Part shown: positions 1-64,000 of the stretch, one piece after another
Layout of the letters: every line of letters starts with the position of its first letter
Position numbering within the stretch: the stretch's first letter is position 1
Assembly: GCA_008330645.1 (NCBI GenBank)
Contig: VLTN01000070.1
Span: 62,001-126,000 of the forward strand
Source of the DNA: Cafeteria roenbergensis
Taxonomy: Eukaryota; Sar; Bigyra; Bicosoecida; Cafeteriaceae
Reading direction: 5' to 3'
DNA length: 64,000 nucleotides
Translations under genes and position numbers: made by a program
Notes under the pieces: model-generated
The model's database searches: none
Seen by the model: the letters and a program-made list of their open reading frames with translations, nothing else
What the model was told of the DNA's origin: nothing

Positions 1-1
1 C

Positions 2-475
2 ACGCTGCGGCCAGTGGCGACGTCGTTCGGGCCAAGTGCCCGCCGGGGTCGCTTGACCACAGCCGCGTCGGAGAGCGAGGCCGGAGCAGTTGGCGGCGCA
101 TCCGAGCTGGCAGGCGGTGGCTCAGCGCCGGTGCTGCCTTCCCTCCACGGAATGCCGTCGTCTCCCGTCCCTGGGGGAGGCCCTCTGGCGCCCAAGGCCG
201 CGGGGCAGCCGGGCGGGGCCGCTGGGCAGCCGGGCGGGCGTCACCGCCTCGCCAGCTCGGCGGCCAGCAGCGGCTCCCGGGGCTGCGACTTTTTCGCCCA
301 GCACACCATGGGGGTGCTGCGTGCGCAGCGAGAGGCACTGGCGCGCTCGATGCTCGCCATGTCCGGGGGCACACCGCCCTCGCCAGCGCGACGGGCGCTG
401 CACGCGGCAGGGAGCGCAGTCGTGTCAACGAGCTCCTCTTCGAGGGGCAGCGCCTCGGTCGGGCTCGTCGGCTAG
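2..475 (+). CDS. 3' end of an unrecognised protein (5' truncated by window)
   Basis: An open frame enters the window from the left (first full codon at base 2) and ends at a stop at 473-475. It encodes about 157 residues rich in Ala, Gly, Ser and Pro. One stretch near residues 95-118 looks like an amphipathic helix (FAQHTMGVLRAQREALARS), which is more protein-like than the rest. No domain is recognised. The frame has no start that must be used, so I read it as the C-terminal tail of a gene lying mostly outside the window. Open frames of this size also arise by chance in this GC-rich DNA, so the call is tentative. Confidence 0.3.
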   Translation, partial: TLRPVATSFGPSARRGRLTTAASESEAGAVGGASELAGGGSAPVLPSLHGMPSSPVPGGGPLAPKAAGQPGGAAGQPGGRHRLASSAASSGSRGCDFFAQHTMGVLRAQREALARSMLAMSGGTPPSPARRALHAAGSAVVSTSSSSRGSASVGLVG

Positions 476-1029
476 GCGTTTCGCACGCATTTGAGTGGGC
501 GCTTCGCTTTGTGCGGCTTTCTTGAGAGACAGCGGTCCAAGGAGCAGGCGGCGCGCCACAAGCTGCAAGCGATCCACCACGCCACGCGTTTGCAGCACGC
601 AGCGTGCCGGGGCTTGAGGCCCCAGGCGCAGCCGTGCGAGAGCCACAGCCGACGCCTCTCTCACACAGTTGCCTTTGGCGCGCTCGGCAGAGCCGGGTGC
701 AGCAGAGAGCCCCCACGGCGATCCTCGCGCGGCGAACCCCGGCCTGCCACTCGGGTTCTCGGTGTCCGCACCAGACCCCTGAAAGGTGAGCGCCCGCGAC
801 TCAACGGGGGTGGCTGTCGTCGGAGCCCAGCCAGGCTGCCCCCCTGCCCCACACGACGCGCCCCCGCCAAGCGGCGGCGCTGCCCTTTCCTCTGGCGACG
901 CTTGCGCCTCCGAAGCAGATGTCACCGCTGCTGCTGCTTTTGCCTCGCGCCTGAGCGCCCCCTTCCCCCCCCCCCCCCCCCTCACTGCGGCCCTCTGCTG
1001 GCTGTCCCATGTGCACTCTGGTCCGCAGC
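476..1029. other. Intergenic region upstream of the cathepsin gene
   Basis: No supported gene is seen. The region holds a 17-base C run at 965-981, shortly before the cathepsin start codon, and one copy of the octamer GGCAGAGC at 686-693. It presumably contains the cathepsin promoter, but no TATA-like element is evident. Confidence 0.5.
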
Positions 1030-3367
1030 ATGCGCACCTTCTCCGTGGTTCTCGCCGCGGTCGTGGCCGCCACGGCCATGGCCGGCAAGTTCCATGACTC
1101 GAGCCGCCCTTGCTTCCGCAAGTCCGAGGCACGCGACGAGGTCATCACCGGCCCCCGGATGCACGAGGCTCTCGACATGAGCGCCGTGCCCACTTCCCTC
1201 GACTGGCGCGTCCAGCTCCAGAGCATGGGCGGTTCCATCTCCGCTGCCCGCCAGCAGGTGAGCCCGTTGTTGAAGTGCCCTTGCGTGTGTTCCGAGCTGG
1301 CGTCTCGTGGCTGCCCGCCCCATGCCAAGCTCTCCACGCCCGCTGCTCCCCCCCTCCCCCCCCTCCTTTTTTCGTTTTGCGCGCCCCGCCCCTTGAGGTC
1401 CCGCAGCACCAGCCCCAGTGAGTTCGCCGTCCGGCAGGATGTTCCCCCGGCGGCGCTTCGGCCCGCAGCCGCCAGGTCCCGCGCTCCCCGTGCAAGCTGC
1501 TTGCTGCCCCTTTGCCTTGGCTTCGCTCTCCTCGCAGCTACTGCGGCGCGTGCTGGGCCTTCGCCGCCACCTCGGCCATGTCTGACCGCCTGCGGATCTC
1601 CGCGCGCGGCGCCTACCCCGAGATCGACATCGCCCCTCAGGTCGTGCTCGACTGCGACAACTACGACGACGGGTGCTACGGCGGCGACCCGACCACCGCG
1701 TACAAGTTCATCCACGAGAACAACGTGACGAGCGAGACCTGCAACCTGTACATGGCCCAGGGCCACTACAAGACCGGCCGCACCTGCACCTCCTCCAGCT
1801 ACTGCTACACGTGCTCCCCGTCCACCGGCTGCGCCCCCGTCGCCAAGTACGACGCGCACCACATCGACCAGTACGGCTCCATCTCGGGCGAGACGCAGAT
1901 GATCGCCGAGCTCCAGCGCGGCCCCATCACCTGCGGCGTGGCGGTCACCGCCGGCTTCGAGGACTACCGCGGCGGCATCTTCACCGACCCGACCAACTCC
2001 ACCAACATCGAGCACTCCATCTCCGTCGTGGGCTACGGCGAGGAGAAGGGCCAGAAGTACTGGATCGGCCGCAACTCCTGGGGCACCTGGTGGGGCGAGG
2101 CCCGCGGCTTCTTCCGCATCGCTCGCGGCTCGGCCAACGGCAAGGGCAACCTCTGCATCGAGTGCGACTGCCAGTTCGGCGTGCCCACCGGCTTCAAGCC
2201 GCCTTCCCCGCTCCCGCTCAAGGAGGGCGTCATCGCCCCCGAGCTGACCGAGGTCGTCGTCGACGTGGAGGCCGAGGTCTCCGACAAGGCCACCTTCGCC
2301 TGGGATGCCCCCGCGGCCGCCCCCGCCACCGGCGTGTACCACGACGAGTCCCGTCCCGGCGTCGTCGCCGCTAGCACCGTCGAGTCCGTCGTGACCGGCC
2401 CCACCGGCTGGCAGATGCCCGGCGCCGTCCCCGACGCGTTCGACTGGCGCAACGTCAAGGGCACGGACTTCACCACGTGGAACAAGAACCAGCACATCCC
2501 CGTGTACTGCGGCTCCTGCTGGGCCCAGGGCACCACCTCCGCCCTCTCTGACCGCATCACCATCGCCCTCAACAACCCCGCCGTGGCGCAGATCAACCTC
2601 GCCACCCAGGTTATCGTCAACTGCCGCGCCGGCGGATCCTGCCAGGGCGGCGACCCCATGGGCGTGTACGAGTGGGGCCACAACAACGGCATCCCCGACC
2701 AGACCTGCCAGGCCTACACCGCCACCAACGGCGACGGACAGTGCACCGCCCAGGAGGTGTGCCAGGTGTGCGCCCCGTCCAACTCCTCCTTCAGCCCCGG
2801 CAGCTGCAAGGCCGTCACCTCCTACCCCACCTGGAAGGTCGGAGACTACTACCAGATCCCCAACGACGTCGAGAAGATCAAGGCCGAGATCTACAACAAG
2901 GGCCCCATCTCGTGCGGCGTGGACGTGACCGCCCGCTTCGAGGCGTACACCGGCGGCATCCTCAGCGACCCCGTCGCCTTCCCCCAGATCGACCACGAGA
3001 TCTCCCTCGCTGGCTACGGCGTCGACCAGGCCACCGGCAAGACCTACTTCATCCTCCGCAACTCCTGGGGCACCGTGAGACCTCGCCGCGCCCTGCCTCC
3101 AGTGCCTGCCTCCCGCGGCTGCCTGCGCGTCTTGCCCGCCGCCCAGAGCGCCTGCCGCGTCGCTGCTGCACGAGCCCCCGCCGCTTGCCGACCCGCCACC
3201 GTCAAGCCTTGTTTTGCTGCTGCTGCCCCGCCTGCGCTTGTGTCTCGCAGCCCTGGGGAGAGGAGGGCTGGATGCGCATCGACTCGGACAGCAACGGTGT
3301 CAGCACCGCCTGCTCTGCCGGCGTGCCCATCATCACCAACGAGCAGCGCCGCGCCCTCGGGCTCTGA
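1030..3367 (+). CDS. Tandem cathepsin Z/X (two papain-family C1A units)
   Basis: Four exons: 1030-1257, 1407-1417, 1538-3074, 3251-3367, giving 630 residues. The N-terminus MRTFSVVLAAVVAATAMA is a signal peptide, so the protein should enter the secretory/lysosomal route. Two complete C1A peptidase units follow. Unit 1 has catalytic Cys in CGACW (about residue 85), His in EHSIS (about 239) and Asn in RNSWG (about 258). Unit 2 has CGSCW (about 407), DHEIS (about 566) and RNSWGTPWGEEGW (about 588). The NQHIPVYCGSCW context of unit 2 is the HIP mini-loop typical of cathepsin X/Z (carboxypeptidase-type exopeptidases); unit 1 has QQHQPHYCGACW. Propeptides are short, as in cathepsin Z. Family members normally have one unit (about 300 aa). 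An in-frame ATG at 1009 would add seven residues before the signal peptide. Confidence 0.9.
1407..1417 (+). other. 11-nt microexon of the cathepsin gene
   Basis: Exon 1 ends in phase 0 at 1257 (…RQQ, donor GTGAGC) and the YCGACW exon begins at 1538 after CTCGCAG, needing two extra bases. The 11 bases CACCAGCCCCA lie between CCGCAG (acceptor) and GTGAGT (donor). Inserting them restores frame and adds H-Q-P plus two thirds of a His codon, giving QQHQPHYCGAC. This aligns with NQHIPVYCGSC of the second catalytic unit. Frame, both splice sites and homology agree. Confidence 0.82.
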
Positions 3368-3966
3368 GCACCTATCGCAGCGGCAGCGCGTTTGGCTGCC
3401 GTGCGAGGCCCGGCTACGTGCCTCCCGGCGCGCTTGTCATTCAAGTGCAGCCTACGGGAGTTGCATCCTATCAGCCCTGGCCGCGCGCGGGCGCCGACGT
3501 GCCTGAGTGTCCCATTGCGCTTTTGCCCCGCTTGCGACCTTGCAATCAAGCTCCGAGCTGGCGCCCCTTTGGCCAGACCCCTCGTTGCACCCCACGCAAT
3601 GATTGACCAAGCCAAAACGCGACAGACCCGCGGCCGCTCCGGCGGCATCGGGAGGCAGTGCGACTGCACCGAGACTTCCGCTCTGGTAGTTGCCCGTTGC
3701 GCTTTCGGGCGGCGACCGAACGAACGAACGAACGAGCAAGTGAGAAGGCGGGCAGGGGGGACGAATGCCCTGCGTGCGCAGCGAGGGGCTGTGGTTGCGG
3801 ATGGGTCGAGTGTCGGCTTCGTTCGCCGTGCGGCTCTGCTCGACTTCCGTCCCGCTCGAGCTTCGGCCGCCAACCCGGAGCCACCGGGCCGGAGCGGCGC
3901 GGTGGACACGCCCTGCGTGCCCCGCCAGCGGCTGGGGGTGGAAGTTCTCGGCCCGGAAGTCCGGCA
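3368..3966. other. Intergenic region with a short tetranucleotide repeat
   Basis: No supported gene is seen between the cathepsin stop and the F-box gene start. A (CGAA)n run of about 19 bases lies at 3717-3735. The F-box frame stays open upstream to 3658, so part of this may be 5' coding sequence if an earlier start is used. Confidence 0.45.
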
Positions 3967-4606
3967 ATGGCGCAACGAGCAGAAAAGCGAGCGCGAGTGC
4001 CTTTGCTGACCGCGCTTGCGGTTGGCTGCGCGGCGGACGAGGCCATGCGGCGGGAAGCCAAGCGTGCACGCAGACGCATGCGCAGTCTGTCCCGGCAGGC
4101 GGCTCGGAAGTCAGGAACGGTCGAGGGCCAGCTCGCCTTGGGCGACTCGGACCTCTTTGCACCCGAAACTGGCGTGCGTCAGAACCTCACCAAGGAGACC
4201 AGAGTTATAGACGCGTCGGGTGGCGCCGTGCAGCAAGCGTATTCCGCTGCTCCTGTCCGGCCCAGGAAGCAGCGCAGCTCATCGCCCTCTCTGCACTGGC
4301 ATGCTGCCGAACTCGCAAGGCAACCGAGGTGCGGAGCCGCGGGTGGCATCGACTCCGCGGTGCCTGGCAAGGACCATAGTCCCCGCGCGTCGGAGCAGGC
4401 GTCAGGGACGGCGAGCGTGCGGTCAGCCGTGGCCGAAGCCGAAGCTGTGCTGCCGGGCAAGGCGGGCCTGCCACCGGGCCAGCGCGAGACAGCGGCGCTT
4501 GTCGGCGCGCAGCGCACGAACCCCTTGGCATCGGGGAAGACCCAGCCCCCGGGCGCTGATTTCCCAGCTCCAACTGCCGGCGCTTCGTCTGCAACCCATG
4601 GAGCCT

Positions 4607-4642
<36 letters not shown>

Positions 4643-6471
4643 TCGGCGGCAGCGTCGGCGGCACCCACGACGCTGGCGCCACGGACGGCGACCTGCACCG
4701 GCTGGGCGGCTGCACTCTTTCCGAGTCAGCTGCATCGGACGACGAGCTGGACAGCGCCTCGGCCGCTCGGCCCCGTGGGCAGTGCGGCCGCCCCCGGGCA
4801 CCCGGCACCGCACCCCGTTCGGGGCTGCTAGCCCTCCCCCCGTCGCTGCTCTCGCGGTGCGTGTCGTGGCTGCCTGCCGCCGACGCGCTGGCATGCAGTG
4901 CGGTCTGCACCCGCCTGCGGGGCGCTGCGCGCCGCCAGCCCCTCTGGCTCGATAGGGCCCTCGCGGCGCTCGGCTGCCCTCTCGTCTGCGCCCACGGTCA
5001 CGGCCACCGGCACGACTGGATGGCCACGGCGGCCGCGATCGGCAGAGCTCGCGCCGAAGTGGACCGCGGAAACGCCGCAGCGGCGGCCGCCTCGCGGCAG
5101 CTCATTGCAGTCGGAAGCTCGCGGCGCCACCGCGCCGCCCACTCCTCCACCGCACCGCGCCAGGTGGGATCGGGGGGCACCCTCCTTGGCCGCCTGCCCG
5201 CCTTCGCGCGGCAGACGGGCCGCATCGTCTGCCCCGTCTGCGGCTGCTTCGCGGTCCTCGACTCGCGCGCTGACCTCAGGGAGCATGTCCGCGTCTCTCA
5301 CTCCGCCATCGCTGCTCCGAGACGGGCGCACAAGGCGTGCACGCGGTTGGACGCCGCTGTTGCGGCGGCCGCTGCCGCTACGGCAGCGGCCGCCGCCTCG
5401 GGCGCGGCGCGGACAGGGGATGGCCCACGAACGCCCGCCGAGTCGCCCAGCGACCCGTCGCCCAGTGTCTCGCCGCCCGTGCCCGACGCGGCTGCAAGCC
5501 CCGCACCCCGCGGTGGCGGCACCGCCAAGAAGCCCCCCAAGGCCGCGTCCAAGGCCTGGCCAGCGGTGGCAGAGCACTTGCGCGCCTGGGCGGATCGAGG
5601 CCGGTCCACTATGCTCGCGTCCCAGCCATCGGCGGCAGCCTTTGGCGCCGCCCCGGGCGCATCCACACCGAAGCCCGGTCCTTTGGAAGCAGCAGCAGCA
5701 GCAGCAGCAGCAGCACCCGGTGCCGGCGCCAGCACCGCCTCCTCCTCGCCGCGCCTCCCGGAGGAGCTGGAGGCGCTGGTGGCGCGGCGGGCGCACGAAG
5801 TGGTGGACGCGGTTGCCGCCCTGCCTGCTGCGGGCTGTTGCGTGCCGCTAGCTGCGGGCGATGATGTGGTCGTGTACGTCGACGCCCGACCGTTGCTCTT
5901 TGGCCTGCAGCCGCTCGCGGTGGCGATGGATCGACTATTCGCTGCAGACCCGCTGGACATTGGCGAGCGGGCGCGAAGCCACTCCAGCAAGAGGGACCCG
6001 TCGCTGAGAGCGGCGGCGGCAGGGCTTGTGCGCGAGCAGCGGGCAGCAGGGCCGTCGCCGGGGGTGGCCGGACTCAACCCCGTGCTGGGCGGGCTGTTCC
6101 GCTCGAGATCGGCTCCGGGAGAGCCGTTTCCGAGCGACAATCTGAGGACGCAGCGGCTGCAGGCAGCGGGGCGAGCGGCGGGGCGTGTCGCCTCGCAGCG
6201 GCATCACGGCGCTGTCAGGCACGCAGCCGCGGGTGCCGCTGGGACTCGGCTGAGAATCCAGCGGCGAGGGTCTGGTATCTTCTCTGTCAAGCACACCGGG
6301 GCAGTTGCCGCGTCACTCCCAGACGTGGTGGTTTGCCCGCTGCCTCGGCAGCGCAGGGTCGATGCGCTGACCCGCATCGGCACCAGCGGCTTCGGCCAAG
6401 GCCTCATCGTCAGCCTAGTGGCCCCGGTCCTGCTCCTGACGACAACGGTCCGCGCCGCGCTGGGGAGCTAG
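3967..6471 (+). CDS. F-box and C2H2-like zinc-finger protein
   Basis: About 834 residues from the ATG at 3967; the frame is open upstream to 3658, so the start is uncertain. Residues about 285-335 (LLALPPSLLSRCVSWLPAA, then ALACSAVCTRLRGAA and LWLDRAL) match the F-box pattern, which normally binds SKP1 in an SCF ubiquitin ligase. Residues about 418-446 carry a CPVCGC…REHVRVSHS pattern resembling a single C2H2 zinc finger. The rest is low complexity, including a 12-residue Ser run coded by a CAG-type repeat (4607-4641) and an Ala run (about 5686-5714). A C-terminal conserved-looking segment (about residues 600-670, VVVYVDARPLLFGLQ) is unrecognised. Substrate-receptor function is inferred from the F-box only. 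Confidence 0.6.
4607..4641. repeat. (GCA)n trinucleotide repeat coding poly-Ser
   Basis: Uninterrupted GCA/CAG repeat, read in the AGC (Ser) register inside the F-box gene. A second, shorter one at about 5686-5714 is read in the GCA (Ala) register in the same gene. Confidence 0.9.
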
Positions 6472-6880
6472 CCTCGCCCAGCCGCGGGCCCTGTCGATAG
6501 GCGGCTGCTCGTTGCTCTTGTGCCGAGCGCCGCCTGGCCCCTCAGCCTGCTCGGTTCCAGCTGAACGCGCAAGGCATTGGCGGCAGAGGTTTCGAGCGTG
6601 GGCCCCGTATGTGCTAAGCAGCCGCATCGCACAGAGTCGTAATCGTATGCGCCAAATTTCGCCCGGAGCGCTCTCGGCCTCGAGAGGTTGCGCCACCACA
6701 CGCGCTGCGTTGCAAGACCGCCCGCAAGCCGCCGCTCGGCTCCGTTGCGCGCCCAAGCTCAACTGCGCGTCGGCACGCGTGACCGCAGCTGCGATGCACG
6801 CGCCAGCAAGCAGCGCGCGCTTCGGCCTCCCTGCCCAGCCCTCCCCGGGGGAGAGCGGCCCACCAACACGGATGCCCCGG
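6472..6880. other. Convergent intergenic region
   Basis: Lies between the stops of the F-box gene (+) and the TTLL gene (-). No gene or structured element is seen; presumably two 3' untranslated regions. Confidence 0.5.
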
Positions 6881-9113
6881 TCACTGCTTGTTCAAGCGAG
6901 TCGCCATCACGCCCACAAGCGAGTCAGGCGCCGCCCTGGAGGCGCGCCCTGCAGAGCCGGTTCGAGCTCGCATGCGCCCCGCCTGCGCCCGTGACTGCGA
7001 CAGAGCCCGGCGAACGGCCACCGTGCGCCCGCGCCCTCCCACGGCCGTCGAGTGCGCGCCGCTCTGCCCCCCCTGCGGCCTCCGCGGCGCTCCTGGCGAC
7101 CTCTCCGGGAGTGCCCCGCCCTGCGAGCGACGCGGAACCCTGGAGACGCGAGCGGGCTCCACCCTACGGTCCGTGGACGCGCCGCTCGGGTGCTCGCCGC
7201 CGCCAGCCCGGCCCGGAGCCCTGGAGAGCACCCAGCTCGGCAGCGCAGACACGACCGATGGCGACACACGGCCTGTCGGTAGAGCCAGCGGAGAGTGGGC
7301 GGCCTCGGACAGAGCCCCCGGCGCCGCAGCCGGCCGCACACCGCTCCCCGCACCGGCCGTTCGCGACGCAGCCGCGCCGGCAGCCAGAGCAGCGCGCGTG
7401 GCGCTGGGCACGGCAGCGGCGGCGGCATACGCCGGGACCGCTAGCCGGGGTAACGTCGACCACTCAGCGCCCGCCACCGCAGGCGACGCCAGCTGCTCCT
7501 GCGCCAAGGCGCTTTCGCGCCAAGGCGCCCCCCCCGCGGCCGCAGACTGAGGCGGGGCCCGGCCCCGAGCGCTGCGAAGACTGCTTGTGCCATTGAGAGA
7601 CAGCGCCGCCACAGCGGCCGCCGTGGAGGGGCCGCCCTGCGATGCGCCAGCGGCCGGAGCCCACCCCGCGCTGGCATGGCTGCCGGCGCCGCCCAGAGCG
7701 CCGCCACCCGCTGCTCCCCAGCTCGAAGCGCGCCCCACCGCCAGGCCGGTGCCCGGCGTGCGCCGCGGCAAAGCCGACAGGATTGCGGCGTCCGGCCGCA
7801 GCGGCCCCTTGCTTGACAGCGAGCGGCTCTGCAGAGCGAGCCGGGGAACCTGCCCGCCCTGCGTCCCGGCACCGGCGGGGTTGCCAAGTCCCGGCGGCCG
7901 TTGCTCCACAGCCAGCGGCGACCCTGGTCGGCACGCACCGACGCGCGGAGCGCTGACACGCAGGCTCCCGGCAGCTGCAAAGCGGCCCGAACCGCCGGCG
8001 CCCCCGCGGCCCGGGGGCGCCCCGGTCCCAGTCGCTCGCAGGCTTGCACGCCGCCGGGCCCCGGCCACCGCCTGCTCGCCGCCTGCAGCGGACCGGACGG
8101 ATCGGGAAGGATCGACCAGCTCTTGGGCGGCTGAGAGCTCAGCTGCAGAGCTACTTTCACTGGCAGAGCTTGGGGCTGACAGCCTTGGCGTTGAGGAGAG
8201 AGCGCGCGGGCTCGCAACCGCCCCGCGCCGAGCTGCCGCCGCCGCATCGGTGTCGGACCACGGCGTCGTCCCGGCTTCCTCGGCGCCCGCCGCAGGAACG
8301 CGGTGCCTTCCAGGCGCGCGCCTCCGGCCATGGGCCAGCGCGGAATCCGCAGCGAAGGGCCCTTGGCCGACGTCTGAGAGCGGGGTCCACGGCAGCGAAG
8401 CGGAGGGACCCGCCTCGCCGCTCGCCTCAGCCTCGCCACCGGCCATTGCGCTCCCATCGCGGGTGGGGTGCGACGGACGCTTTGGCGGTGCGTCGCTGAC
8501 ACGATGCTGACCGTCCCGTGATGGCAGCACCGCCGCGCTGCCACTGCGATCCCCAGAGCCGGTTGGCGGGCGCGACCCTTCCTGCCGAGCGCCCGGGCTG
8601 AGAGGACGCGGCGCTGACGTTGCCGCCGCGCCCGCCGCCGAGCCGGCCTCGCCTGCCGGCGGCTCTTCGTCCGCCAGCCAGTCCTCGTCGCCTCGAATCA
8701 GGGCCATGGCGGTTTCGCCGACGGGTCCGAGCGGCGTGGGAGGGGGCGGCGGCACGCTGTCGAGCCGGCAGTGCAGACGGTGCAGGGCCGCCGTGGCCCA
8801 AACGTCGACGACGGCGCAGGCCGCCGCGGACAGCACGGCATCGCTCTGCGGCGGAATGAGGTCGTGGATGTCGCTGGGGTCGGAGGGGTTGCGCGGGGCG
8901 GAGTGGTCGGATGACGTGGCGACCGACGCGGCAGCGGAGGCGACCTCAGCGCCGGCACACTCGCTGCTCGCGGAGCTGCTGGGGCCGGACGCTGATGGCT
9001 GGCTGGCTGGGGTGGGGCTGCCGTCGCTGGCAGAGCCGTGCGCCGCGTAGGCGAGGGATCCGCCCTCCTCGTCCTCGCCGTCGGCCACGTCGTCGCCATC
9101 CTCCTCATCGTCG

Positions 9114-9179
<66 letters not shown>

Positions 9180-12100
9180 TCAGCAAAGTCGACGCCGTGG
9201 CCTTCACGATCGCCGGCCCTGCGGGTGCCCCGGAGAGGCACGCGCTTCCGACCCGTGACGTCATCCGAACGCCTCTGTGCCACGTCATCCGGACAGTCGT
9301 CTTCAGCAGGGCCGTGGTGCCGCCTTGCCGCCTCCTCCACCGCCGGCCGCCAGTGAGCCAGCCACAAGTCCGCAAGCACCTTGCCGAACCGAGGCGGCCC
9401 CATGAGCGACGCGTACTCGCCCGAAGCAGCCGTTTCTGCCGTCGGGTAGATACGGTAGAAGTGCCCGCGTCGCTCGAATTCGTCCTCCAGTTCGCAAATC
9501 ACTCGCCACTCGCCGGGCAAAAGTTCTGCCGGCGTCGCGCTGAGCAACTCCGTGACCGACCGGTGGCGCATGCCCCCAATGGAGGTGTCCGCGGCAGCGG
9601 CGGCGGCAGCGGCGGTTGCTGACTCTGCCCTGGCTGCAACTGCAGCCAGCGCCGGCACCGAGCTTGCGGCTGACGAGACGGATCCGGAGGCCGAGGGCGG
9701 TCGCAATCGCCTCTTGGCAGAGCCCGACCTGGCCTTGACTGACCTGTGACGCGCAGACGACGGGGGCGCAAGCGCTGCAGCGGCAGCGGCGGCAGTGGCA
9801 GCGGCAGCGGCGGCAGTGGCAGCGGCAGCGGCGGCAGTGGCAGTGGCAGCGGCGGCGGCAGCGGCAGATACCGCACCTGCCTGCACTGCTGCGGTGCTTC
9901 GCTGACGTCGGAAGGATCGCCGTGACGACAGCAGCGCCGCTCGTGCCGAAGCGGCTGCATCCTCCGCAGCCTGCAGAGCCAGTGCAGAGAGGGATCCTTC
10001 CAGCGGGATGGTCCTTCCAGGAGCCTTGCGGCCCGCTCGCACGGCTCGGGATGCGGCCGCTCGGACGTCGGCGGCGTCGCCGGGGAGCGAGGCCGCCGAG
10101 CCGAAGGTGGCAGAGCCGCTGAAGGCAGACGCGCCGGACGCGGATCCCGCTCCAGAGGCCGCCGTTCCGGCCCTTGGCAAGGCGGCGGACAAGGCGGCTG
10201 CTGCCGCCGGGCAGGCGACGACGGCCGCAGCCGCGAGACCTGCCGCCTCGACGGCTGGGTCTCGGGACCGGCAGCTGCGGCTCTGCCGGGAGGCCGGTCG
10301 CGCCGGGCTGGCGGTTGCGGACGACGCCCCTGACGGGCTCTGCCGGCCCGTGAAGGAAGCGGCCGCGTCGGGGCCGAGGGCGGCTTCGGGCATGGCTGGC
10401 AGGTCGGCGGGACCTGCCGGCGTTCCGGCGAGGCGGCGCAGTCGCGCCCTCTCGCCGCTGCGCTTGCGGGCGACAGGGTCAAAGGGGACGAACCCTGCCA
10501 GGTGGAAGGCGTCGGTGAGAAGCCTGTTCTTGATGGCTCTGTCCATGGGGGAGGAGGAGGACAGCGAGGGGCTGACGTTCACCTCGATCAGCCAGGGGCG
10601 CAGCTTCGCATCCACCAGCACATCGAACCCGAACAGCTCCATGCACTGGGAGCCTGCCCCGGTTTCGCGCGGGTCTGCCCGGAACGAGCGCGAGGCGACT
10701 GATCCGAGGTCGGGCTCGACAGCGAATAGGGTCTTGATGACGAGGTCGTGGATGCGGCGGGTGAGCGCCACGGTGTCCACGCCCGTGGAGCGCAGATGGC
10801 GGAGGAGGGCGAGGAAGCCCCACTTGGATCCCTGGTCGTCGTTGTCCGCGGTGGTGTTCTTGACGAAGTTGGCGGATTTGCGGTTGACGCTGTAGTTAGT
10901 CAGGTGCGCGTGCCTGTCAGCCAGCGCCCGGCTCCCCGGCTTGACCGAAGCGTCGTACTGGGACGTTGCAAAGCGGGCCAGCCCGTCCCGGAAGAAGTAT
11001 ACTCGCGGGGGGTCGAAGCTGGTCACCAGGACGTACAGCCTGAGGTCGAACTTTCGCCCACCGACGAGCAGCGGCCTGGAGAGGTATCGCTGGGCGACGA
11101 GCTGCTTGTCGGGGGACGGGAGCGCGCGGCTGACCCCGCCAGCAGCGGCCGGGCAGCCCAGCGTGATCCCCTTCCCGCAGGACAGCGCGGGCGGCTTGAA
11201 GATCCAGATGGCGCGCGGGCGCCTCGCCATCTCGGCCTCGAGCTTGCCCCTCTCGCCGGGCAGCCAGAACGTCTGGGGAGCGACGCGGCAGCGCTCGCCG
11301 TGGCGGCGCACCAGCGCGTCGACGTTGCGGCTGAGGCGATCCTTCCTACCGAGGCCCCAGGATCCAGGCCAGTGGTTGCACTTCTGGTAGGGGTTGAGCC
11401 TGGCGACACGGTCCGCAGGCAGGTGCTTGGTCCAGGCGGCGTTCCAGTTGTCGCCCTCCGTGGGGCGGAACCCTGCCCGCTCCAGGGAGTTCCGCACGCA
11501 GTTGTACTGGTGAACGGCCCATATCCGGTAGAAGAGCTTGCGGCGAGAGTTGGCGGGCAGCACGCGGAGCTTCCGAGCTGGGAGGAACACGCGAGCACGG
11601 TGGGGGGGGGGGGGGCGAGCGAGTACCAGGGGCGGGGTCGTGGGAGGGGGGAGTGGCTTGGCAGAGAGAGAGAGAGCGCGAGAGAGATTGAGACCGAGAC
11701 CGAGACCGAGGCCGAGAGAGAGAGAGAGAGAGTGAGCGCTAGTGCGAGGCGGCCCCATGCGGGGCGAGGAGGGCTTCGGCCAGGCCTGTGCGCGGTGGGG
11801 TTGCGGCAGAGGTCGCCAGACCGTTGCGCGCAGCGGCACCACGCCACGGCCATGATCCGCCCATGGGGAACTGGTGGCAGACCGATAAACCGAGCTCGCT
11901 TGCAGGAGATCGTGCATCGCGAGGCGTCGCGGCACGCCGGCAGTTGTGCCGCGCAAGTCGTTTTGCAGCTCGGGACGAGCCTTTCTGCCACGGCAGGCTG
12001 TACGACTCCCCGCGCGGCCCTGACCCCGCTCGAATCTCACGTCGGTGGCGGCTCTCCTTGAGGAACGCTGGGTACTCGAAGAAAACGACTGGCTTGCGGT

Positions 12101-12281
12101 GCGGAAACAAGGACGGCAGCAAGCGCACTTGCTTCGGCGCCGCGGTTTTGGTCGGCGTGGCGGCGTCGGCCGCAGCCGCGGCCATCACGGTGTCCCGGCC
12201 CTGCCAGCCACTGTCCGAGAAGGTCAGATCAGGGGCCGGCGTCCCCGGCAGCGCCCCTGGCTGTTCCGGTTGGTGGCTCAT
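6881..12281 (-). CDS. TTLL-family tubulin ligase (polyglutamylase-like)
   Basis: Two exons, 12281-12041 and 11577-6881, giving about 1,645 residues. Exon 1 ends in phase 1 before GTGAGA and exon 2 resumes after CTCCCAG in matching phase. Exon 1 holds LLPSLFPHRKPVVFF, matching the entry strand of TTLL4/5-type ligases. Exon 2 carries the core: HWPGSWGLGRKDRLSRN, IFKPPALSCGKGI (nucleotide-binding Lys), GGRKFDLRLYVLVTS, HLTNYSVN (about 313) and LIEVNVSPSL (about 413). These are the ATP-grasp residues of enzymes that add glutamate to tubulin tails on axonemal microtubules. The domain ends near residue 440; the remaining 1,200 residues are low complexity with an Asp run (about 880-905) and Ala-rich repeats. 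Polyglutamylase rather than monoglycylase or tyrosine ligase is the better fit, but specificity is inferred. The start at 12281 is chosen because upstream ATGs run into the divergent gene. Confidence 0.88.
9106..9180. repeat. (CGT/ACG)n trinucleotide repeat coding poly-Asp
   Basis: About 25 nearly perfect GTC/GAC units within the TTLL gene, read on the minus strand as an Asp run followed by Glu/Asp. It is the longest pure microsatellite in the window. Confidence 0.95.
9766..9870. repeat. Ala-coding minisatellite
   Basis: Tandem imperfect units built from CAGCGGCAGCGGCGGCAGTGG (21 bases, one reading), coding Ala/Thr-rich sequence on the minus strand within the TTLL C-terminal region. Confidence 0.85.
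11602..11735. repeat. Low-complexity G run and purine repeats in TTLL intron
   Basis: A 14-base G run (11602-11615) and (GA)n/(GAGACC)n repeats (about 11663-11731) fill much of the 463-bp TTLL intron (11578-12040). On the coding strand they form a pyrimidine-rich stretch ahead of the acceptor, which supports the intron call. Confidence 0.8.
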
Positions 12282-12453
12282 CGGCAGTTTGACAACCAAA
12301 CGAGCGCCAACATCTTTGCGCGGAGCAAGCATGGGCAGCACTCGCGCGCCATCTGCAACTTGGCAGACAGTTGCTGGAGCACAGCAGCACAGGAAACCAT
12401 TCTCCTGGACCACGGGTGGCTGCCGCAGGGACCCGCAGCTTTTGTCGCGGCCC
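12282..12453. promoter_or_regulatory. Divergent promoter, TTLL (-) / vWA protein (+)
   Basis: Only 172 bp separate the two proposed start codons, so both promoters and 5' leaders must lie here or overlap the neighbouring gene. No TATA box or other core element is recognised; the call rests on gene arrangement. Confidence 0.5.
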
Positions 12454-15400
12454 ATGCGCGCGGTAGTGGCGTGGGCGGCGCTGGGCGCGCTCTCCGCCGC
12501 AGCTGCAGCGTTGTCCGAGCCGGACTGCCAAGTGCTTGGCATCGACATTGCCTTTGCAATCGACGCCTCCAAAAGCATGAGCGCACAGGAAGTTGTGGAC
12601 AGCATCCTGTTCGTGAACCAGACGGCCGGCAGCCTCCGACTGGGTCCGCGGTAAGATTCTGCGCGCTCCCCGCGCTCGCTGCCCTGGCCTTTTCTTTGGG
12701 GCGCGGGTGTCTGCGCTTCCCACCCGTCGTTTCTCCCCCGCTGCCCCCTCGTGCTCCCCCCGCCCCGCGCTGGGCCGCAGGCAAATTGACGCGCGCGTTG
12801 GCGTTCTGTTTTTCGCCGGGGACGTGATCGAGGAGCAGACGATGCTGTTCTCTGTCATTGAGAATGTCACTGCAGCGCAGTGGCAGGAGCAGCTCACGCA
12901 GCGAACGGTGCCCCTCGGTGAGTCACGGGTACTGTCTGGCAGTGCACCAGAGCCCACAGTGCGCGCGTCGCCGTGGCTGCGCTTCGGGCCAGCCCAGCGC
13001 CGCCCGCCAGGCAGCGGCCTTCTGCTCCGCAGCGCGCCGCTTCGACACGCGCTCTCGACTTTCGCTCCCGCGGCCGATGCGGCCCCCATGCGGCGCGGCG
13101 CAGAATATGGAACCGACTTTTCCTTCCCGCTCACCTACATGGCGGACGTGCTGTTCGACCCCGCAAATGGGGCGCGGCCGCGCCGGCTTGCGATTCCGCG
13201 GGTTGCAGTCGTCATCACCGACGGTCAGTCGGCCAGCGCGGCCGCTCGCCAGCGGATCCCCGCAGCCCGGGACAAGCTGCTTGACCAGGGCGCGATAATC
13301 TACGCGGTTGGGGTGGGCTCGGGGGTGCGGTTTTCGGACCTGGAGCTGATGGCAAACGACACGTCTCGCGCCCTCATGCTCGAGGACTTTCAAGACCTCT
13401 TTGACGGCCTGAGCTACAACCTGACCCACTCCGCTGCTTGCAACAACCCCGTCTTCATCGTCGACGACGACTTCGACGACCCCGATCGCTTCGAGGACGA
13501 CGACAACGTGGCCCCGGGGTCGGACAACGACGACCCCAATCCTGCCCCGTCCGTGGCAAACCACTCCACCAGAGTTGTGGCCATCGACGTGTTCCCGCGC
13601 GAGGGCCCGCTGTGCGTTTCGTTTGCGGGCCAGCGCGGTGCCATGAAGGGGTTTCTCTCCTTCGACTGGCCCGCCCCAAACGCCTCCTCAACGAACTCCT
13701 CCTTCTTCGTCGAGCGGGGCGGCAGCTCCGCGCTGGTGGGGGTCCACGACCCGGCGACCACCCCGACGACCTCGTCTGGCGTGGTGATGCGCGGCCCCAT
13801 GGCCACCAAGGCCCAGCAGACAGCGCAGCGGCGCAGCTGGGCGGCCGGGCGATACTTGCAGTGGCAGCGCGCCATGGACCGCTTCCGCCCATCCGACCAC
13901 TGTCCTTCTCAGCCTGCTTTCAAGCCCGCGCCCCAGTCGGCTGTGCCGCTCTACATAACTCTCCAGGCGGAGTCCGACGAAGAGTTTGACCGCATCCGCA
14001 TCACAGCGGGCCCTCTGAACGGCAGCCTGCTTGCGCCGGACTGCAACCCGCCGGCGCCCCAGCTCACCGGCACACCAAGCCACCCTAGCAACCGCACGGG
14101 CAGCGCCGTGTGCTCCGTTTGCGACCTCGTGACGCCCAATGACTGGCCGCCGCAGCCCCCCGAGGCCGCCACGCTTCCGTCAGCGGCCGGCCTTGCGGGC
14201 AGCGCGCTCCGCCTGGCCACGGTTGCGCCCTTCATCGGGATCGCCTTTTCAGTCCTCCTCATCCTGCTCCGTCTGGGCCTCATTCTGGAAGCTTGCTGCA
14301 CTGTCACAGCAGCAGCATCAACAACAGCAGCAGCAACAACAGCGTCGGCGGCAGCGTCGGCTCCCAAGGCGGGCACAGCGATGGCCGGCCGTGGCGCCAT
14401 CGCCTTCAAGCTGAAGCCCGCGTCCGGCCCGCCCGGCCCGGCCTCCGATGCGGCGCCGGCAACGGCAGAAGCCGCGGCAGCGGGAACGGATCGCGCTCCA
14501 AGCCAGGCAGCGAAACCGCTGGGATGCAGAGCCGGTTGCATTGCCGGCGCTGCAGTTGCCGCTGCGAGGATGCGACGGCCCGTCGCCAGAGCCGAGTCAG
14601 TCGCGCGTCGCGACGCCATCAGCGCAACATCCGAGTCTCGCACGCCACCAGGCGCCGCGCTGGTGGCCGGGCTGTTCATCACGGGCGCAGCGGGTGTGGT
14701 GGCAGCAGTCCTTGCTGAGACACCCTCCCGCCACGCGCCTCCGGCAGAGCTCCTTTCGTCGATCGCAAGGACCGGCGCCGCGGTGTGGCCGGCCGCCGCA
14801 GCGCTGCTGGCTGCTGCGCGGCCCACGCCGGCGCTGGCTCTGTGCGCGGCACTTGCTCCCGCTGTCTCCTTTCCGGCAGAGCTGGTGTGGCAGAGCGTGC
14901 TGAGCGACGCTCGTCTCTCGCCGCTCTTCCCCGCCGACGCGGCCGACGCCGCCACCGCATCCAGCCTGCCCGCCCAAGCAACACGGCATCTCGCCATCGC
15001 ATCGTCCTGCTTCGGAGCCCTCCTCAGCCTCTGGTGGGCGCGCCGCTTCGCGCGATCCTTCCTCGAGGCGGTCCGGCGTCGCCGGGGCCGCGCCGCCCTC
15101 GCGCGCGACGGCTGCCCTCAGCACACTGGCAGAGCCGCCCTGGCTGCGGTCAGGGGGTGCTGCGCTGTGGGGCTCACGCTCCTGGCGCCGAGGCACCTGT
15201 ACGGGCCCTGCGCCGCTGAGAGGGACTACGAGGACGTCGGCGGCGAGCCCGAGGCCCAGGCCAGCCGAGGCTGCTGCGCTGGGGTCTGCGGTTGCGGTTT
15301 CGGCGCGTGGAAGCATTCCGGCAGAGCCAAGTCGGGTGGCTCCGGCAGAGCCGAGCAGCACCGCAGCGGGGACGCCCTTGGCTTGGACCTGGCCGGCGTC

Positions 15401-17632
15401 GTCAGTCCCAGGACGGGCGGCGGCAGCGCTGGCGGCCAAGCCGGCTTCCCTGCCACTCCCGTGTCTGCAGCGTCTGTTGCGAGCAGCAGGGCGCTGCTGC
15501 GGGGCACGTCCAGAGGCGGCGCGCTGGAGCTCGCGGCACAGTCCCCGCCGGCCGGCCATAGTGCGGGTGCGGGTGCGGAGGCGGATGAAGATGCGGGTGC
15601 GGGTGCTGAGGCGGAGGCGGATGAAGGCGGGCCAGACGCGCTGGAGCTGCCAGCCGCCAGACCGGTCGCAGCAGAGGCATCGGCACGGCGGCCAGCCACG
15701 CCCGCAGCGGAAGGCGCCCCCCCCGGCAGCGGCGCCGCCGCACCAAGCGGCAGCGTGTCCCGACGGCTCAGCGGTCTCCCCACCGCCGCCTCCACGCTCG
15801 CGTCTCTCATAGCCACGCACCACGTCTGGCAGCTGTCCATGCTCCTGTACGGGCTCGAGGCGGCCCTGCCGGGGGCGCCCCAGCACGGCATCGTCTCGGG
15901 CCTGCTGGGCCTCGCGGCGCTGCAGACCCTCTCACCGGCTCTATTCTTCGCGTACGCGCTGTCGCTGCTGGTGGCCAACCGGGTCGACCAGGTTTGGATT
16001 CTCGCAAACTTCCCCGGGCAGGGCTCTGCAGAGCTGGCAGAGCTGGAAGCCGCAGGGGCCCCCGGGCTGGTCCCCGGAGGGCCCGGCATCGGGCCCTCGG
16101 ATGAGTGGCAGCAGGCGCTGCTGACCGTCGCGATGGTGTGTGCCTGCCTTCGAGGAGTGGCCACCCCGCTGGCTATGGTATCCGCCTTCATGCTGGGACA
16201 GATGGCCTGTCACCGCGGCCGGCGCGTCGGCTGGAGGCGGGCGGCGGCGGCGGCAGCGGGTTCCGGCGGCTCCGCGGCCGCGACAGCCGTTGCGGCATGC
16301 GTGGGGCCCTGCTCGTTCGAGCGCCCACTGCAGACCCCCGCACACTGCGGCATGTGGTGGTCGCTGGGGCGGACCGGGGCCCTGGGCAGAGCCGCAGCTC
16401 TGCTGAGCCCAGTGGCCCCGGCTACGGGGCGAGAGCGGGAGGCCTGGGCGGCCGACGAGGTCCGCGACCCGGACCTGGTGCTGCGAAGGGCAACATCGAC
16501 CGCCGCTGGTGACGAGGCACGGGCGGGGGCGGCCGACGGTCCTGTCGAGGCCGCGTCGCTGAACGGCTCTGCCGGCGGGAAGCCGGCTCTGCTGGGCATG
16601 CCAGCGACGAAGCGAGCCGGCGCAGGGCAGGCCGCCGGCCCGGCGTCGTCCGCACCGGGGCCGAGGAGCCGGTCCGCCCTTGTGCGTGACGCGGGCTGGA
16701 GCGGGGACGTGGCGGCGGGCTGCGTGGCCGGGGCGGGGTCGAGCGCTGCGCTGTTCTGGCTGCCGTTCCTGGCAGCAGCGGTCGGGGCGCTGTTCGTAGC
16801 CTCCCTGCAGGGGGCGTCTGGCTACGCGCACCACGACGTGCAGGAGCCGTGCAGGCTGGAGGCGTGGAGGGCGGAGCAAGGCAACGCCTCCGGTCACGAC
16901 TCTGTGCAGGGCTTGGAGGCGGCGGGCGTTCAGCTCGGCGCGGCCGACGCGTGGGAGCCGCCGCCGCTCTGGCAGCCCGCCGCCCACCCGCCCGCGGCAG
17001 CTGCCGTCGGCCTGGCTGCCGCAGCCGTGGCCTCGCTGGCGGGCACGCTGCCGCAGCTGATGGCGGGAGCGGCCGCCGCCGCCGCCGCCGCCGCTTCGCT
17101 TGTGGCATGGGGCGGCGTCGTGGCCGCCAGCGAGGGGGGCGCGTCGTTCGCGGGTCAGCTGATGGAAGGATCTGCGGTGACGGCCCGCGGATTGGCGCTG
17201 TTCCTCGCCCTGTCGGCGTGTGTGCTGCTGCTGGCTCGGGCGCTCATGGCAGGGCTGGCGGTCGCGGCGCTGCTGGCGGACAGCCTGAGGGCGAGGCTGC
17301 GAGACAGAGCCAGCGCCAAGGACGCGGCGCCGGTGGAAGAGTGGGGGGCTGCGCGGTCACGAAGCCGGCGCGCTCTGGGGCTGCGGCGGCCGGCGGCGGC
17401 CAGCGGGGCGGCAGCGCCCCCACCGCACGAGCGGGCGGGCGTGCCGCGAGGGGCGCAGGCCAGGAGCACGCGCTTCGGGTTCGCGGCCGTGCAGGTGGTG
17501 GCCGACGACATTGGCGGGGAGACGGACGACGGGCCGGGCGAGAAGCGCGTCAGGGCGGTGTCGAGGCGCGCGGTGGGGAGCGCGAGCGCTGCGGCAGCGA
17601 TGCGCGAGAACCCGCTTGCCGGGTTGCAGTGA
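12454..17632 (+). CDS. vWA-domain polytopic membrane protein
   Basis: Exons 12454-12650, 12781-12917, 13104-17632, about 1,620 residues. A signal peptide (MRAVVAWAALGALSAAAAA) precedes a von Willebrand factor A domain (about residues 28-230) with the metal-site motif DASKS (37-41) and a downstream VVITDGQS. Such domains bind protein ligands through a divalent cation. Many N-glycosylation sequons and an acidic stretch (VDDDFDDPDRFEDDD) follow on the presumed outside face. A first membrane segment lies at about residues 475-505 (FIGIAFSVLLILLRLGLI), and about eight more hydrophobic segments reach to the C-terminus, separated by low-complexity loops. The second intron (186 nt) is stop-free and in frame; it is called because removing it gives TVPLEYGTDFSFPL, a normal vWA continuation. 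I recognise no named orthologue; a surface receptor or sensor is a guess. Confidence 0.72.
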
Positions 17633-19121
17633 CCTTTCCTTCTTTTATTTTGCCTCAGTATTTATTGCTCGTCCAAGCGCGCGCGCTGCAATGCGAGTGC
17701 GTTTGCGCGTGCGGAGCGCTGGCTGTGGGAGTGTGGCCTGCCTTGCGGACCTTCCTATGTCCCGCTTGCCAGCAATGTGCCCCGACCTTGCCATGGCGGT
17801 CGCACCTGCGCCGCTCCGCCGCGGCATCGCAAGCCTAACACCTGCTCCCGAACCACGCCTCATGCTTCCATCCGCGGTATGCCCTGGGGTGCGCGCCGTG
17901 GCGCGAGAACGGGGTGAGCGACGACGCCCGCGAACGGGCTCTGCCGGCGCTGGGCAAGTCAGTCGCCGGCAGCCCGCTCGCCACTTGGCGGGCTGCGCCG
18001 TCCGAGGCTGATCGAGCGGTGAGATTCGCTGCCTCCCTGCGCCCGCGCAAATCGGGCCGGGACGTGGGCGCGCGCGCCGGGCGGCAGCGAAGGCCAGGCA
18101 ACAAGCCTCGCCGGAGTCGGCCGGCGATGCACTGTTTGAACCGGCGCCGGCAAAGCTGCGCGCTCTGTGCCGGGAGCCGCCGCCAACCGGGCTGACGCGG
18201 TGGCCCCCGCAAAGCTGTTCTGGCCGCCCAGCGCAAGCGGAAAGCGCGACGCGGGCCCGGCGCGAGGGCGTGCGGGCTGCGCGGTTGGGCGCCGGCGGCG
18301 GGGGCAGATCAGCGCAAAGCTGCCGCGTCGATGGGCTGACTGTGCCCGCGCGCGACCCGCCTCCCGCGCTCCGTCGGCCCTGCCGGCAGTGGGAGACCCT
18401 GCCCGACCTTTGCATTGCCCCCGCGGCGTTGGGCCAGCTCACCCCCCCCGCCCAGCGAGCACGCTTTTTCCGCGGGGCCGAGCCGCGGCTCCCGGCGGGG
18501 TGCCCCTTTCGCCTGCGCACAAGGCGCTTGCGATTGCAGCCGGCCGCTGGCTGGGCCTGCAGACCTGCCGCAGCAGCAGCGCGGACCCTGCGGCAGCTGC
18601 CCGCATCGCGGCAACGCTTCTGGGCTGGGGCCCGGGCCGCCGCGGGGCTCCGAATCCGGCGCGAGCTCGCGCGGCACACGGCCTCCGGCCGCCCGCAGCC
18701 CGCAAGCACCACACTTGGCGCCGCGCGCCCGCGCGACAGGGCCGGCTGCCGGGTTCTCTGGCCAACCGTTCTCTCCCCCCCGCGCCCACCGCCCTTCCGG
18801 GTTCGCCCCCTGATTGCGCCTCAAGGGCGCGCGGTGCCAGCGCGCCGGCGAGCAGCAGCGCGACCAGCGGCCCATCGCGCGCGTCCGCGCTTTGCGACAC
18901 CGCCCCCCGCAACCTCAACACGCCCGTTCTACCCCGTCGGTGGCGCGCCCTCCCTTTTTTTGCACAGGAGGATCCCGCGCGTCGGCAAGCACCCCGCCAC
19001 GCTCTGCGAGAACAACGCGGCGCCGCCCGCGCACAAGGCGAGAGCGCCACCGACAGCTGCGCGCCGGGCTCGCTAGCCCGCCCCGTCCGAAGCCTGCCGC
19101 GGATCCGGCCGCCCGTTCGGA
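17633..19121. other. 1.5-kb intergenic region
   Basis: No supported coding gene is seen. Open frames on both strands are Arg/Ala/Pro-rich without motifs, as expected by chance at this GC content. A T-rich tract followed by GCACAG at about 18951-18967 resembles a splice acceptor, so a 5' untranslated intron of the downstream CHD gene is possible. Confidence 0.4.
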
Positions 19122-21164
19122 ATGGAAGCTTCGCTTGCGGAAGCCATGCAGCTCACCGAGCAACCGGAGGAGGACGCCGCCGCAGATCAGGCCGCGGCCG
19201 CCGCCAAGGTGTTCGAGTCCTCGCGCGGCCGCCGCGTGACGCGCGTCGACTACGGCGTCGACCTGCAGGACACCGACGACGACATGCTCGCCAGCGACGA
19301 CGACGAGGAGGAGGACCCGGACGCCGAGCCGAGCGACTCGGACGACGACCCCCCCGCCCGTCTCGAGTCGATCATCGCCCGCAAGCCCCTCGACAAGGCC
19401 ACCCTGGCCGAGCTGGAGGCCGCGGGGGAGGTCAAGGAGGACGGCCAGCGGTACCAGTATCTCTGCAAGTTCGCCGACTTTTCATTCCTGCACTGCGACT
19501 GGCTGACCTTCGACGGAATCATCTCCCTCTGCCAGCAAACGGGGGCGTCCATCTACCACTCCGCGGGCCGCGCCCGCCGGACCATCCGGAAGTTCAATGC
19601 CGAGTGGGAGGCCACTCACGCCGACCCCGACGCCGTGGACGAGGACGACTTCATCGACCCCAGCTTCACCACGGCGGAGCGCGTCCTCGGCGAAAAGATC
19701 GTCCGGCGCGTCAGGGACGGCAAGGTGTACCGCCAGCACGCCTTCCTCGTCAAGTGGGAGACGCTCTCCTACGCGCAGAGCACATGGGAACTCGAGCCGG
19801 ACGTCGGCGACGCGGCCCTCATCGCCAGGTACCGACGCCAGGCCCGCCCCCCGCCGCACGCCAAGCTCGACCCCACGCGCCGCCTGGTCGGGACCAAGCT
19901 CGACGGCGGGCTGTTCATGCCCACCGAGGAGGAGGCTAAGCTGGCTGCGGAGCTGGGCGACCAGCGCGTCGTCGGCGTGATCCGGTACCCCCACCGGCCC
20001 CGTGCCGGCGTCGTGCAGCGGGGCGGCTCCTTCACGGGGCGCCTGCCCCCGCAGCTGGACGCGGACATCCGCCAGGTGGCCGCCACGGCCGGGCGCGAGC
20101 TGGCCGAGATCGAGGGCGCGAGCCGCACCGGCCCCGCTTCCGCCCGCAACTGGGCGCGGTTTCACACGCCAATCAGCACCGTGGCGGACCTGCCGCACCG
20201 CGGAACGCTCCTCCGGTTCGCCGTGCTGGAGGCCAGGCGGGCGGTGGGCGCCACGCGGTCAGCGGTGGCACTCGCCTGCCGAATCCACCCGGACGAGTTC
20301 GTGGCATGGTGCGAGGGGCGGGGACCCCTCAGCGACGAGGACGAGCGCAGGCTGAAGCGCTGGCTCGTGGGCCCGCTCACCGACGCGGAGCGCAAGGCCC
20401 TCGAGCAGGAGATCAAGGACGCGGGCGGCGACGGAGCCATGGAGGACGCTGATGCTGACGCGGACGCGGACGCTGATCCGGCCAACAAGGGCGAGGCCAG
20501 GGCCGATGCCGATGCCGATACCGGGAGCGGGAGCGGGGCCGGGGACGGCGGGGCAAACGGGTCCTCTGGGACCAAGGCGTCAGCTGACGCGGAGCGCCTG
20601 GCCGACGCCCGCCAGCGCATGCGCGGCGCGCTGCCCGGCCACTTGGCAGACTTTCGCGACGACATCAGATTCGCGCCCGCAGACCCGGACGCGGTGTGGC
20701 TGATGACGCGGGCGCACGCGCTGCGCCGTGTCAAGGCGGGCATCCACCCGCCGCTGGACGGCTCGGCCCCCGGCTTCGCGACAGCGTCGCTCATGCACAG
20801 CGGGGGCGCGCCGGACGCGCCGTCCAGCGCCATGCGCCAGCGCCGCTCTGCCGAGGACGAGGTCAAGCGGGCAGCCGGCGTGCGCGGGCTGCGGCCCTTC
20901 GCAGCGCGGCGCCTGTCGCTGTGGGCCGGCCGCGTGGACGAGTCGGATCTGGCCGGCGGGGAGAGCGACGGCGAGAAGGAGAACACCCGCGTGGTGGACG
21001 AGACCAGCGTGGGGCGGGGCAGGGGCCGCGGGAGGGGGCGCGGTCGCGGCCGGCCCAAGACCAGAGGGAGGGGGCGGGGCCGCGGCAGGGGCCGTGGACG
21101 GGGCCGCGGCCGGGCGCAGGCGGAGGACGACGAGGAGTTTGGGGCAAACGACCTGGAGGAGGAG

Positions 21165-21195
<31 letters not shown>

Positions 21196-24100
21196 AAGAC
21201 GACGACGACGACGACGCTGCCGCCACGTTGGACGACGAGGGGCTCATTGACCAGGACTCCGCCATCGAGTCCGACGGCGAGGACGTTGACGCCGAGGACG
21301 AGGACGACGACGGCGAAGGCGGCGGCCTCATCGTGACGGGCGCGTCGGCCGAGGACAGGGCCACTGCCCGCGCCGCCCGCGCCGCCCGCCGCCAAGTCAT
21401 CCTCGCCTACCGCGCAGAGGCCCGCGGCTGGATCCAGCAGTACTCGCACTACGCCCAGCCCGTCGCCCACCACATGCGGACCTGCCACGAGCCGTCGGTG
21501 GTCAGCCTGCAAGGCCACATCGCCTCGGCCCGCAACCCCGTCATCGCCTCCATCGCCGAGCAGGTGGCCGCGGCGCCCAACCCCGGCGCGGCCACCGCCG
21601 TGCGGGAGCGCCTTCGCCTCCACCTCCTCCAGACCACGCACGCTGCCGTGGCCCAGCTGGTTGCGGCGGTGGTGGGCTCCTTCGCGAAGGACGCCGCCGG
21701 CCGCCCGTCCAGCCAGGCGTGCTCTCTCCTCATCATCGCCGCCCTCACCGGGCTGGCCAGCCGCCCCGCCGTCAGCGACCTCCTGCCCTCCACCGACGCG
21801 GTCCTCGAGCGCTTCATCGTCCCCACGCCCGAGCAGGTGGCAGAGTGCACAGCCGCTTGCGGGGGCGACCCAGCCCGCGGCCTGCTCGAGGCAAAGACCC
21901 GCATCCTGCAGGCGCAGCCGCCCCTGGACCAGACGGCGGCAGCGCAGGCCCTCACGCTGGGCGCTTGCCTGGCCGTGGCCCTGCAGCGCCTCGTGGCGGC
22001 GGAGGCGGCTGCCACCCCGGCAGGCCCCGCCGTGGACCGTGCGGCCGCCAGGGCTCGTGCCGCCGCAGCGGCGGCCGTGAAGGCGGAGGCAGCGGTCCCT
22101 CAGGTGGGCAACTCCCTCGCCCGCGCCCGCGCCGCCGCCTCGATCATCGCGTCAGACACCTTTGCTCTCGTGCCGCGCGGCGCGGCCCCGGCTGCCTTGC
22201 AGGGGCTGTTCGACGACCTGCCGGCTGACGGCAACGCCACCGACGCCACAGTCGACACCACCGCGGCCAAGCCTCTGACGACGGCCGCGTCGTCGTCCGG
22301 CGCGGCGGCCGCCGGGGCGGCCAGTGAAGCCCTCGTCGGGCCTCAGCCGCCTCCCGGCCCGCTCGCGACGGGGTGCGACGCCAGCCGCTGGTACCACCGG
22401 CTGCGCCGCGCGGCAGAGCTGGGCGCTGCGGAGCGGCGCGCGCGGCTCGAGGCGGAGGCGATCTCCAAGGACTCGAGCATGACAGCCACCGCTGATGTGC
22501 CGGAGACCGGCCCCGCGGCAGACGCCGCTGCGGTCACCGCGCTCGTGACGCAGTCCACTTCGTCTCCCAGGCGCGTGGCTCTGCCGGGAACGCAGTCCAG
22601 CACCACCCCTGCCTCGCAGCCCCGGGCGCCCGCCCGCACCACCGCCAGCAAGAGGGCCGCCATGGCCGCGCGCTTGGCACGCATCCGCGGCTCTGCCCGC
22701 AAGATCCGAGCGCTTGCCGTGGCGTGGCGCGCCTGGATCGTGAGGGAGGAGTACCTGCGGGACCTGTGGCGCTTCCACCGCGCCGCCAAGGCGACTGGAA
22801 GGATCCCTCCGCTCAACCAGACGCCCGTGCTGGCGCTGGGAGCCCCGGCGTACGTGCACGTGGGCGACGACGCCCCTGCCGATGCGGCCGGCGCCGCCAC
22901 TCCCTCCGAGAAGGGCGGCGCCGGCTCGGCCGCGGCCGGGTCCTCGAGCAGTAGCAGCAGCAGCAGCAGCAGCAGCGCTGAGGGCGCTGCAACGCCCGGC
23001 GGCAGCGGCTCCGCAGGCGCCAACGGCGCTGCAGGTGGCCCGTCGAGCGGCCAGTCGGGCCCCCGCAAGCCCAGGCGCGTGCCGGAGGGCGAGGCGCCCG
23101 AGGCGGCGTGGGCGCTGCGCGTGACGGCGCAGCTCGTGCGTCAGTCGCTGGACCGAGGCGCCGCTGACAGGCGTGCGGACGAGGCCGAGGCTGGCGAGGA
23201 CGTGGCTCTGCCGCCGCGCTTCGCCGTGGCGGACGTCAATCGGGTGTTTGAGGCCGCGGAGGCCGGCCAGCCGCTGTCGCTGGAGGTGGTGGTGGGTGAG
23301 AGCCACGCCGCGTTCCTGCGCCAGCGGGAGCAGCAAGACCTTGACCGGTGCCGGCAGCAGCAGCAGCGCGCCGCGGCGAGGCGTATCGCCATGGGCAAGC
23401 CTGGAGGCGCGACGGGGGCGCTCGCCGGTATGGAAGGCTCGACGGACGAGGCAGGCGCAGCTGGTGGGGGCACCCCCGGCAAGGCCGACGATGACAATGA
23501 CGACGATGATGACGACGACGATGACGATGAAGACGACGACGACGACGACGATGACGAGGAGCCGCCCACCCCCGCCTCCACGCCAGCGCCGGGCACCACC
23601 CCCACCCCGTCGTCGTCATCCTCCTCCTCCTCCTCCGCCGCCGCCGCCGCCGCCTCCTCGGCCGCAGAGTCTGGCGCTGCGGCCAAGGCCGCCCCCGCCG
23701 CCACGCCCGCAGGCAAGCGCACCGGGCGCCGCGGCGGGCGCCGCCGCCGCCTCCCTGAACCGGCCGACCGCCGGGAGCTGAAGCGGGGGCTGCACCGCGC
23801 GGGCCGCCTGGCCGTGCTGGCCGACAAGCTTGAGGCCTTTGTTCGCTCGGCAGAGCAGCGCGCAGTGGGCGACGTGGTGGCAGAGCTGTCGCTCAGCGAG
23901 CGCGCCTGCCGCGGGGACCTGACCGTGGTGCCCTCGTCCTTGATGGGGGCGGGGGTGCGGCACGTCTGGCTCGGCGGCCGGTGGGTGCGGCGGGGACTGG
24001 CCCGCAGCGTGTTCACGCAGCACGTGGGTGGGCTGCGCCCGTCGGAGCGCGACGCCGCGTTCAGGTCGTACGCCGCGCTGTGCGACGCCACAGGCGGCGG

Positions 24101-27100
24101 CGTGATGGCGGGCGAGACCCTCATGGCCATGGTGGCGGCTGCAGAGCAGGACGCTAGGCGCTCCAGTGAGCTCGCCAAGCGCGCCGCTGGGGCCGACGCC
24201 GCCGACGCCCCGTCCTCCTCCTCGCAGTCGTCGTCCGCGGCGTCCTCGTCCTCGTCCTCCTCCTCCTCCTCCTCCTCCTCGTCCGCGGCTGCGGCTGCGG
24301 CTGCGGCTTCGGGCGACGCCGGGGCAGCCGCGGCGGACGGCAAGGGGGCCAGCGACGCCGGCTCTGCCGACGCCGACCCGATGGGGGGCCATGTGATGAC
24401 CGCAGCAGAGGCGATGCACGTGGCCGCCGCCGCTGCCGCCGCTGCGGCACGCTCGCCCGAGTACGCGGACGCGCTGGCCGCGGCGTTGGACGTTGACGTG
24501 GCGGACTTTGACGAGCGCAGGCAGGTGCCTCCGCAGCACCACTCGCGCACGCTGACGCTGCTGCCGCCGCGCTCCACAGTGCCTCCCATGCCAGTGCAGG
24601 AGCGCGGACGGGCCGTCCTGTACACCGACAGCCCCGTGTTCAACAACCGGCGCCGCCTGCGCGACTACCAGGTGCAGGGGCTGAACTTCCTGATCACCGC
24701 CTGGCACTCCCAGAACGGCGTGATTCTGGCGGACGAGATGGGCCTTGGCAAGACGGCGCAGACGGTGTCGTTCCTCGACCACCTGCGCAGGCGCGAGGGC
24801 GTGAACGGGCCCTTCATGGTGGTGGCGCCCCTGTCCACGTTGCAGCACTGGAAGCGGGAGGTGGAGGCGTGGACCGACATGAACGCCGTGGTGTACCACC
24901 AGGCCGGCCTCCACGTGCCGTCGGGCACCAAGGGCCAGGTTGTGCGGTCATTCATCCGCGAGTGGGAGTGGTACTTCCCCGGCTACCAGCGCAACATCCC
25001 CAAGTTCCAGGTCCTCATCACCACCTACGAGGTCGCGGTGATGGACGCGGCCTTCCTCGCTCCCATCGACTGGCAGGTGATGGTGGTCGACGAGGGCCAC
25101 CGGCTCAAGGGCGCGGCCTCAAAGTCCAAGGAGGTGCTCCAGGACCACATCAGCTCCAAGTTCCGCCTCATGCTCACCGGCACGCCGCTCCAGAACAACA
25201 CGACTGAGCTCTTTGGCCTGCTCAACTTCCTGGACCGGGACCAGTTCGGGGCCGAGGACCAGGTCGTGAGGGAGTTCAGCGTGATGCGCACGCAGGAGCA
25301 GGTGCAGCGGCTGCAGGCGATGCTGGAGCCCTTCCTGCTGCGCCGCGTCAAGGAGGAGGTCGAGAAGAGCATCCCCTCCAAGGAGGAGACGATCATCGAC
25401 GTCGAGCTCACGCTGGTGCAGAAGCAGTACTACCGCGCCATCTTCGAGCGAAACCGCGTCTTCCTCTACCAGGGCGTGGACCGCTCCAACGTCCCCAAGC
25501 TCATCAACATCGAGATGGAGCTTCGCAAGTGCTGCAACCACCCGTACATGATCTCGGGCGTGGAGGACAAGGATATGGACGCGCTCGACCGAGAGCTCAC
25601 CACGGCCGCGCGGCAGCGGGCACGCGACAAGGCGGTGGAGGCGGCGCGCAAGCGCGGCGTCGACGAGGAGGAGGCGCTGCGAAACGGCGCCGCTGCCGCG
25701 GCGGCAGCCCCTCGCATCCCAGAGGGCGAGGTCGCACGCCAACGCTTCGAGCGCCTGGTCCAGGCCAGCGGCAAGATGGTGCTGCTGGACAAGCTGCTCC
25801 CCAAGCTGCGCGCCGAGGGCCACCGCGTGCTGATCTTCTCCCAGTTCGTGCGCGTGCTGGATCTGCTGGAGGACTACTGTGGCGGACGACAGTTCCCCTT
25901 TGAGCGGCTGGACGGCCGCGTCAGGGGCTCCCTCCGGCAGGGCGCAATCGACCGCTTCTGCGACCCCGACAACGAGAAGGCGTTCCTCTTCCTGCTCTCC
26001 ACCAGGGCGGGCGGCGTCGGGATCAACCTCACCGCCGCCGATATGGTCATCATCTTCGACAGCGACTGGAACCCGCAGAACGACGCCCAGGCCATGGCCC
26101 GCTCGCACCGCATCGGCCAGAAGAACGAGGTCAAGGTCTACCGCCTCCTCACCCGCGGCACCTACGAGGCCAAGATGTTCGAGCGCGCCTCCCGCAAGCT
26201 GGCGCTCGAGAAGGCTGTGCTGGGCGGCTTCGGGGACCTCGACGCCGAGGAGGGGGGCGGCGGCGGGCGGTCGAGCAAGTCCCAGCTGGGCGGCGGCCGC
26301 GACATGACCGCCACCGAGATGGAGCAGCTGCTTCGCGAGGGAGCCTACGGTGCCATGTCGACAGAGGGCGACCACCGCGCGGAGGAGTTCACGCAAATGA
26401 CCATCGACGACTTGCTCCAGCGCAACACGCGCACTGTAGAGATGGAGCGGGGCACCGGCTTCCAGAGCAACGTGACCAAGAAGAGCTTCGCGGTGGGGGG
26501 CGAGGGCGCGGGGGTCGATGTCCACGCTGCCGACTTTTGGGAGAAGGTCCTGCCCGGCTTCCAGACCACCGCGGCGCTGCAGGCGCGGCTGGACACGCGG
26601 ACGGAGGCCGGGGACCCGGTGCTGGCCACGGACGACGCGGCCCGCGGCCAGTTCCTGGAGGACGTGGGGTCCCTCGTGAGCACGCTGGCAGCCAAGAAGG
26701 ACTCTGGCGAGCTCGACACCACCGACTTTGCCAGCGCCGGGGAGTCTGAGATGTCCCAGTGCACCACGCTGCTCGTGCAGGTGGGCTCGCAGTCTGCCGT
26801 CTTCGAAGAGCAAGAGCGCGCGCAGGCGCTGGCCTGGCTGGCTCTGCTGGAAGGATCGCGCAGAGCCCGCCGGGCCAGGTCCGCCGCCGCGGGAGCGGCA
26901 ATTGTGTCGTCGACGGCCGCCGCCGACGAGGCTGCGGAGCTGGCGCGCCGCGATGCAGCCATCCGCAAGCGCGACCGGCGCCGCGAACGGGATCGGCAGA
27001 GGCGCCGCACCAGGCGGAAGGGCGCCCCTGCGGACGCGGAGGACGACGATGACTACGAGGAGGAGTTTGCCGCAGCGGCCGCTGCAGCCCGCTACGCAGA

Positions 27101-27737
27101 GGAGGAGGAGGAGGAGGAGGAGGAGGACCTCGACGACGACGACGACGACGACGGCGCGGGAGACGTCGACGACGACGACGAGGACTACAAGGCAGCCGCG
27201 AAACCGCGCGTGCGAAACCGCAGCCGGTCCAAGACCCCGGCGAAGAAGCAGGCATCTGCGGGGGCAACCACGCCCTTCTCCAAGGCCGCTGCCAGCCGGC
27301 CGTCGCGAAGCTCTGCCAAGAAGGGCAGCGCAGCGGGGGCGGCTTCAGCGTCCCGACGGCGCAGCAAGCGTCCGCGAAGCCGGTCCAGCCGGGCGGCGGA
27401 CGACGACGAGGACGAGGACGACGAGGACGACGAGGATGACTTCCAGGCTCCCGCCCCTCGCACAAGCCGCAGCGGGCGCAAGGCCAAGTCCTCTGCCAAG
27501 GCGAGGGCGGCCGCTTTGGCAGCGGCCCAGGCGGATGAGGCCGAGGAGGACGACGAGGAGGACGAGGAGGCGGCGCAGGCGGCGCCTGCCAGCAAGCGCT
27601 CGCGGCGCGCCTCGTCAGGCCGCCGCCGAAGCTCTGCCACACCTGCTGCCACCAGCCGAGAGCTGGCGGCCAGCGACGTGGGCGTGGGGGCAGACGGCGA
27701 GATCGATGTCAAGCACGGCGACACCGTGCGCTTCTGA
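19122..27737 (+). CDS. CHD-type chromatin remodelling ATPase
   Basis: Single open frame of 2,871 residues. Two chromodomains lie at about residues 90-165 (YQYLCKFADFSFLHCDWLTF) and 178-245 (FLVKWETLSYAQSTWELE). The SNF2 ATPase N-lobe starts near 1839: LRDYQVQGLNFL, Walker A DEMGLGKT, VVDEGHRLKG (DEGH where CHDs usually have DEAH) and MLTGTPLQNN. The helicase C-lobe is at about 2219-2360 (LIFSQF, STRAGGVGINL, SHRIGQ). Together they define a nuclear, DNA-dependent nucleosome remodeller. Unusually, about 1,590 residues separate chromodomains from ATPase; in typical CHDs this linker is roughly 100-200 residues. The linker contains an RG-repeat (about 631-665), Asp/Glu runs, Ser/Ala runs and scattered helical segments. 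The C-terminus is acidic and basic in alternation (KKQASA, RRRSKRPRSRSSR). The CHD subfamily (1, 3/4 or 6-9) cannot be decided by eye. Confidence 0.93.
21014..21226. repeat. RG-repeat and Asp-repeat coding tract
   Basis: GGCCGC/GGGGCG-type hexamer repeats coding (GR)n at about 21014-21115 (an AT-hook or RGG-like nucleic-acid-binding tract by composition), followed by GAC/GAT repeats coding a 20-residue acidic run at about 21160-21220, within the CHD gene. Confidence 0.85.
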
Positions 27738-28225
27738 GCGACGTGTTTTGCGTGCCCGGGCCGCCTCGCCACCCCAAGCATTGTTTCTTTGCACCGCACC
27801 AGCCCGCATGTGTTGCCTGCCGCGCCTGTGAGTGGCCACCGCTTCGAGCGCGCCTCACGCATTCCAGCAGTTGCACTCGGCCGGCAGAGCTGTCTGCTGA
27901 GCTGAGCGGGAATTCTCGCCTGCTGCCTCTCCCCCGATCCCTCCGCGCTCACCCGGCGGTGCGCTGCCCGGGCTGAAGTGGCCGGTCGCTGGACGGCGGG
28001 GGCGGGGCAGGGCAAAGGGGGACTCGCGCGCTGGCCCGGCGGGCAACGGCGGGGATGCGACGCAGCAGCAACGGCGCTCCCGCGACGAGGCTCGCAGCCT
28101 CGCCCATGCGCCGGCGCGCGGGGAGTGCCCGCCCACCAACAGAATTGGGGGCACCTGAACCGGCGCAAGGCCCTGGTCACAGGCGGACGAGCTCAGGCCT
28201 TTCGTCGAGCCGCAAGCCGAGCGGA
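27738..28225. other. Intergenic region, CHD to RNF32
   Basis: No supported gene. The RNF32 frame is open back to 28055, so part may be 5' coding or leader; the ATG at 28226 is preferred because homology to RNF32 begins soon after it. Confidence 0.45.
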
Positions 28226-29965
28226 ATGGCCAGCGCGCTGTTGAGCCTCGCTCCCAGTGCCGGCGCCCAGCTTCGCACGGAGGCCGCAGGCCGTGGGGCG
28301 GTGGCGCCAGGCCCCAGGAGGACCTCGGCGCGCGGTACACCAGCCTCCGGGCGCGGGGCCCGCGCGGCGGCGCTGGGCGGGCCATTGGCTGCACACAGCG
28401 CAGTCAACGCTGCGGCGCTGCAAGACCACCTCGTGCGCAGCATGAACCTTGGTTCCGTGGTGGCTGCATCACGGGGCGCGGTTGGACGGCGAAGGCCCAC
28501 GCCGGAGGAGGCCCCGAAGGCGGTCCGGCGTTCGGCTGCCAGCGCCAAGGTTGTTTCGCGGTTCGAGGCTCCGCGGAAGCCCCGGTGGAAGCCCGAGGAG
28601 GCCGACGCGAGCTATGCGCTCTCGTGGCAGTGCGAGGCGTGCGGCGCGCTCAGCGACGCTGCCTTGAGGTCCTGCAGCAAGTGCACGGCAGCCCGCCCCG
28701 AGACGCGATCGCTGCTGGCCCCGAAGCCCTCGCTCGCGGAGGCGCGGGGGCTTGTGCCCGCGCCCGCGGCCCGGCTGACCAACGAGAAGTGGGACGAGCT
28801 GGAGCTTCAGGCCAGGCAGCGCGGGGCCGCGTCCGAGCCCTGCCCCGTGTGCCTCGAAGCGCTGGGCATGCGAGAACAAGCCTTGCTGTCCTGCGGTCAC
28901 TTGTTCCACAGGGCTTGCATTGATTCCTTCGAGAGGTTTCAGGCGGCGCAGGGGGCGTCCCACGGGCGGCGCGCCGGGCAGTCGCGGGCGCGGGTGCTCG
29001 CGAATCGCAAGTGCCCGCTTTGCCGGGCTCCCGGCTACGAGAAGCGTCGAACCCGCATCGGCGCTGAGGCACACGTTCACGGCAGGGTGACGGTCTTGCA
29101 GGCAGCGTGGCGCCGGTTCCGCGTGCGCAGGGCCTTCCTCAAGCAACGGCGGGCGTTTTACGACAGCGGCGGTGGCGCCGGGTCGCTGGCGCGGCGTGCA
29201 TATTTCGCCCGCGAGATGCAGGTGGTGTCTGAGCGCATTCGCGGAGCAGTTGCGAGGTCGGAGGCGCGCTCGGCGGCGCGTGTGGAGCGCCTGCTTGAGG
29301 AGTCGGAGGCCGCGCGGCAAGCCATGCGGCGAGCGATGCTTGCGGCAGGCTTGGAGCCCGCCGCTGACGCAGGCGCCTCGGACGACGAGGAAGGCGATGC
29401 GGCGGCGAGCCCCGGCAAAGCGGAGGCATGGGCTGCGGCAAGCGCGGCCGCAGAGTCGCGTGTCTCTCCTGATGATGACTGTCCCATCTGCCTGCAGCCC
29501 CTGGTTCGTCGTCGCGCTGAGGGCGCCGAGCCGGACGCCAGCGCAAGCGAGGGGGCTGGGACGAGCCTGCTGAGCTGCGGCCACGCCATGCACTCGGCCT
29601 GCGTCCGCTCGTTCGAGCGCTTTCAGGTCGCGGCAGGCAAGCAGCGGGCCTGCCCAGTGTGCCGGCACCCCGACTACAAGCGCCGGGAATGGCGGCCAGG
29701 AACGGTGGCGGCGCCACCGGCTCCCAAGCCGCTCGCAGCTCCGGCAGGCGGGCCCGCCAAGCCCAGCGCCGTGGCCTGGCTGCAGGACGAGCCAGAGAGC
29801 GCCGGGGCGCATGGCGTCCCGGCAGAGGCCCCAGCTCCGCCCGCGCCGGCTGGGGGCGAGCTGTCGCTGCAGGCCGCGCTTGATGCCAGGCAGGCGCGCA
29901 ACCGGAGCCTCGCAGACATGCTCGCTCGCCTCACAAGCAACCTTGACAGGTTTGGCGGCGAGTGA
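28226..29965 (+). CDS. RNF32: RNF32 orthologue: RING-IQ-RING protein
   Basis: 579 residues, single exon. The order matches vertebrate RNF32: an N-terminal VNAAALQDHLVRSMNL (human VNAVALQDH), a linker LTNEKWDELELQARQRG (human LSSDEWEKV), a first RING-H2 (CPVCLEAL…LLSCGHLFHRAC…CPLC, about 205-270), an IQ motif (VLQAAWRRFRVRRAF, about 290-305) and a second RING-H2 (CPICLQPL…LLSCGHAMHSAC…CPVC, about 418-485). An extra CEAC…CSKC pair at about 134-155 resembles a RanBP2-type zinc finger. RING-H2 domains usually recruit E2 enzymes and the IQ motif suggests calmodulin binding; both are inferred for this protein. It fits a flagellate alongside the TTLL and LC8 genes, because RNF32 tends to accompany sperm and cilia expression in animals. 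Confidence 0.9.
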   Translation: MASALLSLAPSAGAQLRTEAAGRGAVAPGPRRTSARGTPASGRGARAAALGGPLAAHSAVNAAALQDHLVRSMNLGSVVAASRGAVGRRRPTPEEAPKAVRRSAASAKVVSRFEAPRKPRWKPEEADASYALSWQCEACGALSDAALRSCSKCTAARPETRSLLAPKPSLAEARGLVPAPAARLTNEKWDELELQARQRGAASEPCPVCLEALGMREQALLSCGHLFHRACIDSFERFQAAQGASHGRRAGQSRARVLANRKCPLCRAPGYEKRRTRIGAEAHVHGRVTVLQAAWRRFRVRRAFLKQRRAFYDSGGGAGSLARRAYFAREMQVVSERIRGAVARSEARSAARVERLLEESEAARQAMRRAMLAAGLEPAADAGASDDEEGDAAASPGKAEAWAAASAAAESRVSPDDDCPICLQPLVRRRAEGAEPDASASEGAGTSLLSCGHAMHSACVRSFERFQVAAGKQRACPVCRHPDYKRREWRPGTVAAPPAPKPLAAPAGGPAKPSAVAWLQDEPESAGAHGVPAEAPAPPAPAGGELSLQAALDARQARNRSLADMLARLTSNLDRFGGE

Positions 29966-30138
29966 GGCGGCACGCAGCCGTGGTACGGTCTGTCTGAACT
30001 CGCAAACACCCGCGCTCGCTTTGAGCGCGGCGCTGCAGTGTTTGGCCTCCGGGCGACGAGCTGCTGTTTGTGGCTCTTGCCCCCCCCCTCCGTTCGGTTC
30101 GTTGGCGGGCTCGCGGCGCCATCGCGCAGCGTCACAGC

Positions 30139-33100
30139 CTAGCAGGGCGACAGCAGCAAATCCTCGTCCGCGGCTGGCCGGCCCGGCGGGCACATTACGG
30201 CCTCCAGCACAGTCGAGACCGGCTCGATTGCCATCATCACCGTTGACCAGCCTCTCGGAACGAGCAGGGCGTCGCCTCGACGGAGCACTGCCTTGAGCCA
30301 TCTGCCGCGCTTTCGGGCGCGCGCCTGGGCGAGCTCGGACGAGTCTGGCCGGACAAACACCTCGCTCATGGCCAGGATCGGCGGCTGGAGCGATGCCTCG
30401 GCCCAGAGGGCTGGCGCTGCCATCACCAGCCACCTCCCGCCTCCAGCCAAGAGCATGGTGTCCCTGCTGAACCAGCGTGGCGGCAGGCCGCCTCCGCTGT
30501 CAGCCACCAGAATGGAGGCCTGGCGCAACTGCACTTGCCGCGCAACTCCAGCAGGCAGCAGCGCCTCCACCGCCGCTGTGAGCGCTGAGACACCAGGCAG
30601 CCAGCGGTCTGGCGATGGCCCAGTCGTCCGTGCGCTCACCGGCTCGACTCGCTGCTCGGGCAGTTGCGCGACTTCCGGCCTGTCCATCTCCGCCACCAGT
30701 GACTCCAGCAGCGGAGCCGCAACGAATCGATCGATGGCAGGCTGGTCGGCGCGCGCAGCTTGCAGCGCGTGCTTCCGCAGGGCGACCAGGTCGTCCGACG
30801 CGGCGACCACACCTTCGTCGAAGAACGCCTCGCCAAGCACAGTCCCTGTTGTCAGACGAGGGGCCCTGCCTTGCTGCCGCTCGCCGTCGCGGATCGTGGT
30901 GACATCGGTCCACTGCCACGCCGCGCCGATGCGCCGAATCGTCGAGCTGTCCAGCAGCGACAGAACGCCGGGGACGCCCACGCCGCGAAGCACGACTGGC
31001 GTGGTGCGATGCACGACCCAGCCGCCCGAGGCCAGACTGCCGTGGGCATGCCAGGCCTGCTCGGGCAAGGCCTTCAGGGCAGACGCAGAGGCCAGCGCCT
31101 CAAGTGCGGCTTGGCGGCAGCGAGGCTGCTGGTGCGGCATGTGCAGCGCCTCGCAGACTTGGCGGTGCTCCTCCCACAGAGCGCCGAACGGCAGGCGCTG
31201 CGCTGCGTCCCCAGTCGCGGTCGTTTCGGCTTCGATCTGCTCGTCCCCGGGCGCGTGTCCCGCCGACGCTGCTCTGCGGCCAAGCTGCGGCTGTGTCACG
31301 GCAGCATCCAGCTCCGCGAAGCCAGCGGCGGCAGTGAAGCCCCTCCCCCTCGCGATGTCGGCCGCGGTGAGGTTGTGCGCGTCGCGAGCCGCAATGTCGA
31401 CGCCTCGTACCGCGGCGATCACGGTTGCGGCTGCGGAGAATCCCGAATCGGCAGCGATGCCCAGCACTGTGTGCCCGCGCATCCCGGACTGGTTCAAGTG
31501 CGCGCTGCAGTTGGCCAATCCGAGCAAGCGCATGCACCCCGACAGAACGCTGCGGAGGACGCCAGCATGCCTCGTGCTGAGGGCCGCCGCGTCCTCGTTC
31601 ATCTGCCGAAGCACCACCCTCCCCAGCGAGGTGGTTCCTTGCCGTGTGTCCGTCCACAGCATCGCCGCGTCCTGGTTCCTCGGTCGGGCTGCCCCCTCGA
31701 CCTGCGCGCCCTGGGTGAGATGGCCGAGCAGCACTGAAAAGACCTGGCCGTTTCGGCCGAGCGCGCCGGCCGCCCCGGCGAAGTCCTCCCCCTGCTTGGT
31801 ATTGCCCTGCGAAGCCCGTTCCACGGCGTGGTCCCATCGGTCCACCAGCAAGTCGATGCCGCGTGCGCCGGCCGCGTCCCTGTGCAGCGACCCGAAGACG
31901 ACGGCTCTGGCGAGGTCCTCACGACTGACGTGGCCCGGGCAGGCTCGCGGGTGCGCGGCGTCGGATAGCCGGGAGCGCCGTTTCGCCCGCAGCGTTCCGA
32001 GCTTGGAGCTGTCCCTGCGCTCGCCGAGGCCCACGATCCACTCCCAAACCGCAATGTCGGCCAGGCGGCCGAGCAGGTGCATCGGGGTCTGTCCCCGAGC
32101 GTCGACTGCTGCCGGGTCGGCACCGGCCGCGAGCAGGACTGCGATGACAGCCCGGGACGTGCCGGAGCGCATGGCGCGCCTGACCTTGGCCAGGTTTCCA
32201 AGCGCCGGCAGCCGCTCCAGCGCGGCTCCGATTGCATCCTCCGACACGCGCGAGCGCTCGGCATCAACGACCATGGACTCGGGCCCTTGGGCTTCCGCTG
32301 GCGCCTGGGACGCTGCTTCGCGCGAAACGCGCATTGGCTCCATTCGCCCGGAGGAGCCCCCAGTGGCCACTTCAAACGTGTGGTCCTGAGTGGCCGCCAC
32401 CCTGACGGCGAAGTGGAGCGGGGACTGCCCGTTGGCATCCCTCGCGTCCGGGTCGGAGCCGATTGCGATCAGGTCCAGCACCAGCTCAAGGATGCCGTCG
32501 CCACGACCTTGCCAGTGATTGGGGGAGTCCGCGCCCAGCAGAGCGTGGAGAGCGTTGCCGCCCGTGACCGGATGCGCGGCCCCGCGCACGACTTGCCGGC
32601 GAGCCTTGCTGGATAGGCTCCGGAGCTGGATGGCGGCGTCCTTAAACCTTCCCTCCCAAAGAGCGTGGCTGAGGCGGCCAGCCCCGTCCTTGGGACTCGG
32701 CACACCGGGCTGCCGCACCGCTGGCCCGGCTTGGAGCTTTGAAGACAGGTCTTCGCGGCGAGCCAGCGAGAGCTCCGGTGGACGGGGGCTCCCGGGCATG
32801 CCGCCAGGGGGGGGGGCGCCTTGCTGCTCGCGGGAACGCTTGCCTCCCTTGCAGAGATCGACCAGGGCTGCTTCCAAGTCTGATGGGCTCGACCTGGGCG
32901 ACGCAGCGATTGGCGCGGTCTGCAGCGAGGCTGCAGCTCGCTCCCATCTCAGGTGGGGTGCGGATCCGACCCATGCAGTGGAAGACTGGCCCGGATGCAC
33001 TGTTGGAACAGCCAGCCCCGCAAGCCTTGCCTGTAGCAGGGTGCAGGCGTTCTGCTCGGCCGGAGTCGAGTTTGCCAGCGGGCCGCCCAGAGCCGAGTCC

Positions 33101-33459
33101 AGGCAGGCCGCAGCATCAACAGCGTCATCGACCTGAACACGCACCCAGTGCAGTCGCGCAGCGCTTTCCGCTCGGACCCGCTCGGGCGTAGCGTCTGCTC
33201 GCGGCGCTAGCTTCTTGCCCAGCCTCACTCGGGTTTCAAGCAAAACTGCGTCGACCTGATCGCACGGCTTGCCGCAGGACTCTGACACCAGGTGAAGCAC
33301 CACTCCGCAGTTTCCTGCATGCGCGGGGTCCTGGTTCCAGGCAAGGGCGTCCGTGAGAGCAGCAGCTCCCAGGCGATTGGCACCGACCAGACTGCTCGCC
33401 GCAAGCAGCGCCGTCGCGAGTGCTGCAGCCTGGCGAGCGGCTCGAAGGCGCGGAGTCAT
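30139..33459 (-). CDS. Secreted ankyrin-repeat protein with degenerate JmjC-like cupin
   Basis: 1,106 residues from the ATG at 33459, which begins a signal peptide (MTPRLRAARQAAALATALLAASS). Ankyrin-type repeats occur at about 296-356 (DARDANGQSPLHFAV), 441-475 (VDARGQTPMHLLG) and 660-706 (ARDAHNLTAADIA). The last 290 residues resemble a cupin_8/JmjC fold: PVVLRGVG entry strand, WFSRDTMLLAGGGRWLVMAAP where hydroxylases have the HxD iron motif, and RRGDALLVPRGWSTVMM where the distal His follows PxxWWH. The first His aligns with Ser and the distal His is absent, so iron-dependent catalysis looks lost. Internal Cys residues and the signal peptide suggest an ER or extracellular location, odd for ankyrin repeats. 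Its true role is unknown; the fold assignment is moderate. Confidence 0.65.
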   Translation of the reverse strand: MTPRLRAARQAAALATALLAASSLVGANRLGAAALTDALAWNQDPAHAGNCGVVLHLVSESCGKPCDQVDAVLLETRVRLGKKLAPRADATPERVRAESAARLHWVRVQVDDAVDAAACLDSALGGPLANSTPAEQNACTLLQARLAGLAVPTVHPGQSSTAWVGSAPHLRWERAAASLQTAPIAASPRSSPSDLEAALVDLCKGGKRSREQQGAPPPGGMPGSPRPPELSLARREDLSSKLQAGPAVRQPGVPSPKDGAGRLSHALWEGRFKDAAIQLRSLSSKARRQVVRGAAHPVTGGNALHALLGADSPNHWQGRGDGILELVLDLIAIGSDPDARDANGQSPLHFAVRVAATQDHTFEVATGGSSGRMEPMRVSREAASQAPAEAQGPESMVVDAERSRVSEDAIGAALERLPALGNLAKVRRAMRSGTSRAVIAVLLAAGADPAAVDARGQTPMHLLGRLADIAVWEWIVGLGERRDSSKLGTLRAKRRSRLSDAAHPRACPGHVSREDLARAVVFGSLHRDAAGARGIDLLVDRWDHAVERASQGNTKQGEDFAGAAGALGRNGQVFSVLLGHLTQGAQVEGAARPRNQDAAMLWTDTRQGTTSLGRVVLRQMNEDAAALSTRHAGVLRSVLSGCMRLLGLANCSAHLNQSGMRGHTVLGIAADSGFSAAATVIAAVRGVDIAARDAHNLTAADIARGRGFTAAAGFAELDAAVTQPQLGRRAASAGHAPGDEQIEAETTATGDAAQRLPFGALWEEHRQVCEALHMPHQQPRCRQAALEALASASALKALPEQAWHAHGSLASGGWVVHRTTPVVLRGVGVPGVLSLLDSSTIRRIGAAWQWTDVTTIRDGERQQGRAPRLTTGTVLGEAFFDEGVVAASDDLVALRKHALQAARADQPAIDRFVAAPLLESLVAEMDRPEVAQLPEQRVEPVSARTTGPSPDRWLPGVSALTAAVEALLPAGVARQVQLRQASILVADSGGGLPPRWFSRDTMLLAGGGRWLVMAAPALWAEASLQPPILAMSEVFVRPDSSELAQARARKRGRWLKAVLRRGDALLVPRGWSTVMMAIEPVSTVLEAVMCPPGRPAADEDLLLSPC

Positions 33460-34067
33460 GCACTCGGCACTGCGCCGTGTGAAAGCAGTTGTGCCCCGGC
33501 GGCCGCCTCCCGGCTCAGCCGAAGTGCGTGCGGGCCGAGCGGGAGGGGGCGGGCGTGGCATTCTAAATCAGCGACCACAGTTGTCGACGGTGCAGCGAGC
33601 GTGTGAAGCGCTCTGCCGCGCTCCCCAAACAACCTGCGGGGCCGCCGACGCGAGGCCGAGCACGCGGGCGGGCTCATGTGTACAGCAGAAGTTTGAGAGT
33701 CAGAGGAGGAGGATGCTTGAGCAGTGCATGGGAGGCGATTGTGCATTCTGCATGGACGCGGCAAGGTTTCGGTCATCACAACTATTTGCTGCTTTGCCCG
33801 GCAGTATGCCAGCGCGCCTGGTTTGTTGGCGCCCGCGCGCGGCATGGTGTGTGCGTAGGTGCTGCACGTGCGCTTCAAGCCACGACGAGTTGCGCTCAGG
33901 ACGCCTTGTGCAGCGTCCGCCGCCGGATGCTGGCGTTTTCCTGGCAGCGGGCAAATATGTCTTGTTGTTGTTTTGCGGGGCGTGCACGATTCCCGCGCCA
34001 CTCGCGAGACGGCACGCCCAGGGCCTCCGGTCTCCGCCGAGGGCGCAAGGGTCTCGCGCTGAGGCGC
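33460..34067. promoter_or_regulatory. Divergent region, ankyrin/cupin (-) and glyoxalase II (+)
   Basis: 608 bp between two divergent starts; no gene is supported. It has noticeably more A/T than its surroundings (about 33690-33970), including several TTTG/TTGTTG stretches, which is where promoters would be expected. No specific element is recognised. Confidence 0.4.
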
Positions 34068-35024
34068 ATGTCTTTGCTGCGCGGCCTGAGCTCACGGGGG
34101 CGGCGCGCGCTTCACGTGGCGGCGAATGCATCATCGGGCGGTGTCGGTGGTGCCCTGCGCGTGGACATGGTGCCCATCTTCGACGACAACTACTCGTACA
34201 TTGTGACGGACACTGTCGCGCAGGTGAGCGCCCTGGTGGACCCAGCAGACCCTGGGCCAGTGCTGGATGCTTGGTCCACGCTCGCGCAGGCCGAGCAGGC
34301 GTTCGAGCTCACGGCCATCTGGACGACGCACCACCACCAAGACCACTCGGGAGGGAACGAGAGAATCGCCCAGCAGTTTCCTGGGATCGAGGTCATGGGC
34401 CCGGCGGCGGAGGTCATCCCGGGTCGCACGCGCTCGCTCGAGGGCGGCGACGAGTTTGACCACGGCGCGCTTCGCGTGCGCGTCATGGCGTCCAGAGGGC
34501 ACACCAGCGGCGGAATTAGCTACCTGGTAGGAGGCCCGGGAACCCCAAGCACGCTCCCGGCAGCAGCCGCCGTCGGCGCTGGAGCCGAGGACGCGGAAGC
34601 TGCGGCGCTGTTCTGCGGGGACACACTGTTCGTGGGCGGCTGCGGGCGCCTCTTCGAGGGGTCCGCCGAGCAGATGCACGCGTCCCTGGGCGCCATGGCG
34701 AGCTTGGACCCCTCCACCAGAGTGTTCTGCGGCCACGAGTACACGCTGGCCAATCTCAAGTTTGCCTCGATGATGGATCCAGCAAACGAGCATCTCGCCA
34801 GGAAGCTGGACGAAGTCATGCTGCTGCGCCAGAAGAGCGCATTCTCAGTGCCGAGCACGCTTCGCAGCGAGCTGATGACGAACCCCTTCCTTCGCTGCGA
34901 CGACCCGGTGGTCGCTCGCACCGTGGCGTCCCTCGCTGGGGCCTCGCTCGTGACCGAGGTGGACGTGGACGACGAGGTTGCGGTGTTCGCGGCGCTCCGC
35001 CAGCTCAAGGACAAGTTCTCCTAG
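34068..35024 (+). CDS. Hydroxyacylglutathione hydrolase (glyoxalase II)
   Basis: 318 residues. It hydrolyses S-lactoylglutathione to lactate and glutathione, the second step of methylglyoxal detoxification. The metallo-beta-lactamase fold is intact: THHHQDH (about 87-93) for the two metals, RGHTSGG, CGDTLF and CGHEYT ligands, plus the C-terminal glyoxalase II segment with KFA and NPFLR for glutathione binding. The first 25 residues (MSLLRGLSSRGRRALHVAANA) are Arg-rich and lack acidic residues, resembling a mitochondrial presequence; mature homology starts at MVPIFDDNYSYIV. The start at 34068 is chosen for that reason, though the frame is open further upstream. Length and motifs match the family. 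Confidence 0.93.
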   Translation: MSLLRGLSSRGRRALHVAANASSGGVGGALRVDMVPIFDDNYSYIVTDTVAQVSALVDPADPGPVLDAWSTLAQAEQAFELTAIWTTHHHQDHSGGNERIAQQFPGIEVMGPAAEVIPGRTRSLEGGDEFDHGALRVRVMASRGHTSGGISYLVGGPGTPSTLPAAAAVGAGAEDAEAAALFCGDTLFVGGCGRLFEGSAEQMHASLGAMASLDPSTRVFCGHEYTLANLKFASMMDPANEHLARKLDEVMLLRQKSAFSVPSTLRSELMTNPFLRCDDPVVARTVASLAGASLVTEVDVDDEVAVFAALRQLKDKFS

Positions 35025-35309
35025 GCTCGTGTGTGCGCACGGAGCCGTGAGGCTGGCGCTCACTCCGACCGACACGCGCGCTGCCGAAGCATGCATTGTG
35101 TTTCTGCATCGGTGCAACCAAACGTTGCCGGCCAGCCGGCAGCCCCCCCAAGCGTCGCGGCCGCCGCGCGCCCAACACCAAAAGCACGCGCCTCAGTGAA
35201 CCAGCACAACATCGCGCGACAATAGGCAGCATGCGCGGACCCAATACGCCCGGCGGCTCCTGTGCAAGCGCGAAGCCATTCCAGGGCGCGCGCGCAAGAG
35301 TTCCTTTTC

Positions 35310-37502
35310 TCACGCGTCGGCGCTTGCGAACAGCAGCTGCACGCTGTCCAGCAGCGGAGTCACGCCCCGGCTGCGCATTCCCCTCCAAGGGAACCCGTCG
35401 GGGTCCGTCGCCACGGCATCCAGCATGCAGTCGCCCATGGCTGGCGGCGGCAGCAGCAGGCGGCCGCTTGAGTCCACCATGGCTAGCTCCGGCCGGGCAC
35501 CGCCCCCCGCCGCGCCCCCTCTGAGCATGCGCCGCGGGTCCACACGAACAGACTCGTACAGGGCTCTGAGCAGCTGTGGCGCCGCGAGCGGGACGCACGC
35601 GAAACCGCGGGGGAGGGAGTCCACAAAGTCGTCGAACGCTCTGGCCGACACCGATGCCGCACCGGCGTGCGCATCGACGGGAACCACCACCACGCGCAGC
35701 GAGACGGGCGGCCTGTGGATCGCAGGATGGCCCCCGCGGCCCCATGCGTCGCCGCCCAGCAGCCTAGACGCCTCCCCGAGGGCCGAGGGCGCGTGCGAGC
35801 CAAGGTCCGAGGGCGCATAGGACGGCCCGCCGTCCAGCGCCAGGCTCCCACCGGGCGACGGCGGCGCCGTCTCCGCCACGGCCCCCGCGCCCCCCTCGTC
35901 GCCCACCGAGCCCCCGGCGGCGCCGCCGCCGCCCGCCTCGTGCCGCCTGCCACTTCGCGGCTCTGCCAGCCAGCTGACGGCTCGGCCCACCCGTTCCGCG
36001 GCGTCGGCTTGCATGCGTCCCTGCGGCGACCACTGCCGCCCGGGCGCGGACACGCCCGTGGGGGGCCGCACGGCGCCGGTGGGAGCCTGCTGGGGCAGAG
36101 CCGGCAGCGCGACGGCGACCCCTCTTCGACTCCCCGGGCCCTCGCGCCCGGCCCCGCGTGGCCTCCCGCGTGCTTTGTCGTCGTCGCGGCCGTAGTCATC
36201 GTGGCCGTAGTCATCGTGGCCGTAGTCATCGTGGCCGTAGTCATCGCGGCCGTAGTCATCGTGACCGTCGCCGGCTGATCCGTACCGGTCATCGCCCGTC
36301 ACGCCCCGTCCATTCTGCCAAGCCCCGTGCCCGCTGGAGCCTGCATCTCCGCCCTCGATTGCTCCTTGCAGGTCCGAGTCGTCGGCGGAGAGTTCCGCCG
36401 ACCAGGACCCCTCCGTTTCCGACAGGTCCCCCCTCGAGGCCCTCGCCACAGCAACAGATGCCCCGGCCCTCGGCGTCATCGCGTGCGAGCCAAGGCCGGA
36501 CAGAGGCTCGCTTGAGCGGGACAGCATGGACCCAGCTCCAGCCACGGCACCAGGGGGCGGGCCAGCCCCCCCGTAGCCGCGCCCCCCCCCGTAGCCGCGC
36601 CCCCCCCCGTAGCCGCCGGGCCCGCCAGGATCCGGCCCTGACCCCAGCGCAGGGGCGTCTGCCTCCCCGTCTGCTGCTGGCGCCGACCTGGAGCCCCAGG
36701 ACGCGTGAAGGGACGCCCTCGTGGCGAGAGACGCGCCGGCGCTCAGCCGGGCCGCGTCGGACGCGGCCGATTCCATCAGTGCGATGTGATGCGCCGAGGC
36801 CAGGCCGGAGGGATCGGCATCGTCGATCGCGCGCCGCTGCCGCGACCTCAGCAAGCCAAGGAGCCTTGAAACCGCGCGTCTGCCCTCAAAGCACGCCTTG
36901 CGGACTCCCGAGCACAGTGTGCAGTAGAGCAGTACGAAGTGTGCCCCAGCCAGGTGCTCTGCCGGCCGGATGCGCGCACCACCTGGGAGCTGCAGGTGCG
37001 CCACTGAGGCGATGACCAGGCGCGGGACGGGGGGCAGCGTCCAGGGGAAGGACGCCGCCCTGGGGTCGGTCCTGATCCGGTCCCACGCGCGGCGGGACAG
37101 CACCGCGCCCGACGGGTGGACCAGGCAGAGCGAAAACGCCTCGTCCACGCCTAGCAAGGCCGCCACCACGCGGGAGCGGTCCGAGCCAAGGGGCGCGCAT
37201 GGCCACGGCATGCGGCGCATCCACCGCATGGCGTTGGAGGCGGCAACGGCGTCGCCTGGCCGGAGCACTGGCGGAAGCCAGATGACCTCAACCCTCGAGC
37301 GGGAGGCGTTTGCGCTGTGCCAGTCAAGCAGCGCTCCAGACAGCGCGGCCTGGTGCCTGCCTGTACCGCCTCGCATCGCATGGTCGTTGGTCATGACCAA
37401 GAGGTGCTTGCCCTCAAGCTCCCGAAGCGGCACCCTGCGGCCGGTCGAGCCCTCGGCGAGCGCCCCGCCCGTCAAGCGGACAAGCCACTGAGGCGCCGCC
37501 AT
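35310..37502 (-). CDS. Nucleoredoxin-like protein lacking CxxC sites
   Basis: 730 residues. The N-terminal part follows nucleoredoxin/tryparedoxin layout: VPLRELEGKHLLVMTND, VEVIWLPP, WMRRMPWPCAP, LCLVHPSGAVLSRRA and DPRAASFPW. The usual WCPPC after the first strand is absent (TNDHAMRGGTG). A second thioredoxin-like unit starts about residue 165 (LAGAHFVLLYCTLCSGVRKAC), with one Cys in place of the pair, and resumes at about 585 (VVVVPVDAHAG … MVDSSGRLLLPP … DPDGFPWRG). Between these halves lie about 350 low-complexity residues including GHDDY repeats. Nucleoredoxins reduce protein disulphides; without a CxxC this one is unlikely to be a conventional reductase and may be a binding or scaffold protein. 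Family assignment is from motif order, so moderate. Confidence 0.6.
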   Translation of the reverse strand: MAAPQWLVRLTGGALAEGSTGRRVPLRELEGKHLLVMTNDHAMRGGTGRHQAALSGALLDWHSANASRSRVEVIWLPPVLRPGDAVAASNAMRWMRRMPWPCAPLGSDRSRVVAALLGVDEAFSLCLVHPSGAVLSRRAWDRIRTDPRAASFPWTLPPVPRLVIASVAHLQLPGGARIRPAEHLAGAHFVLLYCTLCSGVRKACFEGRRAVSRLLGLLRSRQRRAIDDADPSGLASAHHIALMESAASDAARLSAGASLATRASLHASWGSRSAPAADGEADAPALGSGPDPGGPGGYGGGRGYGGGRGYGGAGPPPGAVAGAGSMLSRSSEPLSGLGSHAMTPRAGASVAVARASRGDLSETEGSWSAELSADDSDLQGAIEGGDAGSSGHGAWQNGRGVTGDDRYGSAGDGHDDYGRDDYGHDDYGHDDYGHDDYGRDDDKARGRPRGAGREGPGSRRGVAVALPALPQQAPTGAVRPPTGVSAPGRQWSPQGRMQADAAERVGRAVSWLAEPRSGRRHEAGGGGAAGGSVGDEGGAGAVAETAPPSPGGSLALDGGPSYAPSDLGSHAPSALGEASRLLGGDAWGRGGHPAIHRPPVSLRVVVVPVDAHAGAASVSARAFDDFVDSLPRGFACVPLAAPQLLRALYESVRVDPRRMLRGGAAGGGARPELAMVDSSGRLLLPPPAMGDCMLDAVATDPDGFPWRGMRSRGVTPLLDSVQLLFASADA
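36180..36262. repeat. 15-bp tandem repeat coding (G-H/R-D-D-Y)n
   Basis: About 5.5 units of GTCATCGTGGCCGTA, coding DYGHD/DYGRD repeats on the minus strand within the nucleoredoxin-like gene. The units are nearly identical in DNA, indicating recent expansion. Confidence 0.92.
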
Positions 37503-37809
37503 GGCCGCTCGCGGCGGGCGTCAGCAGGGCTCAATAGCGAGCCGGCCGGTCCCTTGCTGGGGCAGGGGGGCGGTGTGCGCCGTCTTGCGAGCGGCGTCAT
37601 TGCCCGCGCCACATGCAACCGAGTCAATATTGCCCAGTTCTCGAAATACCAGCGCAAGCCGGAGCACCGCTTGCCGCCTCGCGCCACTTGCCGCTCCGGG
37701 GAGCCCCTGGTCCACGGGCTGCGGGGACCGTTCGTGGCCCCAGCGGCGACCCGGGCTCTGCGCGCGCTGGCGGTGCGGCCGCGCCACCGCTGCTGTTGGA
37801 GACCCTCCC
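37503..37809. promoter_or_regulatory. Divergent region, nucleoredoxin-like (-) / unknown (+)
   Basis: 307 bp between the divergent starts if the plus-strand gene begins at 37810. Its frame is open back to 37501, where its first ATG overlaps the nucleoredoxin-like ATG; the later start is preferred because it leaves room for promoters and begins less Arg-rich sequence. Confidence 0.4.
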
Positions 37810-40800
37810 ATGTCTCAAAGCGACCCAGTGAAAGGGACAATTTTCCCCGCCCTTCCACCCGGAAGCCACAGCCAAGCCGTCCACGTCCCGTCAACGGCCC
37901 TCGTTGGCGGGAAGCTGCAACCGGAGTTCCAGTTTCAGCTCAACCTGTCTGGATTTTGCCCAGAGGCGAGGGCAAGGCATATGCAATTCTTGCCTGTCCA
38001 GGCTCCCCCGCACGGCGACTGGGTGGGCGCGCAAGACAAGAGGCTGCTAGCAGCGTTTGCCAATGGCGTCGTTCCCCAAGCTGGCGACCCGGCCGGTGGC
38101 GCTGGGTGGTCCCTGACTGGCGAGTCGGCTCGCTCACTGCGGCGCCGATTCGTGGTCGATCTGTTCGTCGAAGACCCGATGGCGCCGCTGACTGACGCTG
38201 CCGGCCGACAGGGCGAGGCAAGCGGCGAGGCATCGCATGGTCCTCGGCGCGGAGCGGCGTGCTTGCCCGTCAAGGGGTCGTTGTGGCCGCTAGCGAGCGA
38301 ACTTGAGGGGGCAGCCCCGGCCCCAGCCCAGGCCGGCACTGAACCTGCCGTGGAGCCAGGCAGGGCCGAGGCCGCCGCAGCAGCGCAACGGGCAAGCAAC
38401 CCCTGGTCTGGAAGCAGTGGCAGCAGCAGCAGCAGCAGTGGCGGCGGTAGCAGCGGCAGCAGCGGCGGCAGCGGCGGTAACAGCGGCGGCGGTAACAGCG
38501 GCAGCAGCGGCGGTAACAGCGGCAGCAGCGGCGGCAGCGGCGGTAACAGCGGCAGCAGCGGCGGCGGTTCGGGGGCGCCCGCTGGGCAGCCACACCGGCA
38601 AGTCTGCCTGCCCTCTGTGCTGGGTTGCATCGCTGCCCCTGACCGCCCAGTTCCGCTGCCGCCCGCCCCGACGGCCTCACTTGCGCCGCCGGCGCTGAGC
38701 CAGCCTCGGGCGAGTGGCGTGACTCCCCGCGTCGTGGTGCCTTCGCTGGTGGGCCCAACCGGCGCAGCCCGGGAGTCCAATCCGCTGGCTGCGCCGCTAT
38801 GGAGGCCGCGGTCGCCTGCGCCCACTGCAACTGGCTGCCCCGTGGTGGGAGCGGCCAACGCAGGGAGCCACCATCGTGCTGGCGCGAGCGGCGGGCAGGG
38901 GCTCGCCCCCGCCGCCAGTGCAAGCAGGCCCCCCCTGCTCCCCAAACCGTCGCACCTGGCGGCGGGACTTCGCGCTGCTGGCAGCCCTGGCGCCGCTGCA
39001 GCCGGCGCTGGGGGGGCGGCGGCTTTCAGTGGCAAGCATGCAGCACTGATTGCATCGGTCACCATGTTCGCTGGGCCCGGGGCTGGCCGGCCGCCTCGGC
39101 TCGAGGCAGGCGCCAAGTTGGACTCCGACTCTGACTCCGACTCTGACTCCGACAGTGACTCTGACTCTGATTCAGAGGCCACAAGCGACGCCAGAGACGG
39201 GGCGTCCGCCGGCAGGGCAAGCTCGCGCGGCATCACAGCGGAGGAGGAGGACGAGCTCCTTGCGACAGCGTTTCGCTCCAGCAGGCAGCTGCTACGAAGC
39301 CGCGCAGCTCCAAACGCCGAATCGCTGCTCCGGACGGCCGAGGCCTCGGAGGAGATCCTGGCCGCGGAGGCAGCCGCGGCTGAGGCGCGCGTGAGGGCCG
39401 CCCACCAGCAGCAGGTTCTCGATCTGGATTTGGCGGCAGAGCGAGCTGGCTTCGCCGAGGCGAACGCGGCGCTCGAGGCGGCCCTGGAGAGCGGCTGGAG
39501 GCCGGACTGGTTGCGCAAGCGCGGGGCGCGGGAGTGGGGCATTGAGGCAGAGCCAGACACGGCGAGCGGGGCGGAGGGGCATGCGGCGGCAGCGCGCTCT
39601 GGAGGCCAGCCGAGCGGCGCGGCGGGCGGATCGGTTGGGGAAACCTCGCCCGCCGCTCTCAGCCATGGGCAGCGAGGAGGAGCAGCTGGTGCAGGGGCGA
39701 CGGCTGTTGACGCTGCACACGACAGCGTGGGCAGCCACAGCAGCAGCGGCAGCAGCAGCGGCAGCGGCAGCGGCAGCGGCAGCGACAGCGACAGCGGCAG
39801 CGACAGCGGCAGCGGCAGCGACAGCGGCAGCGACAGCGGCAGCGGCAGCGACAGCGACGCAGCGAGCGGCCGTGGGGAAGCACCTGTGGTTGAGCTTGCG
39901 GGGGAGAGTTCGGGGTCGGACACGGACGATAGCGACAGCAGTATCGGGTCGGGAGTGCACGACGGCGCGCCGCTGGGCACGGTGGCTTGGAAGTGGCTGC
40001 CTGCTGCACAGCAAGCAGCTGTTGACACGGTGGCTCGCGCGATGCTGCAGCGCAGCACCTCCCACAACATGGCAGCGCTCTGTGACCGTCTTGTGGCGTG
40101 GCGCGACGCCACGGCGAAGCTACCGCTCCCGCAGGTCAAGGTGGCGGTCGGAGCCGATGCGGGTCCGGGGGCCTCGCCAGGGCCGCGCGATCGGCCTGGG
40201 ACGCTGTGCCAGCTGTGGGCCGCGCTCGAGGCAATGTCGGGCTCCGAAGCTGGGGCGCTGTTGTGGCGTGTGGCGGGGTGTCAGCTGCCTGCGGGATCGG
40301 GTGCAGCGGGCTTCGACGCGACGCTTCTGCAGGACAATACGTTTCGGAAGCTTCTCGGTCTGTGGAGAGCAGCAGACACCGTCAGAATGCGGCTGCGCGC
40401 ATGGCTCGCGAGGGGGAAGCAGCTGCGAAAGAAGCAGCGCCGCCTCCAAGCCAGCGAGGCGCCAGCAGGGGCTGCGGCTGCCAGGCAGTCCCAATCAGCC
40501 CCTCAGAGTCCCGTTACGGGTGGCCAGTCGTCCAAAGCTGGCGCAGCCCCGTTCTCGCCGCTCGCGGCAGCAGAGGCCAAGGCTGCTCCACCCCGACAGC
40601 CAGCAGATCCCGCTCCGGCTCCCGCTCCCAGCCACCCTTCGGGTGCCTCATCAACTGCGCCGCCCAGCGTCCCGACGACTGCCGAGCGCAAGCCCCGGCG
40701 GGTGGCCCTCACGCTTGTGCCGGCGGTGGCCGCGCGCCCTTTCGCCGATAACGGCCCCGCTGCTCGCTCCGTCGGCCCCCAGCCAATCGGCCTGACCGAC

Positions 40801-40920
40801 AAGCCGGCTCCCAGCCGCGTGGTGGATGCGAGCAGCTCGCCTGATCCTGGACAGGACAGCGACGCCACTTGCAAAAGCGGACGCGACGATTCCTCCGCGG
40901 ATTCGGCCGACGAGCTGTAG
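37810..40920 (+). CDS. Unknown Ser/Gly/Asp-rich protein
   Basis: 1,036 residues from ATG 37810; not recognised. The N-terminus (about 1-120: FPALPPGSHSQAVHVPSTAL, FQFQLNLSGFCPEARA, RRRFVVDLFVEDP) looks folded. Three simple tracts follow: (GS)/(GGNSGSS) at about 202-254, (DS)n at about 437-457, and (GSGSDS)n at about 640-684. A helical segment at about 460-560 (EEEDELLATAFRSSRQLLRSR) includes Ala/Glu-rich heptads that could form a coiled coil. A second compact stretch at about 715-890 (WKWLPAAQQAAVDTVARAML, MAALCDRLVAWRDA, LCQLWAALEAM) is Trp-containing and predicted helical. No membrane segment or signal peptide is seen. Such (DS)n tracts are typical casein-kinase-2 targets in nuclear proteins, but that is inference. 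Confidence 0.55.
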   Translation: MSQSDPVKGTIFPALPPGSHSQAVHVPSTALVGGKLQPEFQFQLNLSGFCPEARARHMQFLPVQAPPHGDWVGAQDKRLLAAFANGVVPQAGDPAGGAGWSLTGESARSLRRRFVVDLFVEDPMAPLTDAAGRQGEASGEASHGPRRGAACLPVKGSLWPLASELEGAAPAPAQAGTEPAVEPGRAEAAAAAQRASNPWSGSSGSSSSSSGGGSSGSSGGSGGNSGGGNSGSSGGNSGSSGGSGGNSGSSGGGSGAPAGQPHRQVCLPSVLGCIAAPDRPVPLPPAPTASLAPPALSQPRASGVTPRVVVPSLVGPTGAARESNPLAAPLWRPRSPAPTATGCPVVGAANAGSHHRAGASGGQGLAPAASASRPPLLPKPSHLAAGLRAAGSPGAAAAGAGGAAAFSGKHAALIASVTMFAGPGAGRPPRLEAGAKLDSDSDSDSDSDSDSDSDSEATSDARDGASAGRASSRGITAEEEDELLATAFRSSRQLLRSRAAPNAESLLRTAEASEEILAAEAAAAEARVRAAHQQQVLDLDLAAERAGFAEANAALEAALESGWRPDWLRKRGAREWGIEAEPDTASGAEGHAAAARSGGQPSGAAGGSVGETSPAALSHGQRGGAAGAGATAVDAAHDSVGSHSSSGSSSGSGSGSGSDSDSGSDSGSGSDSGSDSGSGSDSDAASGRGEAPVVELAGESSGSDTDDSDSSIGSGVHDGAPLGTVAWKWLPAAQQAAVDTVARAMLQRSTSHNMAALCDRLVAWRDATAKLPLPQVKVAVGADAGPGASPGPRDRPGTLCQLWAALEAMSGSEAGALLWRVAGCQLPAGSGAAGFDATLLQDNTFRKLLGLWRAADTVRMRLRAWLARGKQLRKKQRRLQASEAPAGAAAARQSQSAPQSPVTGGQSSKAGAAPFSPLAAAEAKAAPPRQPADPAPAPAPSHPSGASSTAPPSVPTTAERKPRRVALTLVPAVAARPFADNGPAARSVGPQPIGLTDKPAPSRVVDASSSPDPGQDSDATCKSGRDDSSADSADEL
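38404..38574. repeat. GGC/AGC codon repeats (Gly/Ser tract)
   Basis: Imperfect GGCAGC/GGTAAC repeats of about 170 bp. Related tracts in the same gene lie at 39121-39175 (GACTCC/GACTCT, coding Asp-Ser) and about 39733-39860 (AGCGGC/AGCGAC, coding Ser-Gly/Ser-Asp). Confidence 0.85.
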
Positions 40921-41186
40921 GCTGCCACGGGGACTAGCAGCTGTGCTCCTGGAGACGAGCTCACGTCTCCCGGCAAGCGTGGCAGGGGCGCCCCGTGTGT
41001 TCGCCAGCGGCTGTGGCTGGTGCATGTGGATCCAGCCCACGGCTGCACAACCATTCGCAGCCTGGGTGCAGCCACGCTCCAAGATTGTCGACTGTGCCCA
41101 CTCCCTGCGCTCCAATGGCACAGCAGATGCTCGGGCGCCGGATGCAGCGTTGGCTGCGCAGAATCGCAAGCCGCTGCTTCCTTTGC

Positions 41187-42671
41187 CTAGTCTGTGAAGG
41201 CTCTCAGGCATGGCTGGACATTGCGAGCCTCCCAGCCACGGAATGCGCTGTCGACAAGACGACGGTGGGCGGCCGGCATGGCTGCCAGCGCAGCCGCAGA
41301 AAAGGGCGAGCCTGGGGCCCTATCTGACCGGGGCTTCGTCCTGGGCTGCGCATCGAGCCGAAGGGCAAGCGCTTTGAGCGCGTCGGGCGTGACACGGTGG
41401 TCCCCGCTCTTCAGCACGCGGCTTGACAGCGCGCGCAGAACCTGGTCCAACGCCCTGGCGTCCTGTTTGGACCGCGGCATGTCCTCGCGCCGGGAAGATT
41501 TGGCCCTCGGCCGGACCAAGCTCTGCGGGCGTCGCAGCTGCGGCGGGTAAGGCGACGTGTCGAGTCGGTGCTTGGTAGAAACGATGAAAGGCTGGGGCTC
41601 GCAAGGCCCTCGCAGTGCTGGGTGGCGCAATGCCTCAGCTGCGGAGCTGAAGCGCGCTGCTTTTGGGCCGGCCGAGGCAGCGGCGATGAACGCTGCCCAC
41701 GCTGGTGCTGGCAGCTGATTCGCGACGCACGGCAGCGTCCTCCCAGCGTCGAGAGGTCTGAGGGCTGGTTCGGGCGATGCAGATGCAACTGCCTCGCCGA
41801 CTGTTTGCCTCCCCGAAGTGGCGACAATGGGGTGGCCAAAGGGGTGCACGCCTGTCGCCCACTCCGCAGCAAGCACGCCGACCGCAAAAACGTCAGCCCG
41901 TGGCGACGCGGCGTGCCAGGCGCAAGGGTCCCCCGCCCGCCCGCTGCGGACTGCCTCGGGAGGCAGCAAGCGGGGGCGAGTCCACTGCAGGGCCTGCGCG
42001 TGGGCCACCGGGTCACCGATCCGAGTAATGCCCACAGGGCGCAGCTTCAGAGCTCCAGTGCCGTCGAGGAACATCTGGTCCGAGGAAATGCCCGACCAGG
42101 CGTAGCCGCAGTCGTGCAGCCACGCCAGACCCTCAAGCAGCTGGACCACGAGCATGCGCACGGCTTCGGCCCGTGTCGCAGCCGGGGCGACCAGCTGGCC
42201 TCTCCTGTCCAGATGCAAGGACAGAGGCCCCCCCGCGGCGTGCTCAAACACGAGGACGGCTGACTCGTCCGAGGCGCACGTCCCGAACAGGCGGATCCAG
42301 CGATTTGCCCCCGGCTTGAGCATGTTCTCGTGGGAGAACAGGCCAGCGAGCACGCGTGCCTTGGTCACGGCGTTCGCCGCAGCAACAACGCTCGCCCTTG
42401 CTGCGTGCTCGTGCACAAACAACCAGTGCGACCCGTCTGGCGCCCGGGGCGTGCACATGGACTCGTTCAGTCTCCACTCAAGGCCTGGCTCCCGCCAAAT
42501 TACCTCGAGGGGCTCCCATTCGTGCCGGGCAGTCGCGAAGCGCGGGAGCGCAGGCGGTGCGGCTGCGCGCGCGCCGAGCACCCGGCGGTCTGTCCTGCCC
42601 CCTCGAGCTCCGAGCTCAATGTCTTCGCGAACCTGGACTGTGCGGCTCGCGGGGGCCACGCAGCCACCCAT
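41187..42671 (-). CDS. Protein-kinase-like pseudokinase
   Basis: About 494 residues from the first ATG (42671); an in-frame stop lies roughly 60 bp upstream, so a 5' exon may be missing. A kinase-like order is visible: WLFVHEHAARASVVAAANAV in the N-lobe, KARVLAGLFSHENML (helix C-like), AVLVFEHAAGGPLSLHL (hinge), LVVQLLEGLAWLHDCGYAWS (helix E), ISSDQMFLDGTGALKLRPVG, LLPPEAV, ADVFAVGVLAAEWATGVHPF and a C-terminal AALRHPAL. The catalytic loop HRDLKPxN reads YAWSGISSDQ and the DFG position reads RPVG. The catalytic Asp and metal-binding Asp are therefore absent. I infer a pseudokinase with scaffold or allosteric role. The tail after residue 400 is basic and unrecognised. Confidence 0.62.
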   Translation of the reverse strand: MGGCVAPASRTVQVREDIELGARGGRTDRRVLGARAAAPPALPRFATARHEWEPLEVIWREPGLEWRLNESMCTPRAPDGSHWLFVHEHAARASVVAAANAVTKARVLAGLFSHENMLKPGANRWIRLFGTCASDESAVLVFEHAAGGPLSLHLDRRGQLVAPAATRAEAVRMLVVQLLEGLAWLHDCGYAWSGISSDQMFLDGTGALKLRPVGITRIGDPVAHAQALQWTRPRLLPPEAVRSGRAGDPCAWHAASPRADVFAVGVLAAEWATGVHPFGHPIVATSGRQTVGEAVASASPEPALRPLDAGRTLPCVANQLPAPAWAAFIAAASAGPKAARFSSAAEALRHPALRGPCEPQPFIVSTKHRLDTSPYPPQLRRPQSLVRPRAKSSRREDMPRSKQDARALDQVLRALSSRVLKSGDHRVTPDALKALALRLDAQPRTKPRSDRAPGSPFSAAALAAMPAAHRRLVDSAFRGWEARNVQPCLRAFTD

Positions 42672-43312
42672 GGGGTGCTGCAGTGGTCTTTCACCACATC
42701 GCACTTGCCGGCAGCTGCGCCGCTTGCAAGTTTCATCGCCACCGGGTCACACGCGCGCCAAAGGCCTCAACTTGCCCCGGAGCATAGCGCCAGCCTCGCG
42801 ATGCGGCCAGAGCTCGCCCCCCACGCCAAAAGCAGCCCACAGCTCGCGCAGCGCAAACGACGCGAACCAGGGGCGGCCTGACTGATGCCGTGTCGGTGAA
42901 TGCAACAGGGGCCTCGCGACGCAACATGCGCAACAGGCCTGAGATGCTGCGAATGCGCCCTCACTGGCATGAACTGCCCGACAACGAGAGCTGCTTGCGG
43001 CTGGAGAGGCCCAAAGGCGGCGCGGCAGGCGTGCAAATCGGCTGGGGCCGCCTCGCACCTCCCCCGCTGCGCCGGGCTGGCCGGGACGGGGGCGCTCGGA
43101 CGCGAAGCGCACAAGCGCGAGTCGCCGGAGTCGCATCGCTTGAAGGGGGGGACGCGACAGCCAGTTCCCCCCTCACGCGACGCGGGCGGTTGTGCCGGCG
43201 CGGGGTCGTCGACGCCGCTCGCAAGTGTGGTCGCGCGGGGAGTGCGGCTTTGAGTGGCGAAAATCTTGCGCGAGCGGGAGGCAAAGCGGATCTTGACAGT
43301 TTCGCAAGCGAA
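42672..43312. other. Region between pseudokinase 5' end and AROM 3' end
   Basis: About 640 bp, both neighbours on the minus strand. Short open frames occur on both strands. One minus-strand frame around 42735-42880 (RPWFASFALRELWAAFG) might be a 5' exon of the pseudokinase, but no convincing splice pair was found. Nothing else is supported. Confidence 0.35.
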
Positions 43313-46300
43313 TCAGCAGTCAGCTGACTGGGCGGCCCGGGGCGGCTCGCAAGCGTAGCAGCCAGCGACGTCAACATCGCTGCCAAGGTCTTGCAGCTCT
43401 TTGATGGCCGACTGGACGGCATCGGAGTCCTCGGAGCCGAGCAGCTCGATGAAGAATCGGAACACGCCGCCCGCGCCGGCGCCCCTGGCGAAAACATCAG
43501 CTGCCGATGCCGCGACTGGCTGGATTGCGCTGCTGGTGCTGGCCAGGCCGGACAGCCCCTCGGCGTCGGCGGGGAAGCTCTCAATCTTGGTCATTGAGAG
43601 CCCGAAGCGCGAGAGAATGCTCAGCGCCGCGACAAGCGCGCCTGGCCGGTCCCGGAGGCCGAGCAGCAAGGCGGTCTTGCGGGGTCCAGTCGCTGCAACC
43701 ACGCGACCGGGCACGGCCTGCGGCGGGCGCTGCAATCGCAACAGCGCGAACCGGCCGATTCCGCCGGTGCCCGCAAGCCTGTTGACGATCTTGCGGAGCC
43801 CAAGGCGCTCTGCGGAGAGCGGCGGCGCGACTGCCACGGACACGCCGGCGGACGCCCCCATGCGCGATGCGTGGGCAACGGGGGGCGGGCCGGCAGCGGC
43901 GACGGCCGCGGCCGCCTCCTCCCCGCTCGCCGTCGGGTGGGCCTGCAGCGGCACGCCGGCGCCCAGCATCGCACGCAGCGCGGCCAGAGCGGGCACCGTG
44001 TCGGCGGCCGCGCAGAAGACGTGCACCACCACGGCGGGAGCGGGAACGCCTCCCGAGCGCTCCACGAGCGCGGCGCCGCCGCTTCCCACCGTCGCCGCGG
44101 CGTCGGCCACCATCGCCAGCGAGTCCACGTCAAGCCCTGGGTGCGCGCAGATGCAGGGGGAGGTGCTGACGGACATTTCTGCCAGGATGCGAGGCCTGGG
44201 CTCGAGCGCGCCGGCGACGCGGCCGACTCTGGCCAGCTCGCTAAGCAGCGCTCGCAGCGTGTCGCGGTCCGCCCCGTGCCGGCTGGACTCGAGCTGCACG
44301 ACGGCGGCGTCGGCCGCGCCGGCGCGCAGGGCAGCGAGCGCCGCGGTCGCCGACGCGACCGGCACGCTGGCGACCCCGCACCCCCCGCACAGCAGGCGCC
44401 CCGCCTCCTCGGCGAAGCACCCGGGGGGGCCGGGGTGCGCGACTCGCGGCAGGCGGCCGGTCGGTCCCGCGCTGCTCACAGCCTCGGCGGTCGCGGCCGC
44501 AGCCACGCGCTGCAGAGCCGCCATGGCGGCGGGCGGCAGCGGCGACCAGCTTCCGGCAGAGCCGCTCGCAGAGTAGGCGGAGGTTGCGTCAGTGACCCGC
44601 CGCAGCGCCGCGGCGGCCTGGCTGGCAGTGGCAGGGTCAGTGCGCGAGTCGTCGGCAATGCGGGCCAGCGCCGTGGCGTGAGCCGAGCGAGCCCGGATGG
44701 CCGCCACGACAGCCCGGTCGGCGCTGGTGATGGCCTCCGACGCGGCGGTGACCAGGTCCTCCGCGCACGCGTCGGGCCCGCGCCCGTCGGCGACCTCCTG
44801 CGCGCGCGCCCCCTCCGCGGCCGCCAGGTGGCCCGCTCGGCAGAGCGCCTCCGCGGAGGCCGCCGCCTCCCCGGCGCCGTCGCCCCCGGGCGGCGGCGAG
44901 GCGGCGCCGTCCCTGTCAGCGGCAGGGTTGGCTGTGGCCGCCTCGTACGCCGCGCGCGCCGCCGCCGCCATGCGGGCCTCCGCGGGCTGCCGGCCGGTCC
45001 ACAAGCGCTGCTGGGCCGCGCCCTGTGCCGCCAGCATGTCCAGCCCGTACACCACCTCGCACCCCGCAGCGGCGGCCTGCGATGTGAGGGCCGTGTCCCG
45101 GGGAATGTAAGCCGCCTCGACCACGGCAGGCAGCGACGCCAGCAGCGACGGCGGCAGCTCCACCTTGGCCGCCGCGGGCACCGTGGAGACCACGCAGGCG
45201 AGCGGGACGGCGCAGTCTTGTAGGGAGGCGAGCGGGGAGGCGCCGGCCGCCTCGGCCACCGCCCTTGCGCGGTCGGCGGTGCGGTTCCACAGCTGCACGC
45301 GCAGCCCCAGCGCGCGGAGGGCAAACACGGCGGCGCGAGCCGTTCCGCCCGCCCCGATCACCAGCGCGAGGGGCGCGGCCGGGGCGGGGCTGCGGCCGCC
45401 GGACTCTCTGGCGTCCGCAGCGGCGCCGGTGCTGGCGCCGGTGCCGACCGCGACCGCGTCGAGAGTGACACGGCCGCGCCTGCGAAGGGCGGCGGCCAGC
45501 GGCAGCGCGATGCCGATCCAGTCCGTGTTGTGGCCCACGAGCAAGCGGGACGACGCGCCGCCGGGCACGGGCGCCACCTCGCGAACAGCCACGGTGTTAA
45601 CGGCGCCGATTGCCGCCGCCTCGGGGCCCAGGGCGGCCAGCAGCGGCCCGGCCAGCCGTTCCTTGAGCGGGATGGTGACGGACGCGCCGCCGAACTCCGG
45701 CCGGGCCACCACGCGCGCCACGGCGTCGACGTCCTCTGTGTCCTCGAGCGAGTAGGAGTGCGGGAGGGCGGCTGCGGCGAAGGCCGTGGAGTGCATCGCG
45801 GGGGAGGGCGAGAGACGAATGGGGCTGCCGAAGAGGCAGAAGCTGGCTGGGCCGGCCGCCGCGCCCAGGGAAAGGCCGAGCGACGCGCGGTGGCGCTGCA
45901 GCTCCGGCACGGTCAGCTGGCCGGGCGCAGCAGCGCTGGGAAGGAGGTCCGACGTCGCGGGCGTCAGGACGGAGTTGGCCACGCGGGAGGCGCGGCCGCG
46001 CGCGCCCATAGCGAGGAGGATGGCGGGGCGGCCTGCCGCTGCGGCGAGTGGCTCGCAGGCGGCGCGGAGGCTGTCGACGTCGGCGGCAGTGCGGGCGAAC
46101 GTGACGAGCTTCACGACGTCGGCGCCTCGGCCGGAAGGATCGAGGTCCTCGGCCAGCCCTGCCGCGAAGGCTTCCCGCAGCTCCGACGGCGTGGGCTGCG
46201 TGGCCGGATCCGGCCAGTGCCGGGACACAATGACACGGCAGCGCCCCTGCCCCGCTCCCCCGCCGCCCCCACGCGCCGCCGCGAACACGGCCTCCACCAG

Positions 46301-49300
46301 CTCCGGCGCGAAACCGCGCTCGACGTCCACGAACTCTGCGCCCGCAGCCACGCCCGCGCACAGGAGGGCGGCGGCCGCGGACTCGCTGCCAGCGAAGCGC
46401 CCGCCCTCGGCGGCGGAGCGGACCGTCCAGACGACGGGCAGCCCGGGGCAGGCGCGCCGCACGCGGGCCAGCTGGCACACGGCGAAGCGGCGGGCGGCGG
46501 CCTCCAGGGAGGAGGGGTGGACGGCGAAGGTGGAGCCGGCGGCGGTGGCGGCGGCGGCGACGGGCGACGACGGGTCCCATGCGGGGTCCACGCCGCTCGC
46601 GCTGGCTCCGGCCGGACACCCCGCGAAGGGGGCGAGGAGGTCCACGCGCAGCTCTGCTGCGTCGCTGCCGGCGGTAATGGCGCGAATCGCGGCCCTGTCG
46701 GCTGCGGGGGTCGCGACGGCGGCCGGCGCGTCGCCGTCCCCCACGCCAGCGCCAGCGCCAGCGCCAGGGACGGCCGGCCCGAGCAGGAGGCGGCCAGCTC
46801 CGGCCAGGTCTGGCAGGGTGAGCGACACAAAGAACGTTCCCGGAGAGAGGGCCAGCAGCGCGGGGTCGCTCAGCGACTGCGCGAGGGACGGCTCTGCCGC
46901 GGCGAGGGCCGCCAGCTGCTGCGGGGAGGCTGCGGCAGGACCCGGCGCCGGCGCGAGCGACCCCGCAAGCTCGCCGAGGACGCCGTCGAGCGCAGGCTCG
47001 GGCACTCCCGGGATGGCGAGCGGCGAAACCGCGAGGCCTGCGGTGCGGAGCACGGCGAGGGCCGCCTCCGCGAGCGCGGCCCTGGGGTCCGCGGGAGACA
47101 CGTCGTCCCCGCCGCCCAGGTCAAAGGCGGTGGGCGCGCTGGCGGGGTGGTCGGCAGCCGGGTCCACCACCACCGTGTGCGTGGCGCACTGCTCGAAGAG
47201 GGGGTAGCGGCGGCGCCAGACCGCGGCGAAGCTCTCGCCGCCGCCGTACGCTGGCCGCAGGCTGTCGGTGGAGCCTGTGGCGGGGGGCGCGGGGGCTTCG
47301 CCGAGCGGGACGTCGAGGTCGTCCGCGATGGCCGCCGCGTCGCGGTCGAGGAAGAGGACGACGTGGCCCCCGGTGACGGGCGCACCCGCTGCCGCGAGGA
47401 GCTCCCTGGCGGGCTCCGTCTCGACGATGCCGCCCCCACAGGAGATGACCGCGTGCGTGGGGTGGGCTGCGAGCACGTCCGCCAGCACCTCGGTCTCGAG
47501 CCGGCGGAAGCCGTCCCAGCCCGCCGAGGCCACGATCTCGGCCACAGAGCGGCCGCCGGCCGCCGCCTGCACCTCCGCGTCGACGTCGATGGCCACCCAG
47601 CGGCCGGCGAGGCGCCCCGCCAGGTTGCGCGCGAGGGTGGTTTTGCCTGCCCCTCGCATGCCGATGATGAGGACGGAGCGGGACGCGGCCTGGCCCGCCC
47701 TGGACGGCGCGGCGAGCGTGGCCGCGGCGCCCACGGACGTGCCCGGTCCGGCCGCGATGACCGGCACTCCGAAGTCGTTCTCGAGCATGTCCCAAAAGGC
47801 CGGAAACGTTTTCTCCACGCACAGCGGGTCGTCGAGCACCATGGGGGAGAAGGCCGCCGCGGCGGGCGAGGAGGACTCAGCGGCGAGGGCGGCGGGGGAC
47901 GGCGCGGCGGCGGCGACTGCGCGGCGGGCCGTGACGGCGGCCGCCCCCAGCAGGGCGAAGCTCATGGCCACGCGGTGGTCGTCGTAGCAGTGAACGGTGG
48001 CGCCGCTCACGCCGGGGCTTCCCGGGGAGGCGCCGGGAGCGCGCCCCGCGATCTCGATGCCGTCGGCCAGCTCTGCCGCCGCCGCGTTGCACTTTGCCAG
48101 CTCACGCACCAGCGCCCCGATGCGGTCGCACTCCTTGAACCGCTGGTTGCTCACGCCCACGATGGCCGTGCGGTCCTGGCCGGGGGCGGGGCCCGGGGCG
48201 CAGAGCGGACCGAGCGTGGCGGCGGTCAGGAAGGTGTCCGTAATGTCGCCCATGTCCACCTCCCCCGGACACCGCAAGCCCCACCAGCTGGCCAGCCCGC
48301 CCTCGCCCTCCTGCGGAGCAGGCGGCCAGACGGTCGTGGCCGCCTCGTCCCGCTCCACCCGGCAGCCCATCTTGGCAAGCACCTCCGCGAAGGCGGCGTC
48401 GCCCTGCTCGCTGGCGGAGCCGACGCCCTCAATGCGCACGGGCCGGCCGGTGGCTGCGGCCAGGGCCAGCGGGTAGGACGCGGACGACGCGTCGGGCTCG
48501 ATCAGCGCGAAGCCGTCCGCGACGTCCTCCGCAGCTGCGGCTGCTGCGGTGGGGTCGGGCTGCTCGGGGGGCCTGTAGGTGCCCGCGTGGACGCAGTAGC
48601 GGTTGGCAGCGAGCTCGTCCACCTTGGCGCCGAAGCGCCGCATGACCGCCAGCGTCATCCTGATGAAGGGGAGGGACGTCGGCGCCTCCTCGTCCAGCTC
48701 CAGCAGGAGGGTGCCCCCCGCCGGGGCGGCGCAGGGAGCCGCGATGAGCACCGCGCTGACGTACTGGGAGCTGAGCCTCGCGGCCAGGCGCACCGTCGTG
48801 GCGGGGATGCCGCCCCCGCTGAAGAGCAGGGGCGGGCACTCGGACCCCGGCAGCTCGTGGGCCACGCGCGACCCGGCGGCGGCGAGCGCGTGGACGAGGG
48901 GCGCGATCGGCCGGAGCCGCATGCGAGCGTTGCCGTCGAGGCGGGCCACGGGGCGGCCGTCCTCGCGGGCTGGCAGCAGGCACAGCGCCCCGGTGAGGAA
49001 GCGGGCGGCGGTGCCGGCGTTGTTCACCCACAGGGTCGGGACGGCGTCGTCGCCGTCGCCGCCGGCCGCAGCTGAGGCGGCGGCCGACAGCCGAGGCTTG
49101 CCCGCCGTGCCAGTCACCAGCAGGTCACCGCCGCTCCACCGTAGGGACGCCCCCATGGTCTCCAGCGCGGCCATCATCACCTCGGTGTCGTCGCTCTGCA
49201 GGAGGCCCCGCACTCGAGTGGTGCCCTCGGCCAGCCCCGCCAGCAGCAGGACGCGGTTGCTGAGGCTTTTGGACCCCGGGAGGCGCAGCGAGACCGGCTC

Positions 49301-50734
49301 CGCGGGCTCCACCGGCCGCGGGGGGATGCCCACGGCGACGTGCTGCGCGCACAGGCGAGCGAGGAGGCGGTGAGGGACGGCGTGGGCGAAGGGCGGCGAG
49401 CGGACGGATCCCACCTCCTCGAGGAGAACGCACTTGATGGAGACGCTGGCGGGGGCGAGGCGGTCGCCGGCGGACCAGGAGAACCCCGGAGCGGCGCCGG
49501 GCGGGGGCGGGGCAGCCTCCCCGTCGAGCGCCCAGCGCGGGACGTCGGCCGCTCCGCTGGGCGCCTCGGCTGCAGCGGCCGCCGCCGCCGAGTCGTTCTT
49601 CTTGTCGTTGGTCATGAACCGCATCACCTTGTCGACGCGGGCGCGCGCCGGCACGCGGACTGGCAGGCTGTAGGCTCTGAGCAGCGAGCGCAGCCGGCTC
49701 ACGGCTGCGCCGCCGTCCCTGCACGCCCCCATCGCGCGCGCTGCCTCCGCCTCCTTGACCATGCCCACCGCGACGCACTCGCCGTGGAGCCAGTCCGGCG
49801 CCATCACGGCCTCAATGCCGTGGCCGACGGTGTGCCCGAAGTTGAGGATGGCGCGGAGGCCCCCCTCCCGCTCGTCCTCCGTCACGACGCGGCACTTGAC
49901 TGCCGCGGCGGCCGCCACCAGCTCGCCCAGAGCTTCCGGGTCCTTCCTGGCCACGGCGTCCGCGAGCTCCTCGCACCGGCGGAACAGCGCCGCGTCCGCG
50001 ATGGCACCGGCCTTGATGATCTCCGCCATGCCGTTGTTCACCTGCCGCTGGGGCAGCGTGGAGAGGACGGCCATGTCGGCCACGACCGCGCTGGGCTGGT
50101 GGAAGGCCCCCACGAGGTTCTTGCCTCCCGGCGTGTCGAGGCCCGTCTTGCCCCCGATGGAGGAGTCCACCATGGCGAGCAGCGTCGTGGGGACCTGCAC
50201 CACCGGCACTCCGCGCATGAACGTGGAGGCTGCGAAGCCCGCCAGGTCTCCCACCACCCCGCCGCCAAAGGCGACCACCACCGCGGCGCGCGTGCAGCTC
50301 TGCTGCAGCATCCAGTCCTCCATCGCCTCCTTGCTCTCGCGGGTCTTGCTGGCCTCGCCGGGAGGGAGCTGGAACACCGGCGGCGGCGATCCCGCCGACA
50401 TCCACGCGCGGACCGGCTTCCCGGCCGACTTGGCGGCGTCTGCCGCGCCCGCAAACGCAGCAGTCAGCGCATCGCCCCAGAAGCCCCACACCTGCGAATC
50501 CGTGATGATCACAACCTGGCCAGCCTTGGGGCAGAACTCGGACACTGCCGCGGGAACCTGGTGCAGCACATCGGTGCCAACCCGCACAGTGTACGCCCGC
50601 GGAGTGCCAGGGTAGCACACGGCCTCGAACACGCTGCCCTTGGACTGCGGCCTCGCCACGCCGCCCGCATGCGGGGTCGCGGCCTCCGGCCCGGCCGCCG
50701 CGGGCGTGCTTTCGTCGCTGGGGAGCGCAGCCAT
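43313..50734 (-). CDS. AROM pentafunctional shikimate enzyme fused to CM/PDT/ACT-like module
   Basis: Single open frame, 2,473 residues. Domains: 3-dehydroquinate synthase about 25-420 (FGGGVVGDLAGF, DSSIGGKTG, FGHTVGHG); EPSP synthase about 475-990 (LPGSKSLSNR, NNAGTAARFL, DGNARMRLRPI, DDHRVAMSF); shikimate kinase about 1015-1230 (GMRGAGKTT, SCGGGIVE); type I dehydroquinase about 1295-1580 (IVSRHW His, DVVKLVTFA Lys); shikimate dehydrogenase about 1625-1925 (SPSPAMHS, SVTIPLKE, GHNTDW). Together they convert DAHP to EPSP in the cytosol, as in fungal AROM (about 1,600 aa). About 550 extra residues follow: a chorismate-mutase-like helical stretch (about 1985-2085, AIRARSAHATALARIADD), a prephenate-dehydratase-like region (about 2090-2330) and an ACT domain (about 2345-2465, RDRPGALVAAL, MTKIESFP). 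The dehydratase TRF motif reads GRF. The start at 50734 is chosen because homology begins within 30 residues; the open frame continues upstream into the divergent bS21 gene. Confidence 0.93.
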   Translation of the reverse strand: MAALPSDESTPAAAGPEAATPHAGGVARPQSKGSVFEAVCYPGTPRAYTVRVGTDVLHQVPAAVSEFCPKAGQVVIITDSQVWGFWGDALTAAFAGAADAAKSAGKPVRAWMSAGSPPPVFQLPPGEASKTRESKEAMEDWMLQQSCTRAAVVVAFGGGVVGDLAGFAASTFMRGVPVVQVPTTLLAMVDSSIGGKTGLDTPGGKNLVGAFHQPSAVVADMAVLSTLPQRQVNNGMAEIIKAGAIADAALFRRCEELADAVARKDPEALGELVAAAAAVKCRVVTEDEREGGLRAILNFGHTVGHGIEAVMAPDWLHGECVAVGMVKEAEAARAMGACRDGGAAVSRLRSLLRAYSLPVRVPARARVDKVMRFMTNDKKNDSAAAAAAAEAPSGAADVPRWALDGEAAPPPPGAAPGFSWSAGDRLAPASVSIKCVLLEEVGSVRSPPFAHAVPHRLLARLCAQHVAVGIPPRPVEPAEPVSLRLPGSKSLSNRVLLLAGLAEGTTRVRGLLQSDDTEVMMAALETMGASLRWSGGDLLVTGTAGKPRLSAAASAAAGGDGDDAVPTLWVNNAGTAARFLTGALCLLPAREDGRPVARLDGNARMRLRPIAPLVHALAAAGSRVAHELPGSECPPLLFSGGGIPATTVRLAARLSSQYVSAVLIAAPCAAPAGGTLLLELDEEAPTSLPFIRMTLAVMRRFGAKVDELAANRYCVHAGTYRPPEQPDPTAAAAAAEDVADGFALIEPDASSASYPLALAAATGRPVRIEGVGSASEQGDAAFAEVLAKMGCRVERDEAATTVWPPAPQEGEGGLASWWGLRCPGEVDMGDITDTFLTAATLGPLCAPGPAPGQDRTAIVGVSNQRFKECDRIGALVRELAKCNAAAAELADGIEIAGRAPGASPGSPGVSGATVHCYDDHRVAMSFALLGAAAVTARRAVAAAAPSPAALAAESSSPAAAAFSPMVLDDPLCVEKTFPAFWDMLENDFGVPVIAAGPGTSVGAAATLAAPSRAGQAASRSVLIIGMRGAGKTTLARNLAGRLAGRWVAIDVDAEVQAAAGGRSVAEIVASAGWDGFRRLETEVLADVLAAHPTHAVISCGGGIVETEPARELLAAAGAPVTGGHVVLFLDRDAAAIADDLDVPLGEAPAPPATGSTDSLRPAYGGGESFAAVWRRRYPLFEQCATHTVVVDPAADHPASAPTAFDLGGGDDVSPADPRAALAEAALAVLRTAGLAVSPLAIPGVPEPALDGVLGELAGSLAPAPGPAAASPQQLAALAAAEPSLAQSLSDPALLALSPGTFFVSLTLPDLAGAGRLLLGPAVPGAGAGAGVGDGDAPAAVATPAADRAAIRAITAGSDAAELRVDLLAPFAGCPAGASASGVDPAWDPSSPVAAAATAAGSTFAVHPSSLEAAARRFAVCQLARVRRACPGLPVVWTVRSAAEGGRFAGSESAAAALLCAGVAAGAEFVDVERGFAPELVEAVFAAARGGGGGAGQGRCRVIVSRHWPDPATQPTPSELREAFAAGLAEDLDPSGRGADVVKLVTFARTAADVDSLRAACEPLAAAAGRPAILLAMGARGRASRVANSVLTPATSDLLPSAAAPGQLTVPELQRHRASLGLSLGAAAGPASFCLFGSPIRLSPSPAMHSTAFAAAALPHSYSLEDTEDVDAVARVVARPEFGGASVTIPLKERLAGPLLAALGPEAAAIGAVNTVAVREVAPVPGGASSRLLVGHNTDWIGIALPLAAALRRRGRVTLDAVAVGTGASTGAAADARESGGRSPAPAAPLALVIGAGGTARAAVFALRALGLRVQLWNRTADRARAVAEAAGASPLASLQDCAVPLACVVSTVPAAAKVELPPSLLASLPAVVEAAYIPRDTALTSQAAAAGCEVVYGLDMLAAQGAAQQRLWTGRQPAEARMAAAARAAYEAATANPAADRDGAASPPPGGDGAGEAAASAEALCRAGHLAAAEGARAQEVADGRGPDACAEDLVTAASEAITSADRAVVAAIRARSAHATALARIADDSRTDPATASQAAAALRRVTDATSAYSASGSAGSWSPLPPAAMAALQRVAAAATAEAVSSAGPTGRLPRVAHPGPPGCFAEEAGRLLCGGCGVASVPVASATAALAALRAGAADAAVVQLESSRHGADRDTLRALLSELARVGRVAGALEPRPRILAEMSVSTSPCICAHPGLDVDSLAMVADAAATVGSGGAALVERSGGVPAPAVVVHVFCAAADTVPALAALRAMLGAGVPLQAHPTASGEEAAAAVAAAGPPPVAHASRMGASAGVSVAVAPPLSAERLGLRKIVNRLAGTGGIGRFALLRLQRPPQAVPGRVVAATGPRKTALLLGLRDRPGALVAALSILSRFGLSMTKIESFPADAEGLSGLASTSSAIQPVAASAADVFARGAGAGGVFRFFIELLGSEDSDAVQSAIKELQDLGSDVDVAGCYACEPPRAAQSADC

Positions 50735-51045
50735 GGGTTCAGCTGTGACGGCGCCGCGGATTTTCGCGCCCGCAACTTGAACGAGGCGGGTCACTCGGGG
50801 GCCGAGGACACGTCCGCTCGGCACCTTGCGGCGGCGGAGGCGACTGCACGCGGGCTCCCGTTCGAGGGGGCGGCTCGCGACGGAGTGGCTCCCGCGCCCC
50901 GGCGCGCGCGCGGGGCCCGCATCCGCGGCCACGCAGTTGCCTCGCATGGCAGAGCCGCGCGTCGCGCGCAAGGAAGGGCAAAGCAGGCGGCGCTTGGCCG
51001 ATCGCGCCCCGGCCGGCAGAGGCGGCGGCGCTGCACTGCTGGGAC
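50735..51045. promoter_or_regulatory. Divergent promoter, AROM fusion (-) / mitochondrial bS21 (+)
   Basis: 311 bp between start codons of two housekeeping genes transcribed in opposite directions. No core element is recognised. One GGCAGAGC octamer lies at about 50948-50955. Confidence 0.5.
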
Positions 51046-51753
51046 ATGGCCCTCGCCCGCCTGGCCTGCGCCGCCCGCCCGGCCGCGTGCGCTGCTCGCG
51101 CCGCGGCTGTGCCGCGCGCGGCATCAGCCTTCGCCGGCGCCCCGGTGCGGGGCCTCAAGGTGTTCGTCAACGACGTGAACGCAGTGTCCGCCGTGCAGGA
51201 GGTGAGTCCTGCGGCCGGCGCCTGCGCCCTGGGACTGGCGGCGCGCGCGGGCTGGCGCGCCCGTCGTCGACGCCCCGCAGGCGCGGCTCTGCGCACGGCG
51301 GGTGCTGCTGCCTGGGCGAGTTATCGGCCGGCCCTTGCCCTCTGCGGCGTGCTCCGTCCCTGCTTCTGCCGCCACCCCCCCCGCTCGGGCACTCTCCCGC
51401 CCCGCCGCGACGCTGCCCGCAGGCCAAGGTTGACTTCCGCGCCAAGCAGGGCGTGAAGGACATCAACAAGCGCAAGCGGGAGAGCCGGGTGAGTCCTTGC
51501 GGCCCAGCGCGGCGAAACGGCGGGCTTCCATCTCGCGATGCCGCGGCGCCGTCGTGCCGCAGTCCCCGGGGCCAAGGGGCGATTCCGCGTGTGCGTTCGA
51601 GTGTTGTGGGCCCGGCCGTCGCAGTACTACATCAAGCCGACGAAGCAGCGCGAGGGCGCGCGGTCCAACAAGACGTTTTACACGGGCGTGCGCGAGGTGG
51701 AGACTGTCATGGCCCGTGTGCTGGACGAGCACAAGAACGTCGGCTTCGGATAA
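51046..51753 (+). CDS. Mitochondrial small-subunit ribosomal protein bS21m
   Basis: Three exons, 51046-51201, 51423-51488 and 51625-51753, all phase 0, giving 116 residues. Each junction uses GTGAGT and CAG. The first 34 residues are Ala/Arg-rich without acids (MALARLACAARPAACAARAA), a mitochondrial presequence. The core LKVFVNDVNAVSAVQE / KDINKRKRESR / YYIKPTKQR follows the bacterial bS21 pattern (VRVxVNENEPxxxALRRF … RRxxYxKPSxxR), a protein at the platform of the small subunit near the mRNA exit. About 35 residues beyond the usual end (TFYTGVREVETVMARVLDEH) form a C-terminal extension. Lysines and arginines dominate as expected for a ribosomal protein. Confidence 0.85.
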
Positions 51754-52257
51754 GCGCGAGGGCGCGAACTAGGGGCGGAGCCGCCAGTCCCTGAGTTGCG
51801 CAGTTCATAGTTGGTTGTGTTTTTTTTTTGGCGAGAGCGGCGTCTCCCTGCCTCGGAGCCCTTGCCGCCCCCTCCCCCGCGCGCCCCCGCGCCTGACAGC
51901 GCGGCCCGGCTGCGGGAGGTGACGGTTCCCCGGGACCCTGGCTTGCGGCGTGCGGGGCAGCGGCCCGCGCTCGCTCGAGCGGGCGCCCGGTTCGGATGTG
52001 TGGCTTTGCGAGGCGCGAACTGCTGTCCAGGCGTCGTTGGCATCTCGACCGGCAGATTTGCCGCCACGCTCACACCTCTTCAACGGCCCAGCGCGGCCCA
52101 CCCCGCCGCCCCCCCGCCCCCGCTTCCGCTGAACTCTCACGGGGGGAGGCCCAGCGTCCCTTTGCAACACCCACCGGGCGAGCCACCGGTGCCGGGGCAC
52201 CCGCTGGCACCCTCGCGCACTCACCGCTTCATCCTTTGATTCGCTTTCCGGCCCACC
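51754..52257. other. Intergenic region, bS21m to Enhancer of polycomb
   Basis: No gene is seen. A 10-base T run lies at 51820-51829, about 70 bp after the bS21m stop. The rest is C-rich and presumably holds the bS21m 3' end and the next promoter. Confidence 0.45.
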
Positions 52258-55200
52258 ATGAGGCGGGCCAAGACCAGAACCCGTCCGCTGGACATCTACA
52301 AGCGCATGCCGATCCTGCGGAAGCAAGACGAGCTCCCTATCGACGCGGAGACGGTCGATTCGGCGGTGGTTGTGAGTCGAGGCGAGCGTCCCCGCACTCC
52401 AAACGGTCTTCCTGCGCGCCAGGGCCGCGCTCGCGCCCAATGCCACCCTGCAAGGTGTTTCGTGTGCGCGCGCTGGCATGAACTGCAGAGAATCGGCATC
52501 GTGGACCTCCCTGTTCCCGAGGTATCGGCGGTCGACACCTACGAGGAGGAGACCAAAGGCGGCTTCAAGCCGCCCAGGCCGTACATCAGGCACAAACCGG
52601 GCACACAGATTCGTAGCCTCACCTGCGAGTACGAGGCGGACCACGACGACGAGGTGAGAGTCGCGGGGCGCCGTCCAATCGCGGCGGAGGCTCGCGGACG
52701 CCGTTGGGGTCCCCTCCTGCTGTCCGCGGGCCTGGGGCACGCTCCCGGTCCTGTTCAGCACCCCCGCCCCGCTCCAGGGGATGCGCAGTCGGTTCGGCGC
52801 GGGGCGTTGTGGGAACCCTTCTGATCGCGCTCGGCTGGGGTCCGGCCGGCGGACTGGCTGGCGCCTCGGACGCCAGTGCGCCGGCCCGTATCCCACCCCC
52901 GCCAGTGGAGGCGCGTGCAGCGGGTCGGCACGTGCGTGCGTGCGTGCGTGCGCGCGCGCATGCAGCCCGTCACTTTGGCCGCGAACCCTGCCGCTCGCTG
53001 TCCTCTGCCGCCCCGCCCGCTCCGCCGCCGCGCCGCAGGCATGGCTCAAGACCCACGCCAAGTTCGGCACCGGCAACGACTCCGCCACGCGCCTGAGCCT
53101 CGACCTGTTTGAGCGGGTCATGGACGCGCTGGAGCAGGAGGCGGGCCGCACTGATAGCATGCCGACGCTCACGGAGGCCAGCCGCGTCGTCGCGGAGCGC
53201 ACGGGACTCAAGCGCACCGGCGCCAACTCCACGCTCGATGACGTGTACACCTACTGGCGCCGCAAGCGCGAGCGCCTGAAGAAGCCCCTCCTCCGCCGCT
53301 TCTGGCCTCCCACCAGCGAGAACAACGCCGACCCTCACGCCACCTTCCGCCAGCGCACCAAGGAGCGGTACAGGCTGCGCCGCACCAGGCGCTCCGACGA
53401 CATGGCCTCCTACCGCAAGCTCGCCGACGTCCGGCAGACGCTGGCCCGCGCCATGGCCTTGCTGGATATGGTCCACACCCGCGAGCAGGCCAAGCTGGAA
53501 CTGGCCCGCATCGCCGTGGACTCCTTCGAGCAGGCCGTCTTCGAGGCGACCGACACCACGGGCACCACTCGCACCCCGCCCGTGCTCCAGACGAGGCGCT
53601 TCGAGCGCACCGCGGCGGAGCACGCCGCCGCGTCCCGCGCCCAGCGCCTCAAGAACAAGGGCAAGCGCCGGCAGACGCGCACCACCTCCAGCGCCACCAC
53701 CGCCGCCCACACCCTCTACAAGCAGGCCATGGCCGCCCTCAACCCCGCCCAGCACGCCGAGCGCGTTGCGGCGCTGCAGGGCGTGACGGGCCAGATGGCC
53801 GCTCAGCACGGCGCCAGGGCCGCCTCGGGCAAGGTCCCCGTCCCCTTCCGCACCGGCCCGTGGCGCGCGCCCTTCTTCACGGCGGTGCACCCCGCGGCCG
53901 GCCTCGCCTTCTCCCGCTGGCCCCTCGCCCCCACCGCGGGCGACCCGGACGCCAGCCGCGTGGGCCACTCCGACGGCGAGCTCGAGGACGTGGCCACCGC
54001 CGCCGCGCTGCTCGCCGCCGCCCCCAACGGCGCCCCCGTGGCGTGCAGCCTCTCCGTCCTCCAGGCGCACGGCGGCGTGGCGGCCACGCCGCCGCCCCAC
54101 GCCCTGTCGGTGCACGCCAGCGCCCTGGAAGGCCGTCGCTCCGTCGCTCGGATGCGGGACCGCGGCGCCCTCGTGCCGCTCGGAATGGGCGGCTCGGGCG
54201 CCGGCGAGGCCGAGGCCGACGTCCTTGGCCTCGGCGCGGCCAGCGGCCTCCCCGTCGGCTTCGAGCGCGACGAGCAGCTTGTGGCGGACCTTCTGTGCGG
54301 CCGGGGCACCAACGCCTCGGCCGAGATGTGGCTGCACCAGCGCCGCCCCGCGCTCCACGTGGACACCACAGCCCGCCTGCGGGCCCTCATGCTCCAGCAC
54401 CGCACCACCAACGTCAGCGCCACCCTCGGGATGGTCACGCCTGGCAGCGCGTGGGAGGAGGTGGCCGGCCTCGCCCTCGGCGTGGGCTCCCTCGGAAACC
54501 ACGGCGAGGGGTGGGACCTCACCGGCCACCGGCCCCAGCTCCGCTCCCCGGACATGCTCGAGGCGCAGGAGTGGCGCGTGGTGGCTGCCGTCGCCCACAC
54601 CGCCGCAGTGAACCGTCAGGCCCGTCGCCAGGCCGAGGCCTCGGCAGCCAAGGCGGCCAAGACGGCAGCGCTCCTGGCTCAGCAGGAGCAGCAGCAGATG
54701 CAGGGGACGGCCTCGTCCTCCCTTGGCTCCACCCCGCCGGCGGCCGCGGCCGCCGAGCTCGCCCGAACGACCGCTGCCGCCGCCACCGCTGCCATTGCGC
54801 ACTCGCGCTCCGAGGCGCCCATCCGCATTTTGGCAGGCTCGGCTCGCACGCACGCCCCCCCAGCACCCTACTCCTCCCTCGACCACGTGGCGGTGGCCAA
54901 GGCGCTCACCGCTCCCGGGACGGAGGAGGCGGAGGAGGGAGCCGACGTCGACATGGAGGGCGGCGCTTCGAGCGCGCCCCCCGCCCTTTCGTGGGAGGAG
55001 GAAGAGGCCCTGCTCTACCTCGAGGAGGAGCAGGCCATCGCAGACGAGCAGGCCGCCCGGGACACCGACGCCGCCGCTGCAGCAAGCGCTGCGGCCGGCT
55101 CGGCTCCGCAGGCGGCGCCCGGCAAGGCGAGGTCGGTTTCGCGGCGAGGCCCCCCCTCGCGGCGCGGCAGGGACAAGCAAGCCGTCATGCCCTCGCCCGC

Positions 55201-55341
55201 GGCGGCCGCCGGCACTGCCACGGGCGCCGGCGAGACTCTTGCCTGCGGGTCTGCGGGCGTCGCTGCCGCTGCTTCGCCTGCTGGAGGGGCGGCGGCTCGT
55301 GACGACGACGACGAGGTTCGCGCCGCCGCCAACAATGACGA

Positions 55342-55373
<32 letters not shown>

Positions 55374-56791
55374 ATGGCAGCGACGCCGCCCATGCTGGCT
55401 CTGTGGTCCCTGCCGCCGAGGGCTGGCCGCTCTCCAGCCAGCGAAGGTGCCGGGAGGAGGTGTCTCGGCACGCCGCTGCGGCCGCTTCTGAGGCTGGTGC
55501 GGGCGGCTGGGCGACCGGCCGCCACGCCGATGCCCCCGCCACGTACATCACGCGCGCGCGTGTCGGGCGCGGCGGGCGCGTGTGGGTGGACCGCGTGTCT
55601 GCCCCGGCTGGCTCGGACCTGGGGCAGCGCCGTCGGGCCGCGTTTGCGGACGTGGCCGCCCGCGACGCGCTGCGCGCTCGCGAGGAGGCAGAGCGGGCCG
55701 CCGCTGGAGGGGCGGAGGCCGTGGCCGTGGCCGCGGCGCGCGCTGCCGGCTTCGAGCCGCCGCAGTCCGGCCACCTGGCCGCCGCCGTGTGGCAGGCCGG
55801 CACGCGGCCGCGGCGCGGCGACGACATGTCGGAGGCCCTGGGTCTGTCGGCGGGCCTGGATGCGCCGGAGCCGGGAACCCTCCACTCCACGCTGGCCGCC
55901 GCGCTGGGGCCCGCCGCGGGCGGCACCCCGCCCAGCGGTGCGGGCGGCGACGCGGCCGAGGCTGCGGGGGCTTGGACGTGGCAGGTGCGCTCGAGGCTGC
56001 TCGACGCCTCCTCGGCCGTGCTGGCCGGCGGCGGGGCCACGGGCACGGTGGGGGGCGGGGCGAGCAGGGAAGCCTTCAGCCTGGCCGCCGGAGCGGCCCA
56101 GCTGGCGGGTGCGCACGGCGGCCACGGCGCGAGGATGCTGCGGCGGCTAGCCGGCCTGCCGGCCGGGGCGTCTGCTGGCAGGGCGGACGGCGGCGTGCGG
56201 GCCTCGCCGGGCAGCGGGGCCGGCGGCATGGCGCCCGTGGCCGGAAGCGGGATGTGCTCCGACCTCCACAACGTGGCCTTGCCAGTGCCGACGGGGCACG
56301 CGGTTGACTCCCGCGCCTGGCCCTGGCTGGCTGGGACGTCTGGCGCACTGCCGCCCGCCGGGCACCTGGCCGCGCCAGCCTTCACCTCGCACACCGGCCT
56401 CATCGCCCAGCGCCTCGGCACGCCCGAGACGCTCCAGCACACCAAACCAGTGAGGCCCAGGAGGCTGGAGCAGGTCTACCTGGGCGAGGACAACGCGGAC
56501 TCCGAGCTGGTGGAGGCAGAGGACGCTGCGAAGAGCGAGCTGGCGCACGCGGCAGGCACGGCTTGCCCCGGCGGCGTGGGGAACGCTGCAACGATTCGAG
56601 GTGTCGCGCTCTCCGTGGGCGCTGCGGTGGACGAGGGGTCGGGGCCGCAAGCCGCTGCCTTGGAGGCGTCGCCTGGCACTTCGGGCGACGACGAGGGGTT
56701 CTGGGCTCGCGCGGTTCGGGCCGCGCGCCCCAGCAGCGTGATCGAGCAGGCGCAACTTCTCTCCCGCGCGGCGATTGACATGGCTGCGTGA
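52258..56791 (+). CDS. Enhancer of polycomb-like protein (EPL1/EPC)
   Basis: Exons 52258-52371, 52489-52653 and 53039-56791, phase 0 throughout, 1,343 residues. The first 270 residues match the EPcA domain: basic start (RRAKTRTRPLDIYKRMPILR), EYEADHDDEAWLKTH across intron 2, LFERVMDALE, VYTYWRRKRERLKKPLLRRF, PPTSENNADPHATFRQR and YRKLADVRQTLARAMALLDM. In yeast and animals this domain bridges the NuA4/TIP60 histone acetyltransferase module (Esa1-Epl1-Yng2-Eaf6) to nucleosomes. Intron 1 (117 nt) is stop-free and in frame. The C-terminal 1,000 residues are Ala/Gly/Asp-rich and unrecognised, with a short conserved-looking block near 1200-1250 (LIAQRLGTPETLQHTKPVR). It is the second chromatin gene in the window, with the CHD remodeller. 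Confidence 0.9.
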
Positions 56792-57010
56792 CTGCAGCGC
56801 ACCCTTTGCAACGTCGCAATGGGCGATTTGATGCCGAGCGCACTGGCCGTAGCCCTCACACCCGCATCAGATGCCCAGGCGCCGACTTGGTTGCGGCGCG
56901 ATTGGCGCGAGGTTGAAGCGCACGTGCAACACTCCCCGCAGAGCCAGCTAGAGTCGCCGTTCGTTGCAACGTGGCCGGCGACCCGCACATCCCGAGCGAT
57001 CAGAGCAGCC

Positions 57011-58800
57011 ATGAGGCTCATCGTGCTTGCAATCTGCATCACAGCGTGCGCTGTTCGTGCCCAGGTGAGAGCGGCCCAGACTGTGGCCCGGCTCGTTGCG
57101 GCTTGGCTCGCGCTTTGCTGCTGCGATCTGCGAGCGATCGTGCTTTTCAGCGCTCACCCGCGCCGGCCGGGTGCGCCCGAGGCTTCCACCGCCTCGGATT
57201 TGTCGCGCTTGCGGGGATCGGGAGACCTGGAGCTTGTTTTTTGCGGCTCAGCGATTCGCACGCTGGGCAGGCCCTTGGCAACAGCGCTCGAGCATGGCAG
57301 GGCCGAGTGGCTGCCTTCGACGGCGTCCAGGCCCGCACGACCATGCCCTGGGGAGCGCGTGCAGCTGACCCTGACCCTGCTCGCCCGACTTGTGTTCCTT
57401 TGGTGCAGTTGATGGCGACGAAGCTGCACCATGCGGCCCAACACGCGGACTCCAGCGAGCTGGCCCAGCTGCTGGAAGGCAACCCGAACACCAACATTGG
57501 TGATGCCGTGAGGGTGACGCTCCATGCTTCCAGATCCTCTTTTGCTCGGCTACGGACCGCGTGCCCGGCAGCGGGGCCCCTCCGGGCAGAACAGGCTTGC
57601 TGTGGTTGCAATGCCCGCCAGCTGGCCGGCCAGTCAGTGTCCAAGAAAGCGCAGCAACTGAGCACCACTGCCCGGCCTGCATGCCAGCGGTTTCCACTGC
57701 AGGCAAGCCGCGCGGCGTGAGCGCGCCTCTGGTTTCCGTCCCGTGCGCTTTTGCGCGTCGCAGCTGGGGCGGACTCCGTTGATGATTGCAGTCGAAAACC
57801 AACGCGAAGCCAACGTGATTCTGTTGCTGAAGCACGACAAGAACTTGTCCCAGGTCGACAATGTGAGGTCTGAGCGGCGCGTGTGTGTGTCAACTGCCTT
57901 GCCTCACTCGGGAACCGATGGCGTGGGGTTCGGGTGCAACGTGGCCGAGCGCACCCCAATCGGCTCGCTGCGCAATGCGTGCCTCTCTGAGCGGTCGTCA
58001 CGCAGTCCGGGATGACAGCGCTGGACATTGCGAACAAGCGCAGCGACGCCGGGCCCATCGGGGTCCTGCTGGCCTCGGCCTGGCGTGCGCCCCAACTGCC
58101 TGAGCCCGTGAGTCAGCTCAAGCTCCACTGCCGCTTCAGCAACACTCTGCTCGCGGCAACTAAATTGCCGAGCTCCGCTTCCGGTACCTCCTGAAACGAC
58201 CTGCCTCGAAGTGCGTGTGGCCTCCCCTTGCAGGCTGCTGGCCAAGTGCACTGGCCAAGCCGGCTGGCGCTCTTCGTGGTGCTGTGCGCAACTTCCTCGG
58301 CCGCTCTGGCGCTGCTCAAGCGGCTAGGGCAGTGCTGCTCCCCGCCTCTGGCGCGCCGGGGCAACTCTCCCGCGCAGCCAAAGAGCTTCTTGAGGCGCTG
58401 CGAAGAGGCCCTCTTCGCGGGCCCGCCGCAGCACGACGGTTGGTCGCCGCTGATGTTTGCCGCCCAGGGCGAAAGTGCCGACCTTGTGGCGCGACTGATG
58501 CGTGCCGGAGCCGACCCCCTTCGAGGCACCCCAGTGAGTGCATGCCTGCCGCGCCGCCGCGCACGGCTGTGCGTCGCTGTCGCTAGCTCGGCGCCGCTAG
58601 CGCTGAGAGCGCCGCCGCTGCGTTTCCTGCTTGCCCCGTGGCTGCAGAGAGGAGACTCGGCTATGTCCATCGCCAAGCACCATGGCTCCAGGGAGGTGCG
58701 CATCGCCATGGGTTCGTGGGTGCTTGAGGCGAGCGGCACCGAGCCGGCAGGGGACGCGTTGCTCTCCGCCGCTGGCGTGGTCCCGAGCGCGGCGCTCTGA
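57011..58800 (+). CDS. Ankyrin-repeat single-span membrane protein, six exons
   Basis: Exons 57011-57064, 57409-57507, 57764-57862, 58006-58107, 58234-58533 and 58648-58800; every intron is phase 0, giving 268 residues. Donors are GTGAG and acceptors CAG. Residues 1-17 (MRLIVLAICITACAVRA) form a signal peptide. Exons 2-4 (33, 33 and 34 codons) each encode one ankyrin-repeat-sized unit, e.g. LGRTPLMIAVENQREANVIL and SGMTALDIANKRSDAGPI. Exon 5 begins with a membrane segment (LALFVVLCATSSAALALL), then another ankyrin unit (DGWSPLMFAAQGESADLVAR), and exon 6 closes with RGDSAMSIAKHHGSREV. The repeats flank a membrane span, so topology is uncertain. No orthologue is recognised. The gene was assembled from splice signals and repeat periodicity. 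Confidence 0.78.
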
Positions 58801-58918
58801 GGCACTGGGACCACTGCTCCTCCCAAAAGCCGTTCCGTGAGTGGTGGGTAGTCGCCGCGAACAACAACACAATCACAAGAAGGCCTCTTTGGCACGCAAT
58901 GCAGGCGCAGGGCAGCAC

Positions 58919-59356
58919 TCAGGCCTTCCAGATGAGCACGGACACGCCGGTGTAGACGCTCATGTACACGTAGCACTTGAGCTTTTGCGTCACGTATGCC
59001 CCAAAGCTCTTGCCCACAACCACGTTCCACCCGCGGCCGAAGCGCTTGTCGACCTCGCTGCGGATGCCGTTGGCCAGCTCCGAAAATACTGTTGGCACCA
59101 CGGGGGAGCCCTTGAACGCCTCCACGACGACACCCTTGATTTCCTCCTCAGCCTCCACGGAGAGGTCTTCGGCTGCGCTCCCGGGCCGCAAAGAGGAGCC
59201 GCGCGCTCGGGGATTTCAGACTGCGCTGGCGCGGCGCCATGCCGCGCTGGCAGCGATGCGCATGCCCGGCCACTGCTGGGGGCTGCCGCCGCCCAGCCCG
59301 CGGCTTCGCATTCGCTGCGACTCACCGAAAATGATGGGCTCCTTGAGCATCGGCAT
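58919..59356 (-). CDS. LC8-type dynein light chain
   Basis: Two exons, 59356-59326 and 59172-58919, 94 residues. Exon 1 encodes MPMLKEPIIF and ends in phase 1 before GTGAGT; exon 2 resumes after GCGCAG to read AEDLSVEAEEEIKGVVVEAF. The core VDKRFGRGWNVVVGKSFGAYVTQ followed by YVYMSVYTGVSVLIWKA matches LC8/DYNLL ([23 protein letters not shown] … ILLFK). LC8 is a homodimeric hub that binds short linear motifs and is a subunit of cytoplasmic and axonemal dynein. Length matches the family (about 89 aa). The ends are slightly divergent from animal LC8, so an axonemal paralogue is possible. Lies immediately downstream of the TMEM151-like gene on the same strand. Confidence 0.88.
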
Positions 59357-59519
59357 GGCGCAAGCGGCGCGGCTGGAGCGGGTGCTGGGCAAGCCGAGGC
59401 GCCGCAGTGCTTGCTTGCTTGCTTGCGGAACGGCATCAGGATGTTTGGCGGCTAGCAAATATTCGACGCAGTCGGACGCACGGCAAGGTGGGCTCGCGCC
59501 AATTCGCGCGCGCCGCAGC

Positions 59520-60863
59520 TCACGCCAAGATGACCTTGCGGAGAGTGAACTTGGCCTCTACACTGCTCGAGGTGAGCATCCGGCGCCAAGGCCAGCTGCA
59601 CAAGAGCAGCGTGGACAGCCAGAAGCAGCCGAACGACAGCCAGCACGGCTTGGCGGTGGGGTCGGAGAGCGCGAGCACGTTGGTGCGGAACCCCCTGATG
59701 CGCATGTCCCAGTTGTGCGAGAAGTGGGAGTCGCGCCAGCGGTTCCTGGCCTGGAAGGCGGAGTAGGCCATGACGAAGGCCCGATGGGAGGCGTCGTCGT
59801 TCCACACCACCAGCTTGTACAGGCGAAGCTTCACGATGGCGTGCAGCGTCATTCCGTGAAACGGCCCGCTCTCGTCCTTCCAGGCCCTGTACCTGAAGTA
59901 GTCCGTCTCCCTGTATGTGGTCACCTGCGCAACAACGGCCTCACAATGGCACGGCACGGCATCACGCGGGAGGCTCTCGCGACGCGCAAAAGTCGACGGG
60001 TCCAGGACAGCCGGCTGTCGAATGCAGATGGCGAAGCGGCGCGCATCACAGCTGGCCTCTGCTCCACCAGGGGCCCTGGGGGTTGGGGAGGGGGTTGGTT
60101 CCCGCCCTCGCCCGCTCACCTTCACCGTGTACGACTCCGTGCGAGTGGTCGTCCGGCCGTTCGAGTCCGTGCTCGTGACAGTGCGGTAGCGGGTCTCGTA
60201 GTGGTAGCACTCGCAGGTCATGGCCACGTCTGGCGGCGTGTCGACCATCTGGCTGAGGAACGCCTCGGCGCCGGCCACGTCCTTGAAATTGGACATGTAC
60301 TTGCGCGAGTCCGAGCAGCAACTCTCGATCAGGTAGAAGAGGTACACCACGCCAAACACCCCAGCGGCAATGGACGGAAGAGCGGCGTTGACGTCGTCGT
60401 TCGGGTCGTCGCTGTAGTCGTCGTGGTACACCCCGGGGGTGGGGGAGCTCGAGTCCTGCATGGCCTCGGACGCGATGATGAACCCAAGCGCTCCCAACAC
60501 GAGCAAGTTGCAGAACCCGCTCCGGTAGTGCGGCGTCGACGGGTTGGAAATCTTCAGCTCCGACGGGATGCCGATGGCCACAAAGTTGATGGTGTCGCGG
60601 ACGCCAGCGTTTGTGTTTTCGGACATGGCTTTGGCGATTTCTGCCGGATCGACCGAGGCTGGCGGCGCGCTCGGGCCAGGCGCGCTCGGCATGGCCCCCC
60701 CGGCAAGCCCTGCATTGACTGCCGCATCAGGAACATGCGCCTCCTTCCATGCTGCGGGGTCTGCCATGGGGGCGGACGGCACGGGAATGCCGCCCGAGAC
60801 GCCGGCCGGGGTCGCCGCGCCAGGCATGAGGGGAACAGCCTCGTCGTTGGACTTCCAAGCCAT
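59520..60863 (-). CDS. TMEM151-like membrane protein
   Basis: Two exons, 60863-60120 and 59924-59520, 382 residues. The intron (195 nt) is stop-free and in frame; it begins GTGAGC, ends GCGCAG, and its removal joins ESYTVK to VTTYRETDYFRYR. Two membrane segments lie at about 114-133 (CNLLVLGALGFIIASEA) and 160-180 (SIAAGVFGVVYLFYLIE), and a third at about 338-358 (CWLSFGCFWLSTLLLCSW). The loop TPPDVAMTCECYHYETRYR…GRTTTRTESY strongly recalls TMEM151A/B (TPP…CYHYD.R.R), followed by the FRYRAWKD…DDASHRAF region. The N-terminal 95 residues are Pro/Ala-rich. TMEM151 proteins are of poorly known function in animals; the family is widespread in protists. Confidence 0.78.
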   Translation of the reverse strand: MAWKSNDEAVPLMPGAATPAGVSGGIPVPSAPMADPAAWKEAHVPDAAVNAGLAGGAMPSAPGPSAPPASVDPAEIAKAMSENTNAGVRDTINFVAIGIPSELKISNPSTPHYRSGFCNLLVLGALGFIIASEAMQDSSSPTPGVYHDDYSDDPNDDVNAALPSIAAGVFGVVYLFYLIESCCSDSRKYMSNFKDVAGAEAFLSQMVDTPPDVAMTCECYHYETRYRTVTSTDSNGRTTTRTESYTVKVSGRGREPTPSPTPRAPGGAEASCDARRFAICIRQPAVLDPSTFARRESLPRDAVPCHCEAVVAQVTTYRETDYFRYRAWKDESGPFHGMTLHAIVKLRLYKLVVWNDDASHRAFVMAYSAFQARNRWRDSHFSHNWDMRIRGFRTNVLALSDPTAKPCWLSFGCFWLSTLLLCSWPWRRMLTSSSVEAKFTLRKVILA

Positions 60864-61198
60864 GGTTCCAGCGAGCCGCGCGCAGGCGCCAGGCTTGGAC
60901 TGCGCTGGCTGCGGCGCCCTGCAGTGCGCAAGGCCTGCTGTCTGGAGTGGCTGCCCCGCGACAAGGCTCGCTTGAACTTGCGCTCTGCTTTCTGGAACTT
61001 TTCCAATGCTGCGCCGGGCGACACGTTGTGGCCGTAGTGCGCGCATTGACGCAGAGGGCCCCACGCGCCCCGCCGGCGCGCACACAACGCACGCCCCTGG
61101 GCAATCGCTGTGACGCGCGCAGCTGGTGCTCTTGCTCGCCCCGATTGCTAGCTCTCGGCGCCGCCTCGCTGGTTCGAGCGGCACGCAGTCATCACTCG
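60864..61198. other. Intergenic region, FIH-like 3' end to TMEM151-like 5' end
   Basis: 335 bp between two minus-strand genes; no gene or clear element is seen. It presumably holds the TMEM151-like promoter. Confidence 0.4.
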
Positions 61199-64000
61199 TC
61201 ACCGCTTCCAGCCGCAAAGCCTCGCCACGGCTACAATGTCGCCCGTTGACACGGCGGCGCGCATGCGCGGATGGCCCAGGTCCTTCCCCATCGCCGCGGC
61301 CACCAGCCCGCACAGCACCGCCCGCTGCGTTGCTGCAACGTGGAACGCCGTCGTCGTTGCCGCTCGGCGCGGCAGGTCGAACCGGCCGGCCACCAGCGCC
61401 AGCAGGAACTCCTGCCCCTCCCCCGGCGCCAGCACCTTTGAGAGAAGCAGCAGCGCGTCCTGCCGCGCCCGCTGCTCCACCTCGCCGAGCGGCAGCCCCG
61501 CCTGCAGGCGGAACAGCAGGTCCACGGCGCGGCAGGGCCCCAGCGTCCGCATCAGCAGCCGCTCCAGGTTGCGGCACAGGATGAGCCGGTCGGGGCTGTC
61601 GGGCGCCAGCGGCAGAGGCATGTCCACCGCGGCCGAGCACCGGTGCCAGAAGTTGACCGACACGGAGTCCTCCCACGGGCTCTCCACGTGGTGCCACCAG
61701 TACGCCGGGATGAAGAGGACGTCGCCCGGCTGCAGGACGGTGTGGGAGAGGCACGACCGCCTCCACAGCGGGAACCGCCACAGGTCGGGGTCGCGCGGGC
61801 ACACCTGGCTCTGTCGGTCGCAGGGGTGGCCCACGGGGAACGGGTAGAAGCTCTGCCACTGCTCGGGCCCGCCAAGGAGGACCAGCTTGCGGCCGCGCGC
61901 CTGGCAGAGGAGGTTGTGCTGCTCGTCGTAGTGCAGCGGCGTGACGGCGCCCCGCTGCGCGATGAGGAGGAGGTTGGTCGTGAGCGCGCCCCACTGGCCC
62001 TCAGACTGCAGCCGCGAGACCAGCGCCCAGTCGAGGCCACGGAAGTCGCGGATCATCGGCTGCCCCACGCCGTCGCAGAGGGCTTGCTGGAGGTACACCC
62101 GCTCGACCGGGAGCGCCCCCGGGGCGCGGAGGCAGCGGCCCGCAGCGGGAGCAGCGGCGAGCCTGCCTGCCAAGGCCGCAGCCCCGGTGCCAGCCGAAGT
62201 CGCCGACGGGCCGCGGCCGGCCGCCAGCCGCGCAGCCCCCACGGCCGCGCCCGCCGCTCCGCCGCCGACGTCGCCCTTCTCGCCAGCGTCGTGGGCAACC
62301 TCCGCCTGCGCCGGCCCCGCCCCCGCAGCCGCCGCCGCCGCGTCTGCGCTGTGGTTGCGGCGGTCGCCGTCGCTGCCGTCGTCGGCGGGGTTGTCGCCGA
62401 CAGCCTCAGACGCGCCCCCATCGGTGTCGGAGTCCTCCTCCTCGTCCGACATGGGCGTGGACGCCTCGCTCCCAGGGTGCGCCAGGCTCCCGACCCCCCC
62501 GAGGCGCCTCCAGATGAACCGGGCGGCGGCTGCGTCCTCGGCCATGGATGACAGCATCGCGTCAGTGGCAGTGGCAGGGCTCGCAAACCCCGCCGGCGTG
62601 CCAGCCATCCCTACCCCGCCGGCAAGCCGGGACAGTGCACGGCGGATATTGTGCGGCACTGCGCGTCGCGCGGTTCGAGTTCCCCCGCCCCCGGGGCCAG
62701 GCTCAGCCCCGGCCCCAGCCTCGCCGCTCGTGCCAGCCCCACTGGCGTGCCTGGCTCGAGGGGCAGCCGGCCTGCTGGCCTGCCCAGCTGCGGCGCGCGC
62801 TGAACGCCCCGGGCGTGATCGCGCCGCTCCCCCCCCGGGGCCGTCCATCGCGCCAGTTTCCGGCTCGTACGGCAGCCAGTCGCCCCCGCGCGCTCCTTCC
62901 GCCACCGCCAGCGCCTCCGCCTGCGCTGCGCCCGCCGCCATCGCCACCGCCACCGCTGTCACTCGGCACGCCGCCTCCGCCACGTTGGGCGACCCCTCCT
63001 CCCCACCCAGGCCAGGGGCCGCGCCGCTCGCCCCCCGCGGCGCCGCAGACGCGGCATGCCCCGCAGCGGGCGCGGTGCAGAGCGCTCTGGCCCAGTCGAC
63101 GCCCCCCAGGCCGTCGCTCTCGGGCGCCACCAAGGCTTGCACCGAGGCGCTCCCGCCCTTCCCACCGGCCGCGGCCTCTGCTGTCGCGGCAGCAGCTGCT
63201 CCCGCCCCATCTGCCGTTTCAGTTGCTGAGGCTTTGGTTGCCGCAGTCGCTGCCAGAGTAGCAGCAGCAGGAGCAGCAGCAGCAGCCGCAGCAGCGGCAG
63301 TCGCTGCTTCCGCTGCTGCTGCGGACGACGGTGCTGATGGCCCCTCAGGAGCGGCCGTCGCGTCAAGCGCCCCCTGCTCTCCTCCCGCATCGTTCGCCAG
63401 CTCTGCCGGCAGAGCAGGCGGGGCTACGCCTTCGCGCGCCCGCATGGCGGCGAACGCCCGCTCTCTGGCCGCCGCCTGCAGCGCCCGCAAGCGCGAACGG
63501 GAGCGCCACTCCGAGGGCGAGGGCGCCAGGCCCGCTGCTGTGAGGGCAGCGGCCGCCGTTGAGGGGTCCACCGGGCTGGGCTCCTCGGAGCTTCCCGCAA
63601 AGGGCACGCGCCCGCCGTCCAGGGCGCAGTGCGCGTGCATCTCGGCGGCGAATCCTGCCATCGGAAGGGTCCGGCTGTGCATGGGGTCGGCGTGGTCGAA
63701 GCTGCGAGCCGGCGGCGGCAGGAGCGGCGGGGGCGGGCAGAGCCCGGAGGCGCACAGGGCGATGCAGGAGTGGCGGGCGGGCGGGCCTTGGTTCCACGGC
63801 TGGCCGCGGAGGGGTCAGGCGGATCGAGCCCGCTGCGACAGCCGGGCGCGGGCGGTGGCGCGCGCGCGTGGCTCACCCTGACTCGTTCTTGTCCTCGTCC
63901 GCGTACCGAAAGCTGCCGCTGGAGAAGCGCACCGTGAACTGCACTCCCTGCGCGTGCTTGGCGAGGTAGTCCAGGGTCCAGCGGCGGCGAACGGGCTCGA
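61199..64000 (-). CDS. FIH (HIF1AN)-like JmjC asparaginyl hydroxylase, 5' partial
   Basis: Exon 63701-61199 preceded by an exon from 63877 running off the window. The upstream exon reads RRRWTLDYLAKHAQGVQFTV…FRYADEDK, matching FIH LKWDLEYLQEN…YYDEKK. Its donor GTGAGC and the acceptor CTCGCAG are in matching phase 2. The core has YLQQALCDGVGQ, GALTTNLLLIAQRGAVTPLHYDEQHNLLCQ with iron ligands His and Asp in HYD, the FIH signature FPVGHPCDRQSQV, and GDVLFIPAYWWHHVES with the distal His. The C-terminal dimerisation helices (LLLSKVLAPGEGQEFLLAL) are present, then about 55 extra residues. FIH uses 2-oxoglutarate and O2 to hydroxylate Asn in ankyrin-repeat proteins and HIF. About 500 Ala/Gly-rich residues are inserted before YLQQ, where FIH has a short loop. 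Confidence 0.88.
63400..63415. repeat. 16-bp perfect palindrome GCTCTGCCGGCAGAGC
   Basis: Two inverted copies of the over-represented octamer GGCAGAGC meet head-to-head, inside the low-complexity insertion of the FIH-like gene. Confidence 0.95.

Follow-up and report, generated by a model that had tools for sequence, protein, structure and literature searches.

A gene of Cafeteria roenbergensis very likely encodes, in one chain, the pentafunctional AROM polypeptide of the shikimate pathway followed by a tail that resembles the prephenate dehydratase (PDT) and ACT domains of bacterial P-proteins. The fusion, the homology of the tail, the absence of conserved PDT residues and the partial retention of ACT effector motifs are features read directly in the sequence, and from them we infer AROM activity, ligand binding, dimerisation and the direction and target of regulation. 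What is newly found here is that the PDT part of this AROM tail looks catalytically dead. We give an even chance to the explanation as a whole, namely that a catalytic AROM carries a pseudo-P-protein tail as an aromatic amino-acid sensor.

The AROM part and its continuation into a tail

The gene lies on the minus strand at 43313..50734 of the window (the whole stretch of 64,000 nucleotides that was analysed), and is described here as a single exon encoding the five AROM domains plus a pseudo-P-protein tail, on the basis of its open reading frame, its translation, its codon use and the lack of a GTGAGT donor. Counted from the Met at 50734, the protein has 2473 residues, with the stop codon at 43313-43315. 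From stop to stop the frame spans 43313..51154 on the minus strand (2613 open codons), and the gene start is not established because further in-frame Met codons are found upstream of 50734.

Pfam models matched the chain in the order 3-dehydroquinate (DHQ) synthase, EPSP synthase, shikimate kinase, type I 3-dehydroquinase and shikimate dehydrogenase, which is the AROM order, and the best matches among solved structures were the AROM polypeptides 6hqv (E = 6e-230) and 7u5s (E = 3e-199). All domains are encoded on the minus strand. The DHQ synthase domain (approximately residues 36-383; 49586..50629) aligned with 6hqv and reached 342 bits with the NCBIfam aroB model (cut-off 305), while the EPSP synthase domain (approximately residues 436-995; 47750..49429) reached 298 bits with aroA (cut-off 287) and matched PF00275 at E = 3.6e-70. 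The shikimate kinase domain (approximately residues 1015-1190; 47165..47692) matched PF01202 at E = 1.3e-24 and contains the P-loop GMRGAGKTT as well as GGG and RRYPLF. For the type I 3-dehydroquinase domain (residues 1350-1613; 45896..46687), PF01487 gave E = 1.7e-30, and the region of the Schiff-base Lys, VVKLV, aligned to 6hqv. The shikimate dehydrogenase domain (approximately residues 1628-1931; 44942..45853) matched PF08501 and PF18317 and could be aligned with 6hqv up to the AAQG..LWTG end. Only aroB and aroA passed their NCBIfam equivalog cut-offs; the other three domains were above the Pfam cut-offs and below the listed equivalog ones.

The motifs kept in the 6hqv alignments are those that we take to be the AROM active-site motifs, their presence having been checked by eye: the His region and Lys of DHQ synthase, PGSKS, NAGTA, KECDR and DDHR of EPSP synthase, the kinase P-loop, the Lys region of 3-dehydroquinase, and K, NTDW and AAQG of shikimate dehydrogenase. 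Their retention suggests that the five AROM activities are probably intact. The chain does not end where an AROM would, and runs for approximately 545 residues past shikimate dehydrogenase without a stop.

Openness of the frame was rejected as proof of the fusion. The GC content of the window is approximately 72% (mean taken by hand; 2-kb windows span 66-78%), and GC-rich DNA of this kind lets an unrelated plus-strand frame inside the AROM gene stay open for 1283 amino acids. Because open frames come so cheaply in this DNA, codon use was tested instead: a codon table was trained on AROM residues 120-1927, and the remaining sequence was scored with it. In the AROM frame the score was +0.30 bits per codon for residues 1928-1990, +0.27 for residues 1991-2097, and it stayed positive throughout the PDT and ACT parts, with segment values of 0.23 to 0.33. 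The two other minus-strand frames were negative across the linker, residues 1991-2097 and the PDT and ACT segments; one opposite-strand frame ranged from approximately 0 to +0.18 in the tail, with similar values along the AROM part. Held-out coding domains of neighbouring genes gave window medians of 0.15 for a kinase (lowest window -0.04), 0.30 for a tubulin-tyrosine ligase and 0.61 for SNF2, with negative scores in the wrong frames. Four neighbouring introns scored between -0.82 and -0.10 in all six frames (for three of the four, the ends used were off by one or two bases), and the DNA beyond the stop codon of the AROM-tail gene was negative as well. The linker itself (residues 1932-1988; 44771..44941, minus strand) is Ala-rich, of low to middling pLDDT and coding-like in its codon use.

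It is most improbable that AROM ends after shikimate dehydrogenase and that tail and AROM are two genes joined by misassembly, a lost stop or an undetected splice. Such a reading could draw on the fact that the fusion is read from genomic sequence alone, on a hand estimate that the 170-codon gap would be open by chance in about one case in ten at this GC content, and on residues 2051-2097, where the codon signal is weakest (+0.13 in the AROM frame versus +0.10 in one opposite-strand frame). It sits poorly with the codon use of the linker, which is coding-like in the AROM frame, unlike that of introns or of the DNA past the stop, and with the splice signals: the four neighbouring introns, placed by eye, begin with GTGAGT in three cases and GTGAGA in one and end in CAG, whereas a GTGAGT donor was absent from the AROM-tail ORF, in which the five GTGAG-type sites are all GTGAGC. 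The gene is most simply read as a single exon. The earlier note had claimed five canonical AROM domains with active-site motifs, which the Pfam order and the 6hqv alignment bear out, and one chain in which AROM is followed by PDT and ACT in P-protein order, with which ORF, profiles and codon use agree.

PDT-like, ACT and AroQ-like segments of the tail

The tail contains a prephenate-dehydratase-like domain that has lost conserved polar residues (residues 2097-2335; 43730..44446, minus strand), recognised by Pfam, NCBIfam, BLAST and fold matches, and an ACT domain with an insertion of approximately 30 residues (residues 2352-2461; 43352..43681, minus strand), recognised by PF01842, alignments and the structure model. 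When the 544-residue tail was scanned alone, the PDT model PF00800 scored 28.9 bits (cut-off 25.2; residues 2098-2209) and the ACT model PF01842 scored 29.4 bits (cut-off 27.0; residues 2355-2391); in the whole chain the latter fell to 24.6 bits, below its cut-off. For comparison, most canonical bacterial PDTs reach 150-230 bits when scanned with the Pfam PDT model. The NCBIfam prephenate dehydratase model PRK11898 matched the tail at E = 3.4e-20 with 72.4 bits, short of the equivalog cut-off of 219. All five matches up to E = 10 in a PDB sequence search with the tail were named prephenate dehydratase, and a BLAST alignment with E. coli PheA (b2599) was colinear over both domains and extended to the terminal GCY, with 22% identity at E = 5e-9.

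An AlphaFold model of the tail was built with 20 bacterial P-proteins in the alignment, and its fold is for this reason not independent of the homology claim. Mean pLDDT was 69.8, with low values in the linker and the ACT insertion, and averaged at least 70 in 27 of the 37 ten-residue blocks that cover model residues 161-530. The best 16 PDB matches found by Foldseek were chains of eight PDT-family entries, several with bound Phe, and the TM-score by target reached up to 0.84 for PDT-family matches. Some of these matches carry other titles: 7am0 and 7alz are entered as the acylase GqqA, and 3luy, a 'putative chorismate mutase' by title, can be aligned to PheA over its PDT-ACT part.

For a comparison of conserved residues, 137 loci were read, of which L001 was omitted and L002 replaced by E. 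coli PheA, so that 135 remained; dropping sequences shorter than 240 amino acids or at least 70% identical to one already kept left 50 PDTs including that of E. coli, all of them bacterial. The tail keeps 21 of the 33 columns that are conserved in at least 85% of these 50 PDTs: 11 of 19 in the PDT part, 10 of 13 in ACT (E. coli positions 298-376) and the single CM column not at all. One of the ACT columns, P376, is kept but lies in a gapped stretch. In the PDT part eight columns are lost, six of them at N160, D171, Q215, C216, N276 and T278 and the other two at V146 and P157. None of the five conserved polar positions is kept, with N160 replaced by S, D171 by R, Q215 by A, and N276 and T278 by G; these positions were selected post hoc, from the alignment already seen. 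All five are present in 42 of the 50 bacterial PDTs, four in 4, three in 1, two in 1 and one in 2. The catalytic TRF triad is represented in the alignments by GRF (residues 2327-2329; 43748..43756, minus strand). The charged residues E159, E183 and R279 are retained, as is F280 of TRF. An insertion makes the alignment around the SHPQ motif uncertain, but the translated tail as a whole contains no SHPQ string.

TRF is described as critical in substrate binding and catalysis in the available part of PMC10845154, and a Thr to Ala change in TRF abolished the activity of a fungal PDT, according to the part available of PMC11980547. With its conserved polar residues gone, the tail is unlikely to make phenylpyruvate, and loss of PDT activity is predicted with good confidence. 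An intact bifunctional P-protein was rejected, conserved residues being lost in both the PDT and the CM parts.

Among the bacterial PDT homologues themselves, L104, L105 and L107 have V, I and S, respectively, in place of the TRF Thr, and in L107 no more than one of the five polar positions is retained; these three are possible pseudoenzymes or may have other activities.

Between linker and PDT-like domain, residues 1989-2094 or thereabouts (44453..44770, minus strand) tentatively represent a three-helix AroQ-like remnant, as indicated by an AroQ profile and by helices in two structure models. The profile was made from 35 bacterial AroQ domains, which score themselves at 66 to 113 bits. It gave 7.5 bits with residues 1930-2104, the highest score in a set of 1000 sequences whose other members were 998 shuffles (none above 3.4) and one reversal. 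Over 558 pieces from all frames of the window the segment likewise ranked first, with two overlapping pieces near it and the next piece at 1.6. Both models contain three helices here, the last at low confidence. An intact AroQ domain is not supported: Pfam CM_2 (PF01817) gave no match up to E = 10 with residues 1985-2105 alone, the fold search with a single-sequence model returned six matches up to E = 10, none of them below 0.001 and none an AroQ, and hhalign assigned the segment a score of 17.8 (best of 100 shuffles 15.95) with a probability of 2%. In the alignment to E. coli CM, R28 is kept as R, while K39 is replaced by A, R51 by Q and E52 by A; these four we take to be the catalytic residues of E. 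coli CM. We regard the AroQ part as a possible relic.

The earlier note had likened the whole tail to a bacterial P-protein and had named three profiles for it. PDT and ACT stand, in P-protein order and with matches to PF00800 and PF01842 when the tail is taken alone, whereas the polar PDT residues are lost, CM_2 found no match and AroQ left only a weak signal.

The two effector motifs of the ACT domain have fared differently. GALV (residues 2365-2368; 43631..43642, minus strand) is kept exactly in the alignments, while ESRP is represented by ESFP (residues 2385-2388; 43571..43582, minus strand). Both are ACT ligand motifs (PMC10845154, available part), and alterations of ESRP are stated to desensitise the E. 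coli enzyme to aromatic amino acids (PMC11980547, available part); given the change to ESFP, Phe binding may therefore be lost. Of the 50 bacterial PDTs, one has ESFP (L089) and one has ESY for ESR (L135). After ESFP, the ACT hairpin carries the insertion of approximately 30 residues (43460-43570, minus strand), which has low pLDDT and no GTGAG-type donor. We slightly favour the view that the ACT domain has kept ligand binding, in which case the ligand would be phenylalanine or some other aromatic amino acid.

Proposed role of the tail and alternatives

On the best-supported reading, a P-protein gene would have been fused behind AROM, whereupon its catalysis would have decayed and ACT would have kept a role as sensor. 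A working AROM would carry DAHP to EPSP, and the tail would consist of a possibly vestigial AroQ bundle, a catalytically inert PDT fold and the ACT domain. An allosteric role of the tail seems the likeliest: a ligand bound at an ACT dimer interface would be signalled via the inert PDT domain, altering AROM activity or assembly, and the end product would thereby throttle the trunk of the pathway. A phenylalanine-branch sensor within the AROM chain, as the earlier note proposed, can fairly be inferred; that a dead P-protein acts as aromatic amino-acid sensor and sets the flux through shikimate steps 2 to 6 is put forward tentatively, at somewhat less than even chances.

A purely structural role of the tail is unlikely. 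The inert PDT and ACT domains would then form a scaffold through which the chain dimerises or to which chorismate synthase, chorismate mutase or DAHP synthase docks, and would sense no aromatic amino acid. Altered ESRP, the long hairpin insertion and a fold retained despite the loss of conserved polar residues would all suit a scaffold, but GALV and the ten kept ACT columns are more than a mere scaffold seems to need. The retained PDT fold, together with R279 and F280, is also consistent with an improbable alternative, in which the PDT cleft took on a new function and now senses or holds a pathway intermediate (chorismate, prephenate, EPSP or shikimate) instead of an amino acid being bound at ACT. 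That a PDT-fold quorum-quenching acylase exists (GqqA, from the title of 7am0) speaks in its favour; Ser, Ala, Gly and Gly at N160, Q215, N276 and T278, respectively, argue against the binding of a dicarboxylate.

If the tail were instead an active prephenate dehydratase using other residues, the chain would be a multifunctional enzyme with one more activity. PDT and ACT are indeed recognisable across their length, yet GRF in place of TRF, the loss of all five polar positions, a score of 72 bits where the equivalog cut-off is 219 and the inactive fungal Thr to Ala mutant (PMC11980547, available part) make this very improbable. Lost polar residues and Ala-rich insertions are what one might see if an old fusion had left behind a functionless tail that is now decaying neutrally. 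Approximately 545 codons free of stops and frameshifts, 21 of 33 conserved columns kept and a preserved codon bias count against decay, and we regard a relic as quite improbable.

Feedback in this pathway normally acts on DAHP synthase and on the chorismate branch, as stated in the available part of PMC11843938. Should the sensor reading be true, control would move onto the pentafunctional trunk, apart from the controls at DAHP synthase and the chorismate branch point, and it would follow that a fused enzyme whose catalysis has become redundant can turn into a regulatory domain. The fusion would also mark a protist lineage, if common to it.

Related systems and genomic neighbourhood

The Cafeteria chain shares its five domains, their order and their active-site motifs with fungal-type AROM (6hqv, 7u5s), to which it adds approximately 545 residues with PDT-like and ACT domains after shikimate dehydrogenase. 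With the bacterial P-protein PheA (AroQ-PDT-ACT; E. coli b2599) it shares colinear PDT and ACT domains and possibly an AroQ remnant before PDT; in contrast to PheA, the tail sits behind AROM, lacks N160, D171, Q215, N276 and T278 as well as CM K39, R51 and E52, and has ESFP for ESRP. Three further systems are described in the available parts of the respective papers. The DAHP synthase-AroQ fusions of B. subtilis and Porphyromonas (PMC5526877, PMC12202928) likewise place a domain of post-chorismate type on a shikimate-trunk enzyme, but in their case the trunk enzyme is DAHP synthase, and CM belongs to a bifunctional enzyme. In the archaeal CM-PDT-prephenate dehydrogenase (PMC11237513) a P-protein is likewise enlarged by fusion; as presented there it comprises post-chorismate steps only, without AROM domains. 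The TrpC-TrpF of Leucomyxa, a likely pseudoenzyme (PMC11528492), is a case of a protist that likewise keeps a catalytically dead protein of aromatic biosynthesis, in the tryptophan branch and, in that account, without an AROM fusion.

AROM itself is known from prokaryotes, fungi, apicomplexa, ciliates, oomycetes and Euglenozoa (PMC7052976, available part) and from Physarum (PMC4758236, available part). Among the titles and abstract openings of open-licence PubMed Central papers, none was found that joins AROM to PDT or ACT; an AROM with a PDT-ACT tail could well have been annotated somewhere already without comment. A search with the last 395 residues returned no relative among viral contigs and no match among plasmids; among the 50 matches listed for predicted viral structures there was no entry named PDT. 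With the whole protein, viral contigs yielded one weak match resembling shikimate dehydrogenase, on an IMG/VR contig (L001: 8001-8219), at 34% identity to residues 1656-1742.

In a domain scan, neighbouring ORFs carried tubulin-tyrosine ligase, a chromo/SNF2 pair, F-box, kinase and JmjC/cupin domains, which identifies the window as eukaryotic. A very long CHD-like ORF with chromo and SNF2 helicase domains lies at 19077-27737 on the plus strand. Beside the AROM gene, a divergent small gene (51046-51753, plus strand) has two introns as judged by eye, with GTGAGT starts and CGCAG ends; its product resembles what we take to be a mitochondrial ribosomal S21-type protein. The gene at 52258-56791 on the plus strand presumably encodes an enhancer-of-polycomb-type protein, although the ORF at 52658-56788 alone had no Pfam match at E = 0.001. 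For Cafeteria, approximately 70% GC and 1.67-1.89 introns per gene are reported in the available part of PMC6972860, which the window resembles in its GC content and in having introns. At 59520-63814 on the minus strand, a TMEM151-like ORF and a cupin_8/JmjC ORF lie on the same strand in different frames and overlap at 61199-62000; they are probably separated by splicing.
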